Below are positions 1 through 64,000 of a stretch of 64,000 nucleotides of DNA, piece after piece. Each line of letters begins with the position of its first letter. Position 1 is the stretch's first letter. The notes under the pieces were generated by a model, which was not told the DNA's origin, made no database searches, and was given only the letters and a program-made list of their open reading frames with translations. The position numbers and the translations under genes are program-made. The stretch lies in NCBI GenBank assembly GCA_963920665.1, contig OY987272.1, positions 18,481,001-18,545,000 on the forward strand, in the 5' to 3' direction. This DNA is from Straminergon stramineum. Lineage: Eukaryota > Streptophyta > Bryopsida > Hypnales > Calliergonaceae.

Positions 1-2851
1 GATCCATGTAGATGACCTCCTCAAGCTTGGGATTGAGAAAAGCCGTCTTGACGTCCATTTGGTGCATCTCCAAGTCCATGGCTGCCCCTAGAGCCACAAT
101 GCACCTAATGGTGCTAAACTTAGCAACGGGGGCAAAGGTCTCATTGAAGTCCACCCCCTCCACTTGGGAGAACCCCTTGGCAACCAGCCTTGCCTTGTAC
201 CTCACAATGTGCCCCAAAGCATCCCTCTTGGTGGAGAAAACCCACTTGCAACCCACACTTGACCTCTTGGGAGGGAGGGCAGCAAGTTCCCATGTGCCCT
301 TGGCAATGAGGGCCTTGTACTCCTCTTGCATGGCCAACTCCCACTTGCTTGCATCCTCACAACGCAACACCTCCCCAAGTGTGGATGGATCTCCAAGGAA
401 AGCCACATTGGCTTGTTCTTCATGTTGTGGGGGAAGAATGTGATTCAGCCACCAATCTCCAAGCGGCTTGCGGGTCCTAGTTGGATAACGAGGCTCCTCT
501 TGCTCTTCCAAGGGCTAATCATGCTCTTGCACCTTGGGTGAAGTGCTTGGAGAAGGGGCAGCTGGTTTCTTCACCTTCGGTGTGGCCACCTTCTTCTTGG
601 GCTCCACCAAGTCTCCATCTTCCTCCTCTTCCTCTCCTTCCTCTTCCATGTCCACTCTTGGAGTTGTGCCCACCATTTGGGCTGGTCCTCCACTACTCCC
701 ACTTGGGCTCATCTCCAAGAGCTTGGGATCAGCTCCTTCCTCCTCCAAGAAGGTCACATCACGACACTTGATGATGGCCTTGGTCTCCACACACATCAGC
801 CTATAAGCCTTGGTTCCCTCACAATAGCCAAGGAAGAGACACTTGGTGCCCTTGGCATCCAACTTGGTCCTCTTGGCACTTGGCACCAAGGCATAGGCAA
901 TGCACCCAAAGGTGCGCATGTGGGACACATGAGGTCTGATTCCACTCCAAGCTTCTTGGGGGGTCTTGCTTGTCAAAGCTTGTGTAGGGCACCGGTTCCT
1001 TGTATACACCGCATTGGACACGGCCTCCCCCCAAAGCTCATACTTCAGCCCTTGGCCATGAATCATGGACCTAGCCATCTCCACAATGGTTCGATTGGCA
1101 TGCTCCGCTACGCCATTTTGTTGAGGAGTGTAAGGTGCTGATGTGTGGTGCTCAATGCCATGAGCCTTCAAGAAGGCCTCAAAGGCCTTGGACACATACT
1201 CTCCTCCATTATCCGATCGCAGCACCTTCACCTTGCAATCAGATTGGGCCTCCACAAGGGCCTTCCAAGTCTCAAAACGCCCAAACACCTCACTCTTGCA
1301 CTTCAGCATGTACACCCAAATCTTGCGTGAGAAATCATCAATGAAAGTCACAAAATACCTTGCTCCTCCTATGGATGGTGTCTTCATTGGCCCACACACA
1401 TCTGAATGGACAAGCTCCAAGGGCTTGCTGGCCCTTGTGGCCCCATCCTTGGGGAAGGGCTGCCTTGCTTGTTTCCCCTCTATGCACCCCTTGCACACCA
1501 ACGAACTCCAATCATGCTTGCAAGAAGAGAGGTTCAGCCCCTTCACAATGTGTTGGAGGCTCTTCATGCTCTTCACATTCAAGTGCCCAAGCCTCCTATG
1601 CCAAAGCCCCACAAGGTCTTCATGAGCTGATCCTTGGGCCACACAAGCCATGGAAGTGCCATTCACCTTGGTGAAGTGAAGGTGGTACAAATTGCCCTCA
1701 CGGGGGGCTGATGCAATCAAAACACCACTAGGAGACCTCACCACACACCCCACCATGTTGAAGTGCACCTTCAAACCTCCCAAAGACAATTGGCTCACCG
1801 AAATCAGATTTGCATGCAACTTAGGGACATGGAGGGCCTTTTGGATCTGAATCCTCTTGGTCTTCCCCTCCACTTGCACCTCCACAAGAATCTCCCCCAT
1901 GCCAAGGGCCTCCACCATGCCATTGTCTCCCAAATGAATCCTCTTCCCCACAATGGGCTGATAGGTGTGGAAGGCATCTCTATGGCTGGTCATGTGTTGA
2001 GTGGCCCCCGAATCCACAATCCAAGTGAACATGTTGGCCTTCTCCCCTCCTCCATAGGTGGCAAAGGCAAAGTCCTCTTCATCCTCCACTTGGCAAGCTT
2101 GGTGTGCACTCCCCTTGTCTTTGGCTTGGCTGCCCTTGCAATGCTTGGCAATGTGGCCTGATTTGCCACAATTGAAGCACGTCCTTGTCTCCTTGAACGC
2201 CTTGGTGTTGCCTCCCTTGCCATGTCTTGACACAAGGGCTGATCCCTCCCCTTGGGCCTCATTTTCCTTTCGCTTGGTCATCTCATGCATCAAGCGTGCC
2301 GTCACAAACTCCATGGTCAGCTCCTTGGTGGGTCTTGTCTCCAAGGCGGTGATGAGGTACTCATAGGAGGGTGGCAAACTCTCCAACAAGGTCATCACCA
2401 CATCTCCATCCGTGACGGGGGCCTCCAAGCAAGCAAGCTGATCCGCAAGGGCCTTGATCTTGTTGACATGATCCAAGATGTCATCCTCCTCTTGCATCTT
2501 CATGGTGAAGAACTTCCGCCTTAGAAAGAGAATGTTGGAGAGGCTCTTGGTCTCATGGATGTTGCAAAGGGTGGTCCATGCTTGGGCTGGTCCTTTGCAA
2601 TGGCGGATGTGAGCAATTTGCCGGTCCACAAGATTGATGGCAATGAGAGCAAAGGCCTTCTTCTCCTTCCTCTCAAACGCCTTCTTGGTCTTCAAATCAG
2701 CATCTTCACTTGGAGGCTCCTCACTCCCATCCACCACCTCCCACAAATCCTTCTCCGCAAGAATCATCTCCATCTTGAACTTCCACATCCCAAAATTCTC
2801 CCCATTGAACTTGTCAATGATGCGGACGCCCTCTCCTCCACTTGAGGCCAT
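1..2851 (-). pseudogene. Copia family-1 gag-pol, partial, one nonsense codon
   Basis: This is the gag-pol polyprotein of a Ty1/copia retrotransposon. In order it has the UBN2-type gag region, a CCHC zinc knuckle (Cys-Phe-Asn-Cys...His...Cys), a protease with Asp-Ser-Gly-Ala-Thr, a GAG-pre-integrase domain, an integrase with the copia DDE pattern, and the first part of reverse transcriptase. The ATG at 2851 matches the start of the intact copy at 18454. A TAG at 515-517 interrupts the acidic linker between integrase and reverse transcriptase. The intact copy has CAG there, so this is one C-to-T change. Downstream of the stop the frame stays open to base 1. The C-terminal reverse transcriptase and RNase H lie outside the window. 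Confidence 0.93.
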
Positions 2852-3896
2852 GTTGAATCAGCTCCCACTTGTTGGCAGCACCCACAAGGTCTCCAATCTG
2901 AATTCAGCCCTCAAACACTCCCTTGGGGCGAAGTGGGCTGAAATGGGACCAATCAGCCCTCACAAGCACCTTGCAACCCTAAGAACGCCACACCACTCCT
3001 CACAAGCATAAGACTTCCTCTCCACACCAAATCAGATCCTAATGAAGCTCACAACCACCACATGCTCGTCATGGGCTGGTGCTACTTCAAAAACCCAAGG
3101 AAATTCACAATTCTCCTCCCAAATTGGATACTCCACACTCCAAAGATCACAAGAACTTCTAATCAGCCCTAGATTGGAGCTCCCACTCACAATGTGCACC
3201 TCATGGACCACAATGGGCTCAACCAGCCCTACTTGGCTCACCTAGTCACTCAAGAACCCCAATTGGGTGTCACTCTCTCTCAATGACACAAATCAGCCCT
3301 CTTGAGTTCACAATGTCCACTATTAGGTCTCACACACTCACAAGGGCACAAATCAGCCCTTTGGCTTCACAAAGTCCTCTACTTGGTCTCACACACTCAC
3401 AAGGGCTCAAATCAGCCCTCTTTGGATCACAATTTCGTCTCACTCACTCACAAGGGCACCACTCAGCCCTCAATGCATGGAAACGCCTAATGCAACCCAC
3501 AAATGCTCCCAAGCCTCACCAAGGACTCTCACAAGATTGCAATTGCCAAAATGACAATCACCAATGTACCCAAGTGCACAATCAGCCCCAATGGGCTGCC
3601 AATGTACACTTGCAAGCACAAACTCAAACAAGGAGCATGAAACCAGCCCTAATTAGGTCTGATTTCAATCATGAGCAATCTCACACTCAAAAAATGAACT
3701 CCCAACCTCACAAATCAGCCCACATAAAGCTCAAAACAAAAGATGGAATTCAAAGACTTTTTTCTTTGTTTTTGAAAACTTTACTCACACCATATGGTTT
3801 GTAGGTGACCAAGAGCCCAAATTCAGTATGCTCCTCCAAGCTCCAAGAACTTCTCCAAATGACTTGAATTTCTCCCTCATGTGCAACGCCAAGTGC

Positions 3897-3910
3897 GTGG
3901 GCCCATAACC
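3897..3910 (-). other. Primer-binding site of E1 (half initiator tRNA-Met type)
   Basis: On the minus strand this reads GGTTATGGGCCCAC directly after the LTR. It is complementary to the anticodon arm of plant initiator tRNA-Met, not to its 3' CCA end. Drosophila copia has the same arrangement and is primed by a tRNA half. Confidence 0.85.
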
Positions 3911-4044
3911 TCTTTAGTTTTGAATGGAGAAAGGCTTTACTTAGATGGTGGAAGATACCAAGGCCCATGTGTGGGCTGAACATAAGCTAAAAGCCTTTCA
4001 CTAGTTATCCACAAACCATGTGGGATAACTAGCAACCTTGGGCT
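3911..4044 (-). repeat. Family-1 LTR fragment (5' LTR of E1)
   Basis: About 134 bp of the 245-bp family-1 LTR, read leftward. Its end next to the primer site has drifted from the family TCAATA. It stops abruptly at 4044, where a plus-strand LTR starts. Confidence 0.85.
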
Positions 4045-4414
4045 TGTTGTAGATCATGTACATAATCGTGTAGATAGTGTACATTCAGCCCTAGGAGTAG
4101 GATTAGACTCTTAGTTAGACTTAGAGTCTATTGGGTGTTGCTTGTAGTCAAAGGCGGCCTAGGTTGCTAGTTATCCACATGGTTTGTGGATAACTAGTGA
4201 AAGGCTTTTAGCTTATGTTCAGCCCACACATGGGCCTTGGTATCTTCCACCATCTAAGTAAAGCCTTTCTCCATTCAAAACTTAAGAGGTTATGGGCCCA
4301 CGCACTTGGCGTTGCACATGAGGGAGAAATTCAAGTCATTTGGAGAAGTTCTTGGAGCTTGGAGGAGCATACTGAATTTGGGCTCTTGGTCACCTACAAA
4401 CCATATGGTGTGAG
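4045..4414 (+). mobile_element. Family-1 LTR (4045-4287) plus primer site and leader, cut by gap
   Basis: A full plus-strand family-1 LTR of 243 bp begins TGTTGTAGATC, the TGTTGTAG variant also seen at 62758. It is followed by the primer site GGTTATGGGCCCAC at 4288 and the first ~125 bp of leader, then runs into the N gap. It is the 5' end of an element whose body is not resolved. Confidence 0.85.
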
Positions 4415-4614
4415 NNNNNNNNNNNNNNNNNNNNNNNNNNNNNNNNNNNNNNNNNNNNNNNNNNNNNNNNNNNNNNNNNNNNNNNNNNNNNNNNNNNNNN
4501 NNNNNNNNNNNNNNNNNNNNNNNNNNNNNNNNNNNNNNNNNNNNNNNNNNNNNNNNNNNNNNNNNNNNNNNNNNNNNNNNNNNNNNNNNNNNNNNNNNNN
4601 NNNNNNNNNNNNNN
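4415..4614. other. Assembly gap (200 N)
   Basis: There are exactly 200 Ns, which suggests a placeholder length. Both flanks are family-1 leader sequence in opposite orientations, the kind of inverted repeat that breaks assemblies, so the true length and content are unknown. Confidence 1.
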
Positions 4615-4906
4615 TTGAATTTCTCCCTCATGTGCAACGCCAAGTGCGTGGGCCCATAACCTATTGAGTTTTGAATGGAGAAAGGCTTTACTTAAATGGT
4701 AGAAGATACCAAGGCCCATGAATGGGTTAAACATAAGCTAAAAGCCTTTCACTAGTTATCCACAAACCATGTGGGATAACTAGCAACCTTGGGCTGCCTT
4801 TGACTACAAGCAACACCCAATAGACTCTAAGTCTAACTAAGAGTCTAATCCTACTCCTAGGGCTGAATGTACACTATCTACACGATTATGTACATGATCT
4901 TCAACA
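4615..4906 (-). mobile_element. Inverted family-1 leader fragment, primer site and LTR (4662-4906)
   Basis: Minus-strand leader (4615-4647), primer site (about 4648-4661) and a complete 245-bp LTR (4662-4906). The LTR abuts plus-strand reverse-transcriptase sequence at 4907 without a linker, as expected if a minus-strand element inserted into a plus-strand one and lost its other end. Confidence 0.85.
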
Positions 4907-6035
4907 CTTCCAAAGAGGAAATGCTGATCACTCTTTGTACACCATGCAAAGTAGTGAGCATTTGGTGATTGTGATTCTCTATGTGGATGATCTGATCCTC
5001 CTTGCAAGTGACATGACCAAGATGCTTGAGGTGAAGGCTATGCTTCACAAGGAGTATGAGATGACGGATCTTGGAGAGTTGAGGTATTGCCTTGGAGTGG
5101 AGTTCAAGAGGGATAGGGCTGCCCGCACCATCACAATGAGCCAACACAAGTACCTTGAGGAGATCTTGAAGAGGTTCAACATGGAGGAGTGCAAAGCCAT
5201 AGGTACACCCCTTGACACTCATGAGAAGTTGCCCAAGCTCACAGATGCTGATTTTGAGGAGGTGAAGGCTGAAATGCAAGGTGTGCCTTACAAGGCAGCG
5301 GTTGGTTGTTTGATGTATGCCATGGTGGCTACAAGGCCTCATTTGGCCTTCCCGGTGAGTGTTGTGAGTCAACACATGTCCAAGTATGGCCCTAAGCATT
5401 GGGCTGCGGTCAAGAGGGTGATGAGGTACCTTCAAGGCACACTTGGCTTGGAGTTGCAACTAGGAGGTGCTGAAGTGAGTTTGCATGGGTATTGTGATGC
5501 GGATTGGGCGGGTGATGAGGGGGATCGAAGATCCACCACCGGCTATGTGTTTATGCTTGGAGTGGGTGCCATTTCATGGAATTCCAAGAGGCAGCCCACC
5601 ATAGCTCTTTCTACAACGGAGGCGGAGTACATGGCCATGAGCCATTGCACCAAGGAGGCCATTTGGCTAAGGCAACTCTTGGCTGATGTTGGCCTTGTGC
5701 AAGGGGGGAGCACACAAATTTTGTGTGACAACCAAGGTGCCATTGCTTTGGCCAAGAATCCCACCCACCACTCTCGGACCAAGCACATTGATGTGCAACA
5801 CCATTTCATTCGTGAAAGAGTGGAGGCTGAGGTGATTGAGCTCAAGTATGTGCCTACTCAATCTATGGTTGCTGATGTGCAGACCAAGGCTCTTGGGAAG
5901 CCCCAACACCTTACCTTGATTGAGAAGATGGGCCTTCGTGCCTTTGACCACTCTCAAAGTGGGAGTGTTGAAGATCATGTACATAATCGTGTAGATAGTG
6001 TACATTCAGCCCTAGGAGTAGGATTAGACTCTTAG
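4907..6035 (+). pseudogene. Copia family-1 pol 3' fragment (reverse transcriptase end and RNase H)
   Basis: This open fragment of the family-1 polyprotein starts at the residues just before the catalytic Tyr-Val-Asp-Asp loop of reverse transcriptase and runs to the natural stop, with RNase H motifs Tyr-Cys-Asp-Ala-Asp-Trp and Thr-Glu-Ala-Glu-Tyr intact. Its 5' boundary is the junction with the inverted LTR, equivalent to position 21431 of the intact copy. It has private changes, for example Pro-His instead of Pro-Asp in the Thr-Arg-Pro-Asp-Leu-Ala motif and Gln for Leu near the C-terminus. The last 23 codons lie in the 3' LTR, as in the intact copy. It has no promoter or start of its own. Confidence 0.92.
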
Positions 6036-6166
6036 TTAGACTTAGAGTCTATTGGGTGTTGCTTGTAGTCAAAGGCAGCCCAAGGTTGGTAGTTATCCCA
6101 CATGGTTTGTGGATAACTAGTGAAAGGCTTTATGCTTATGTTCAGCCCACACATGGGCCTTGGTAT
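5966..6166 (+). repeat. Family-1 3' LTR, truncated
   Basis: It begins TGTTGAAGATC immediately after the polypurine tract and is cut after 201 bp by the start of a second LTR in the same orientation. Confidence 0.9.
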
Positions 6167-6411
6167 TGTTGAAGATCATGTACATAATCGTGTAGATAGT
6201 GTACATTCAGCCCTAGGAGTAGGATTAGACTCTTAGTTAGACTTAGAGTCTATTGGGTGTTGCTTGTAGTCAAAGGCAGCCTAAGGTTGCTAGTTATCCC
6301 ACATGGTTTGTGGATAACTAGTGAAAGGCTTTATGCTTATGTTCAGCCCATACATGGGCCTTGGTATCTTCTACCATCTAAGTAAAGCCTTTCTCCATTC
6401 AAAACTCAATA
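6167..6411 (+). repeat. Family-1 LTR, complete, in tandem with the previous one
   Basis: A 245-bp LTR from TGTTGAAG to CTCAATA. The missing 44 bp of the first LTR do not reappear after it, so this is not a simple solo LTR inserted into an LTR. Unequal exchange or a deletion fits better. Confidence 0.88.
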
Positions 6412-7139
6412 ATGTAGACGTCCCTACGGGCATATTCATGGCCAAATCCTGTACACGCAATGTTTTCCGCAATACACGAAAAATTACTAGTGCTTCACAT
6501 GGTAGAGAATTCAAGTTTCCGCATGCATGAATTCATTAAAAGTTCACCACTTTCAGTCTGTGATACCAGAAAGTTCATACTGCCAACTTTGTCTTCCTCT
6601 AACAATTACAACCAATGGTAGGTATGCATGTCTATTGTTTTAGGCACGAAAGATTGCCATAGTGGACTCAATTGTGAGCTATAGGAATGATCATGTATAT
6701 GTCTTGAAGCTATAGCCCAATCCTATTCCCTCAAACCCAAGTGCCCATCTTCATTCAAGCTATTAAAGTGTCCACAAAGAACAAAGCAACTAAGTGTCCA
6801 ACAATAACCATGCACTTTTCTAGTCATGGTTTATAAGTCCTACATGGTGGTAACCCTTTTCTATGGATGGAATCCTACTAATGCTAATGTCAAATGGAAC
6901 ATCATATCCAAGGAGTGGACACGATCTGGGACAAAGAAATGTGCGGCAAGACGTCTTCTGTGACATTCTAGCAAACATAATAGTATAGTAACCATGCAAA
7001 TGTGGTCCACTATAAACCATTTCCCACGTGTCCCACAAGGAAGGTAGTATACAAGGACAACTTGTTCTATGACTTCAGACTTTTAAATCCTATCGTTCAT
7101 CCACAACTATAGCATCGAGCATTCACATGAATTTGTCAA
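6412..7139. other. Unique AT-rich sequence, no gene seen
   Basis: The sequence leaves the transposon nest sharply at 6412. All frames are closed within short distances and no repeat or motif is recognised. Confidence 0.5.
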
Positions 7140-7145
7140 GTGCTT

Positions 7146-7520
7146 ATGAAGATGGTAGTGCTGTCGGAATTAGCCAAAGAAGCTAGGATTGTGTCTTCTG
7201 TAGAGAATTTTGTAAAGTCGTACACTATGGATGTTGACATCTCCAAAGCAGCAGTGACCTTCATGAATTTTGTTTCGCAATGCATAGGAGGCGTAGTAGA
7301 ACCTTTGTCCAAGAAGCGGAGATTGTCTACAAGAGCGGAAGGCGGTCTCCAGCAGAGCTCAAGATTGCAACGTAGTGACACGCCTATGAAGCCGCCACCT
7401 ACAATTGAGGTCTTGGATGATGGAGAAACAAATGCTCTTCAGGTGATCTCCTCCGTCGATCTACTTTGCAGTAGCTTCATAGGCAGTGTATCGGTCAATC
7501 GATGTAGTGACGAAGGCTGA
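7146..7520 (+). CDS. Hypothetical ORF, ~124 aa
   Basis: This small ORF is not recognised. It starts at ATG 7146 and contains a basic stretch (Lys-Lys-Arg-Arg) and a Ser/Thr-rich middle. It overlaps a minus-strand ORF at its 3' end. No partner genes or promoter are evident, and it may be chance or part of a decayed gene. Confidence 0.2.
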   Translation: MKMVVLSELAKEARIVSSVENFVKSYTMDVDISKAAVTFMNFVSQCIGGVVEPLSKKRRLSTRAEGGLQQSSRLQRSDTPMKPPPTIEVLDDGETNALQVISSVDLLCSSFIGSVSVNRCSDEG

Positions 7521-7950
7521 ATTTCATATCGACAGGATTTGGCAGAGGCACTGCTACTATAGTGTGCACCACCCTCGCCGTGTAGAGACCCGCACGATCA
7601 TAGGCCTGGGAAGCGGCTGTAGGTCCTCTAGTGGCTATAGGTCTAGGGCTTTGTATTGAAGACGAGTACAACAGTATTGCATGTCCGCTGTCTTTTGCCT
7701 CCTGTTTTCTACGACACCACGCAGTTGCCAATTTTGAGTTGAGCTTTGCTAGCAGTGCTCTCTGAGGCGTGCACTTGTTGAAATTGTTGTGGTGACGAGG
7801 ATTTTTGGCATTGTACGTAACATTGAACTCAATTGTAATCGCAGTATCATTGTATAGGTGGGGGAATGGGGGATTGTTTGAAGCCAACATCATTGAGGTT
7901 GAAATCTGGCCCATTGAAGTCACAAGTGGGCCAATTAGCTTGTGTGACAT
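7495..7950 (-). CDS. Hypothetical ORF, 151 aa
   Basis: This unrecognised minus-strand ORF starts at ATG 7950. Further short minus-strand ORFs lie just upstream (to about 8234), and a TTAAATAG sequence near 8240 could be a weak TATA element. Together they could be exons of one small leftward gene, but no splice pair was found that joins them convincingly. Confidence 0.25.
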   Translation of the reverse strand: MSHKLIGPLVTSMGQISTSMMLASNNPPFPHLYNDTAITIEFNVTYNAKNPRHHNNFNKCTPQRALLAKLNSKLATAWCRRKQEAKDSGHAILLYSSSIQSPRPIATRGPTAASQAYDRAGLYTARVVHTIVAVPLPNPVDMKFSLRHYID

Positions 7951-8240
7951 GATCGTCCACTACAAAGCTCAGTAATGGACGGTGTGTGGTCTCTAGAAGT
8001 GGTGGAGCAATCACGAAATCAATGCATTTCATTACTGTTTCGTCATCATCGTTGTTTGCAATCATCAGAGGTTGTAATGGCTTTGTGCCCATTTGTGAAC
8101 ACAGGAAGAGTGTGAGGTTTTTGTGTCATGGCCCAATCCCATAGTGAAGATGCCTCGACCGCGAGACAGGGGCAAGCGGAAGCATTAGAGACAAAAGCAA
8201 CCTTGAAGAGGGCCTCCATAGTTTGACAGAGCAAGGCTAT

Positions 8241-8699
8241 TTAAGGGAGGCTAGGGTGGCTAGTGTTGTACAGGATTGCTGACAGATTAGTGTCGCCATC
8301 TCAAGTGGTTTTCTGAAGGTAAGTATGTTTTAGCTTAGAGTAAATACGCTTATTCTAATGGCATTGTGAACTCCACTGACATGGTTTGTGTCTGGTTGTA
8401 GCATTAGTTTATTTAGACTGGAAGTTTTTTAAGTCTTTCTAATTAAAAGGTACTATTGAGGACCAATGTATACCCGGATGACTTGGTGATTGGGCCATGG
8501 AGGACGAGAAGTATTGAAGGATGTCACAATTTTGATTGTGCTTTGTGACATGTTTGCATCAATTTTTCAGATTCTTTATCACTACAGCATTGTTTTACCA
8601 AGCTCATAGAAAATTGTGTGCATTATCTTCTACATAAACCAAAATGCAATGCTTGAATAAGTAGACTTTTGTGACACATTATAATTGTGATTTTTATTA
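8241..8699. other. AT-rich unique sequence, no gene seen
   Basis: All six frames are interrupted and no motif is recognised. Confidence 0.5.
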
Positions 8700-9180
8700 C
8701 TAAAAATATCATGCTCTTAATTCCAAAGTATATAGAGTCTTCTACAGAATTGCAAAATTGACGATATGAGAAAAAACATTATAAAGTGTTGTTTGGAAGA
8801 ATCTTTTGGAATTGACATACAAATAAAATTTGTAGATTATGAGTTTTAGATTCCCTCCACATGGTTAGATTCACCAATGCCATCACTAATATCTTTTTAT
8901 AAATTAAAAAAGGAAAACTTCAAAATTCATTCAAAATTCAATTGCAAGTTGAATATTATCATTTTTTTGAGTAAAATATATTGGAATGGATTCCAAATAA
9001 GGCTCTCTTCACATGGTGATTTTTTGAAACTTTTATGTTCTAAAAATCTATGACCTCATTTTGGCAAATCCAATTTTGAACTAGAGTCAATGTAATTTTG
9101 GCATGGTCAACTACTTGACATACTTGCACCTTTGTAATTTTAGAAAAACATGTACTCTAATAACCCCAAATCCAACTGTT
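8700..9180 (+). repeat. Unclassified diverged repeat, copy 1
   Basis: This AT-rich, non-coding stretch shares ordered similarity with about 35400-35890. Shared landmarks are an AAATTTGTAGA block, ACCTCATTTTGG, TTTTGACTTGGTCAAC-like and ACATACTTGCAC blocks, all in the same order and orientation. The two copies are strongly diverged and I cannot assign them to a transposon class. Confidence 0.6.
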
Positions 9181-10546
9181 AGATAGGACAATAACTTGAT
9201 AAAGTATCTCCACAAATTACGATGACTTTCATCCAAACAATAATGAGGATGAAACTTAAGTTTCAATCTATTTGTTATCTGGAAAGTGGATGTTGGAGCC
9301 CTTAGGGTTAATGTTGGTGGAAAGTTCTCACATTAGAATGTGTGATCCTACTTGTGTTATAGTGACCTTCAAATTGAGATGCAAGCATTTCCTCATTCTA
9401 TTTTATAGTAACCAAGACTTTTTTTTCATAACTATATGTGATGTGCTTGCTAGGAGTGGGATGGCCAAGGCGGATGGTATTTTTGAAATTACACATTCTG
9501 GAATGGTTCGAATGCCTATGAGTCACTACATCTCTACAACAAAAAAAAAGCATATAAATACAAGAATAGAGCTTTTCCATCATGTCAGGACTAGTGCTTT
9601 GAGACTCAGTTGGGTGGGCTTAGTAGCTGAAGGTGATTACATCAGTATTTCTTCATGTATATGGTGAGAATTACCCACCCCAAGGGCAGTGTACATTTGG
9701 GCTACAACTGAGTGACTCAAAGATTTGAGAGTTGGTTGAGTTTGTAAGATTTCAAGTTAATTAAAGATGGACAGCCAAATGAGGATAGCACATTGGTTGT
9801 AGACTTCACAGTTTGCTACCACTTCAACCCTGTCTTCTCAACAATTTTTCAATGTGGTTATTTGGGTGTCTACATATGAACAATGAGAATTCAATGAATC
9901 CCACCACATATGGATGTACCATACTACCAAGATACACAAATCTCTCAGGCCATGATATCATCTAAAGGAGAGCAAATAACAAGTGTTCTAAATGTGTTTT
10001 GACATTGCCTTAATTGTGGTAGCTTCCATTACATAAATGAAAACTACTCAAATGTTGGTTACCTGCAGCTTAGATCAGGGAAATATAAGAATCAAGTGTT
10101 GTCATGTGCACTAGGTCCCAGAGAATTGTGAAAATAATGATCAATAATGTTTGCTTTTGTATGAACCACAGAGAGAAGAAGAATGTGAATTTTCTTGACA
10201 TGCACTACATGCCACCACACTGTTCAAGAGCTGATTGAAAGGAAAACTTTAATGGTCATTGATATTCGTTAAATTAGATTATTTGAGAGGGACAAGATGG
10301 AGGCATTCAAATCCATAGATAATTCAAAACTTGGACAGGCTGGTATAGAGTTTTAGGCTATAGATAAATCTCTCTCAAAATAAATCTCTCTCAAAATTTT
10401 ACCATTTTTTGGTAAGTATACCTTGTTCATTGAGAAAAGGAGAAAAGCAAAGTGATCAATTTCTCATGGGCAAATCTATAAGCATACTACAACCAAAAAA
10501 ACTACATTGCCCTTGTACTGGTTACTCCACATCACCACGTGTTCAT
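9181..10546. other. Intergenic, no supported gene
   Basis: A 131-aa plus-strand ORF near 9272-9667 has no recognisable features and atypical composition. The rest is AT-rich with many stops. Confidence 0.45.
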
Positions 10547-12338
10547 TCAAGGATCATTGATCTTCAACTTTAGAAGACAGGGAAGCAATACTTCTGCCAC
10601 AGTCATGGTTCTCTGACACCATCGGTTGATCTTCCTGGATGCATTGATCAAATCTACAACAATGAAATTGAATTCAGTAGGAGCGTTCTGCCCCATGGAA
10701 ATCTGTACTTCTCCTCTCAGGTGCTCGATGGGCCAACAAGTCCCAATGCTGAAAGTCAACATTAATGGTGGGATGCGGCCCAAGACCTCACACGTTAGGT
10801 CCACCAACTGAACACCACGCTCGTGCTCCATGGGCACCCAAACCTTGTCCACCAAAAGCTCCCATGTATAGTAAAAGTTAACATAGAGCGTCTGCCGACC
10901 AGTATGATATCGAAATACAACACTAGGGTAGGCTACCATACAACGGATGAGATCGCTAAAGTCGGTGGTGCAGGTTCCCCAGCCATCGTCCATGAGGCCA
11001 TTGAAGACTTCATCAGTTAAGTTGTGGAAAGTGAATAAGGTTGGTGTGCACACTCTATTGCGAGTTGAAGCAAAGAGGTCCACAAATACAATAAAGGGCA
11101 AGAACCATTGCAAGTGTGTGCAACGCGATCCAGTGGAGGGCTTCATTGACGACTGGAAGTCTGAACGCATTTTGGCATGGGACACTTTTGAGGTGCTCAT
11201 GTCTGGAAGAGGCCAGTTGTGGGAGACCAGTCCTCGAACTCAAGTGGAATTTCCTTAAGTAATCCATATAGTCGTGTGCCAGAAGGGGGTACGTAAATCC
11301 ATTTATAAAAATAAATGGCAGTGTCTTTGAGCTCCTTAGGGATCCGGTCATGGTGTATGACTTTCCCAATATCCGCATGGACGTTGACAACTAGTCCCAC
11401 TATGGACTCAGGTTCCACTGAATCGTCAAAGAACGAGGGGAACAAGTCTACAGGAGCCAATAGTTACAACCCCAATTAGATAAGGTGCTACATGTAACCT
11501 GATTCCTTGTGAACTTTAATGTATGCTAGCAAAGACAATTGCGTTTTTGTCATATTAATATATGAATTCCTTGCATAGACTTCTAAAAAAACTTTCTTTA
11601 CCATTGCATCTAGAAAAAGAATTACAGAGAACTATCCATGCTAAATCATACTTTTTGTTCATGACTTTTTAGCTTCATGAAAACAATTTCCTCAAGAACC
11701 TTCACCACTAAAAAACTACTTCTGAAAACAACCCTGCTCTAACCAGATTGCACAAGAATCTTACAAGATCGCACCAAGGGATGCAAATTTCAGTGACAAC
11801 ATTGATAATTTGATACTTAGTCAATCTCAAAAAAGTCATTTTTAATATGTACAAAGAGAATGATCTTATGATCAAGACTAAAATATTACTCACAATGTTT
11901 CCGGACAAGGTGATAACATTTTGAAAACAAACATGGATGGACAAGGCAATCCCCTCAAAAGCACAACATTTAATTAACAAAGCAAGAGCAAAATTTCAAA
12001 GTGATGCACTTACAATTGCATGGAATGCGGAGCTGCAGAATAGTAGGGTCGAGCTCAAGCTGTTGTGGCTCATAGGCATGCCGCACAATCACACTGGAGA
12101 TGATGTTCATTGGCCCACCGTATTCAAATCCAATGATCTGTGCTTTCCAATAGAAATGTGATGACATTGTAGGATATCGAGCAGAGTCTCGCCCCCATGT
12201 TGTGTTCAAGTTAGGCATCAAAGTCACCCAAGAGTTGACTGTAAATTGCATCGAGATGTAATGACTTGCTTCATCTTGGTTGTGATGCAACGTCACCACC
12301 TCGATACGATTGACTGGACAAGCATTGTACCGAGGCAT
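10547..12338 (-). CDS. Unrecognised spliced gene, probable frameshift
   Basis: This is a leftward gene I do not recognise. Exon 1 runs from ATG 12338 to 12014 (325 nt) and ends at a consensus donor GTAAGT. Exon 2 starts at 11447 after CTGTAG. The phase matches exactly, with one base left over in exon 1 and two completing the codon in exon 2. The frame then stays open to a TGA at 11197-11199. A 217-codon ORF starting at ATG 11200 follows in another frame and looks like the continuation, so a single-base frameshift near 11200 or an unresolved intron separates them. The joined protein would be roughly 400 aa, rich in Trp, Tyr and hydrophobic residues, with no signal peptide and no clear membrane segment. 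An AT-rich intron of ~566 bp separates the exons. It could be a decayed host gene or transposon cargo. Confidence 0.5.
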
Positions 12339-12556
12339 CGTGGAAGGGCAACAAAGGTAGATACCTAGAAGGTAGAAGGTGGCGCAAGCAAAAAGAGTTT
12401 ACGAAGAGAACACAAATTGGGAGCCTGGAGCCTAAGAGGATTCTGTTGATGTACTAATGCTGCTAAGGCTCGTCTAATGAAGATGACTAGCATGGGTGGG
12501 AGAACATCCTTCTGCATTAACGATCTATTTTGTAATAGCACATATATAAATTAAGA

Positions 12557-12760
12557 CACTAGAAGAAATCAACATTCACCTGAACAAAATTCAAGTAATG
12601 TGAAATTTCATTTTTGCCAAAAAACGCAATTTTTGTGTTGGCCGAAACGCAGTTTTCAGAAAATTGTGTTTCGGCCCACGCAAAAATTGTGTTTTCTGGC
12701 AAAAAATGAAGTTTTGCGTCATCTGAATTTTGTTTAGGTAAATGCTGATTTCTTCTAGTG
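12557..12760. mobile_element. CACTA-type foldback MITE, 204 bp
   Basis: The segment starts CACTAGAAGAAATCA and ends with the near-perfect reverse complement TGATTTCTTCTAGTG. The whole length folds into one long imperfect hairpin centred near 12660. It is flanked by the 3-bp direct repeat AGA (12554-12556 and 12761-12763). The CACTA end and the 3-bp duplication are the diagnostic pair for the CACTA superfamily. It codes for nothing. Confidence 0.85.
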
Positions 12761-12763
12761 AGA

Positions 12764-13984
12764 GTACTTTCACAATGCCAACCTCAAAGGTGACATATCG
12801 TACTGTTGTTTTCATATTTTGAATTAATAAGTCCACAGCCCTTGGGTGTAATTAGATCTGAGAGAATCTTATTGGAGCAAGTGAGAGAGGATTGACTAGA
12901 GAAAAGGAAATTTACTATTGTAAAGGACTATCTTCCAAGTACAAGTAAGTTTTTCCGTTTTATTTTTTCAATTTTTTGAAAGTCTGTACAATTTTGCGTG
13001 AGTGTGTTAGATTATTTTATTTATCATAGAATTCACCCTCAAGACTAGGATACTTCAGAATTATTTTGCAAAGGTCAATGTTGTACACTTGTACACTCGA
13101 GTTGATCTACATCTCAAACATGCAAGTTAGTTTCAAGATGAGATGGATTCCGACATGTGACAGTCTTTGAACTTGATAGAAGTCCCATTTTCCAAGGCTC
13201 CCAAGTTCCTATAAGTCTTGTTTCTTATGAAGTGTGGAGATGCAAACTTATCAAAAATTACTCTTTTTCTCTTTGTTGAAGAACCATAATCCCAAACATT
13301 CAACAATGTATGGAAAGACATCTAAAATATGCACAAAAATTTTAATCTCCAACTTAGTGTAACATAGAGATCAGTATGCCTTTTCATGAATCTAATCTTT
13401 TGAGAACACAGTTCACTTTACACAGAGAAGATATATTTCTCTTTTGCGTCATATTATAAACCAATTTGGAAACCAATAGTAGTAAAGACTCAGTTGCTAC
13501 ACAGGTATAAGACCTATAAAAGGATCTGGGTCCTTGTCCAACAAATGGAGGTTACTATCGATGCAACTGTGTAAAGAGCAAATCTAAAAAGTGGAATCTT
13601 TTGGCCCAGTACCTTATCCACCGTATTCCAAACATCCAAACGGTTAAGAGCACCAGGCAAAATGTTGTGAATGTTGGAGTCTAGATTGCACTACGGGCAA
13701 TTATTTATAAAGAAGAGTTACTTCAGGCAAGAAAAATTGTTGAGTCTGTATCGAAGTGTGTACTTTAATTAAGACTAGTGTGCCTTGTGCCATTGCCTCA
13801 GTCAAAATCAAAGTAAAAGTATTTTTCTAATTCTTTTGTTCTTAAGAACTTTGAATTTCAATAACTTTCACACCGTAGGTCAAAATTTCACGAAAAAAAA
13901 TGCATGCACCCCTCCTTGCCAAGGGCTTTCCGACTGTACCAAGCACGTGGCTAGGGGACATGAGGTCCATGAGATCTCAACGTA
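12764..13984. other. AT-rich unique sequence, no gene seen
   Basis: Only short ORFs without recognisable features, and no repeat found. Confidence 0.45.
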
Positions 13985-14011
13985 ACAAACAAAACAAAAC
14001 AAAACAAACAA
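13985..14011. repeat. AAACA microsatellite
   Basis: About five tandem AAACA/AAAAC units. Confidence 0.9.
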
Positions 14012-14503
14012 TGTAACTTAAGATATGGAAAATTGGAAACCTAAAATTAGAGTCCATTTAATTCCTAAAGGTTTTTTACTATGTTTTTACCAAAAATGCT
14101 CCCAATCTATCATTTCTAGTACAAGTACCAAATTTTAGAAAAAAAAAGATTTTAGGACACATGTAACCATAGGATCTTGTAGTACATTGGTTTCAAAACA
14201 TGAGGAAAAAATTTCAAAAATTTCCACCATGTAGATTGCAAGATATTAGCATTTGAATTCATTTGGCAAAAATCCTTTGGGGGGCCCATCAAAAACCTAG
14301 GCAGTTGCACTTCACAAGGTCACATTTGTATGAAAAAATGTCTCAAATAGTGGTGCTTCTTTGAATTCATTCTTCAAGTAAATTTGGCTACATGCTTGAA
14401 AAATTTCAAATCATTTGGAATTGTACAACATATTGGAAAAAAATAGTAAATAGAAAGAAGTCAAGTGAATGATTCAAAATACTAAATTGTTAAGAATTTA
14501 GTT
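14012..14503. other. AT-rich unique sequence, no gene seen
   Basis: Long A and T runs, all frames closed. It ends where a family-1 leader fragment begins. Confidence 0.45.
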
Positions 14504-14916
14504 ATGGAATTCAAAGGTTTTTTTCTTTGTTTTGAAAAATTTTACTCACACCATATGGTTTGTAGGTGACAAAGGGCCCAAATTCAGTATGCTCCTCCAA
14601 GCTCCAAGAACTTCTCCAAATGACTTGAATTTCTCCCTCATGTGCAACGCCAAGTGCGTGGGCCCATAACCTATTGAGTTTTGAATGGAGAAAGGCTTTA
14701 CTTAGATGGTAGAAGATACCAAGGCCCATGTGTGGGCTGAACATAAGCTAAAAGCCTTTCACTAGTTATCCACAAACCATGTGGGATAACTAGCAACCTT
14801 GGGCTGCCTTTGACTACAAGCAACACCCAATACACTCTAAGTCTAACTAAGAGTCTAATGCTACTCCTAGGGCTGAATGTACACTATCTACACTAATATG
14901 TACATGATCTTCAACA
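14504..14916 (-). mobile_element. Inverted family-1 leader fragment, primer site and LTR (14672-14916)
   Basis: Minus-strand leader (14504-14657), primer site (about 14658-14671) and a complete 245-bp LTR (14672-14916). The LTR abuts plus-strand family-1 leader at 14917. The layout repeats that at 4615-4906: an inverted 5' end with its body missing, joined directly to a plus-strand element. Confidence 0.87.
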
Positions 14917-15320
14917 CTTGAGTGACTTGGTGAGCCAAGTAGGGCTGGTTGAGCCCATTGTGGTCCATGAGGTGCTCATTGTGAGTAGGAGCTTCGATCT
15001 AGGGCTGATTAGAAGTTCTTGTGATCTTTGGAGTGTGGAGTATCCTATTTGTGAGGAGAATTGTGAATTTCCTTGTGTTTTTGAAGTAGCACCAGCCCAT
15101 GACGAGCATGTGGTGGTTGTGAGCTTCATTAGGGTCTGATTTGGTGTGGAGAGGAAGTCTTGTGCTTGTGAGGAGTGGTGTGGCGCTCTTAGGGTTGCAA
15201 GGTGCTTGTGAGGGCTGATTGGTCCCATTTCAGCCCAATTCGCCCCAAGGGAGTTTTGGGGGGGCTGAATTCAGATTGGAGACCTTGTGGGTGCTGCCAA
15301 CAAGTGGGAGTTGATTCAAC

Positions 15321-17150
15321 ATGGCCTCAAGTGGAGGAGAGGGCGTCCGGATCATTGACAAGTTCAATGGGGAGAATTTTGGGATGTGGAAGTTCAAGAT
15401 GGAGATGATTCTTGCGGAGAAGGATTTGTGGGAGGTGGTGGATGGGAGTGAGGAGCCTCCAAGTGAAGATGCTGATTTGAAGACCAAGAAGGCGTTTGAG
15501 AGGAAGGAGAAGAAGGCCTTTGCTCTCATAGCCATCAATCTTGTGGACCGGCAAATTGCTCACATCCGCCATTGCAAAGGACCAGCCCAAGCATGGACCA
15601 CCCTTTGCAACATCCATGAGACCAAGAGCCTCTCCAACATTCTCTTTCTAAGGCGGAAAATCTTCACTATGAAGATGCAAGAGGAGGATGACATCTTGGA
15701 TCATGTCAACAAGATCAAGGCCCTTGCGGATCAGCTTGCTTGCTTGGAGGCCCCCGTCACGGATGGAGATGTGGTGATGACCTTGTTGGAGAGTTTGCCA
15801 CCCTCCTATGAGTACCTCATCACCGCCTTGGAGACAAGACCCACCAAGGAGCTGACCATGGAGTTTGTGACGGCACGCTTGATGCATGAGATGACCAAGC
15901 GCAAGGAAAATGAGGCCCAAGGGGAGGGATCAGCCCTTGTATCAAGACATGGCAAGGGAGGCAACACCAAGGCGTTCAAGGAGACAAAGACGTGCTTCAA
16001 TTGTGGCAAATCAGGCCACATTGCCAAGCATTGCAAGGGCAGCCAAGCCAAAGACAAGGGGAGTGCTCACCAAGCTTGCCAAGTGGAGGAGGAGGAGGAC
16101 TTTGCCTTTGCCACCTATGGAGGAGGGGAGAAGGCCAACATGTTCACTTGGATTGTGGATTCGGGGGCCACTCAACACATGACCAGCCATAGAGATGCCT
16201 TCCACACCTATCAGCCCATTGTGGGGAAGAGGATTCATTTGGGAGACAATGGAATGGTGGAGGCCCTTGGCATGGGGGAGATCCTTGTGGAGGTGCAAGT
16301 GGAGGGGAAGACCAAGAGGATTCAGATCCAAAAGGCCCTCCATTTCCCCAAGTTGCATGCAAATCTGATTTCGGTGAGCCAATTGTCTTTGGGAGGTTTG
16401 AAGGTGCATTTCAACATGGTGGGGTGTGTGGTGAGGTCAGCTAGTGGTGTTTTGATTGCATCAGCCCCCCGTGAGGGCAATTTGTACCACCTCCACTTCA
16501 CCAAGGTGAATGGCACTTCCATGGCATGTGTGGCCCAAGGATCAGGTAATGAAGACCTTGTGGGGCTTTGGCATAGGAGGCTTGGGCACTTGAATGTGAA
16601 GAGCATGAAGAGCCTCCAACACATTGTGAAGGGGCTGAACCTCTCTTCTTGCAAACATGATTGGAGTTCGTTGGTGTGCAAGGGGTGCATAGAGGGGAAA
16701 CAAGCAAGGCAGCCCTTCCCCAAGGATGGGGCCACAAGGGCCAGCAAGCCCTTGGAGCTTGTGCATTCAGATGTGTGTGGGCCAATGAAGACACCATCCA
16801 TAGGAGGAGCAAGGTATTTTGTGACTTTCATTGATGATTTCTCACGCAAGATTTGGGTGTACATGCTGAAGTGCAAGAGTGAGGTGTTTGGGCGTTTTGA
16901 GACTTGGAAGGCCCTTGTGGAGGCCCAATCGGAATGCAAGGTGAAGGTGCTGCGGTCGGATAATGGAGGAGAGTATGTGTCCAAGGCCTTTGAGGCCTTC
17001 TTGAAGGCTCATGGCATTGAGCACCACACATCAGCACCTTACACTCCTCAACAAAACGGCGTAGCGGAGCGTGCCAATCGGACCATTGTGGAGATGGCTA
17101 GGTCCATGATTCATGGCCAAGGGCTGAAGTATGAGCTTTGGGGGGAGGCC
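15321..17150 (+). pseudogene. Element X gag-pol, 5' half (gag to integrase)
   Basis: It holds the family-1 gag, CCHC knuckle, protease (Asp-Ser-Gly-Ala-Thr), GAG-pre-integrase and all three integrase acidic residues. It is open from ATG 15321 to the insertion point, which falls in the Trp-Gly-Glu-Ala segment downstream of the integrase catalytic core. The ORF then reads two codons into the LTR of Y and stops. It would be continuous with 22736-25146 if Y were absent, so X was probably coding-competent when Y inserted. Confidence 0.92.
17146..17150. other. Target-site duplication AGGCC (left) of element Y
   Basis: AGGCC directly precedes the LTR TGTTGAAG. The same five bases follow the right LTR at 22736-22740, and X's reading frame is restored if one copy is removed. 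Confidence 0.95.
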
Positions 17151-17395
17151 TGTTGAAGATCATGTACATAATCGTGTAGATAGTGTACATTCAGCCCTAG
17201 GAGTAGGATTAGACTCTTAGTTAGACTTAGAGTGTATTGGGTGTTGCTTGTAGTCAAAGGCAGCCCAAGGTTGCTAGTTATCCCACATGGTTTGTGGATA
17301 ACTAGTGAAAGGCTTTATGCTTATGTTCAGCCCATTCATGGGCCTTGGGATCTTCTACCATCTAAGTAAAGCCTTTCTCCATTCAAAACTCAATA
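17151..17395 (+). repeat. 5' LTR of element Y
   Basis: 245 bp, TGTTGAAG to CTCAATA. The ends are imperfect inverted repeats (TGTTGA and TCAATA), so the terminus is TG...TA instead of the usual TG...CA. No clear TATA box is seen. Confidence 0.96.
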
Positions 17396-17409
17396 GGTTA
17401 TGGGCCCAC
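17396..17409 (+). other. Primer-binding site of element Y
   Basis: GGTTATGGGCCCAC is complementary to the anticodon arm of plant initiator tRNA-Met (…GUGGGCCCAUAACC…). Priming would need a cleaved 5' half of the tRNA, as shown for Drosophila copia. Confidence 0.88.
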
Positions 17410-17835
17410 GCACTTGGCGTTGCACATGAGGGAGAAATTCAAGTCATTTGGAGAAGTTCTTGGAGCTTGGAGGAGCATACTGAATTTGGGCTCTTGGTCA
17501 CCTACAAACCATATGGTGTGAGTAAAATTTTCAAAACAAAGAAAAAAAAGGCTTTGAATTCCATCTTTTGTTTTGAGCTTTTGTGGGCTGGTTTGTGAGG
17601 TTTGGAGTTCATTTTTGAGTGTGAGATTGCTCATGATTGAAATCAGACCTTGTTAGGGCTGGTTTCATGCTCCTTGTTTGAGTTTGTGCTTGCAAGTGTA
17701 CATTGGCAGCCCATTGGGGCTGATTGTGCACTTGGGTACATTGGTGATTGTCATTTTGGCAATTGCAATCTTGTGAGAGTCCTTGGTGAGGCTTGGGAGC
17801 ATTTGTGGGTTGCATTAGGCGTTTCCATGCATTGA

Positions 17836-18075
17836 GGGCTGAGTGGTGCCCTTGTGAGTGAGTGAGACGAAATTGTGATCCTAAGAGGGCTGATTTGTGC
17901 CCTTGTGAGTGTGTGAGACCAAGTAGAGGACTTTGTGAAGCCAAAGGGCTGGTTTGTGCCCTTGTGAGTGTGTGAGACCTAATAGTGGACATTGTGAACT
18001 CAAGAGGGCTGATTTGTGTCATTGAGAGAAAGTGACACCCAATTGGGGTTCTTGAGTGACTTGGTGAGCCAAGTA
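17836..18075 (+). repeat. Leader tandem repeat of family 1 (~51-70 bp units)
   Basis: About four imperfect units, each starting GGGCTGATTTGTG-like and containing CTTGTGAGTGTGTGAGAC, at roughly 17836, 17887, 17946 and 18006. They lie in the untranslated leader between primer site and gag. Other copies carry the same array (3240-3480, 59000-59200, 63430-63680). Confidence 0.75.
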
Positions 18076-18453
18076 GGGCTGGTTGAAGCCATTGTAGTCC
18101 ATGAGGTGCTCATTGTGAGTGGGAGCTTCAATCTAGGGCTGATTGCAAGCTCTGAGATCTTTGGAGTGTGGAGGATCCAATTTGGGAGGAGAATTGTGAG
18201 GAGAATTGTGATTTTGAAGTAGAACCAACCCATGACGAGCATGTGGTGGTTGTGAGCTTCATTAGGGTCTGATTTGGTGTGGAGAGGAAGTCTTGTGCTT
18301 GTGAGGTGTGGTGTGGCGTTCTTAGGGTTGCAAGGTGCTTGTGAGGGCTGATTGGTCCCATTTCAGCCCAATTCGCCCCAAGGGAGTTTTGGGGGGGCTG
18401 AATTCAGATTGGAGACCTTGTGGGTGCTGCCAACAAGTGGGAGCTGATTCAAC

Positions 18454-21400
18454 ATGGCCTCAAGTGGAGGAGAGGGCGTCCGGATCATTGACAAGTTCAA
18501 TGGGGAGAATTTTGGGATGTGGAAGTTCAAGATGGAGATGATTCTTGCGGAGAAGGATTTGTGGGAGGTGGTGGATGGGAGTGAGGAGCCTCCAAGTGAA
18601 GATGCTGATTTGAAGACCAAGAAGGCGTTTGAGAGGAAGGAGAAGAAGGCCTTTGCTCTCATAGCCATCAATCTTGTGGACCGGCAAATTGCTCACATCC
18701 GCCATTGCAAAGGACCAGCCCAAGCATGGACCACCCTTTGCAACATCCATGAGACCAAGAGCCTCTCCAACATTCTCTTTCTAAGGCGCAAGTTCTTCAC
18801 CATGAAGATGCAAGAGGAGGATGACATCTTGGATCATGTCAACAAGATCAAGGCCCTTGCGGATCAGCTTGCTTGCTTGGAGGCCCCCGTCACGGATGGA
18901 GATGTGGTGATGACCTTGTTGGAGAGTTTGCCACCCTCCTATGAGTACCTCATCACCGCCTTGGAGACAAGACCCACCAAGGAGCTGACCATGGAGTTTG
19001 TGACGGCACGCTTGATGCATGAGATGACCAAGCGAAAGGAAAATGAGGCCCAAGGGGAGGGATCAGCCCTTGTGTCAAGACATGGCAAGGGAGGCAACAC
19101 CAAGGCGTTCAAGGAGACAAGGACGTGCTTCAATTGTGGCAAATCAGGCCACATTGCTAAGCATTGCAAGGGCAGCCAAGCCAAAGACAAGGGGAGTGCA
19201 CACCAAGCTTGCCAAGTGGAGGATGAAGAGGACTTTGCCTTTGCCACCTATGGAGGAGGGGAGAAGGCCAACATGTTCACTTGGATTGTGGATTCGGGGG
19301 CCACTCAACACATGACCAGCCATAGAGATGCCTTCCACACCTATCAGCCCATTGTGGGGAAGAGGATTCATTTGGGAGACAATGGCATGGTGGAGGCCCT
19401 TGGCATGGGGGAGATTCTTGTGGAGGTGCAAGTGGAGGGGAAGACCAAGAGGATTCAGATCCAAAAGGCCCTCCATGTCCCTAAGTTGCATGCAAATCTG
19501 ATTTCGGTGAGCCAATTGTCTTTGGGAGGTTTGAAGGTGCACTTCAACATGGTGGGGTGTGTGGTGAGGTCTCCTAGTGGTGTTTTGATTGCATCAGCCC
19601 CCCGTGAGGGCAATTTGTACCACCTTCACTTCACCAAGGTGAATGGCACTTCCATGGCTTGTGTGGCCCAAGGATCAGCTCATGAAGACCTTGTGGGGCT
19701 TTGGCATAGGAGGCTTGGGCACTTGAATGTGAAGAGCATGAAGAGCCTCCAACACATTGTGAAGGGGCTGAACCTCTCTTCTTGCAAGCATGATTGGAGT
19801 TCGTTGGTGTGCAAGGGGTGCATAGAGGGGAAACAAGCAAGGCAGCCCTTCCCCAAGGATGGGGCCACAAGGGCCAGCAAGCCCTTGGAGCTTGTCCATT
19901 CAGATGTGTGTGGGCCAATGAAGACACCATCCATAGGAGGAGCAAGGTATTTTGTGACTTTCATTGATGATTTCTCACGCAAGATTTGGGTGTACATGCT
20001 GAAGTGCAAGAGTGAAGTGTTTGGGCGTTTTGAGACTTGGAAGGCCCTTGTGGAGGCCCAATCTGATTGCAAGGTGAAGGTGCTGCGATCGGATAATGGA
20101 GGAGAGTATGTGTCCAAGGCCTTTGAGGCCTTCTTCAAGGCTCATGGCATTGAGCACCACACATCAGCACCTTACACTCCTCAACAAAACGGCGTAGCGG
20201 AGCGTGCCAATCGAACCATTGTGGAGATGGCTAGGTCCATGATTCATGGCCAAGGGCTGAAGTATGAGCTTTGGGGGGAGGCCATGTCCAATGCGGTGTA
20301 TACAAGGAACCGGTGCCCTACACAAGCTTTGACAAGCAAGACACCCCAAGAAGCTTGGAGTGGAATCAGACCTCATGTGTCTCACATGCGCACCTTTGGG
20401 TGCATTGCCTATACCTTGGTGCCAAGTGCCAAGAGGACCAAGTTGGATGCCAAGGGCACCAAGTGTCTTTTCCTTGGCTATTGTGAGGGAACCAAGGCTT
20501 ATAGGCTGATGTGTGTGGAGACCAAGGCCATCATCAAGTGTCGTGATGTGACCTTCTTGGAGGAGGAAGGAGCTGATCCCAAGCTCTTGGAGATGAGCCC
20601 AAGTGGGAGTAGTGGAGGACCAGCCCAAATGGTGGGCACAACTCCAAGAGTGGACATGGAAGAGGAAGGAGAGGAAGAGGAGGAAGATGGAGACTTGGTG
20701 GAGCCCAAGAAGAAGGTGGCCACACCCAAGGTGAAGAAACCAGCTGCCCCTTCTCCAAGCACTTCACCCAAGGTGCAAGAGCATGATCAGCCCTTGGAAG
20801 AGCAAGAGGAGCCTCGTTATCCAACAAGGACCCGCAAGCCGCTTGGAGATTGGTGGCTGAATCACATTCTTCCCCCACAACAAGAAGAACAAGCCAATGT
20901 GGCTTTCCTTGGAGATCCATCCACACTTGGAGAGGTGTTGCGTTGTGAGGATGCAAGCAAGTGGGAGGCGGCCATGCAAGAGGAGTACAAGGCCCTCATT
21001 GCCAAGGGCACATGGGAACTCGCTGCCCTCCCTCCCAAGAGGTCAAGTGTGGGTTGCAAGTGGGTTTTCTCCACCAAGAGGGATGCTTTGGGGCACATTG
21101 TGAGGTACAAGGCAAGGCTGGTTGCCAAGGGGTTCTCCCAAGTGGAGGGGGTGGACTTCAATGAGACCTTTGCCCCCGTTGCTAAGTTTAGCACCATTAG
21201 GTGCATTGTGGCTCTAGGGGCAGCCATGGACTTGGAGATGCACCAAATGGACGTCAAGACGGCTTTTCTCAACCCCAAGCTTGAGGAGGTCATCTACATG
21301 GATCAGCCCCAAGGCTTTGTGCAAGAAGGGCAAGAGCATCTCAAATGCAAGTTGAAGAAGGCCCTCCCCGGGCTGAAGCAATCCGGGAGGGCGTGGTATA

Positions 21401-22560
21401 GAGATATTGATGGCATGTTTGCAAGGAAGGGCTTCCAAAGAGGAAATGCTGATCACTCTTTGTACACCATGCAAAGTAGTGAGCATTTGGTGATTGTGAT
21501 CCTCTATGTGGATGATCTGATCCTCCTTGCAAGTGACATGACCAAGATGCTTGAAGTGAAGGCTATGCTTCACAAGGAGTATGAGATGACGGATCTTGGA
21601 GAGTTGAGGTATTGCCTTGGAGTGGAGTTCAAGAGGGATAGGGCTGCCCGCACCATCACAATGAGCCAACACAAGTACCTTGAGGAGATCTTGAAGAGGT
21701 TCAACATGGAGGAGTGCAAAGCCATAGGTACACCCCTTGACACTCATGAGAAGTTGCCCAAGCTCACGGATGCTGATTTTGAGGAGGTGAAGGCTGAAAT
21801 GCAAGGTGTGCCTTACAAGGCAGCGGTTGGTTGTTTGATGTATGCCATGGTGGCCACAAGGCCTGATTTGGCCTTCCCGGTGAGTGTTGTGAGTCAACAC
21901 ATGTCCAAGTATGGCCCTAAGCATTGGGCTGCGGTCAAGAGGGTGATGAGGTACCTTCAAGGCACACTTGGCTTGGAGTTGCAACTAGGAGGTGCTGAAG
22001 TGAGTTTGCATGGGTATTGTGATGCGGATTGGGCGGGTGATGAGGGGGATCGAAGATCCACCACCGGCTATGTGTTTATGCTTGGAGTGGGTGCCATTTC
22101 ATGGAATTCCAAGAGGCAGCCCACCATAGCTCTTTCTACAACGGAAGCGGAGTACATGGCCATGAGCCATTGCACCAAGGAGGCCATTTGGCTAAGGCAG
22201 CTCTTGGCTGATGTTGGGCTTGTGCAAGGGGGGAGCACACGCATTTTGTGTGACAACCAAGGTGCCATTGCTTTGGCCAAGAATCCCACCCACCACTCAA
22301 GGACCAAGCACATTGATGTGCAACACCATTTCATTCGTGAAAGAGTGGAGGCTGAGGTGATTGAGCTCAAGTATGTGCCTACTCAATCTATGGTTGCTGA
22401 TGTGCTGACCAAGGCTCTTGGGAAGCCCCAACACCTTAACTTGATTGAGAAGATGGGCCTTCGTGCCTTTGACCACTCACAAAGTGGGAGTGTTGAAGAT
22501 CATGTACATAATCGTGTAGATAGTGTACATTCAGCCCTAGGAGTAGGATTAGACTCTTAG
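18454..22560 (+). CDS. Copia family-1 gag-pol polyprotein, intact (1368 aa)
   Basis: This single-ORF Ty1/copia polyprotein is processed into virus-like particle and replication enzymes. Residues 1-220 are gag (UBN2-type). The zinc knuckle CX2CX4HX4C is at 225-238. The protease active site Asp-Ser-Gly is at 280-282. GAG-pre-integrase lies around 413-465 with its His/Cys zinc ligands. The integrase catalytic triad is Asp484, Asp547 and Glu583, with 35 residues between the last two. Reverse transcriptase carries Tyr-Val-Asp-Asp at 1018-1021, and RNase H has Asp1190 in Asp-Ala-Asp-Trp. The integrase-before-RT order defines copia. The ATG at 18454 is shared by all copies. The final ~23 codons run into the 3' LTR. 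No separate gag ORF or frameshift site exists, so the Gag:Pol ratio must be set some other way. Confidence 0.97.
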   Translation: MASSGGEGVRIIDKFNGENFGMWKFKMEMILAEKDLWEVVDGSEEPPSEDADLKTKKAFERKEKKAFALIAINLVDRQIAHIRHCKGPAQAWTTLCNIHETKSLSNILFLRRKFFTMKMQEEDDILDHVNKIKALADQLACLEAPVTDGDVVMTLLESLPPSYEYLITALETRPTKELTMEFVTARLMHEMTKRKENEAQGEGSALVSRHGKGGNTKAFKETRTCFNCGKSGHIAKHCKGSQAKDKGSAHQACQVEDEEDFAFATYGGGEKANMFTWIVDSGATQHMTSHRDAFHTYQPIVGKRIHLGDNGMVEALGMGEILVEVQVEGKTKRIQIQKALHVPKLHANLISVSQLSLGGLKVHFNMVGCVVRSPSGVLIASAPREGNLYHLHFTKVNGTSMACVAQGSAHEDLVGLWHRRLGHLNVKSMKSLQHIVKGLNLSSCKHDWSSLVCKGCIEGKQARQPFPKDGATRASKPLELVHSDVCGPMKTPSIGGARYFVTFIDDFSRKIWVYMLKCKSEVFGRFETWKALVEAQSDCKVKVLRSDNGGEYVSKAFEAFFKAHGIEHHTSAPYTPQQNGVAERANRTIVEMARSMIHGQGLKYELWGEAMSNAVYTRNRCPTQALTSKTPQEAWSGIRPHVSHMRTFGCIAYTLVPSAKRTKLDAKGTKCLFLGYCEGTKAYRLMCVETKAIIKCRDVTFLEEEGADPKLLEMSPSGSSGGPAQMVGTTPRVDMEEEGEEEEEDGDLVEPKKKVATPKVKKPAAPSPSTSPKVQEHDQPLEEQEEPRYPTRTRKPLGDWWLNHILPPQQEEQANVAFLGDPSTLGEVLRCEDASKWEAAMQEEYKALIAKGTWELAALPPKRSSVGCKWVFSTKRDALGHIVRYKARLVAKGFSQVEGVDFNETFAPVAKFSTIRCIVALGAAMDLEMHQMDVKTAFLNPKLEEVIYMDQPQGFVQEGQEHLKCKLKKALPGLKQSGRAWYRDIDGMFARKGFQRGNADHSLYTMQSSEHLVIVILYVDDLILLASDMTKMLEVKAMLHKEYEMTDLGELRYCLGVEFKRDRAARTITMSQHKYLEEILKRFNMEECKAIGTPLDTHEKLPKLTDADFEEVKAEMQGVPYKAAVGCLMYAMVATRPDLAFPVSVVSQHMSKYGPKHWAAVKRVMRYLQGTLGLELQLGGAEVSLHGYCDADWAGDEGDRRSTTGYVFMLGVGAISWNSKRQPTIALSTTEAEYMAMSHCTKEAIWLRQLLADVGLVQGGSTRILCDNQGAIALAKNPTHHSRTKHIDVQHHFIRERVEAEVIELKYVPTQSMVADVLTKALGKPQHLNLIEKMGLRAFDHSQSGSVEDHVHNRVDSVHSALGVGLDS
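22479..22490 (+). other. Polypurine tract of element Y
   Basis: ACAAAGTGGGAG lies immediately before the 3' LTR. Both families share this AAAGTGGGAG end, the expected plus-strand primer. Confidence 0.75.
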
Positions 22561-22735
22561 TTAGACTTAGAGTGTATTGGGTGTTGCTTGTAGTCAAAGG
22601 CAGCCCAAGGTTGCTAGTTATCCCACATGGTTTGTGGATAACTAGTGAAAGGCTTTATGCTTATGTTCAGCCCATTCATGGGCCTTGGGATCTTCTACCA
22701 TCTAAGTAAAGCCTTTCTCCATTCAAAACTCAATA
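22491..22735 (+). repeat. 3' LTR of element Y
   Basis: 245 bp, identical to 17151-17395 by line-by-line reading. It is followed by the second copy of the AGGCC duplication at 22736-22740. Confidence 0.96.
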
Positions 22736-25146
22736 AGGCCGTGTCCAATGCGGTGTATACAAGGAACCGGTGCCCCACACAAGCCTTGACAAGCAAGACC
22801 CCCCAAGAAGCTTGGAGTGGAATCAGACCTCATGTGTCTCACATGCGCACCTTTGGGTGCATTGCCTATGCCTTGGTGCCAAGTGCCAAGAGGACCAAGT
22901 TGGATGCCAAGGGCACCAAGTGTCTTTTCCTTGGCTATTGTGAGGGAACCAAGGCTTATAGGCTGATGTGTGTGGAGACCAAGGCCATCATCAAGTGTCG
23001 TGATGTGACCTTCTTGGAGGAGGAAGGAGTTGATCCCAAGCTCTTGGAGATGAGCCCAAGTGGGAGTAGTGGAGGACCAGCCCAAATGGTGGGCACAACT
23101 CCAAGAGTGGACATGGAAGAGGAAGGAGAGGAAGAGGAGGAAGAAGAAGACTTGATGGAGCCCAAGAAGAAGGTGGCCACACCGAAGGTGAAGAGACCAG
23201 CTGCCCCTTCTCCAAGCACTTCACCCAAGGTGCAAGAGCATGATCAGCCCTTGGAAGAGCAAGAGGAGGAAGAAGAAGACTTGATGGAGCCCAAGAAGAA
23301 GGTGGCCACACCGAAGGTGAAGAGACCAGCTGCCCCTTCTCCAAGCACTTCACCCAAGGTGCAAGAGCATGATCAGCCCTTGGAAGAGCAAGAGGAGCCT
23401 CGTAATCCAACTAGGACCCGCAAGCCCCTTGGAGATTGGTGGCTGAATCACATTCTTCCCCCACAACAAGAAGAACAAGCCAATGTGGCTTTCCTTGGAG
23501 ATCCATCCACACTTGGGGAGGTGTTGCGTTGTGAGGATGCAAGCAAGTGGGAGGCGGCCATGCAAGAGGAGTACAAGGCCCTCATTGCCAAGGGCACATG
23601 GGAACTTGCTGCCCTCCCTCCCAAGAGGTCAAGTGTGGGTTGCAAGTGGGTTCTCTACACCAAGAGGGATGCTTTGGGGCACATTGTGAGGTACAAGGCA
23701 AGGCTGGTTGCCAAGGGGTTCTCCCAAGTGGAGGGGGTGGATTTCAATGAGACCTTTGCCCCCGTTGCTAAGTTTAGCACCATTAGGTGCATTGTGGCTC
23801 TAGGGGCAGCCATGGACTTGGAGATGCACCAAATGGACGTCAAGACGGCTTTTCTCAATCCCAAGCTTGAGGAGGTCATCTACATGGATCAGCCCCAAGG
23901 CTTTGTGCAAAAAGGGCAAGAGCATCTCAAATGCAAGTTGAAGAAGGCCCTCCCCGGGCTAAAGCAATCCGGGAGGGCGTGGTATAGGGATATTGATGGC
24001 ATGTTTGCAAGGAAAGGCTTCCAAAGAGGAAATGCTAATCACTCCTTGTACACCATGCAAAGTAGTGAGCATTTGGTGATTGTGATTCTCTATGTGGATG
24101 ATCTGATCCTCCTTGCAAGTGACATGACCAAGATGCTTGAGGTGAAGGCTATGCTTCACAAGGAGTATGAGATGATGGATCTTGGAGAGTTGAGGTATTG
24201 CCTTGGAGTGGAGTTCAAGAGGGATAGGGCTGCCCGCACCATCACCATGAGCCAACACAAGTACCTTGAGGAGATCTTGAAGAGGTTCAACATGGAGGAG
24301 TGCAAAGCCATAGGTACACCCCTTGACACTCATGAGAAGTTGCCCAAGCTCACGGATGAGGAGTTTGAGGAGGTGAAGGCTGAAATGCAAGGTGTGCCTT
24401 ACAAGGCAGCGGTTGGTTGTTTGATGTATGCCATGGTGGCCACAAGGCCTGATTTGGCCTTCCCGGTGAGTGTTGTGAGTCAACACATGTCCAAGTATGG
24501 CCCTAAGCATTGGGCTGCGGTCAAGAGGGTGATGAGGTACCTTCAAGGCACACTTGGCTTGGAGTTGCAACTAGGAGGTGCTGAAGTGAGTTTGCATGGG
24601 TATTGTGATGCGGATTGGGCGGGTGATGAGGGGGATCGAAGATCCACCACCGGCTATGTGTTTATGCTTGGAGTGGGTGCCATTTCATGGAATTCCAAGA
24701 GGCAGCCCACCATAGCTCTTTCTACAACGGAGGCGGAGTACATGGCCATGAGCCATTGCACCAAGGAGGCCATTTGGCTAAGGCAGCTCTTGGCTGATGT
24801 TGGCCTTGTGCAAGGGAGGAGCACACAAATTTTGTGTGACAACCAAGGTGCCATTGCTTTGGCCAAGAATCCCACCCACCACTCAAGGACCAAGCACATT
24901 GATGTGCAACACCATTTCATTTGTGAAAGAGTGCAGGCTGAGGTGATTGAGCTCAAGTATGTGCCTACTCAAGCTATGGTTGCTGATGTGCTGACCAAGG
25001 CTCTTGGGAAGCCCCAACACCGTAACTTGATTGAGAAGATGGGCCTTCGTGCCTTTGACCACTCTCAAAGTGGGAGTGTTGAAGATCATGTACATATTAG
25101 TGTAGATAGTGTACATTCAGCCCTAGGAGTAGGATTAGACTCTTAG
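22736..25146 (+). pseudogene. Element X gag-pol, 3' half (RT and RNase H)
   Basis: This continues the X polyprotein from the codons after the insertion. It has the end of the integrase region, an acidic linker, reverse transcriptase with Tyr-Val-Asp-Asp (near 24091-24102) and RNase H, to the natural stop within the 3' LTR. The linker carries a 129-bp in-frame tandem duplication (43 codons, starting with Asp-Leu-Met-Glu-Pro at 23151 and 23280) absent from Y and E1. A short reading frame runs into it from Y's LTR, but that is coincidental. Isolated from its start, it is a separated half-gene. Confidence 0.92.
23151..23408 (+). repeat. 129-bp tandem duplication in X pol linker
   Basis: Two consecutive near-identical 129-bp units lie in the charged linker between integrase and RT. 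The period is a multiple of three, so the frame is kept. Confidence 0.9.
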
Positions 25147-25321
25147 TTAGCCTTAGAGTCTATTGGGTGTTGCTTGTAGTCAAAGGCAGCCCAAGGTTGC
25201 TAGTTATCCCACATGGTTTGTGGATAACTAGTGAAAGGCTTTTAGCTTATGTTCAGCCCCTTCATGGGCCTTGGTATCTTCTACCATCTAAGTAAAGCCT
25301 TTCTCCATTCAAAACTTAATA
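25077..25321 (+). repeat. 3' LTR of element X
   Basis: 245 bp. It differs from Y's LTR at several sites (for example ATATTAGTGTAG near its start, CTTAATA at its end). X is therefore older or from another lineage. Confidence 0.93.
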
Positions 25322-26767
25322 AATCTCTTGGATTTGGGTTTCGCATCCTTCCCCTCTCCTACCATGATGTCCGAGAACAAATCCGAAAGAGAAATATCCG
25401 AGAGTCGAATCCCACAAGAGCAAGTTGCTCCCGACAGTATCTGGATACTCTCCTCCATTCGGTCCGTTGCCTTCTGTGCCTCCTTCATTGCCGCTTCTAC
25501 CTGCTCGGCAAAGTCTGTGAGAATCCTCACTATCCGGGAACCGGATGGTTTCTTCTCATCGTGTACCTTCTTGTCAAACAGCTTCGCCTTGGCCCTTGGC
25601 GGCAACCATTCCGGTTTCCCCGAATGTAGCCTTCACCTGCTCCACCATCTTTTGAGATTCCTCTGCCATGGATCGAGTGGTTGCAAAATTGTCCTTGAGG
25701 ACAAGGAGTTCTGCTTTTGTCCGATCCAACTCCTCCTACAGTCTCCGGATTTCCGCCTCTTGTTTCCAAGACTCTACCGAATCAAAAATGCAGTTGGCTA
25801 CCTTCTCTAGTAGCTCTCTATCGGATGCTGCTCCTACCAACTTCCTGATCGAGAGCAGGATCCTCCTCTTCAGCTCCTAATCCGCTTTTACGTCGCATAG
25901 GATCTTGATGAGCAGGTTGAACGGGTCGTCGGGATCCGATTCTTTCGACACTGTCTTCTCAACTTCCGGTTTCTCTTCCGGAGCTGGGGTGTTATGAGTG
26001 GGTGGTGTCCCCCGCTTGTTGGAAGAGGTCGTCTTCTGTCACTTGATCAGCAGCAGATTCGGTTCCTCCTCCTTTGACTCGTTGTTCTCCTCGGCCTCGG
26101 AACCGGATTCCATCTCCTCATCCATTTTCGATTCTCCGTACCTCAGGAGAGTTTTCTGAGCCTTCCACGCCTTCTCCTCTCTTGCACTTAGGAGTTGGTG
26201 GGAATGGTAGAGATGGATAAGGTAGGAACACACCGGAGTGGCCCTACTCTTTCCCACTCTAGCTATGAGCTGGGCGACCAGATCGGAAATGATCCGGGCC
26301 CAATCAACTCTCCGGTCTCCTCTCAGAGCGCCGAAGATAGTGTTGGCGAGGGAGATAGTCACCCTTGTCGGCTTTTCCGGATGTAGGACCGGAACTAAGA
26401 ATTTCAGCAGCCGGCGTTGTCGCTCATCGATGCAACCCTCCACTGCATATCCGTCCTTCGGGTTGACCACACCCTGGAACTTTCCGCGGACGAACTCATC
26501 TTTCCAGCTCGCCATTCCTAGCCCTCCTGCCCAGAAACTATAAATTGCTCTCCAAACGTTCTCCGTCCAGAGATGCGGAACCACTCTCAAAGTGTTATCA
26601 AACTCATTGGACAGCTTGCCCAAGAGTTCTCTCACTATTGACTCTTCTCTGAAGCTCCAGGGTTTCTCTACAAACCCTAGGCAACCCATGGAATTTAAAT
26701 CCTCTATGAGTTGGGACTTGGCTGGTTTAGTGGAGGGAACAACCGGAACTACCTTCTGGAGCTTCAC
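25322..26767 (-). pseudogene. Decayed gene: transposon-protein-like N-terminus plus coiled coil
   Basis: A leftward frame opens at about 26788, with no ATG before the first clear codons at 26767, and gives ~242 codons to a TGA at 26039. The conserved-looking block (Trp-Ala-Arg-Ile-Ile-Ser-Asp-Leu-Val, then Leu-Ile-His-Leu-Tyr) resembles the 'putative plant transposon protein' type, but that is a tentative match. The same frame continues through TAG codons at 25877-25879 and 25736-25738 as a heptad-rich Glu/Lys coiled coil. It then shifts frame near 25600 into a further 90 codons that end at the LTR of X. Two TGA and two TAG stops and one frameshift mark it as dead. X's LTR cuts its 3' end. 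Confidence 0.6.
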
Positions 26768-27056
26768 CTCTACTGAGGATGTATTGGCCTATCCGCCTCT
26801 ACTCCTCCTAAGCTGCGGCACGGACACGGATGAGTGCTCTCGGAACCCTTTCCAATTCTACCTTACTCTCTCCTAGCCGCACGTCTCGTTCTCATTTCCC
26901 CTCTCTGCTCTCAACCGGAAATCAAAGTTGTAACACTAAAAACCACAAACTTAGCAGCAGACACTAACACGGAAAGCTAAGTGACAAGCGCAGACTGCAA
27001 ACTCAGAGCACAGATAGCACTGGAAATGAAAAAGAGTTTGATCAAGGCAGCCCAGC

Positions 27057-27066
27057 CCTTATATAG
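27057..27066 (-). promoter_or_regulatory. TATA box for the leftward decayed gene
   Basis: The minus strand reads CTATATAAGG, a near-ideal plant TATA box ~290 bp upstream of the decayed ORF. A short ATG ORF (11 codons) followed by AGTAAGG, a possible splice donor, lies between them near 26890, suggesting a lost first exon. Confidence 0.6.
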
Positions 27067-27375
27067 CTGTTGGGCTCCCTGCCACCTCATTATGACCTAT
27101 TCCGGATCTGTTCCTATATGGTATCCGGTTCATCACCTATCCAATCAGACATCCGCTCCTATCCGTTTACTCCCTAGGACTGGATTCAGAAAATCACCTC
27201 ACTATCTCATTTTCCTTCCTTATTTTAGACCTAAATGGTTCCATAGCTAATTCCAGATACCTATCTTTAGTTTCCAATTAGTTTGACTAGATAAACCAAA
27301 AAAATTGATAGTTTCACGTCATCACAGAAGGCACTTTCTGTAGATGTTTACTGTGTTTGTGCACTTATATTGCAG
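27067..27375. other. Intergenic or intron sequence, no gene seen
   Basis: AT-rich, no ORF of note. It ends at a TTGCAG splice acceptor. Confidence 0.4.
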
Positions 27376-27647
27376 TCGCGGATATGCAACAGGTTCAGAT
27401 GACGACTTTGATTGCGATACAGATGACACCATTGAAGAATTGCAGCCCCAATGCACAAAGAAGGGCAAAGGAAAAAGTGTCATGAAGAAACTGGTACTAC
27501 TCGACGATGGTGGGCACCCTTATGGCTCAATGAAGGCTTGCTTGGCTGCCGATATCAAATTGTAGGCGAAGGACCTCAACCCCACTACAAGCTGGGAAGG
27601 GCAACCGCGACGTGATAGGAGGTGCTTCTTTAGGCACTTCTATACAA
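27376..27647 (+). pseudogene. PF03004-like plant transposase gene, left exon
   Basis: An open exon after the acceptor TTATATTGCAG encodes an acidic patch, then Leu-Leu-Asp-Asp-Gly-Gly-His-Pro-Tyr-Gly and Pro-Thr-Thr-Ser-Trp-Glu-Gly. This order of blocks resembles the Ptta/En/Spm-associated plant transposase family (PF03004). The match is by pattern only. An in-frame TAG at 27563-27565 interrupts it. It ends at ACAA followed by GTATGG. The leftover single base joins in phase with the exon at 46160 to continue the same protein, so 27648-46159 behaves as one 18.5-kb intron holding the inverted-repeat element. Confidence 0.5.
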
Positions 27648-27996
27648 GTATGGACTGAAATCAATTTTTTTCATGCTAACAAAGCTATTTCTTATGCTAC
27701 AACCCGTATGCAAGTTTTTTTGCTTCAGTAGTCTTGTTCATGGCAACCACATGTTCTACAAGACATCATGGAGGACAGGCTTGCATTTAAATGAACATCG
27801 AAGTCGACACCTGTCTAAACGTGCATATAGTGGATGTTATGCCGACAATAGCCCTTTCTATTCCTCTGCAGATACTCTTGCTCTATTTTATCAATGACAA
27901 ACCCTATTCACTATCGTCTACCAAAGTAGAAGTTTTAATTAACTACATTCGAGTCCTTGGTAGTTCTTCAAAATGTATGAATCTGGTGGACCATTC

Positions 27997-28022
27997 AAGG
28001 CCTTATTCATTAAATTGAGACA
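27997..28022 (+). repeat. Left terminal inverted repeat
   Basis: It begins AAGGCCTTATTC and ends TTAAATTGAGACA. It matches the reverse complement of 46106-46131 at 25 of 26 positions. Confidence 0.8.
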
Positions 28023-28066
28023 AGCTGTGGTCTCATTTTAATTCACTTCTATATTTAGAAAACAAA

Positions 28067-28112
28067 AGAGTTCATTAAATTGAGACAATTCAGTAAATTG
28101 AGACTTCAAAAA
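28067..28112 (+). repeat. Subterminal AAATTGAGAC repeats
   Basis: Two further copies, TTCATTAAATTGAGACA and CAGTAAATTGAGACTTC, follow the left end within 110 bp, and weaker ones lie near 28235-28260. A related TTTTGAGACTTTG occurs just inside the right end on the opposite strand. Such arrays usually bind a transposase. Confidence 0.6.
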
Positions 28113-28543
28113 TTTTGAAGTACATATTTAATTAATTTACTATTGCTATAAATAGTAGGAAGAAGCCGCATTCATCTTTTGAACATTTTTATTTCATTAA
28201 AAACATACACTTTAAATCATGCAAGATGTCATCAATTGAGACATTTCTTGAAATTGAGAGGTACATCTATGAAAGGACTAATCTTTAGATTGTTGATACC
28301 AAACTTTAACATCTAAAACATCTTTATTACAAAATATTCAAATGAATACACTGAATGCAAAACATTCAAGAAAAATAAGAACATAAAATATACTATTAAT
28401 AGACATCAACAATTGCAACTCAATCACACTACCCTAATAAAATGGACAAAATATATTTATGCGAACATCTCAAAACATGTAAATGCAAAGTCCATGGCAC
28501 TTCACACCCTACAACAAAAACTACTTATATACCTACACACTAT

Positions 28544-31393
28544 TCATCCTTCTGCCATAGACTCATTGTCGTCTGAATTAGCTATGAAGGCTTCCACTGA
28601 TGCTTTGATGATGTCAATTTGTGGCTTTGGAATTGCCACCCTTGGATCTGAAGTCCCCTCTCGCATACGTGGTTTCCAAGCGGTCATGATACAGTTTGTG
28701 CTCAACCATGCTGGGGTTATTGCTCGATCTTCACGCCACACATTCCCTTTTTTTGTGTCCCATCCATCATATGTTTCCATGTTAATGTGTCGATCTGAAG
28801 CTGGCGTCCAATATTGGATTTGGATCATATTTATATGCCTTGGATCCGGATTTGGATTCGTAATGGCTCTAGCAAGCCATAATGGCTTTGAGTCACCATT
28901 AGCAGGCCGCACCACGACAAAATAACCTGCAAACGTATCGCGATTAACACGGAAAGAAGCACGGGGACGATCACGCCTTCGTCCAACAAAGGGTGCATCC
29001 TCTGCATCCCCTTCAGGTAGTGTACCATCCCTCTCCCTGCGTTCTTCCTCATCATGGATGATCCTCGAAGCCAGCCAAAATCCATGTAGTAATGTCTCAC
29101 ATGGCTCTAGAGGTGCATCAAGAGCTGCTCGAACACCTTTCCAATACTCTTTTATAGGGCCATTTTTCCTCCTGAATTCTCCAGATTGGTCATCATCTGC
29201 CATTCCGCTCCAATGTGCAATGAAGCCGTTCAAACCTCTCTTGATCTCATCGAGAGAACGCATCTTCTCCGGAACTAGAGGTGGTGGATCACCGCTTGGA
29301 AGTATTGGACGTCCATCTTCAGTCTCAGACCACAAGCGGATTCCTTTGCCGTGCTCTGGCAACCATTTTTTGTCCGTACACAGGTTTTTGTACTCCATCA
29401 AAGGCCATCCACTAGAATCCATGTAAAACTTGAACTGTTGGGACCTAGAATGACCTTCCAAGAAATCTCCTCCTGTGCCCAAATACCCATCTACATATTG
29501 TTTGAAATCAGGAACTTCCTCGATGAGATGAGGAATGACGGGGTGCGTTTCGCAATCCATGAAGGATTTCATGAGTTTCGGAAGTGTTGGATAGTTGTTT
29601 GTCTTCAATTTAGTGCTCCATCGACCAAAAAGAGCATCAATGTCTTCATGAGTGTGCCCAACAATGAGGAAATTGATGTACACTTTGCGGAAAATCCCTT
29701 TGTATACAAGTAGGGAACAAAAAGCAAAAACCCATCTATTCTTATTGTCCCTTGATGCATTATCCAACTGCAAAGTCAATATTGGTGGTAAAGGTTGAGC
29801 TGGAATTGCTTCTTCCGGAGGAGGAAGGAGAGAGTCCAAGCAAATATCTGCCTCTTCTAGAATTGCCTTCGTTAATGTGGATTGCATCTCCTCTTCAGAG
29901 AATAATTTGCGCGATGAATTCTTTGGTGGTTCTTCAACATCACGCAACAACTTCGCGATGGACTCGATGGTATGATTTGAATTTGTCGGAAAAATGTCTA
30001 AACCGTAGTGTGCATATCGAACATCCCCATGCCCATGAGCAATCATACCCGTAACTGCAACGGGCATTTTCATGTAGGAATCCGTTGATTTAGTTTTGTG
30101 AGAGAAGTGTGGAGAAGCAGTCTTGGAGTGATCCATTTTATCATGGATAATGGTTAGCATCTTCTCAGGATATGTTTCAGAAACATGTCGATTTGCATAG
30201 TACAATTCTCTATGGGCCCTTTGGCCCACAAGGTGGGTATCCAAAGCAACGGACCACCTCTCTTGCGCGTACGAAAGGGGAGTGCATGTGCTCCTCAATA
30301 GCTTGTATCTATCACACAAGCCACATCGAGCGAAACTATCACCACGTGCTTTCGGAGCAAATTCTGGGAAAGAAGCACGTCGAATGTTGCTCAAGCCACT
30401 CGAAGAAATTGGTTGCAAATTTAAAGTTGCATTGGCCTCATTAATTTTTGGTAATTGATCACTCCACCTAAATGCAGATGGCAAAACCATTGCAGGGACT
30501 TTCTCCCCTGATTCCAGTGTCCTCGTTTTGTGTGGCATTTTGTCAGCTTCAGGAACCACTAGTGTCCGAAGTGTTGCAATAGCTTGCATAGTATGTTTCC
30601 GTGGTTTCTTAGACCCCAAATTCCCATGCGCCTCTGCTTGCTTCCCATCCTTCGCCATGTCTTTGTACCTATAAAAGGTAGCTTTCGAAATCCCATGAAT
30701 GGTCCACCATGCAGTGGGACACACTTCTCTCCCTTTCAAGGTAATCCACTCTTTGCCAACAGGATCTTTGTGTATCTGCCTATGTACCTCAAGAAGACAC
30801 TTTTTCCGAGCATATACCCCATCATTTACATGGAGTTGAGAACGAATGGCTTGAATTTGCCCACGTGGAAAAGGCTGCAAACAATTGTTTGGACAACAAA
30901 TTTTGGTAGAGACTTCAGTGATCGCTTGAGGAACCAAGAGGATCTCTTTTTTGGGATAATTAGGCTCCATTCTCTCTCGAAAGCTTTCATAGGATCGAAC
31001 CCCTTTACGAACTCTTCTATTAGTAGCATTCATGGCCGTGTTGTAAATATGTGTCTGGTCATGGTCATACAAACTGACACCAAAGAGAAAAACTCGCTTG
31101 ATGTGCCAGGAGTGAATTGACCACATCCACCCGGTTGGGACTTCTGCCTCACACAAGGACTGTGCAATTTGAACAGAAACTCGATCATCGCCAAGAGGCT
31201 TCCCATCGCTGTCTACCACAACATCTGGATCGACACTTTGTAAGATTGCATTTGCAACATCGTCCCCTGCTTCATTACGGAGAGTGACTGGTTTGAAGTT
31301 CCATTTCGCACGAGGAATCCCGTCACATGTGCAGACATCAGGGTGTAACGTAGGCACCGGGTTCGCAAAATCTTCAGATCCGTGAATATCCAT
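28544..31393 (-). CDS. DDE-type transposase-like protein, DUF7869-like (949 aa)
   Basis: This long intact ORF is the probable transposase of the inverted-repeat element. The start is the ATG at 31393, just after a CCCGCAG acceptor. The C-terminal half contains His-Asp-Lys-Met-Asp-His-Ser-Lys (near residue 437), then Leu-Gln-Leu-Asp-Asn-Ala-Ser-Arg-Asp-Asn-Lys-Asn (near 560), then Val-Gly-His-Thr-His-Glu-Asp-Ile-Asp-Ala-Leu-Phe (near 600). These three acidic blocks match the pattern of DUF7869 proteins, which are widespread in protists and early plants and look like RNase H-fold DDE enzymes. An N-terminal Cys pair (Cys-Cys-Pro-Asn-Asn-Cys) and a Cys-Gly-Leu-Cys motif could bind zinc. A strong donor GTAAGT at 33007-33002 on the minus strand suggests a non-coding first exon and a 1.6-kb 5' intron full of dyad repeats. 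The function as a transposase is inferred. Confidence 0.75.
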   Translation of the reverse strand: MDIHGSEDFANPVPTLHPDVCTCDGIPRAKWNFKPVTLRNEAGDDVANAILQSVDPDVVVDSDGKPLGDDRVSVQIAQSLCEAEVPTGWMWSIHSWHIKRVFLFGVSLYDHDQTHIYNTAMNATNRRVRKGVRSYESFRERMEPNYPKKEILLVPQAITEVSTKICCPNNCLQPFPRGQIQAIRSQLHVNDGVYARKKCLLEVHRQIHKDPVGKEWITLKGREVCPTAWWTIHGISKATFYRYKDMAKDGKQAEAHGNLGSKKPRKHTMQAIATLRTLVVPEADKMPHKTRTLESGEKVPAMVLPSAFRWSDQLPKINEANATLNLQPISSSGLSNIRRASFPEFAPKARGDSFARCGLCDRYKLLRSTCTPLSYAQERWSVALDTHLVGQRAHRELYYANRHVSETYPEKMLTIIHDKMDHSKTASPHFSHKTKSTDSYMKMPVAVTGMIAHGHGDVRYAHYGLDIFPTNSNHTIESIAKLLRDVEEPPKNSSRKLFSEEEMQSTLTKAILEEADICLDSLLPPPEEAIPAQPLPPILTLQLDNASRDNKNRWVFAFCSLLVYKGIFRKVYINFLIVGHTHEDIDALFGRWSTKLKTNNYPTLPKLMKSFMDCETHPVIPHLIEEVPDFKQYVDGYLGTGGDFLEGHSRSQQFKFYMDSSGWPLMEYKNLCTDKKWLPEHGKGIRLWSETEDGRPILPSGDPPPLVPEKMRSLDEIKRGLNGFIAHWSGMADDDQSGEFRRKNGPIKEYWKGVRAALDAPLEPCETLLHGFWLASRIIHDEEERRERDGTLPEGDAEDAPFVGRRRDRPRASFRVNRDTFAGYFVVVRPANGDSKPLWLARAITNPNPDPRHINMIQIQYWTPASDRHINMETYDGWDTKKGNVWREDRAITPAWLSTNCIMTAWKPRMREGTSDPRVAIPKPQIDIIKASVEAFIANSDDNESMAEG

Positions 31394-33007
31394 TCTGCGG
31401 GCTAGAGCCAACTAGTGAATGAGAACAATTATCTTAGATACGATAACCACACATGATCGTCTGAATGTGTCACACTCAATTTCAAACAGAAGACTATATG
31501 AACTATACGTTATACACAATCTATTTTGAATATATTACAAAGAAAACTCTTATCCTCAAACCGATGTGCACTCATAATCAATTGGAATTGTAGATAACAC
31601 AAATCAAATTGGCTGACACAATAATCACAAAATACATATGTCTATCCTCGAACCGAGGATAGACTAAAGAATTGTCTTTAATTCAGAATTTGTAACGACA
31701 AAACGTTTCCTCTTGAATAATTTCTAAATGTACTAGCTCTTCATCTAAAGTAATTAATTTAGAAAGACTTCAAGACCTAACACAAAAATATCATCGGTCC
31801 AATAATGGGCAAGAACTTCTGACTATTTCTAAATGACGTAGAATATGACTCTTCATTACCTATCAAGCTCTTAGTGATGTACGACTTAGAATGTGACTCT
31901 CGAATTTAGAAATGGGTATCATCGACTCGACGATAATCATGTGTGACACCAAAAAGGTAAAAATTCTAACATTATCATATCAAGGTCTTATCGTCAATAA
32001 CGATATACAGAAGATATGATTTGTGAATATATAAATTTCACGTTCATGAGTAAATAGATAATAAGACTAATGCATTCCTAAATAAAATAATTATCATCGA
32101 GTCGAGGATACCAAAACCTCTAAAAGGGCATAAAGGCTATCATCAAGTCTAAGACAAAGTGTCAAAGACATTACAAGGAACACCAACAAAACATAGTCGA
32201 ATAATGTACGGAAGCATACTATATTTTATAAACTCAATTCATAAAACAAATGAAAATTAGAGGATTATGCACGAAGACAATATGAATATCATTGAGTCGA
32301 CGATAACTTCTTGAGAAGAAATTCATATTAATCTTCCTTCGTTTTAATATAATTTTAAGTTCCATTCATTTGATCGATAATACAGAATTTTCATGAAACT
32401 GTGACTTATCCTCGAGTCAACGATAAGACAATTACAAAAATCCTTTTCTAAAATATTTTACAATTATTAAACTAGGGATCCAAATTAGATGACTTTCATA
32501 TCGTCGAATCGATGATAAATCGTCCTGAAATATAACCCTTCCATTATTGGACCTTAAGATGGATATCATCTTTAGGAATATAAAACTATGACCCGTCTTC
32601 TTGTCGACGATAAAAGCCACATACTATTAAATTAAATAGTTATCGTTGACTCGAGGATACGATGGATGAGTCTCTGGAATCGACGCAGTTCTATCTTCTT
32701 TTGGATTCTACAATTCTCAATTACATAATGAGTTCTCTTGATATCGTCGACTCGAGGATATACTCTATATTGATATAATATAGGATCCTCCGTAATTCTC
32801 GGCTAAAATATCGGGAGATGTGTTCCTCACCTTCTCGATGACGCACAACAGCAACACTCTCGCACGACATAATATCAATGAAATTTCTATGTTTCACTCT
32901 TTTGCTAATGAAAGTACTAATCAAAAACAATAGGGATGTAAGGTACAACAATAACAACGCGTAGTGCATACTATATAAGTGAGAAGTCAAGGCACAATAC
33001 TACTTAC
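31394..33007 (-). other. Proposed 5' intron of the transposase-like gene
   Basis: It is bounded on the minus strand by CTG|GTAAGT at 33008/33007 and CCCGCAG directly before the start codon. No coding frame crosses it. It holds eight clear copies of the 19-bp dyad and several degenerate ones. The intron model is inferred from splice consensus only. Confidence 0.5.
31643..32760. repeat. Dyad cluster 1: TATCNTCGANTCGANGATA
   Basis: Nineteen-bp imperfect palindromes begin at 31643, 31917, 32092, 32287, 32407, 32499, 32641 and 32742, with a decayed copy at 31989. Arms are TATC(C/G/A)TCGA and TCGA(G/C/T)GATA around one central base. Spacing is 92-274 bp, and the sequence between copies is not repeated. 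Confidence 0.9.
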
Positions 33008-33433
33008 CAGAAACTGCAGTCAATATACGCACTCGTCTTCTTAAAGCTCCCACTACCGATACAAGCCTATTGAAAACCAAAGGTGGGTTGGAAATGCGGA
33101 GATCAAAATGTCGAAGCGTCCTACACGTTAGAGATGAGCAACAAAAAATGAGAACAACCAAATGGCATGGCTGTGCAGGCAAAACAAACTAAGTTGCGAC
33201 GTGAAAGTTGCAAAGGAGAGAGCTTGAGCTTCCGACAATCGAGGGGCGGGGAAGAATTGGCACGGGAATTCAAATTCTTTGGAAATACATGGCATCTGCC
33301 AACGTTCAGGGTCCACTTTTTGTGGCAGCACTTAAATGCCTCTTTATGTGCCGCTTTCTGTCAGCTTTGCGGCATGAAGATGCGGCTGAAGAACAAAAGT
33401 AGCCCCAGAAGGGTTTCTCAAATACCAATCCAG
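33008..33433. other. Possible promoter and first exon region of the transposase-like gene
   Basis: Minus-strand sequence upstream of the proposed donor. Only short ORFs occur, with no clear TATA box. It is less AT-rich than its surroundings. Confidence 0.3.
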
Positions 33434-33650
33434 AAAGGCTTCACTAAGACCAGCCAAAAAAGGCTTTACTAATACTAGACCAAAAGGCTTTACTAATACC
33501 AAATAGAAAAAGTCTTCGCTAATACCAACCGATAACAGTCTTTGCTAATATCAACCCAAAATAGTCTTTGGTAATATCAACCAAAAAAAGTCTTTGCTAA
33601 TAACAACCAAAAAAAGGCTTTACTAATAACAACTAAAAAAATTCGTTCAT
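33434..33650 (+). repeat. Minisatellite, ~24-30-bp units, about eight copies
   Basis: Imperfect tandem units of the form AAAGGCTTTACTAATACCAACC, with variants AGTCTTTGCTAATA. Non-coding. Confidence 0.85.
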
Positions 33651-33818
33651 TTATAGTCTATCTGCTATTCATGTCATTGTCTTCATTTTTTCCCTCATTA
33701 TTAGGGGATTCCTAATTACTGCTTCTTGGCTTATACTTTGTCCGGTGTCAGGGTTTCTTAAAAAATCCTTCCCTCGACAGTTTGGGATCCTAATTCTCTA
33801 CAATGTAGGGTTTACGCC

Positions 33819-33857
33819 TTAGGGTTTAGGGGTAGGGTTTAGGGTTTAGGGTTTAGG
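33819..33857 (+). repeat. Interstitial plant telomeric repeat (TTTAGGG)n
   Basis: About five TTTAGGG-like units, three of them perfect and consecutive. The reverse form CCCTAAACCCTAAAC occurs at 34321-34335. Short runs like this act as telo-boxes in plant promoters and 5' regions, but may also be junctional filler. Confidence 0.9.
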
Positions 33858-35399
33858 ATTCTGAACAATTCCAAATTTGTAGGGAAAAAATTAGGAGTCT
33901 CCTAAGTTTCTTAGGAGATGCAATTTATGTGAAGTTCATCGATTGATTGTATGGAAATACTCTTTAACCCCTGAAGTCTCAATGTGCTTACAAGTGACAA
34001 CATGGATTTCAGGTAGGTTCCTATGAGCTCAATTGTTAGTGATTTTTTCTGAAACTTTCTCGTAAGATATAAAAACTTATTAGCTTTGGGGGAATAGAAT
34101 TTTTATTTCAATCAATGGTCGGGAGCAAAAGATGTGCGACAATAATCTCAAAATGGGGAGAGCAGACAACAAACAAAATTCGTAAGAAATTGAAATATTT
34201 TTTTAAGGCTTTTTATTCTTGTAGATTTTATTTTTGCTTAAATGGGAAGCTTAGATTCATCCCATTTGGACTACTAATATGGAAGATATAGAGTTTCTTA
34301 TTTATGAAGCAATCAGACCACCCTAAACCCTAAACAAAAATTCTTTCATTATGAATGCTAATATCTTTCAATGTGTGAGGTCAAATCTCATGAAATTTTC
34401 TGTGGATGATCCAAAAAATGTTTGGTAGAAGATGCTACAATTAGATTCTAAGAAAAGTATTTTCTCTAATTCCTTACATGAATGCAAAAGAAGTAGAAGT
34501 TTTGAGTGGTTCATGAAAGAAAAATGACCTTGGGACTTTAGGATTGAAAAGCTTAGCATTTTAGGAACATTTTTTACTACAATATATTTCAATTCAAAAA
34601 AATTGTCAACTAATCCACAAATTGTGGACATTATTTGTAATTGGAAATGGATTAATTGGAAGACAATGATAGTGTATACATTATTAATTTAGGGTTCCGT
34701 TTGGCCCCAAATGACCATTTCCCATCCATTTCTTAAATAAAAACAAAAGCTTTAACTCAAATTATTTTTCATTGATCACTTGTTCATGCAATATTCATTG
34801 AGGACTATGGATTTGTCGATAACTAATAAAATTATTAGGGGACCCTAATGTAACGCATTCATTGAAAGGAACTTCTGTACAAAAGTTAAATAGTCTACAA
34901 ACCTACAAATATGTTTAGGACATGAAAATTAGATGTAGGGTTTGTACTTCAAGTATGAAGCTTATTCAAAGAACTCTTGAACTTCCAAAAATATTATAAT
35001 TGTCTAATTTCATGAATCCTCTCACAAAGATAAATTCTTCTTCATAAAACTAGAAGAAATCATGATTTCTAAACATATATGTCTAGAAAATATATTAGAT
35101 GTTACAAACACATCCATTCAATTCTCATGAGTTTGGGGATTTGATTTCTATCTAATTTAGGATATGGCGCCTTTTTTTAAGGTTTATGTACATTACACAA
35201 ATTAGTCTTGAACATGATGTAGGAATGAATTTTAAATCTCTAGAATGTTTTCAAATTATACATTTTTTAATGGACTCTATCTAATTTAAATTCTTTGAGT
35301 TTGTAGAATTTATTTGTTTCTTCTATATGTCGAATGAAACAAACTATGTTTTATGATCTCATTGAGGATTGTGGAGAACTTTCTTGGTGGTGTAATGAG
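33858..35399. other. AT-rich interior of the inverted-repeat element, no gene seen
   Basis: All frames are closed within short distances. Apart from the short telo-box at 34321 nothing is recognised. Confidence 0.5.
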
Positions 35400-35890
35400 T
35401 CTAAAAAATTATTTAGTTTTGGGAACAATTAAGTTGTAAGCATTGGGATTCAACTCCAACATTGACAATTCAAGGAAATTCATTTTAATGTGCTATTTGG
35501 AAGCATATTTTAGAAATCATATGCACATAAAATTTGTAGAGTATGAATTGGGGATCCCATCAATACAATTAAATTCATGAACCCTCAAACAATTTATTTA
35601 TTTATAATCTGAAAAGGAGAATTTTAGAATTTCTTCTAAATTCAAAAACATGCAAAATATTATGAATTTCATGGAGAAATTTGTTGGAAATGGAATTGAA
35701 ATGAGGTTCATATCACATATTGATTTCTATAATTTTTTTCTTCTTAAACTTTATTACCTCATTTTGGTAAATCTAGTTCACAAACATAGTGAATGCAATT
35801 TTGACTTGGTCAACCACTTCACATACTTGCACATTGGTAATTTCAGAAAAATAGGTACTTCAGGACCACCTAATGTACCTTAAACCTTCA
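35400..35890 (+). repeat. Unclassified diverged repeat, copy 2
   Basis: Ordered similarity to 8700-9180 in the same orientation (see that entry). It lies inside the inverted-repeat element, while copy 1 lies outside. Confidence 0.6.
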
Positions 35891-36790
35891 ACAATAAATT
35901 ACTCTTACTTTTTTGAGAACTAAAAGTAAACTTCTCCATTAGAAGCTTTTACTAGAATTATTACAAAGTGAAGCTAAAGTTGGATTTGTTTCTTTTACTT
36001 TTTGAACAAAGTTTATTTAAAATAATCTTCCAGTGAAGGGGCCTTACCATCTTCACTTTTATATTCTTAAATTATTAGGAAATAAAATTAGGAAAATATA
36101 CAATGTTATTGTTTTGAATAGGGGTATTAAGGGGACTGATACTAATTAATCAACATTCCACACTAAAGAAACATTTAACTTCATTGTACGTCAATAGTTT
36201 TTGGAGTGTTTCGGGGATGTACATTGGCGGAACACATTAGAATGTCTATGCCCGTAGTAAAACAAAATTCTCGTTACAATAAATCTCCACATGAAAGTAG
36301 GTAACTGATACATTCTAGGCATACATGTTTCTTTCGTTGTAGTTGGCCAATTTACAGTTTCGTAGAATTTGTACCTTGAACACCTAAACAACGCGGTAGA
36401 TGTTTTTTGGCTTATGAACATCAAAGAATTTTCCTCTGTAGGACAAATTTGCAACTATTCATCCAAGATATTGGGGGTGGAAAGGGGAGATCTTCTACAA
36501 TAGTTTGACTCCTAATGAATATTTTTGGTTTTTTTAAAGTAGATGAGGTCATACGGTTCCAAAATGCTTAATTTCTATGGTCTCCAATCTGGCGGTCAAG
36601 GGTTAAATCCTCAAAAAAATGCTTCCTTCATATAAAAGTATAACTCATGTGGATTGATAAACTGCATTGATTTATGCATTTAGGGATACTTAAAAAAAGG
36701 AACACTGTAGGTCATCAGAGCATGATGACATTTTTCCTTTTTTTTTAAACCTTTATGCTAGAGAATTAGACGACAGCTTTGGGTCATACC
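35891..36790. other. AT-rich, no gene seen
   Basis: No ORF or repeat that can be supported. Confidence 0.45.
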
Positions 36791-36799
36791 TCCTGGTTC

Positions 36800-37290
36800 G
36801 ATAGTGCCGAACCTGGGGACGAGGTTTGGTTTAGGAGGCTCGGGTGAGGACGGGCGGATCGGGTCCCTTTGGCGGCTCGGTTTAGGCCTGGGAGGTTATC
36901 TCCCTCCCCACGCCGCACCTCCCTCCCCGCGCTGCACCTCTCTGTCTGCGCCGCGCCTCTCTGTCTACTCTGCGTTTGTTGTCTGCGCCGCTGCTGTCCC
37001 CCTCTTCCTGTTCTGTTTCCGTTCTGGAGAGTTTGTTTGTGTTTGTGTTTGTTGATGCAGGTGGTGTTGGTGAGTGCGCTGCAGCTGTGCGTTTATACTT
37101 TCTCGAGTGTTAGCGATTTCAAAGTATTTTCTCTGATTTTCCTGTGAATGTGAATGTGAGCGGGAGGTCATTCCCTGTGAGTGTGAGTGTGATCTAAGTG
37201 GCGGACTTGCGGAGTTGCGGAGGAGGGTTTCTGATTCTCTGTGGTTTCCCTACATCGTTTGAGGTGCAACTTTGTTTCCATTTCAGTTTG
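36800..37290 (+). promoter_or_regulatory. GC/CT-rich block, probable 5' leader exon of the ParB-like gene
   Basis: Composition switches sharply from AT-rich to a C/T-rich then G/T-rich block with no convincing coding frame, and ends at TTTG|GTGAGTATAG (37290/37291), a strong donor. The next good acceptor, ACCAGACAG at 38525-38533, sits 5 bp before the first ATG of the ParB-like gene. The layout suits a promoter-proximal non-coding exon. Transcription start is not identified. Confidence 0.4.
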
Positions 37291-37589
37291 GTGAGTATAG
37301 TTTTAGGGTTTCCATTTCATTGCAATTTTTGAAGTTATGTGCTTGTTTTCTCACTTGTCAGCGATTTCTCTATCAGCAATTTCTAAAATTTTAGGGGTTT
37401 GGGTTTGAATTAGGGTATACAAGGATTTCTTTGATGCTTGGATTTGTTGTTGGGAATTTCTTCTTAGTCTTCTACTGTTTGTTTTCACAGTTGTACTCCC
37501 AGAAATTTTGTATAGAAGATTGTTTGGAGCAGGTCCAAGAATTTTAACTTCCAGGTTTGTAATTCTGCTCAATCTTCTTTTACTATTAT

Positions 37590-37619
37590 TTAGGGTTTAG
37601 GGTTTAGAATTAGGGTTTC
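37590..37619 (+). repeat. Telo-box run TTTAGGG
   Basis: TTTAGGGTTTAGGGTTTAG followed by ATTAGGGTTT, within the proposed 5' intron. Confidence 0.85.
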
Positions 37620-37656
37620 AACACATAAACTCTGGAATTCACTGATTATATGAGTC

Positions 37657-38359
37657 TATCCTCGACTCGAGGATATGTATCCTCTAGTAGAGAATAAAGT
37701 CAAAGCGAAACTTCCAAAACTCACTCTCACAGTACATAAGATTCACCCTCCAATCCCACAACAAGATCCATCTTAACGTGTAATTTGATGCCTGAAATTC
37801 TCGATCAGTCAAAGTGTTATCGTCGGATCGACGATAACATAGCCTGTACTGTCATGACGGTTTCTACATAGAACGAAAATAAACAGCTCCTTTAATGTTT
37901 ATTCATTTCTTTATGACCAGAAACGAATGGAAAACCGTCAGGAAGCCAATATTCATGGCTAAAATAAATTGTGAAAAGATGAAATCGCATATCCTCGATA
38001 CGATGATAACTGAAGCGATATATGAAACCAATGCCAGAGAATTTTCAATACATGAAAATTTACAGGCAATATCAGTATCACTTCATGACCATCATCCACT
38101 TTCTCCTCATTTAGAGACACCGATACAAATATTTACTAAATCAAAATACTGACGATCACTTCAGAAACTAACCATTATCATCGACTTGATGATAATGGAA
38201 TATGGAATTTTCGTCATAGAATTTCTAATGCTAAGTTATAGAAACAAATATTTTATTCTTAGTCAAAATCGTGAACCTGTAACCCATAATTCCTAATTGA
38301 GGTTAATGTCAAACACTCATTTCCGATATTTGGAGTCGTTTATCCTCGATGCGATGATA
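37657..38359. repeat. Dyad cluster 2
   Basis: Copies begin at 37657 (perfect dyad), 37818, 37990, 38176 and 38341, at a regular 161-186-bp spacing, inside the proposed 5' intron (37291-38533) of the ParB-like gene. Confidence 0.9.
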
Positions 38360-39960
38360 AGTCCGTCATTCTTATCGGGGGATGACAAAAAAAGAATGTT
38401 AAGTATTTTGTAAGGACATTCAACAGTAACGATCATCAAACAAATGTTACTGTAGGAAACTAGATGCCAGTTTGGAACATGAAGCAAAAATGAGTATACT
38501 GCTCACATCTACGTATGCATGTTTACCAGACAGGTAAAATGGAGCAGGCGGATAACTACGATTATTCTGCGACTTCACATCATCTTCAACCATTCGTAAA
38601 TCCATCGAACACTGAACCCTTCATCACTGAAATGGAGGACACGTATGGGACGCTTTGGGAGTTTAAGGAGCATATCCACACGTGGAGTTTTGGTGTAAAC
38701 AGGTGGAAAAGTTATGTCTACCTTCGCTACCAAATTCTGGGGACAACAATCTACATCCCCTGGAATATGAAAGAGAAAGTGACCCTCATAGAGGAACATC
38801 ACGGGAACTATGTCGTTATAGTTCTCCGGGAAGTGGATGAGAATGGAAACAATATGGGCCACTGTCACTCAATTGTCATCAACGTGAACTCACATCACGG
38901 AAAGTTTGACTTGGATAATCTCATGGCTTTTCTGGAGGGGTCACAAATGGAGTCTCTCAACCAAGAATTTCATAAGAACGGATATGTTCCTTGGAAGAAC
39001 AGCACCGCCAAATCGAACGCGACGCGACTACGGCTGATTTTTCAGACATTGGATCGATACGCATTGGAGAATGTCGAACAAAGGCCGGCACTTGGTCGAC
39101 AAGAGTCCCAAGCTAGAAGACAAGATTTGGATTCTCGTCCAAATTAGTCGTCTGGAACTCCTGGATCAGGGAGAAAAGGCAAAGCACCTGGTCAAGCCCG
39201 ATCAGAGCCAAAAAGAAAAGGCTCAACCGCTTCCGGAGGTGTTGAGTCTAGCAGGAAAAGGAAGAAGAGTCTTCCGACTGGAACTGCACCTACAGGCAGT
39301 TCCGGGTCAGCTTTGACAACAGTTTCAGCTAGCCCGTTAACCTCCGAAGTACCGGAGAAGGACTACGAGAGATTCGCGGTTCTCCAAAGAAATTTTTGGG
39401 TAGAGCACAGGCCATGCTTTCTGCTTGACAAGGAGACCATCACTGTCGACATTAAGCAATGTATTATTGCTTCTGACCAGTACGTAATTCGCACCCTGCA
39501 GAGGGACATAGTTGAGGCCGTCAAGAACGAACTCATCCAGCTCATCGATATTACGCAGCGCTAGAAGGTGTGTTTAACACCTGTGGACAATAAAAATCAA
39601 CTTCTGAAAAAGAAACCCGAGAACTGGAAAGAGATTGAAAATGGGAAATTCATGATTATTAATGGCCAGCACAGTATTACCGCCTCAAAAGAGCTCCAAA
39701 AGTCAGGTTGTGGAGAGGCCAGGAGGGTGCAACTGCAGAAGTGGGATGCTTATATTGTTTGGACTCTAGACCATAACAAATTGAGGAACATCTCAAAGTT
39801 TTACAACTGTACAAACCATCTGGACCACGCGCAGCCGACATGGGGGAATCAAATCATTAGTTGCCGTAATATTTGGCTGGCCTATAAACGTCCAACTGAT
39901 GATCCCACTGAAGATGCATGCAGACGTAACAAGGCGGTGTTCAATGTCAACAACTATAAG

Positions 39961-40156
39961 GTAAATATCTTTCATTCTATCGTATCGTCGATTCGATGAT
40001 AGCTCATCCTTCTTGTAAAATAGATCTTATTCTCATGATGACTAGGAACCCCGTAAAATGTGATGTACAGAGCTTATTCCGATTATGTTAGATTTATCCT
40101 CGAATCGAGGATAATATAAATTTCATTAGAAATTGACGTCAACTCTGGTGCCGCAG
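39961..40156 (+). other. Intron 1 of the ParB-like gene, with dyad pair
   Basis: It has GTAAAT...GCCGCAG boundaries, 196 bp, phase 0. It contains two dyads, at 39983-40001 and 40095-40113 (the second perfect). Confidence 0.75.
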
Positions 40157-41482
40157 AGTTTTACAGGGGCTGTCATCGAGAGATTTCAAAATATAAATCC
40201 TGAAAAGGATGGCGCTTCAATTGGTGGAACCACGGATCTGAAGAATGAGATTCAGATAATAACTTTGCCAGATGCGCTGTGGAAGCACTGGGAAAGCTTT
40301 CTAACAAAGCATTCCGCGGGGGAGCTGACTGATCCTGTTTCCCTATCAAAGTTTAAGGATATCAAGGGATTCAAAATCAAAACAATGTCACTGAAACGGG
40401 AGTTTTTCAAACATTGTGGGCATTTTACCGATAAGGATTTCGGAGTCTTTGCACAACACCTGCTTGGAGAAACTCCGAAACGCCAGGCCTTGTATCCTAA
40501 GGTCTCAGTGTCGAGAACAAAGGTTCTCGTGCCGGACAACCTTTCTCATGGAGATTGGGTAGAGAGGAGGAAGCGGAAGAAAATTGTTCTTCAGGATTTA
40601 ATGGACATCAAACCCGCTCTGGTACTCACCAACACAGCTGGCGATGTCGACGACAACGTGTGGAAGCCATGGAAAGCGAGGCACAAGTTCACGTCAACAT
40701 CATGGGACTTCTTGATCTCGCACCCAAAAGCTGAGTATTTCAAAAGACGTCTCAGAAACGACGCCTGGTTGAAGCGTGCGAAGGATCTCCAAAAACAATT
40801 TCCGGAGGTTCTTCACATGTTTACACAATTCATGAAGTTGAAGTATTAGCTTCCAAACCAGGTCGGGGGGGTCCAAGTCCGAGGAATCGATATGACTACG
40901 AAAGCACTGGTGACAAGTACAAATTACCAGTATCACAATCGAGAGATAAACCTCGCTGTCCTAGATGCTAGAGAGCTTCATAGAACCACTCCTACAGATA
41001 CTATTGGCGCAATTCAGCCTGCGCTGGATTTCCTTCTTCAAAAATTGAGTCCAAAGATGACTGAGCCGAATGTTTGGCTCTTCATTTTGGAAGATAAGGA
41101 GGACGTCAAAGTTGCAACTTCTTTTGCATCCAAGAATCTCCAGCAATATGAGCATGTTCTTTCTACATACGTTCCCAGCAAAGCGGAGATGCTGAACAAC
41201 GTCTCGAATTGAGGGACTGCTCCTAATGTGCCTCTCCTCTTTCTTTTTAAGAAAGATAATGTTTTTGTAAGCGCCACTCGTGAGTTACTGAAGTCCAAAT
41301 ATGACACGCCCTCGAATTGCGTGTACTATTTAGATCCCTCAAAGAACACGGAGGCGAAGTGGAGGATAGAGGCCAGTGAACTCAGAATGGAGTTCTACTT
41401 AGACATCCTGCATGCGTTTGCCAAGCCAGAGGAAAATGTCCTCGGTTTGTATTCGGGGGCAAAATTCATGCTCGCTGCCAAG

Positions 41483-41644
41483 GTATATTTCCATACTCTA
41501 GGCTAGGTATCATCGACTCGAGGATAGCTTTCCTGTTTTGTTGTTTTATTTGAATTTTTGCCGTATTGTTAAATCCTTCATTTTATCCTCGACTCGAAGA
41601 TACTATCCACCATCATGGACCAATCCATTGTGTGATTCGTGCAG
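41483..41644 (+). other. Intron 2 of the ParB-like gene, with dyad pair
   Basis: It has GTATAT...CGTGCAG boundaries, 162 bp, phase 0. It contains two dyads, at 41508-41526 and 41584-41602. Confidence 0.75.
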
Positions 41645-42652
41645 ATGTTCGGAGCATACTTCTACGGCTTTGTTGACAAGGATGAGGCGAAATCGTATCT
41701 GAGAATTTCATATGTGGTGAAGAAAATGGACAAAAACGATTTCATGTTCTCAAATTCGCCCTATTCTCTGTTATACGAGAAACCACAAAGTCGTGGACCT
41801 GTCATTGTTCATTCGAACTCGCCTCCGTCGCCACCGATGACACTTGATTCACCGGCTGCAACTGTCCTTCCCGTTACCAGAGAGAGAGAGACGGTGGGTC
41901 CTCATGTCTGTAATGACCCGAGCGTGGAAGGCATCGATGAATTTGGAACGAATACGTTTCAAATTCATTCTTGGATGGCAACTTCAGTCACGCCTCCATT
42001 GTTGCAAACTACCAACGATGAGGAGGACATCGAGACGGATTCGGAGTTCGAACGCGAGAACCTGCAGCTAGCGGTGCTTCCACAGAGAACGGCAAGGACC
42101 GAGGCGGAGACGGAAGTGATCATGAACGAGGTGTTCGGGACCGACGACATCCCCATCATTGATGAACCACGGCCTTCCCAAAGAATGCCTAGGCGGATAT
42201 CGGAGGAGGTTGGGGTTATCATCATTAGCGATGATGATGATATTGATCATCCCCATTCCTCGGACGATGACGAGGAGGAGGAAGGCATTCCGTCGGTGAC
42301 GGAGATGAAACCTGTCGTGGCACCCTCGGGTGTGGTCATCAAGGTGGAGAAGGATTGGTGGCAGAAGGACAAGGAGAAGCGAGAGAGAAGAGTCGCACGG
42401 AAGGCGGAGAGGGAGGCAAAGGAGAAAGAATTGGCAGATGCAGTTGCGAAAAATGCAGAGACAAATGCCAAAATGCTGAAAATGCAGGAGGAGTCGCAGG
42501 CTCAATTCTCTCAGCTGAACAGTCAAGTCGCATTGCTCTTGGAAGCAATGAATTCGCAAAGCACCCAATCTCAAGGCAGCCTCCCTTTCATTTTTAGGGC
42601 TCCAGCTCCTCAATCTGTGCCTTCGATAGTCTAAGGTCCTGTCTTGTAGGAA

Positions 42653-43147
42653 ATGCAACCTCCCATACCTGTAGTCTCTTATCCTCGAGTCGAGGATACC
42701 CAGGACTGTGTGTCCCTTGCGCATGAGGATCTGGTCAGCTCAACACCAGCATCCCAACTGCCAAGGGTTTCCTCTCCAGATCAAGCGGCATTCGAAGTCC
42801 TTGTTCCTGGAGGTGTGGATGTCTCTCATGCAGGAGAAGAAAGAGAAGTTCCACAACAGTATCATCGAGGCGATGATAAGGGCGATGTGGAATCAGCACC
42901 TGTTCCACAAGCACCTGAAATGGAGACACCGGTGTGCGGGACGTCGTCTCAGGTCGTGGAGTTGCAATCACCTTTATCCGCAGAGGAAGAAAGGGTCGAC
43001 TACGAAGCGAGCGAGGACGAGACCCATGATAATGTGGTAGAGGAGATCCAAGAGGAGCCTCCTACTGCAGCACCAGTGGGAGGGGATGAGCCTCAGGAGC
43101 ATGGATCCGCTCAGGTACAACTCTCTGACCCATACGGTTTCGATTGA
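42653..43147 (+). CDS. Acidic ORF with two embedded dyads (165 aa)
   Basis: This ORF is in the same frame as the ParB-like gene but separated from it by a TAA (42632) and a TAG (42647). It is rich in Glu, Pro, Ser and Val, probably disordered, and ends near a CAG|GTACAA donor-like site. Two dyads at 42680-42698 and 42861-42879 are read in frame, encoding Tyr-Pro-Arg-Val-Glu-Asp and Tyr-His-Arg-Gly-Asp-Asp. It may be the true C-terminus of the preceding protein, or the dyads may mark an unrecognised intron. Confidence 0.4.
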   Translation: MQPPIPVVSYPRVEDTQDCVSLAHEDLVSSTPASQLPRVSSPDQAAFEVLVPGGVDVSHAGEEREVPQQYHRGDDKGDVESAPVPQAPEMETPVCGTSSQVVELQSPLSAEEERVDYEASEDETHDNVVEEIQEEPPTAAPVGGDEPQEHGSAQVQLSDPYGFD

Positions 43148-43615
43148 GTCGAAAAAACTTGCAGTCGATCATGTTGTGTGTATGAAGAGTAGGGACATGG
43201 CTTTGAGTAGACATCGAATCTCATTTGTAATCATGCTGCGTGGCAGGATGGTGTGGCCACTCGTTGATTGCTTCTGCGTGGACTACGTATACGTTTGCGG
43301 CTCCTTCTCGTGTAGTCTAGTGTACCATAGTTTTGTTAGAATAGATTTGGCGACCCTATTTGAAACAGAAAATTTTCACCTGTATCATGTAATCTATGTA
43401 AATAAAATATGCACATTTTTCAAATATCCAGTAGTCTAATTGGATCCTCTTTTTGATGTTTTGGGTGACCAGCTCGAAAAACCTGAAAGTGTGCACCGCC
43501 CATTGCCAATGAAAGCACTTCCTACTGGGAGACCACAGTCGATTAGTGGAATTCAATGCATCTCTCCCCTTTCTGGCTCACCCATTTCTGCGTTTAATCA
43601 GGTAACTTCATTTCT

Positions 43616-44479
43616 TTGTTGTTATGCTCTGATCAAGTAGTAGTGGAGGGCGGAAGAGAGATCGTGCCCAGGAATGTGCCTCCCAGTCTTCCTCCACCGC
43701 GGAGGAAGTGGCTGAACATTGTCTTCGACTTGAATGGCATACTCTGTCAAACGGCGATGAAGTCCTACGGGGAGAAATTCAAACCGTACAAGCTCGAAGA
43801 CAATGTTCTCTGCCACAGAAATCCCACGATCATCGGACCCAAGGCGGTATTCGCTCGGCAAAATCTGGGCGAATTCCTTCGAGAGGTGTCCGCGATCGCC
43901 GATAGGATCTTAGTGTAGACAACGATGTTGAAGCGTAACGCAAAACCCATCGCTGGACACCTGTTCAACGGTTGTAGAGTGCCCTACGATATATTAAGTC
44001 AGGAACAATGCAAAAAGATAGAGTACTCACCGGGAAAGTTCTTTCATCTCGCTGAGCAAGTGCATTGTATGAAAGTGCTCTCCGAGACCTTGTTCTACAA
44101 TCCGAGCGGAAGCACGTCCTTCACCTCGGATAATACGCTTCTCATTGACGACTCTCCGAACAAGAGTGTCTGCAATGAGAATGGGAATGCTATATTCCTA
44201 GACTCTTGGAGGCACCATAATCGCAGGGACGACGTCCTCATGGGGGAACTCCTGCCATGGCTCAGACGTCTAGATTTGAATTGCCAACCGGGCCAAATGC
44301 GGACATACGTCGAGGAAAACCGCATTGGTCTGAACCCATTGGGAGCGGGGGACTACAAGGTGCACCACCTCATAGACGCGATGAAAGAGTCATCGAAGGT
44401 CATGGGTTCTAGATACGAGCTTCCTGGAATAGGCATAGTCATAGAGCGAGGCCGACGGAGGAAGTACGCTGTAAAGTAG
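43616..44479 (+). pseudogene. FCP1/NIF-type HAD phosphatase-like, one in-frame TAG
   Basis: This protein has the haloacid-dehalogenase fold type of C-terminal-domain phosphatases. Motif I is Val-Phe-Asp-Leu-Asn-Gly-Ile-Leu (canonical Asp-X-Asp-X-Thr). The Asn-Gly variant also occurs in a plant subfamily, but loses the second Asp. The late motif is Asn-Thr-Leu-Leu-Ile-Asp-Asp-Ser-Pro-Asn-Lys. Between them the TAG at 43916-43918 falls exactly where relatives have the Trp of the Val-Val-Trp-Thr/Ser motif, so a TGG-to-TAG change is likely. Both halves share one frame. The ORF is open from 43616 and its first exon is unclear, with a donor-like CAG|GTAACT at 43600. Substrate unknown. It is cargo of the inverted-repeat element. 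Confidence 0.6.
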
Positions 44480-44697
44480 ATTAGCTCTTGATGTGAGATA
44501 CCGTTTTGTGTATAGTCCTCAATTTGTACGCTAAGATATTTTGTAAATAATATATTGAGTTCGCATTTTCCTTGAACCTTTGCCAAGTGCTTGGGGGGTT
44601 CACCATCCATGTCTCCCATTCTCGATTGATGTTGCTTTTGCATTATATTTATTCGGCGGTGTGTAATGTGGATGGGCTTGTTGATCATGTACTGCAG

Positions 44698-45618
44698 GTT
44701 GGAGGCGTTCGCTTCATTGAACTGCCGAAAAGGCAAAGGCTGACCAGGAGTCTGCTCTCCGGATCCGAGAGGTCGCTCTCCGACCAGTCAGAATCCGAAG
44801 GAGGGAGTTGCGACACGATTCTGTATTCCAAGCCATACATGTTGCGATCTGCCACGGACGCCGCATCTGCGGCCATAGACTATTCCAAGGGGGACGTGGA
44901 AGAAGGCGTTGTGGACAGCCCCCCGAGTCGCGGACCTGTTAGGACTCCCATCTGCTCTCCTTCGCCGCTGAAACGGGCATCCTCGACACGAGGGGACTCG
45001 TTCTCCCCTGCTCCACGGACCGATGCTGCAACCAGTCGGAAACTAGACCTACCACTTGACGAACCGGCAAGTCGTTCTCGGCTCGAGGATGCACTTCAAT
45101 CATCGCTCGCCATTCAGCACCTTCCTAATGACATTGACGGACGTAAGGCAACACCTGGGGTCGACCGTGAGACAAAGAGTGCATTGTCCTTGCCCACGAC
45201 TAATGCTCATGGACCTCGGCTCCAAGATAAACAGCCTCGTACCTCGCTGTCTGCTGGAGCTAGACGATCTCCTTCTGCCGACACTCTCTTCCGGCAACGA
45301 ATTTTCAGAGATCAGAGGCGGTCGCTGGTCTCCAAAACAGCTGGTGCTCGACTTCCATACGTGGACAATGTCAATGCAACACTATCGAGGTTGCCTCCTC
45401 GAGGGTCAAAATCGCTTTCTACTTCAGAGGTGCCTCAAGCTACTCGAAGGCCAAAGCGGAAAGACAATGGATCTCAAAGTTTGGATTTGCGCGGCACATT
45501 GGACGGTGGAAGTGGGCGACACTATCATTCCCGACGCGATGATATCTTTAAAGGGCTAGCAAAGATAAAAGCAATGGAAGCAACTAAGAGCAATAGTACA
45601 GCCAATAGCGATGCCTAG
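44698..45618 (+). CDS. Ser/Arg-rich ORF, terminal exon (~306 aa)
   Basis: The ORF is not recognised. It opens after a CATGTACTGCAG acceptor and ends in TAG 45616-45618. The product is rich in Ser, Arg, Pro and Asp with no hydrophobic core, so probably disordered and possibly nuclear. It lies 220 bp after the HAD-like gene on the same strand. A GCT|GTAAAG donor-like site just before that gene's stop would allow the two to be one transcript, but this is conjecture. It is the gene closest to the right end of the element. Confidence 0.4.
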   Translation, partial: VGGVRFIELPKRQRLTRSLLSGSERSLSDQSESEGGSCDTILYSKPYMLRSATDAASAAIDYSKGDVEEGVVDSPPSRGPVRTPICSPSPLKRASSTRGDSFSPAPRTDAATSRKLDLPLDEPASRSRLEDALQSSLAIQHLPNDIDGRKATPGVDRETKSALSLPTTNAHGPRLQDKQPRTSLSAGARRSPSADTLFRQRIFRDQRRSLVSKTAGARLPYVDNVNATLSRLPPRGSKSLSTSEVPQATRRPKRKDNGSQSLDLRGTLDGGSGRHYHSRRDDIFKGLAKIKAMEATKSNSTANSDA

Positions 45619-46105
45619 TGGACCAACTCAAGTTTATGAAGCCAAATGAACTTTGGGGTCTCATTTACTATTAATAGCATAGAAAATAATCACAAAAAAA
45701 TACCTAGAGTAGTTCAGTATTCTTACATGTATGGTAAGCCTCCTTGTTTCTACTTACATTCTAGGCAATCGTTTGCCTTCATAATTCAATCACTTCAAAG
45801 GACACTGTGAACAAAAAGTTACATACTCTTTGTGTATTCGATCTCCCAAATAAGTCGAACATATTGAACTGAAATTCACTTGCATTTCATTTTTTCCAAG
45901 GGCTTTGGTACATTTTGTGAATGAACTTCTTAATATCTCCTTTCAGGAATTATTGTAATCGATGCAATTCGACTTACTTGTTTTAAGTCATTTGAATCCA
46001 ACCCTTATCCGAAACTATGTATCCTTGGTTTTTATCGTTGGGTTCAACAACTATTACCTAAATGAAGCTTCGCACTCGTTTTTCAAAGTCTCAAAATAAC
46101 CATAT
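45619..46105. other. Right subterminal region of the inverted-repeat element
   Basis: Non-coding and AT-rich, with one TTTTGAGACTTTG-type motif on the minus strand close to the end. Confidence 0.5.
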
Positions 46106-46131
46106 TGTCTCAATTTAACGAATAAGGCCTT
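46106..46131 (-). repeat. Right terminal inverted repeat
   Basis: Reverse complement of 27997-28022 with one mismatch at position 13. Confidence 0.8.
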
Positions 46132-46159
46132 ATTCATTCAATGTACTAAGACGTTGTAG

Positions 46160-47393
46160 TCGTAGATTGGGAAATGGACAGGGATTCCGATCGAGTGAGT
46201 GAAAAGTGGATGGCTCCGATTATAACAAAGGTACTCATCAACTCCCGATGGAAGCTGAATACAAGGATTGACATTGGGAAACCTCGCCCTACCGACATGA
46301 ATGAAGACCAGTGGGATACGCTTGTTGCAAATCGGGCCACCGAAGTCACACAAAGAAAATCTAAGCACATGCGTGCTATATCAAGGGCAAGGGGTCCATG
46401 ACATCACAACTGAAGGCCATTGAGAGGGAGGTAGTGTCTCGCTTGGTGAGTGCCTCTGGAGGTTTGTCTACTTTGACATTGTTGACTATATCTTTTTGAA
46501 GATAATTGGGCATATATGTCAAGGTAGATGTCCATGAAAACGAGCGATGTCGGTGACAACGTCTTCACAACGTGTCATTGGACTATATGCTTTGATTATT
46601 TATTTGCTCATAGTGGCGTAGTTCTAAATTATCAACAATTCAAGGATTCAAGACTGATATCTCCATTTCTTGCCATTTTATGTATACAATCGAGTAGACG
46701 ATGTTCTTGAACCGCCCACCATTCGATCTGGAGGTCAATGCTGAGGTCGCAAAGGAGTATCAACGTATTGAAGAGGAAAAGCGTAGGGTAGCGCTTGATC
46801 ATGGAGGAGACATGGCATCCATGCGCAATTGTGTGACAGACTTAGAAGGCAGCGTCATACACCTTGGAGAAAATATGACTGCATCACAGAAGCACTTAGA
46901 AGAAATGCTGCAAGAGCTATTTCAATGTCATGGAATCAAAACCATCAACACAGTTCAGGATGGCACTAAGCCATCATCGTCCACAAAGTTTTTGGAAACA
47001 TCAGCACTCACATTGACCACTACAGAAGCATGGGTAGAAGTGCAGCAGAATTTCCTACTTCCAATGCTAAAGATTGTGGTTACTCCAGGAATAACAGCAC
47101 TACTCCTTCATCCCATCAACGAAGGCATCCACCAAGCTGTCACTGCCAATGTTGGCACAGACACGGATATTGTGGAAGGCCATGTTGATCGCGACATCGT
47201 TTGAATGCAAGACGAAGAAGAGAACACAACAATTGACGGATTAGCAAATGCGGAGGAAGCGGAGGATGTAGAGACGGTAGCAGATGTTTATGCAATGGTT
47301 GACATTGGTGGAAGTGACATGCCAACTGAGGGCGCTTCAATTGGGCACACTACTCCATCCACGGTGCAGGTAGTACAAAGTGAACAGTAGACA
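46160..47393 (+). pseudogene. PF03004-like plant transposase gene, right exons
   Basis: After the TTGTAG acceptor (46159) the frame continues the left exon (ends 27647) in phase. It encodes Asp-Trp-Glu-Met-Asp, then Glu-Asp-Gln-Trp-Asp-Thr-Leu-Val and Thr-Gln-Arg-Lys-Ser-Lys, spaced like the Glu-Gln-Trp...Ser-Glu-Lys-Asn core of PF03004 transposases. The frame breaks at 46399-46401 and resumes one base off. A later exon from about 46699 encodes a coiled coil with repeated Glu/Lys, a TGA at 47202-47204, and an acidic tail to about 47393. I read this as a decayed transposon gene or domesticated relative, not a working enzyme. Confidence 0.45.
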
Positions 47394-47896
47394 CTACATT
47401 TGTTGTCTATTAGGGAGTTCAATTATGGATATGCTATTTTCTTGACCATTTTTAGCACATCCTAAAAGTCCTAGGAGACATCGAAGAGAACATCATATTT
47501 GATGTCGTCATGTTCTCCAAAACATAGGCATGTTCATGTTGACAATAGGTCTAGCATCACTAAGAATTTGCATTGGAAATGAAAGGGTTCCTTATTTCCT
47601 CTGCCAATTACAAAGGGAAGAGTGAACTTCGCACATGAGTTTGTTGTAGCCTTCCAGTGCATGTGGTCCTTGCTTGTGCTAGTTTCTTCCATGTCTTGAA
47701 TTGTAGCATATGTGAAGGTGAGGTTTGGCATTGGGTTTTTAGTAGAATAGTCGTTTTGCACCGTATGAGGCAAATATGTGAGCCTACTGAGCTTAAGTAC
47801 AATGCAAACCAAACCCTTGCAGGAGGGCAATAAAGTGCATGGAGAGCCGAAGGCCCGACCCAAACGTGCTACTAAGACAACCCAAGCACTACAAGT
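47394..47896. other. Intergenic, no supported gene
   Basis: A 129-aa minus-strand ORF (47534-47923) runs into the LTR and shows no recognisable feature. Nothing else is seen. Confidence 0.4.
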
Positions 47897-48194
47897 TGTT
47901 GAAGGAAGTGAGTAGGATGTCATAGGTTGTTTGAAGTAGGTCTTAAGTATGGGCTAACCTTAGTTATGTGTTGTTTGTAGTAAAAGCAATGAGAAATTAG
48001 AGAGGGGAAGTCCTTTAAGTGGTGCCTATAGAGAGGGGCATACCTCTTAGACAATTATCCCATATGGTTAGTCATGGCACTAGGTAGTAGAGTAGTATAA
48101 GAAGGCAACCCCTAGCATGGGTTGAATATCCCTTTCTCACACTTGTTTGTGTTCCTCTTCATTGAAATACATTCTTTTGTTCTCTTTCTCAATA
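47897..48194 (+). repeat. 5' LTR of Z1
   Basis: TGTTGAAGG...CTCAATA. It contains TATAAGAAGG about two thirds along (near 48090), a plausible TATA element. It shares only its terminal bases with the family-1 LTR. Confidence 0.93.
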
Positions 48195-48208
48195 GGTTAT
48201 GGGCCCAC
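48195..48208 (+). other. Primer-binding site of Z1
   Basis: GGTTATGGGCCCAC, the same half initiator tRNA-Met complement as in family 1. Confidence 0.88.
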
Positions 48209-48478
48209 TCATGTGAGTTGCTAGTAGAGATTTGATCTCATTGCAAGGTGTGTTGGTGGAGGACTATTGGAGCAAGTGGAGTTTGGGGTCGTTTGGAGCA
48301 TTTGTATTCAAGACTTTTACTTTTTAGTGAGGTATTTTCTTGGTTTGATATCATTTGTGCTCATTGAGGGTTGATTTAGCGTCTTAGAGCCTTAGTTGGA
48401 AGCTAGGATTTGACCTAGTCTGCTATAGGTGTTGATTTGTGCATCTGGGGCTTCATTTGAGAGATTTGGAGCATTTCA

Positions 48479-48790
48479 GTGCGCAGTGGAGAGATTTGCA
48501 TCACTTGAGGTCTGATTCGAAAGTATTAGTCCAATAGAGTGTGCATTGGAGTGATTCGAATCACTTGGGGTATGAATTGAGAGTATTAGTCCAATAGAGT
48601 GTGCATTGGAGAGATTTGCATCACTTGAGGTCTGATTTGGGAGTATTAGTCCAATAGAGTGTGCATTGCGAAGATTGGCATCACTTGAGGTCTGATTTGA
48701 GAGATTTGCATCACTTGAGGTTTGATTTGAGAGTATTAGTCCAATAGAGTGTGCATTGGAGAGATTTAGACTACTTGGGGTCTGAATTGA
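48479..48790 (+). repeat. 60-bp minisatellite in family-2 leader
   Basis: About five units of exactly 60 bp with the core AGTATTAGTCCAATAGAGTG, plus GCATCACTTGAGGTCTGATT. One unit has an internal short duplication near 48700. It lies between primer site and gag and is untranslated. Confidence 0.9.
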
Positions 48791-48937
48791 GAGATTAGGA
48801 CCATAAAGGGTCTTATTAGTGTGATTTGGGGCCTTATTGGACATAGTGAAACCACAAGAGGGTTGCTTGGGCATTTGGAGATTAGATTGGAGTGATTAGA
48901 ATCACTTGGGCTTATATTGGAGGAGGAGTCATCCAAC

Positions 48938-51900
48938 ATGGCCACTAGTGATGGAGACAACGTGAGGGTCATTGACAAGTTCAATGGAGAGAACTTTGGT
49001 CTATGGAAGTTCAAGATGGAGATGATCTTAGCGGAGAAGGACTTGTGGGAGATTGTGGAGGACACCGAGGAACCACCCCCAACTGATGCCGATGCCAAAG
49101 TCAAGAAATCCTATGAGAGGAGGGTCAAGAAGGCCTTTTCCATGATTGCTTGCAATCTTGTGGATAGGCAACTTGCACATGTTCGAGCATGCAAGGGACC
49201 GGCGGAAGCATGGAAGGTATTGTGCAACATCCATGAAACAAAGAGTTTATCCAACATGTTATTCATTCGACGCAAGTTCTTCACATGCAAGATGCAAGAG
49301 AACGAAGACATGCTGGACCACATCAACAAGGTGAAGGCTCTTGCGGACCAATTGGCTTGTTTGGAGGTGCCCGTCACGGATGGAGACATGGTTATGACTT
49401 TGCTTGAGAGCTTGCCACCTTCTTATGAGTATCTCATCACGGCATTGGAGACAAGACCCATGTCAGAGCTCACTCTTGACTTTATCACTGCAAGATTGAT
49501 GCATGAGATGGCCAAGAGGAAGGAGAATGAGACCCAAGAAGGAGGGGCAGCACTCTACTTACGAAATGGCCAAGGGGGGAGCTCACAACCACGCAAGGAG
49601 ACACGCACGTGCTACAATTGTGGTAAGCCCGACCACCTTGCAAGGTTTTGTAAGCAACCCAAGAAGGAGAGTGCAAACAAGGCAAGTGTGGAGGAGGAGT
49701 TTGCGCTTGCTGCCAATGATGGGTATGACAACACCAACATGTTCAAGTGGATCATCGACTCGGGTGCAACACAACACATGACCCCACATAGGCAAGCATT
49801 TCTCACTTATCAATCTATTAGCAACCGCAAGGTGTATTTGGGGGACAATGGCGTGGTGGATGCAATTGGCATAGGTTGCATTGTAGTGGAGGTGGAGGTG
49901 AAGGGCCAATTGAGGACAATTCGCATCCAAGATGTGTTGCATGTGCCCAAGTTGCATGCCAATTTGCTCTCGGTGAGCAAGTTGGTGTCACAAGATTTGA
50001 AGGTGCAATTCAACAACAAGGGTTGCATTTTAGGGGCACCCAATGGAGGGACAATTGTCACGGCATCAAGAGAGGGCAACTTGTACCAATTGAAGTTCAA
50101 AGTGGTGAACGGCACAAGCATGGCGTGTTTGGCCCAAGGACCACTCCATCAACACTCTTTGGAGTTATGGCACAAGAGATTGGGCCACCTTAATGAGAAG
50201 AGTGTCAAGCGCCTTCAAAGCATGGTGGGTGGCATGCAAGTGGAGAAGGGCTCTTGTGATCTCAATTGTGAGGCTTGCATTGAAGGCAAGCAAGCGAGGC
50301 AACCGTTTCCAAGCGATGGAGCAACGAGGGCAACCAAGGTGTTGGAGATTGTGCACTCCGATGTGTGTGGCCCAATGAAGACCCCTTCCATGGGTGGTGC
50401 AAGGTATTTCTTGACCTTCATTGATGATTTTTCAAGGAAGGTGTGGGTGTTCATGCTCAAGTGCAAGAGTGACGTGTTTGAGAGGTTCAAGGTATGGAAG
50501 GCACTTGTGGAGAATGAATCGGGGCAAAAGGTGAAGGTATTGAGGTCGGACAATGGAGGGGAATACATGTCCAAGGCCTTTGAGGCTTTTATGAGGCAGC
50601 ATGGCATTCAACACCAAACTTCGACTCCTTATACTCCACAACAAAATGGTGTGGCGGAGCGTGCCAATCGCACACTTGTGGAGATGGCTCGTGCCATGTT
50701 GCATGCTCAAGACCTTAAGTATGATCTTTGGGCGGAGGCCGTATCCAATGCAGCCTATACACGCAATCGTTGCCCCACCAGTGCAGTTGCATCCATGACG
50801 CCACAAGAAGCATGGAGTGGAAGAAGGCCCAACATTGGTCACATGCGCATCTTTGGATGCATTGCATATGCCTTGGATTTGAGTCCCAAGCGCTCCAAGC
50901 TTGATGCCAAGGGCATCAAGTGCTTGTTGTTGGGCTATTGTGAGGACTCCAAGGCATATAGGTTGATGTGTTTGGAGACCAAGAAGATCATCAAGAGTCG
51001 AGATGTCACTTTCATGGAAAACAAGCAAGGAGTAAGCGATGCTGTGGAGATGAGTCCAAGTGGGAGCAACAAGGATGCCACGCATGAGGTGGACAAATCT
51101 CCAAGCATGGAGGTTTTGCTCAAGGATGAAGAGGATCTTGATGAGACACCACCAACACCCAAGGAAAAGACAAGTCCATCTACGAGCTCCTCCCCAAGTG
51201 AAGATGAGGAGGGAGATGCTTCCAAGGAGCCAAGATATCCTACAAGGGAGCGGAGGCCGCTTGGAGAATGGTGGAAAAATCACATCTTGCCACAAGAGCA
51301 AGTGGAGCATGCCAATTTGGCTCACGAAAATGATCCACGCAACATGGAGGAAGCCATGAAGAGCACGGATGCAAGCAAGTGGGAGAAAGCCATGCAAGAG
51401 GAGTATGCCTCACTAACGGCCAAAGGTACATGGGAACTCTCTCCCCTTCCTCATGATCGTACAAGTGTTGGATGCAAGTGGGTGTTTTGTACTAAGAGAG
51501 ATGCATCGGGCAACATTGTGCGCTACAAGGCAAGATTGGTAGCCAAGGGGTATTCTCAAGTTGAAGGGGTGGACTTCAATGAGACCTTTGCTCCCGTCGC
51601 CAAATTTTGCACCATTCGATGCATGGCAGCGATTGGGGCAGCTATGGACTTGGAGATGCACCAAATGGATGTTATCACGGCGTTTCTCAATCCTTGGCTT
51701 GAGGAGGTGATCTATATGGACCAGCCCAAGGGTTTTGTTCAAAAGGGTCGTGAACATCTCAAGTGTAAGCTCAAGAAGGCCATCTATGGGTTGAGGCAAT
51801 CAGGAAGAGCATGGTATATGGATGTGGATGCATTGTTTGCAAGGGAGGGCTACACGAGGAGTCATGCCGACCACTCTCTCTACATCAAGCAAACAAGTGC

Positions 51901-52927
51901 ATATTTGGTGATTGTTGTCGTTTATGTGGATGACTTGATTATCATGACCAACACCATTGACAAGATGGTCGAAGTGAAGGCTATGTTGAAGAGTCAATAT
52001 GATATGAGCGACCTTGGAGAGCTACACTATTGCCTTGGTGTGGAGTTTACAAGGCAAAGGGCGACACGCACCATCACCATGAGCCAAAGCAAGTACATCG
52101 AGGGAGTGTTGAAGCGCTTCAACATGGAGGGGTGCAAATCCGTTGGCACACCTCTTGATGTGAAGGAAAAGATGCCCAAGCTAACGGATGAAGAGTATGA
52201 AGGTGTGAAGGCAGAAATGCAAGATGTGCCATATAAAGCTGCAGTGGGGAGCTTGATGTATGTGATGGTGGCTACAAGGCCTGACCTTGCATTTGCAATG
52301 AGTGTAGTGAGCCAACACATGGCCAAATGTGGCCCAAAGCATTGGGCAGCGGTCAAGAGGGTCATGCGATACCTTCAAGGTTCTTTGGATGCCAAGTTGG
52401 TACTTGGAGGCAAGAGCCTTGCATTGGTGGGCTTTTGTGATGCAGATTGGGCTGGAGATGCAACCGATAGGAGGTCCACAACAGGCTACGTGTTTATGCT
52501 TGGAGGTGGTGCCATTTCATGGAATTCAAAGAAACAACCCACGATTGCATTGTCTACCACCGAGGCGGAGTACATGGCCATTAGCCAATGCACAAGGGAG
52601 GCCATTTGGCTAAGACAACTTATGAGTGATGTTGGATTGGAGCAAAAGAAGGCAACACTCATCATGTGTGACAATCAAGGCGCCATTGCCTTGATGAAGA
52701 ATCCAATCCATCATTCTCGGAGCAAACACATCGACATTCAACACCATTTCATTCGTGAGAAGGTTGAAGTGGAGGTGATTGAGATGAAGTACATTTCTAC
52801 GGAGCACATGGTGGCGGATGTGCTTACAAAGGCCCTAGCCAAGCCACGACATGAAGTTCTACGCAAGGAGATGGGCTTGACATTGTTTAACAACAAACAA
52901 AGTGGGAGTGTTGAAGGAAGTGAGTAG
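48938..52927 (+). CDS. Copia family-2 gag-pol polyprotein, intact (1329 aa)
   Basis: Single-ORF Ty1/copia polyprotein. Gag is UBN2-type. The CCHC knuckle begins at Cys225. The protease Asp-Ser-Gly has Asp274. The integrase triad is Asp475, Asp538 and Glu574, with 35 residues between the last two. Reverse transcriptase Tyr-Val-Asp-Asp is at 996-999, and RNase H has Asp1168 in Phe-Cys-Asp-Ala-Asp-Trp. The first ATG, Met-Ala-Thr-Ser at 48938, aligns with the Met-Ala-Ser-Ser start of family 1. The in-frame codons before it have no ATG. The ORF ends within the first bases of the 3' LTR. It is clearly related to family 1 but diverged throughout, while the LTR and leader are unrelated apart from the ends. 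Confidence 0.96.
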   Translation: MATSDGDNVRVIDKFNGENFGLWKFKMEMILAEKDLWEIVEDTEEPPPTDADAKVKKSYERRVKKAFSMIACNLVDRQLAHVRACKGPAEAWKVLCNIHETKSLSNMLFIRRKFFTCKMQENEDMLDHINKVKALADQLACLEVPVTDGDMVMTLLESLPPSYEYLITALETRPMSELTLDFITARLMHEMAKRKENETQEGGAALYLRNGQGGSSQPRKETRTCYNCGKPDHLARFCKQPKKESANKASVEEEFALAANDGYDNTNMFKWIIDSGATQHMTPHRQAFLTYQSISNRKVYLGDNGVVDAIGIGCIVVEVEVKGQLRTIRIQDVLHVPKLHANLLSVSKLVSQDLKVQFNNKGCILGAPNGGTIVTASREGNLYQLKFKVVNGTSMACLAQGPLHQHSLELWHKRLGHLNEKSVKRLQSMVGGMQVEKGSCDLNCEACIEGKQARQPFPSDGATRATKVLEIVHSDVCGPMKTPSMGGARYFLTFIDDFSRKVWVFMLKCKSDVFERFKVWKALVENESGQKVKVLRSDNGGEYMSKAFEAFMRQHGIQHQTSTPYTPQQNGVAERANRTLVEMARAMLHAQDLKYDLWAEAVSNAAYTRNRCPTSAVASMTPQEAWSGRRPNIGHMRIFGCIAYALDLSPKRSKLDAKGIKCLLLGYCEDSKAYRLMCLETKKIIKSRDVTFMENKQGVSDAVEMSPSGSNKDATHEVDKSPSMEVLLKDEEDLDETPPTPKEKTSPSTSSSPSEDEEGDASKEPRYPTRERRPLGEWWKNHILPQEQVEHANLAHENDPRNMEEAMKSTDASKWEKAMQEEYASLTAKGTWELSPLPHDRTSVGCKWVFCTKRDASGNIVRYKARLVAKGYSQVEGVDFNETFAPVAKFCTIRCMAAIGAAMDLEMHQMDVITAFLNPWLEEVIYMDQPKGFVQKGREHLKCKLKKAIYGLRQSGRAWYMDVDALFAREGYTRSHADHSLYIKQTSAYLVIVVVYVDDLIIMTNTIDKMVEVKAMLKSQYDMSDLGELHYCLGVEFTRQRATRTITMSQSKYIEGVLKRFNMEGCKSVGTPLDVKEKMPKLTDEEYEGVKAEMQDVPYKAAVGSLMYVMVATRPDLAFAMSVVSQHMAKCGPKHWAAVKRVMRYLQGSLDAKLVLGGKSLALVGFCDADWAGDATDRRSTTGYVFMLGGGAISWNSKKQPTIALSTTEAEYMAISQCTREAIWLRQLMSDVGLEQKKATLIMCDNQGAIALMKNPIHHSRSKHIDIQHHFIREKVEVEVIEMKYISTEHMVADVLTKALAKPRHEVLRKEMGLTLFNNKQSGSVEGSE

Positions 52928-53206
52928 GATGTCATAGGTTGTTTGAAGTAGGTCTTAAGTATGGGCTAACCTTAGTTATGTGTTGTTTGTAGTAAAAGCA
53001 ATGAGATATTAGAGAGGGGAAGTCCTTTAAGTGGTGCCTATAGAGAGGGGCATACCTCTTAGACAATTATCCCATATGGTTAGTCATGGCACTAGGTAGT
53101 AGAGTAGTATAAGAAGGCAACCCCTAGCATGGGTTGAATATCCCTTTCTCACACTTGTTTGTGTTCCTCTTCATTGAAATACATTCTTTTGTTCTCTTTC
53201 TCAATA
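52909..53206 (+). repeat. 3' LTR of Z1
   Basis: 298 bp, one difference from the 5' LTR noted. It abuts family-1 minus-strand sequence. Confidence 0.93.
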
Positions 53207-53520
53207 AGTTCTCCCCATTGAACTTGTCAATGATCCGGACGCCCCTCTCCTCCACTTGAGGCCATGTTGAATCAGCTTCCACTTCTTGGCAGCACCCACA
53301 AGGTCTCCAATCTGAATTCAGCCCCCCCAAAACTCCCTTGGGGTGAATTGGGCTGAAATGGGACCAATCAGCCCTCACAAGCACCTTGCAACCCTAAGAA
53401 CGCCACACCACACCTCACAAGCACAAGACTTCCTCTCCACACCAAATCAGACCCTAATGAAGCTCACAACCACCACATGCTCGTCATGGGCTGGTTCTAC
53501 TTCAAAATCACAATTCTCCT
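53207..53520 (-). mobile_element. Family-1 gag start and leader fragment (element W), between Z1 and Z2
   Basis: Minus-strand family-1 sequence covers the first codons of gag and part of the leader. It is interrupted at 53520 by Z2 and continues at 58830 in the same orientation. It is the spacer between the two inverted family-2 copies. Confidence 0.9.
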
Positions 53521-53817
53521 ATTGAGAAAGAGAACAAAAGAATGTATTTCAATGAAGAGGAACACAAACAAGTGTGAGAAAGGGATATTCAACCCATGCT
53601 AGGGGTTGCCTTCTTATACTACTCTACTACCTAGTGCCATGACTAACCATATGGGACAATTGTCTAAGAGGTATGCCCCTCTCTATAGGCACCACTTAAA
53701 GGACTTCCCCTCTCTAATATCTCATTGCTTTTACTACAAACAACACATAACTAAGGTTAGCCCATACTTAAGACCTACTTCAAACAACCTATGACATCCT
53801 ACTCACTTCCTTCAACA
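53520..53817 (-). repeat. 3' LTR of Z2
   Basis: 298 bp, identical to 58532-58829 as read. Confidence 0.93.
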
Positions 53818-56800
53818 CTCCCACTTTGTTTGTTGTTAAACAATGTCAAGCCCATCTCCTTGCGTAGAACTTCATGTCGTGGCTTGGCTAGGGCCTTTGT
53901 AAGCACATCCGCCACCATGCGCTCCGTAGAAATGTACTTCATCTCAATCACCTCCACTTCAACCTTCTCACGAATGAAATGGTGTTGAATGTCGATGTGT
54001 TTGCTCCGAGAATGATGGATTGGATTCTTCATCAAGGCAATGGCGCCTTGATTGTCACACATGATGAGTGTTGCCTTCTTTTGCTCCAATCCAACATCAC
54101 TCATAAGTTGTCTTAGCCAAATGGCCTCCCTTGTGCATTGGCTAATGGCCATGTACTCCGCCTCGGTGGTAGACAATGCAATCGTGGGTTGTTTCTTTGA
54201 ATTCCATGAAATGGCACCACCTCCAAGCATAAACACGTAGCCTGTTGTGGACCTCCTATCGGTTGCATCTCCAGCCCAATCTGCATCACAAAAGCCCACC
54301 AATGCAAGGCTCTTGCCTCCAAGTACCAACTTGGCATCCAAAGAACCTTGAAGGTATCGCATGACCCTCTTGACCGCTGCCCAATGCTTTGGGCCACATT
54401 TGGCCATGTGTTGGCTCACTACACTCATTGCAAATGCAAGGTCAGGCCTTGTAGCCACCATCACATACATCAAGCTCCCCACTGCAGCTTTATATGGCAC
54501 ATCTTGCATTTCCGCCTTCACACCTTCATACTCTTCATCCGTTAGCTTGGGCATCTTTTCCTTCACATCAAGAGGTGTGCCAACGGATTTGCACCCCTCC
54601 ATGTTGAAGCGCTTCAACACTCCCTCGATGTACTTGCTTTGGCTCATGGTGATGGTGCGTGTCGCCCTTTGCCTTGTAAACTCCACACCAAGGCAATAGT
54701 GTAGCTCTCCAAGGTCGCTCATATCATATTGACTCTTCAACATAGCCTTCACTTCGACCATCTTGTCAATGGTGTTGGTCATGATAATCAAGTCATCCAC
54801 ATAAACGACAACAATCACCAAATATGCACTTGTTTGCTTGATGTAGAGAGAGTGGTCGGCATGACTCCTCGTGTAGCCCTCCCTTGCAAACAATGCATCC
54901 ACATCCATATACCATGCTCTTCCTGATTGCCTCAACCCATAGATGGCCTTCTTGAGCTTACACTTGAGATGTTCACGACCCTTTTGAACAAAACCCTTGG
55001 GCTGGTCCATATAGATCACCTCCTCAAGCCAAGGATTGAGAAACGCCGTGATAACATCCATTTGGTGCATCTCCAAGTCCATAGCTGCCCCAATCGCTGC
55101 CATGCATCGAATGGTGCAAAATTTGGCGACGGGAGCAAAGGTCTCATTGAAGTCCACCCCTTCAACTTGAGAATACCCCTTGGCTACCAATCTTGCCTTG
55201 TAGCGCACAATGTTGCCCGATGCATCTCTCTTAGTACAAAACACCCACTTGCATCCAACACTTGTACGATCATGAGGAAGGGGAGAGAGTTCCCATGTAC
55301 CTTTGGCCGTTAGTGAGGCATACTCCTCTTGCATGGCTTTCTCCCACTTGCTTGCATCCGTGCTCTTCATGGCTTCCTCCATGTTGCGTGGATCATTTTC
55401 GTGAGCCAAATTGGCATGCTCCACTTGCTCTTGTGGCAAGATGTGATTTTTCCACCATTCTCCAAGCGGCCTCCGCTCCCTTGTAGGATATCTTGGCTCC
55501 TTGGAAGCATCTCCCTCCTCATCTTCACTTGGGGAGGAGCTCGTAGATGGACTTGTCTTTTCCTTGGGTGTTGGTGGTGTCTCATCAAGATCCTCTTCAT
55601 CCTTGAGCAAAACCTCCATGCTTGGAGATTTGTCCACCTCATGCGTGGCATCCTTGTTGCTCCCACTTGGACTCATCTCCACAGCATCGCTTACTCCTTG
55701 CTTGTTTTCCATGAAAGTGACATCTCGACTCTTGATGATCTTCTTGGTCTCCAAACACATCAACCTATATGCCTTGGAGTCCTCACAATAGCCCAACAAC
55801 AAGCACTTGATGCCCTTGGCATCAAGCTTGGAGCGCTTGGGACTCAAATCCAAGGCATATGCAATGCATCCAAAGATGCGCATGTGACCAATGTTGGGCC
55901 TTCTTCCACTCCATGCTTCTTGTGGCGTCATGGATGCAACTGCACTGGTGGGGCAACGATTGCGTGTATAGGCTGCATTGGATACGGCCTCCGCCCAAAG
56001 ATCATACTTAAGGTCTTGAGCATGCAACATGGCACGAGCCATCTCCACAAGTGTGCGATTGGCACGCTCCGCCACACCATTTTGTTGTGGAGTATAAGGA
56101 GTCGAAGTTTGGTGTTGAATGCCATGCTGCCTCATAAAAGCCTCAAAGGCCTTGGACATGTATTCCCCTCCATTGTCCGACCTCAATACCTTCACCTTTT
56201 GCCCCGATTCATTCTCCACAAGTGCCTTCCATACCTTGAACCTCTCAAACACGTCACTCTTGCACTTGAGCATGAACACCCACACCTTCCTTGAAAAATC
56301 ATCAATGAAGGTCAAGAAATACCTTGCACCACCCATGGAAGGGGTCTTCATTGGGCCACACACATCGGAGTGCACAATCTCCAACACCTTGGTTGCCCTC
56401 GTTGCTCCATCGCTTGGAAACGGTTGCCTCGCTTGCTTGCCTTCAATGCAAGCCTCACAATTGAGATCACAAGAGCCCTTCTCCACTTGCATGCCACCCA
56501 CCATGCTTTGAAGGCGCTTGACACTCTTCTCATTAAGGTGGCCCAATCTCTTGTGCCATAACTCCAAAGAGTGTTGATGGAGTGGTCCTTGGGCCAAACA
56601 CGCCATGCTTGTGCCGTTCACCACTTTGAACTTCAATTGGTACAAGTTGCCCTCTCTTGATGCCGTGACAATTGTCCCTCCATTGGGTGCCCCTAAAATG
56701 CAACCCTTGTTGTTGAATTGCACCTTCAAATCTTGTGACACCAACTTGCTCACCGAGAGCAAATTGGCATGCAACTTGGGCACATGCAACACATCTTGGA

Positions 56801-57788
56801 TGCGAATTGTCCTCAATTGGCCCTTCACCTCCACCTCCACTACAATGCAACCTATGCCAATTGCATCCACCACGCCATTGTCCCCCAAATACACCTTGCG
56901 GTTGCTAATAGATTGATAAGTGAGAAATGCTTGCCTATGTGGGGTCATGTGTTGTGTTGCACCCGAGTCGATGATCCACTTGAACATGTTGGTGTTGTCA
57001 TACCCATCATTGGCAGCAAGCGCAAACTCCTCCTCCACACTTGCCTTGTTTGCACTCTCCTTCTTGGGTTGCTTACAAAACCTTGCAAGGTGGTCGGGCT
57101 TACCACAATTGTAGCACGTGCGTGTCTCCTTGCGTGGTTGTGAGCTCCCCCCTTGGCCATTTCGTAAGTAGAGTGCTGCCCCTCCTTCTTGGGTCTCATT
57201 CTCCTTCCTCTTGGCCATCTCATGCATCAATCTTGCAGTGATAAAGTCAAGAGTGAGCTCTGACATGGGTCTTGTCTCCAATGCCGTGATGAGATACTCA
57301 TAAGAAGGTGGCAAGCTCTCAAGCAAAGTCATAACCATGTCTCCATCCGTGACGGGCACCTCCAAACAAGCCAATTGGTCCGCAAGAGCCTTCACCTTGT
57401 TGATGTGGTCCAGCATGTCTTCGTTCTCTTGCATCTTGCATGTGAAGAACTTGCGTCGAATGAATAACATGTTGGATAAACTCTTTGTTTCATGGATGTT
57501 GCACAATACCTTCCATGCTTCCGCCGGTCCCTTGCATGCTCGAACATGTGCAAGTTGCCTATCCACAAGATTGCAAGCAATCATGGAAAAGGCCTTCTTG
57601 ACCCTCCTCTCATAGGATTTCTTGACTTTGGCATCGGCATCAGTTGGGGGTGGTTCCTCGGTGTCCTCCACAATCTCCCACAAGTCCTTCTCCGCTAAGA
57701 TCATCTCCATCTTGAACTTCCATAGACCAAAGTTCTCTCCATTGAACTTGTCAATGACCCTCACGTTGTCTCCATCACTAGTGGCCAT
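53799..57788 (-). CDS. Copia family-2 gag-pol polyprotein, intact (1329 aa), inverted copy
   Basis: The same polyprotein as 48938-52927 with one amino-acid difference that I can see. In the RNase H-proximal Ser-Thr-Glu-X-Met-Val-Ala-Asp segment, X is Arg here and His in Z1 (CGC versus CAC). All catalytic motifs are present: CCHC knuckle, Asp-Ser-Gly, integrase triad, Tyr-Val-Asp-Asp and Asp-Ala-Asp-Trp. Start at ATG 57788. Identical LTRs and an open frame make it a candidate active copy and possibly the parent or sibling of Z1. Confidence 0.96.
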   Translation of the reverse strand: MATSDGDNVRVIDKFNGENFGLWKFKMEMILAEKDLWEIVEDTEEPPPTDADAKVKKSYERRVKKAFSMIACNLVDRQLAHVRACKGPAEAWKVLCNIHETKSLSNMLFIRRKFFTCKMQENEDMLDHINKVKALADQLACLEVPVTDGDMVMTLLESLPPSYEYLITALETRPMSELTLDFITARLMHEMAKRKENETQEGGAALYLRNGQGGSSQPRKETRTCYNCGKPDHLARFCKQPKKESANKASVEEEFALAANDGYDNTNMFKWIIDSGATQHMTPHRQAFLTYQSISNRKVYLGDNGVVDAIGIGCIVVEVEVKGQLRTIRIQDVLHVPKLHANLLSVSKLVSQDLKVQFNNKGCILGAPNGGTIVTASREGNLYQLKFKVVNGTSMACLAQGPLHQHSLELWHKRLGHLNEKSVKRLQSMVGGMQVEKGSCDLNCEACIEGKQARQPFPSDGATRATKVLEIVHSDVCGPMKTPSMGGARYFLTFIDDFSRKVWVFMLKCKSDVFERFKVWKALVENESGQKVKVLRSDNGGEYMSKAFEAFMRQHGIQHQTSTPYTPQQNGVAERANRTLVEMARAMLHAQDLKYDLWAEAVSNAAYTRNRCPTSAVASMTPQEAWSGRRPNIGHMRIFGCIAYALDLSPKRSKLDAKGIKCLLLGYCEDSKAYRLMCLETKKIIKSRDVTFMENKQGVSDAVEMSPSGSNKDATHEVDKSPSMEVLLKDEEDLDETPPTPKEKTSPSTSSSPSEDEEGDASKEPRYPTRERRPLGEWWKNHILPQEQVEHANLAHENDPRNMEEAMKSTDASKWEKAMQEEYASLTAKGTWELSPLPHDRTSVGCKWVFCTKRDASGNIVRYKARLVAKGYSQVEGVDFNETFAPVAKFCTIRCMAAIGAAMDLEMHQMDVITAFLNPWLEEVIYMDQPKGFVQKGREHLKCKLKKAIYGLRQSGRAWYMDVDALFAREGYTRSHADHSLYIKQTSAYLVIVVVYVDDLIIMTNTIDKMVEVKAMLKSQYDMSDLGELHYCLGVEFTRQRATRTITMSQSKYIEGVLKRFNMEGCKSVGTPLDVKEKMPKLTDEEYEGVKAEMQDVPYKAAVGSLMYVMVATRPDLAFAMSVVSQHMAKCGPKHWAAVKRVMRYLQGSLDAKLVLGGKSLALVGFCDADWAGDATDRRSTTGYVFMLGGGAISWNSKKQPTIALSTTEAEYMAISQCTREAIWLRQLMSDVGLEQKKATLIMCDNQGAIALMKNPIHHSRSKHIDIQHHFIREKVEVEVIEMKYISTERMVADVLTKALAKPRHEVLRKEMGLTLFNNKQSGSVEGSE

Positions 57789-57949
57789 GTTGGATGACTC
57801 CTCCTCCAATATAAGCCCAAGTGATTCTAATCACTCCAATCTAATCTCCAAATGCCCAAGCAACCCTCTTGTGGTTTCACTATGTCCAATAAGGCCCCAA
57901 ATCACACTAATAAGACCCTTTATGGTCCTAATCTCTCAATTCAGACCCC

Positions 57950-58250
57950 AAGTAGTCTAAATCTCTCCAATGCACACTCTATTGGACTAATACTCTCAAA
58001 TCAAACCTCAAGTGATGCAAATCTCTCAAATCAGACCTCAAGTGATGCCAATCTTCGCAATGCACACTCTATTGGACTAATACTCCCAAATCAGACCTCA
58101 AGTGATGCAAATCTCTCCAATGCACACTCTATTGGACTAATACTCTCAATTCATACCCCAAGTGATTCGAATCACTCCAATGCACACTCTATTGGACTAA
58201 TACTTTCGAATCAGACCTCAAGTGATGCAAATCTCTCCACTGCGCACTGA
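57950..58250 (-). repeat. 60-bp leader minisatellite of Z2
   Basis: Mirror image of the Z1 array at 48479-48790, same unit length and number. Confidence 0.9.
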
Positions 58251-58531
58251 AATGCTCCAAATCTCTCAAATGAAGCCCCAGATGCACAAATCAACACCTA
58301 TAGCAGACTAGGTCAAATCCTAGCTTCCAACTAAGGCTCTAAGACGCTAAATCAACCCTCAATGAGCACAAATGATATCAAACCAAGAAAATACCTCACT
58401 AAAAAGTAAAAGTCTTGAATACAAATGCTCCAAACGACCCCAAACTCCACTTGCTCCAATAGTCCTCCACCAACACACCTTGCAATGAGATCAAATCTCT
58501 ACTAGCAACTCACATGAGTGGGCCCATAACC

Positions 58532-58829
58532 TATTGAGAAAGAGAACAAAAGAATGTATTTCAATGAAGAGGAACACAAACAAGTGTGAGAAAGGGATAT
58601 TCAACCCATGCTAGGGGTTGCCTTCTTATACTACTCTACTACCTAGTGCCATGACTAACCATATGGGACAATTGTCTAAGAGGTATGCCCCTCTCTATAG
58701 GCACCACTTAAAGGACTTCCCCTCTCTAATATCTCATTGCTTTTACTACAAACAACACATAACTAAGGTTAGCCCATACTTAAGACCTACTTCAAACAAC
58801 CTATGACATCCTACTCACTTCCTTCAACA
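58532..58829 (-). repeat. 5' LTR of Z2
   Basis: 298 bp, followed rightward by the CTCCT duplication. Confidence 0.93.
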
Positions 58830-59883
58830 CTCCTCACAATTCTCCTCCCAAATTGGATACTCCACACTCCAAAGATCTCAAGAACTTCTAATCAGCCCTA
58901 GATGGAAGCTCCCACTCACAATGAGCACCTCATGGACCACAATGGGCTCAACCAGCCCTACTTGGCTCACCAAGTCACTCAAGAACCCCAATTGGGTGTC
59001 ACTCTCTCTCAATGACACAAATCAGCCCTCTTGAGTTCACAATGTCCACTATTAGGTCTCACACACTCACAAGGGCACAAACCAGCCCTCTTGCTTCACA
59101 AAGTCCACTACTTGGTCTCACACACTCACAAGGGCACAAATCAGCCCTCTTGGGATCACAATTTCGTCTCACTCACTCACAAGGGCACCACTCAGCCCTC
59201 AATGCATGGAAACGCCTAATGCAACCCACAAATGCTCCCAAGCCTCACCAAGGACTCTCAGAAGGTTGCAATTGCCAAAATGACAATCACCAATGTACCC
59301 AAGTGCACAATCAGCCCCAATGGGCTGCCAATGTACACTTGCAAGCACAAACTCAAACAAGGAGCATGCAACCAGCCCTAACAAGGTCTGATTACAACCA
59401 TGAGCAATCTCACACTCAAAAATGGACTCCAAACCTCACAAACCAGCCCACAAAAGCTGAAAACAAAAGATGGAATTCAAAGACTTTTTCTCTTTGTTTT
59501 GAAAAATTTACTCACACCATATGGTTTGTAGGTGACCAAGAGCCCAAATTCAGTATGCTCCTCCAAGCTCCACGAACTTCTCCAAATGACTTGAATTTCT
59601 CCCTCATGTGCAACGCCAAGTGCGTGGGCCCATAACCTATTGAGTTTTTGAATGGAGAAAGGCTTTACTTAGATGGTAGAAGATATCAAGGCCCATGAAT
59701 GGGCTGAACATAAGCTAAAAGCCTTTCACTAGTTATCCACAAACCATGTGGGATAACTAGCAACCTTGGGCTGCCTTTGACTACAAGCAACACCCAATAG
59801 ACTCTAAGTCTAACTAAGAGTCTAATACTACTCCTAGGGCTGAATGTACACTATCTACACTAATATGTACATGATCTTCAACA
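58830..59883 (-). mobile_element. Element W (family 1): leader, primer site and 5' LTR (59638-59883)
   Basis: This is the rest of the family-1 minus-strand element that hosts Z2. It has the leader with its ~60-bp repeats (to 59623), the primer site (59624-59637) and a 246-bp LTR with one extra T. Outside it, unique sequence starts at 59884. Confidence 0.92.
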
Positions 59884-60660
59884 TCGAAGACATGCCAATA
59901 CTTTTGCTTAGTCGAGCAAGTTTTCTACTCATGTTCACAGTGCATGTACTAGAAGAGTATTTTTCATGTCAGAATTCCATATTCATATACATGTTTAACT
60001 ATACGAGTGACGTCGCATGTCCTATTCTTTATAGCATCATGTCGGACACATTTTGCAATCTTCATTGAACCATATGTCTTCTAAAACACTGTCTCAAACA
60101 ACCGTGAACCCACAAAACCGATATTGGTTGTCCATTGAAATTTTGGCAACAATGAAGAAGAATGGAAGTTGACATCATCAAGAACGTATGCACATGTAAG
60201 GAATTGGTGACCCGAAACCCATATCCATCAAAAGAGATGTCACGAAAAACATTCAAACGTCATGACAGACGTCCGAAACGATGGAACTGTGAATCCGAAA
60301 CCGCAAATTGAATCATTCAAAGCTCATTCCATGTCAGCTTCCGTACACAACACATCAAAAATTGGCGAGACCATGTCAAAGTTCTGTACGGACACGTCAC
60401 TGGCCACATCATGAAGGGGTTGGATGAAAAGTTATCCTCTGTGGTACTGCCCAGCGATTATTTACTGATGTGGAGGCCACATGTCCTCCATGTGGCAAAA
60501 TGTGGGGAGATTCTAAGAGCACATTTTTTGTAATGTTACAAGAAAACACATTGAAATCAACCGTGTTTTTGCAAATTTTGGCATGTTTTTTGCTTGTCAA
60601 TTATAACGAATTTTAGATGATGTCTACGCAAAGGTAGATGATGTTTAGAAAAACGGTATG
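59884..60660. other. Unique sequence, no gene seen
   Basis: All frames are short. The right part (60540-60705) contains A/T-rich inverted segments around ACCGTGTTTTTGCA and GGCATG and ends on the minus strand in CACTATAAGAAACCCG, so a decayed CACTA-type end is possible. No 3-bp duplication was confirmed. Confidence 0.35.
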
Positions 60661-60705
60661 CCACGTTTTTCAAAACATCTCAAAAAACACGGGTTTCTTA
60701 TAGTG

Positions 60706-61799
60706 AAAGTAGCGGACAAGGCTCCAACCACCATTGCCCCTCCCACACCATCAATTTCTATTACAGAGGTCACCCCCTCCATTGACAAGCTTGCAGAGAA
60801 CATTATACAAGAATCGGAACCTAAGACGAAAGGGGACAATGTGGCTTCATCACTGGCGAACAATGGCTCTAACAACAACCCCATAGAGAAGGATGACGTG
60901 TCGGAGAAGAAGGAGGAAGAGTCCACTACAGTCCCACAAGTAGGGGAAGCTACTCTGCTTGAATCAACGGTTGAGGCTCCAGTTGAGCCCCTAGTAGAAG
61001 CCTCTATCGATGTCCCAGATGCAAATGTAGCTGTAGCAGAGCCTTCGCAGAGGAAGGGGAGGTGCCCTACCTAGTCTCCAATGAAGGTAAAAGCCCCTTC
61101 CAACGGCCACCCGTGTGTGCCTAGTGAGGTGAGGCGAGCTTACAGATTTCCCAACGTCATTGGAAGCCTCAAACCCAACTACATGAAATAGTAGTCTTTA
61201 ATGTCCACAAGACATTAGATTGCAGCTCACTGAGTGGTAGAAACCCGAACAATAGGATCCGCAGTAGTACGAAAACCAAGTTGAGGAGAGTTGTATTTCG
61301 CCCATGGCTCAAACCATTTTTGTCTAGGTGTTTATAGAACTTCTCAGTTGCTTTTTGGGGCAGCGGAAGTGGTCCATACATGGCAGACGTATTACCCACC
61401 ATGTTGGGAATGCTGAAAGAGGGTGGGAATACAATCCCACTGTTCGCTTGGTCTAGTAAAGAGTGTGAGCTTCCCATTATAGAAGATGGGAACCCAACAG
61501 AGTGGGGGAGAAAATTATCTACAATCTATTCCACTTGGCCTTCTTTTAGTCCATCAAACACAATGATAGTAGATAGTAAAATGAGTAGGGTCATTGGTAA
61601 TCCTAAAGCTAATGTGATAATCAGTATTCCTTTCTATGTGAAGTGACTACGCACTTTGGCCAATGACAAGGAGTACCTAAAATGCTATCTATGGCTGCTA
61701 CTAGAGGCGTTACTGATATGTGCAGATGTCCAAGCATTTCGTTCCAAGTATCCCCAAATTGTCAACAAATCCATGACAGAAATGATACGAAAAAGATGA
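60706..61799 (+). pseudogene. Second decayed FCP1-like HAD gene with low-complexity N-terminus
   Basis: A Pro/Glu/Val-rich acidic stretch (60706-61071) is followed by TAG 61072-61074 and a short Pro-rich basic segment. From about 61185 another frame reads Ile-Val-Val-Phe-Asn-Val-His-Lys-Thr-Leu-Asp-Cys (motif I, with both catalytic Asp positions altered to Asn and His). It continues with Phe-Arg-Pro-Trp-Leu, a TAG at 61335-61337, Val-Ala-Phe-Trp-Gly-Ser (motif II), and Ser-Pro-Ser-Asn-Thr-Met-Ile-Val-Asp-Ser (late motif). After TGA 61644-61646 it carries on as Tyr-Leu-Lys-Cys-Tyr-Leu-Trp-Leu-Leu-Leu-Glu-Ala-Leu, the usual C-terminal helix of FCP1-like proteins. Three stops and altered catalytic residues make it a dead gene. 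It is distinct in sequence from the HAD gene at 43616. Confidence 0.55.
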
Positions 61800-62297
61800 A
61801 GTGGAGGCACGTATGAGTTTCTTGACCTCATTGAAGGTGAAGGTGAGGGGGCTCGCAAACTGCAAAGTTGGGCTCACAATGCATCCCCTCACCTTCAGTT
61901 GAATATTGTATCTAACACTGTGTGCATTCATGTGTAGGGGAAGGGTCAAAAGCGGGAGGTGAGGATGAAGACTGCATCCACAGTGGCGAAGAAAGTGGCC
62001 TTCCAATCAAAGAAGGTGCGTTCATTTAACTTTCTTGTCACGTTGAAGTGAATGTGTCATCATTGTGAAGTCATCGTGAAGTGAATTATCAGTTACATAT
62101 AGTCCTGAGTCATCAGGAAGTAACATTCCTTTGATTTGGAAGTCGAGAAAAAGTGTCACGTTATCGCGTAAGTCACAACAGTGAATTAGTTTGAGTGCGA
62201 CCCAGTGGAGGTTGTTTTCCTTCTACTTCAGTGACATAGTCAACCTAGGCACTACGTAGACTTCAAAGGGTTGCATATGCACTTGTGGACTTTGTGT
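61800..62297. other. Unique sequence, no gene seen
   Basis: Short ORFs only. It is probably the tail of the decayed gene to its left. Confidence 0.4.
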
Positions 62298-62576
62298 TCA
62301 GCCGGGGGGGAGTAACATACAATGGACTATCCAATTCCCCATTGTAGGCTTGTAGTGAATTCCTAGCATGTCGCCTCTATTGCAAAGAGGGAAGATAGTG
62401 GTTGATAGAATCCCATCCAATGACGTAGCCAAATTTTTGCTCTTGAAAAAGCGTATGTTGAGGGTGTTGCCATAGAGTGATACCGGAACACCTACCGTTT
62501 CTTGTATGCTTCCATCTGATTTGTATTGGACACCTTCCAATTTTGCTGAAGCTTGGTGTACCGTAGAGCATACCAA
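62298..62576 (-). other. Unrecognised ORF, 92 codons, minus strand
   Basis: Open frame without an ATG start (TTG at its head) and with mixed hydrophobic/polar composition like a folded protein fragment. No family recognised. It could be an exon or chance. Confidence 0.25.
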
Positions 62577-62757
62577 TGGAATAAGTAGGTGTCAACATAA
62601 ATGCCTACACTGCACCGCATATGGGCTACTATGATTCTGAATGTAGTATGCGATGTGTTGACCAAAGTTTTTATTTTTGGATTTTCTTTACTCATTCCAA
62701 TGTGTACATGTTGTCACGCACAAGTCAAATTGTTGTTGGTAAGACAGTACTAGTTGC

Positions 62758-64000
62758 TGTTGTAGATCATGTACATAATCATGTAGATAGTGTACATTCA
62801 GCCCTAGGAGTAGTATTAGACTCATAGTTAGACTTAGAGTCTATTGGGTGTTGCTTGTAGTCAAAGGCAGCCCAAGGTTGCTAGTTATCCCACATGGTTT
62901 GTGGATAACTAGTGGAAGGCTTTTAGCTTATGTTCAGCCCACACATGGGCCTTGGTATCTTCTACCATCTAAGTAAAGCCTTTCTCCATTCAAAACTCAA
63001 TAGGTTATGGGCCCACGCACTTGGCGTTGCACATGAGGGAGAAATTCAAGTCATTTGGAGAAGTTCGTGGAGCTTGGAGGAGCATACTGAATTTGGGCTC
63101 TTGGTCACCTACAAACCATATGGTGTGAGTAAAATTTTCAAAACAAAGAAAAAAAAGTCTTTGAATTCCATCTTTTGTTTTGAGCTTTTGTGGGCTGGTT
63201 TGTGAGGTTTGGAGTTCATTTTTGAGTGTGAGATTGCTCATGGTTGTAATCAGACCTTGTTAGGGCTGGTTGCATGCTCCTTGTTTGAGTTTGTGCTTGC
63301 AAGTGTACATTGGCAGCCCATTGGGGCTGATTGTGCACTTGGGTACATTGGTGATTGTCATTTTGGCAATTGCAACCTTCTGAGAGTCCTTGGTGAGGCT
63401 TGGGAGCATTTGTGGGTTGCATTAGGCGTTTCCATGCATTGAGGGCTGAGTGGTGCCCTTGTGAGTGAGTGAGACGAAATTGTGATCCCAAGTGGGCTGA
63501 TTTGTGCCCTTGTGAGTGTGTGAGACCAAGTAGTGGACTTTGTGCAGCAAGAGGGCTGATTTGTGCCCTTGTGAGTGTGTGAGACCTAATAGTGGACATT
63601 GTGAACTCAAGAGGGCTGATTTGTGTCATTGAGAGAGAGTGACACCCAATTGGGGTTCTTGAGTGACTTGGTGAGCCAAGTAGGGCTGGTTGAGCCCATT
63701 GTGGTCCATGAGGTGCTCATTAGAAGTTCTTGTGATCTTTGGAGTGTGGAGTATGCAATTTGGGAGGAGAATTGTGAACTTCCTTGTGTTTTTGAAGTAG
63801 CACCAGCCCATGACGAGCATGTGGTGGTTGTGAGCTTCATTAGGGTCTGATTTGGTGTGGAGAGGAAGTCTTGTGCTTGTGAGGTGTGGTGTGGCGTTCT
63901 TAGGGTTGCAAGGTGCTTGTGAGGGCTGATTGGTCCCATTTCAGCCCAATTCGTCCCAAGGGAGTTTTGGGGGGGCTGAATTCAGATTGGAGACCTTGTG
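62758..64000 (+). mobile_element. Family-1 element V: 5' LTR (62758-63002), primer site and leader, cut by window end
   Basis: A 245-bp LTR beginning TGTTGTAGATC and ending CTCAATA, the primer site GGTTATGGGCCCAC at 63003, then the leader with its ~60-bp repeats. The window ends about 30 bp before gag would start. It shares the TGTTGTAG variant with the LTR at 4045. Confidence 0.92.

Follow-up and report, generated by a model that had tools for sequence, protein, structure and literature searches.

Dispersed 19-bp dyads and a predicted ParB-fold protein in a large DNA transposon family, apparently of mosses

The DNA analysed here, called the window, was a 64-kb stretch. It contained one whole transposon copy of 18,135 bp (27997-46131), designated W, which was delimited by its terminal inverted repeats (TIRs) and a 4-bp target site duplication (TSD). 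The TIRs formed a 27-nt pair with 96% identity. The left TIR, AAGGCCTTATTCATTAAATTGAGACAA, was located at 27997-28023 on the plus strand, and the right TIR was located at 46105-46131 on the minus strand. Comparison of the flanks gave the TSD ATTC at 27993-27996 and 46132-46135. Perfect 4-bp TSDs were also found in copies A, C and D of the element, and likewise in copy G, whose flanks were read by eye. Similar TIR ends were present at both ends of copies A, C and G, in diverged form at both ends of copy D, and at the left end of copies F and H. The right ends of copies B and F were not found. Near the left TIR, extra copies of TTGAGAC occurred at 28080, 28098 and 28236, and these repeats may be transposase sites.

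An open frame on the minus strand (28544-31411) encoded a protein of 955 aa. In Pfam it matched DUF7869 only, and its predicted fold contained an RNase H-like/DDE-type domain at about residues 405-624. Relatives of the DUF7869 protein were present in Physcomitrium patens. With its TIRs, constant 4-bp TSD and RNase H-like domain, the element in the window is a DDE-type TIR DNA transposon. Gene 3 (43616-44479, plus strand) was a homologue of NIF/SCP-like phosphatases and was split in W into two frames (43616-43918 and 43925-44479). The second frame matched PF03031 at 1.7e-4, and the open homologue in copy D scored 4.7e-12.

Gene 2 was located between these two genes on the plus strand. Exon 1 (38515-39960) carried an N-terminal domain and a ParB-fold domain, assigned from the fold match and from homologues, and contained two in-frame stops in W. 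Its end was placed at a probable GT donor (39961), and the predicted model spanned 38515-39969. Exon 2 (40151-41503) had approximate boundaries and also contained in-frame stops in W. The exon 3 region (41645-43144) was recognised by conserved reading frames, and its structure is tentative. The sequence-only reading had proposed that the element encodes a ParB-like protein. This stood at the level of fold, because the best fold matches of the predicted exon 1 model included ParB, Noc and KorB. However, it found no counterpart in sequence profiles. ParB models were absent among the Pfam matches of 45 gene 2 members and the NCBIfam matches of one member, and a profile search against PDB sequences gave no ParB for gene 2. 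No Pfam family scored above its cut-off for the gene 2 members. A DNA-binding (HTH) domain was not identified in gene 2, and the fold alignments (VIA) ended near residue 440 of the model from exon 1. The CTP-binding motifs of ParB include GERRxxA. At this place gene 2 has NGQHS and AS, and both were nearly invariant columns among the homologues. The nucleotide-binding motifs of ParB were not recognisable in gene 2 by sequence.

The dyads were scored against the consensus TATCNTCGANTCGANGATA, in which the half-site TATCnTCGA is mirrored around a single centre base to give a full site of 19 bp. In the window, ten sites had no mismatch, nine had one, none had two, and two places (32138 and 37678) had three. 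Every place with three or fewer mismatches fell within 31643-42878, inside the TIRs. Simulated 64-kb windows (dinucleotide Markov, n = 20) gave zero sites at 0 or 1 mismatch. The 19 dyads are genuine and far above chance expectation. They had been listed earlier from the sequence and described as confined to the inverted-repeat element, and 18 of the 19 coordinates were exact, while the last dyad started at 42860 and not at 42861. The confinement held within the window. The flanks of the dyads were unrelated to each other, as had also been claimed.

Eight dyads were located upstream of the transposase, at 31643-31661, 31917-31935, 32092-32110, 32287-32305, 32407-32425, 32499-32517, 32641-32659 and 32742-32760. 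Five were located upstream of gene 2, at 37657-37675, 37818-37836, 37990-38008, 38176-38194 and 38341-38359. The distance to the mapped gene starts was 51-1427 bp. Four dyads fell in gene 2 introns: 39983-40001 (roughly 22 nt past the probable donor) and 40095-40113 in intron 1, and 41508-41526 and 41584-41602 in intron 2. The last two, 42680-42698 and 42860-42878, were within conserved reading frame in the exon 3 region. The three fully symmetric dyads (starting at 37657, 40095 and 42680) shared one arm, TATCCTCGA, as the sequence-only reading had noted. Decayed sites were also recognised by comparison with other copies. The three-mismatch site at 32138-32156 lies 46 bp beyond the third dyad, and copies C and F had a two-mismatch site at the same place. 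A four-mismatch site at 32594-32612 lies 47 bp before the seventh dyad, where copies B and C had a one-mismatch site.

The base changes within the dyad were then considered. Compensatory exchange between positions 5 and 15 had been suggested, and it was not borne out. These positions were paired in 7/19 window sites, compared with 6.3 expected after shuffling (P = 0.45), and in 35/96 sites pooled from W, B, C, F, G, H and one fragment, compared with 31.5 expected (P = 0.25). Since pairing was close to the shuffled expectation, position 5/15 is better read as a free base inside the half-site than as a compensated pair. The large copies contributed 138 sites with 122 departures from the consensus, and 47 of these departures were C>T or G>A changes within the two CpGs. 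Many window sites had lost CpGs and gene 2 held in-frame stops, which indicated that the W copy is decaying. The versions of the dyad were lineage-specific and varied among copies within one genome, and copy D had mostly T-type sites.

The genome scan gave 1911 sites at no more than one mismatch, compared with 2 for the reversed control. Loci were traced for 50 of these, namely the exact sites met first along contig C1, up to about 22.5 Mb. All 19 loci behind them belonged to this family: seven element copies, one fragment and 11 MITEs. The statement that exact dyads belong to this family refers to these 50 of the 1911 sites. In seven copies, 129 sites were found at no more than two mismatches. 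The region upstream of the transposase held 54 of these, and the one upstream of gene 2 held 33. Another 21 fell in introns 1-2 of gene 2 and 11 within exon 3 or beyond it, and 10 were unassigned; the transposase, exon 1 and exon 2 contained none. In three of the four diverged copies compared, conservation of the dyads exceeded the background. In the case of copy G, the most diverged alignable copy, conservation was 0.836 for dyads versus 0.638 for random 19-mers of the same region (P = 0.0003), and the excess in copy F was not significant (P = 0.20). Copy D aligned to W in patches only and had the same gene 2 layout. It had no transposase match but retained genes 2 and 3 together with 23 dyads.

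The same anatomy was observed in another species. A foreign contig (L123) carried a gene 2 that was 41% identical, with four dyads upstream and one in intron 1. Among the 47 collection loci, it alone had two or more sites at no more than one mismatch. In homologue proteins that read through intron 1, the dyad was spelled out at 0 mismatch in 10/33 tails, compared with 0.0 in the null. It was located 6-10 residues from the exon end in these ten tails. No intron-1 dyad was found in seven homologues of one group, which had VSFYSN tails (P0123, P0139, P0156, P0162, P0178, P0180 and P0185), and none at one mismatch or fewer in the longer tails of P0101, P0102, P0127, P0133, P0172, P0218 and P0222.

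A 255-bp MITE had the same ends as the large element, and no gene was seen in it. It carried one dyad, which started at base 44. When MITEs were collected without using the dyad, all 39 carried it or a decayed form, and it was perfect in 16. Perfect 4-bp TSDs flanked 27 of the 39. After insertion, the dyad was conserved at 0.943 compared with 0.969 for the MITE body, which is no extra conservation. This meant that the argument from the MITEs rests on the content of their founder, and hitchhiking explains it equally well.

In the reading that we favour, with middling confidence, the dyads are sites of one large TIR/DDE transposon family, apparently of mosses, and are bound by an element-made dimer with an anti-silencing role. 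The earlier suggestion of protein-binding sites linked to ParB was partly supported. A dimeric protein encoded by the element would bind the dyads. The ParB-fold product of gene 2 is the likeliest binder, since sites lie ahead of gene 2 and within its introns, both in diverged copies and in another species. The occupied arrays upstream of the transposase, upstream of gene 2 and in the gene 2 introns would then set element expression. If the role is activating, the CpG-containing control regions would stay free of host methylation and heterochromatin. Anti-silencing is favoured because the MITE, in which no gene was seen, also has a single site close to its end, where a repressor would have no gene to act on.

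A more specific account is possible, and we hold it tentatively. The ParB-fold protein and its parS-like array would act as a sequence-specific licence, in which the protein loads at about 20 dyads, spreads across the control regions and bars host silencing there; this licence would have an origin independent of Arabidopsis VANC. Tiny MITEs would exploit it through one dyad next to the end that they share with the element. Half-site versions would diverge in each lineage, with each protein serving its own copies.

It is unlikely, though still worth weighing, that the dyads are operators of an autorepressor, by which the ParB-fold protein spreads from dispersed palindromes like KorB or Noc, represses its own promoters, and limits copy number and host damage. 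KorB and Noc are indeed among the best fold matches of the gene 2 model, and KorB operators are located from 4 bp to >1 kb upstream of the promoters that they control (PMC11790492), a range comparable to that of the dyads. However, the MITE site and the gene 2 intron sites are left unexplained, and the nucleotide-binding motifs, unrecognisable by sequence, also count against it.

We consider it improbable that the dyads are internal transposition enhancers bound by the DUF7869 transposase or a transpososome factor. The single dyad from base 44 of the MITE would suit such a role, but the ends have their own repeated TTGAGAC motif, the dyads of W are kilobases away from the ends, and copy D kept its dyads and both other genes without a transposase match. 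Slightly less probable still is a host transcription-factor site copied by the element for tissue-specific expression. None of the 19 traced loci is non-element, and the dyad versions vary among copies in one genome, although the upstream and intron placement suits any transcription factor. An RNA-level signal, in which a dyad hairpin in intron 1 or the 5' leader serves splicing or stability, is very improbable. The near-fixed distance of the intron-1 dyad from the exon end fits it, but positions 5/15 do not covary and the sites extend to 1.4 kb upstream of gene starts. It is hardly credible that the dyads are functionless remnants, multiplied within elements by gene conversion or as a mini-mobile repeat. 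CpG decay in many copies and the unexceptional conservation of MITE dyads fit such a view. Against it stand the conservation in three of four diverged copies, the unrelated flanks, the anatomy repeated in copy D and L123, and the homologue tails.

To our knowledge, few transposon-encoded factors that counter their own silencing are known, and they are best studied in flowering plants (cf. the discussion in PMC10398659). If the anti-silencing reading is true, the family would add a second, unrelated protein architecture, with a ParB fold, palindromic sites and site-bearing MITEs, in a different plant lineage. It would also connect the ParB/KorB biology of bacteria with the control of transposons in eukaryotes. 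Physcomitrium patens, a laboratory moss, is a possible test host, because no gene 2 homologue among the matches listed was named from that species. The outcome is a concrete motif, a candidate protein and a reporter design for studying how transposons escape silencing.

Noc binds NBS sites, and ParB binds parS sites. In ParB, KorB and Noc systems, multiple palindromes are dispersed in the same replicon or element, as they are here. On the best reading, the dyads would serve to control or un-silence the element, in the manner of VANDAL/VANC or KorB. In plasmid RK2, KorB is likewise a ParB-fold protein encoded by the replicon, and its OB operators are dispersed palindromes near and far from promoters, as described in PMC11790492. 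Unlike the KorB, Noc and ParB proteins, gene 2 is eukaryotic and spliced, has an extra N-terminal domain and gives no Pfam ParB match, and no ParA-like match was found among the 13 element frames scanned with Pfam.

In maize, the Spm protein TnpA is made by the element, activates Spm in correlation with DNA demethylation, and binds repeated CpG-containing motifs. The likeness is in an element's own protein as activator; Spm differs in its short, subterminal motifs and in belonging to the CACTA superfamily. TnpA is mentioned in PMC10398659.

The Sola2 TSD is 4 bp (PMC3627910). The element shares this length with the Sola superfamily and is not filed under Sola. Sola1-1_Ec32 of Ectocarpus is a giant algal DNA transposon, and its accessory protein is ParB-like and also a DNA methyltransferase; its authors suggest that this protein might bind the element that encodes it and alter it epigenetically (PMC12477816). 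A giant DNA transposon with a ParB-like accessory protein is common to both. In contrast to the array found here, the available excerpts of PMC12477816 report no dispersed palindromic targets. The gene 2 frames scanned gave no methyltransferase domain, unlike Sola1-1_Ec32.

MULE TSDs are about 9 bp. Identity with the VANDAL elements (MuDR-type/MULE) was rejected, as the TSDs here are 4 bp and the protein matches DUF7869 only in Pfam. For VANDAL21/VANC21 and VANDAL6/VANC6 of Arabidopsis, anti-silencing has been proven through binding and methylation loss (PMC5735166, PMC10398659), whereas dyad binding here is inferred. The VANC motif in these accounts is a 9-mer in one orientation and in tandem repeats, unlike the 19-bp dyad in unrelated flanks, and the available excerpts of PMC5735166 and PMC10398659 describe no ParB fold for VANC, whereas gene 2 has a predicted one. 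However, the resemblance is extensive. Each system has its own short motif in many copies per element, mostly in non-coding DNA (PMC5735166, PMC10398659). The motif lies ahead of the transposase gene and within the introns of accessory genes (PMC5735166), as do the dyads. Its version differs by subfamily, and it is rare outside the family (PMC5735166, PMC10398659).

The 19 dyad coordinates were recomputed, and 18 of those in the sequence-only reading were exact; the last site began at 42860. When the 64-kb window was scanned with TATCNTCGANTCGANGATA, 10 sites were found at zero mismatches, nine at one mismatch and none at two. Two sites with three mismatches were located at 32138 and 37678. 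All sites of zero to three mismatches lay within 31643-42878, which agreed with the earlier observation of no dyads beyond this span. No site at zero or one mismatch appeared in 20 simulated windows of equal dinucleotide content. The 326-Mb genome contained 1911 matches at one mismatch or fewer, and the reversed pattern gave 2. The dyad array is real. It looks functional and is common to diverged copies of the element and to another species.

Restriction to the transposon family was assessed on the first 50 exact sites of contig C1, which formed 19 loci that were all fetched and compared. Seven loci were large element copies, and one (L039) was a 4-kb large-element fragment with 78% identity to W, the copy in the window (27997-46131). 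Together they supplied 39 of the 50 exact sites. The other 11 loci were a 255-bp MITE with ends of the same kind as those of the large element. All 19 loci were family members. The isolated sites among the 50 thus belonged to the MITE and not to host DNA. Two window segments, 8753-9288 and 13761-14515, recurred in or beside other element copies or MITE loci at about 70-83% identity and are probably other repeats of the same genome.

The element encodes a DUF7869 protein (28544-31411, minus strand). Pfam assigns no function to the DUF7869 domain, which has named moss relatives. The predicted fold was RNase H-like, of the integrase/Mos1 type, and DUF7869 proteins very likely form a family of DDE transposases that make 4-bp target duplications. 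Seven large copies (W, A, B, C, D, F and G; copy H and fragment L039 excluded) held 129 sites at two mismatches or fewer. Of these, 54 lay 5' of the transposase and 33 lay 5' of gene 2, which has a predicted ParB-fold domain. With exon limits approximated from protein matches, intron 1 of gene 2 held 12 sites, intron 2 held nine, 11 were in or after exon 3, and none of the 129 was inside the transposase or exons 1 and 2 of gene 2. The remaining 10 had no assigned region (nine in copy D, one in copy F). The AT-rich spacer of the element also contained a 26-bp tandem repeat and short plant telomere-like TTTAGGG runs (33456-33663, 33805-33860 and 37583-37618).

Copy D (G000:C1 about 19000207-19016024; L012, L013) had TIRs and a perfect TSD, and a search of it for the transposase gave no match. 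Past the left end, its alignment with W was limited to patches within genes 2 and 3. Homologues of gene 2 and an open phosphatase gene were still present, as were 23 dyads, mostly with T as the fifth half-site base; as in W, dyads stood 5' of gene 2 and within its introns 1 and 2. NIF/SCP-like phosphatases usually carry the motif DxDx; both element copies of this gene (window 43616-44479; L013:6498-7310) had DLNG at that place. Copy B (G000:C1 from about 4982470; L008, L009, L027; right end not found) was 89% identical to W in the left half and only 67-72% in the right half. Copy B is chimeric, which suggests modular exchange between subfamilies.

For the region upstream of the transposase, conservation of the eight W sites was set against that of 19-mers drawn at random from the same alignment. 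The sites were more conserved in copies B (0.921 vs 0.853, P 0.023), C (0.921 vs 0.839, P 0.014) and G (0.836 vs 0.638, P 0.0003). The difference in copy F was not significant (0.901 vs 0.870, P 0.20). Over 138 large-copy sites there were 122 departures from the consensus, and 47 of them were C>T or G>A at the two CpGs, as would be expected for methylated DNA. The half-site was TATCnTCGA with a free fifth base. This base was A, C or G at every site of W-like copies and T at 17 of 23 sites in copy D; the foreign locus L123 had C at each of its five sites. The paired exchange of positions 5 and 15 noticed in the sequence-only reading was not borne out: pairs occurred at 7 of 19 window sites (6.3 expected) and at 35 of 96 sites in a wider set (31.5 expected). 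The absence of covariation makes an RNA hairpin less likely and favours a protein that recognises each half-site in the DNA.

Since the dyad itself had led to the first MITEs, a dyad-blind search was performed using a MITE stretch without it. The best 40 of 800 candidates were scored, and 39 were fetched, the query copy being excluded. In all 39 of these best matches, MITE bases 44-62 were occupied by the 19-mer, either intact or decayed. The dyad was perfect in 16, and at least one CpG base was changed in 21 of the 23 imperfect ones. A perfect 4-bp duplication was present in 27 of 39. Conservation of the dyad was no higher than that of the MITE body (0.943 vs 0.969). The founder therefore carried the dyad, with no visible selection after insertion. 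One explanation is that the mobile founder required the dyad; another is hitchhiking.

When 257 billion bases of prokaryote genomes were scanned for the pattern, 39 loci were found; a further 8 came from IMG/VR. Among these 47 loci, only L123 (CADCWO010000074.1), filed in the cyanobacterial metagenome bin AVDCRST_MAG81, had more than one site at one mismatch or fewer. It is most likely mis-binned moss transposon DNA, because it encodes a gene 2 homologue (P0132) 41% identical to that of W. The protein stands in public databases as cyanobacterial. Four of the five L123 dyads were upstream of gene 2 and one was in intron 1, an anatomy as in W.

Predicted gene 2 homologues, among which P0132 is L123 itself, often read beyond exon 1 into intron 1. 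In the first set of 78, the exon end was recognisable in 33, and 26 continued more than about 10 residues past it. Dyad-fitting peptides (for example YPRVED, YPRLED and SSTRR-stop) were found without mismatch in 10 of 33 tails and with one mismatch in seven, three of which belonged to a related group (G/SI[VI]AS); shuffled tails gave 0.0 and 0.06. A later profile search supplied a second set of 45 homologues with 16 tails, of which one carried a peptide without mismatch and nine a peptide with one mismatch (null 0.0 and 0.07). Eight of these nine came from the same group, so that the one-mismatch tails of this group are not independent. Over whole proteins, no-mismatch windows occurred in 15 of 78 and 5 of 45 gene 2 homologues and in 1 of 99 transposases. 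The sole transposase window was near the N-terminus of P0001, whose frame may reach into the upstream region. As evidence on the other side, seven homologues of the VSFYSN-tail group had no intron-1 dyad, and the longer tails of P0101, P0102, P0127, P0133, P0172, P0218 and P0222 had no dyad at up to one mismatch. Transposase and gene 2 homologues were present on equal-sized contigs (46150, 460842, 80586, 556257), which points to linkage of the two genes in other genomes as well.

The system would consist of a transposon-encoded regulator and its own target array, here palindromic sites and a predicted ParB fold. No description of such a dyad/ParB-fold transposon system was found in the open-access literature, as judged from search listings. 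We favour an anti-silencing direction, in which the element-encoded regulator would act on its own dyad array, because the MITE carries a site. Repression is a live rival. KorB of plasmid RK2 is a ParB-fold clamp that loads at operators 4 bp to >1 kb from promoters and acts as a repressor (PMC11790492), and it is the closest protein-side model for the gene 2 product. In giant algal transposons, ParB-like accessory proteins have been reported before, with the suggestion that they modify the element that carries them (PMC12477816). For the anti-silencing direction, the comparison is with VANDAL elements, whose VANC protein binds to short motifs located 5' of the transposase and within accessory-gene introns, and the bound regions lose methylation (PMC5735166, PMC10398659). 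The site layout is strikingly similar to that of the W family, whereas the parts are unrelated.
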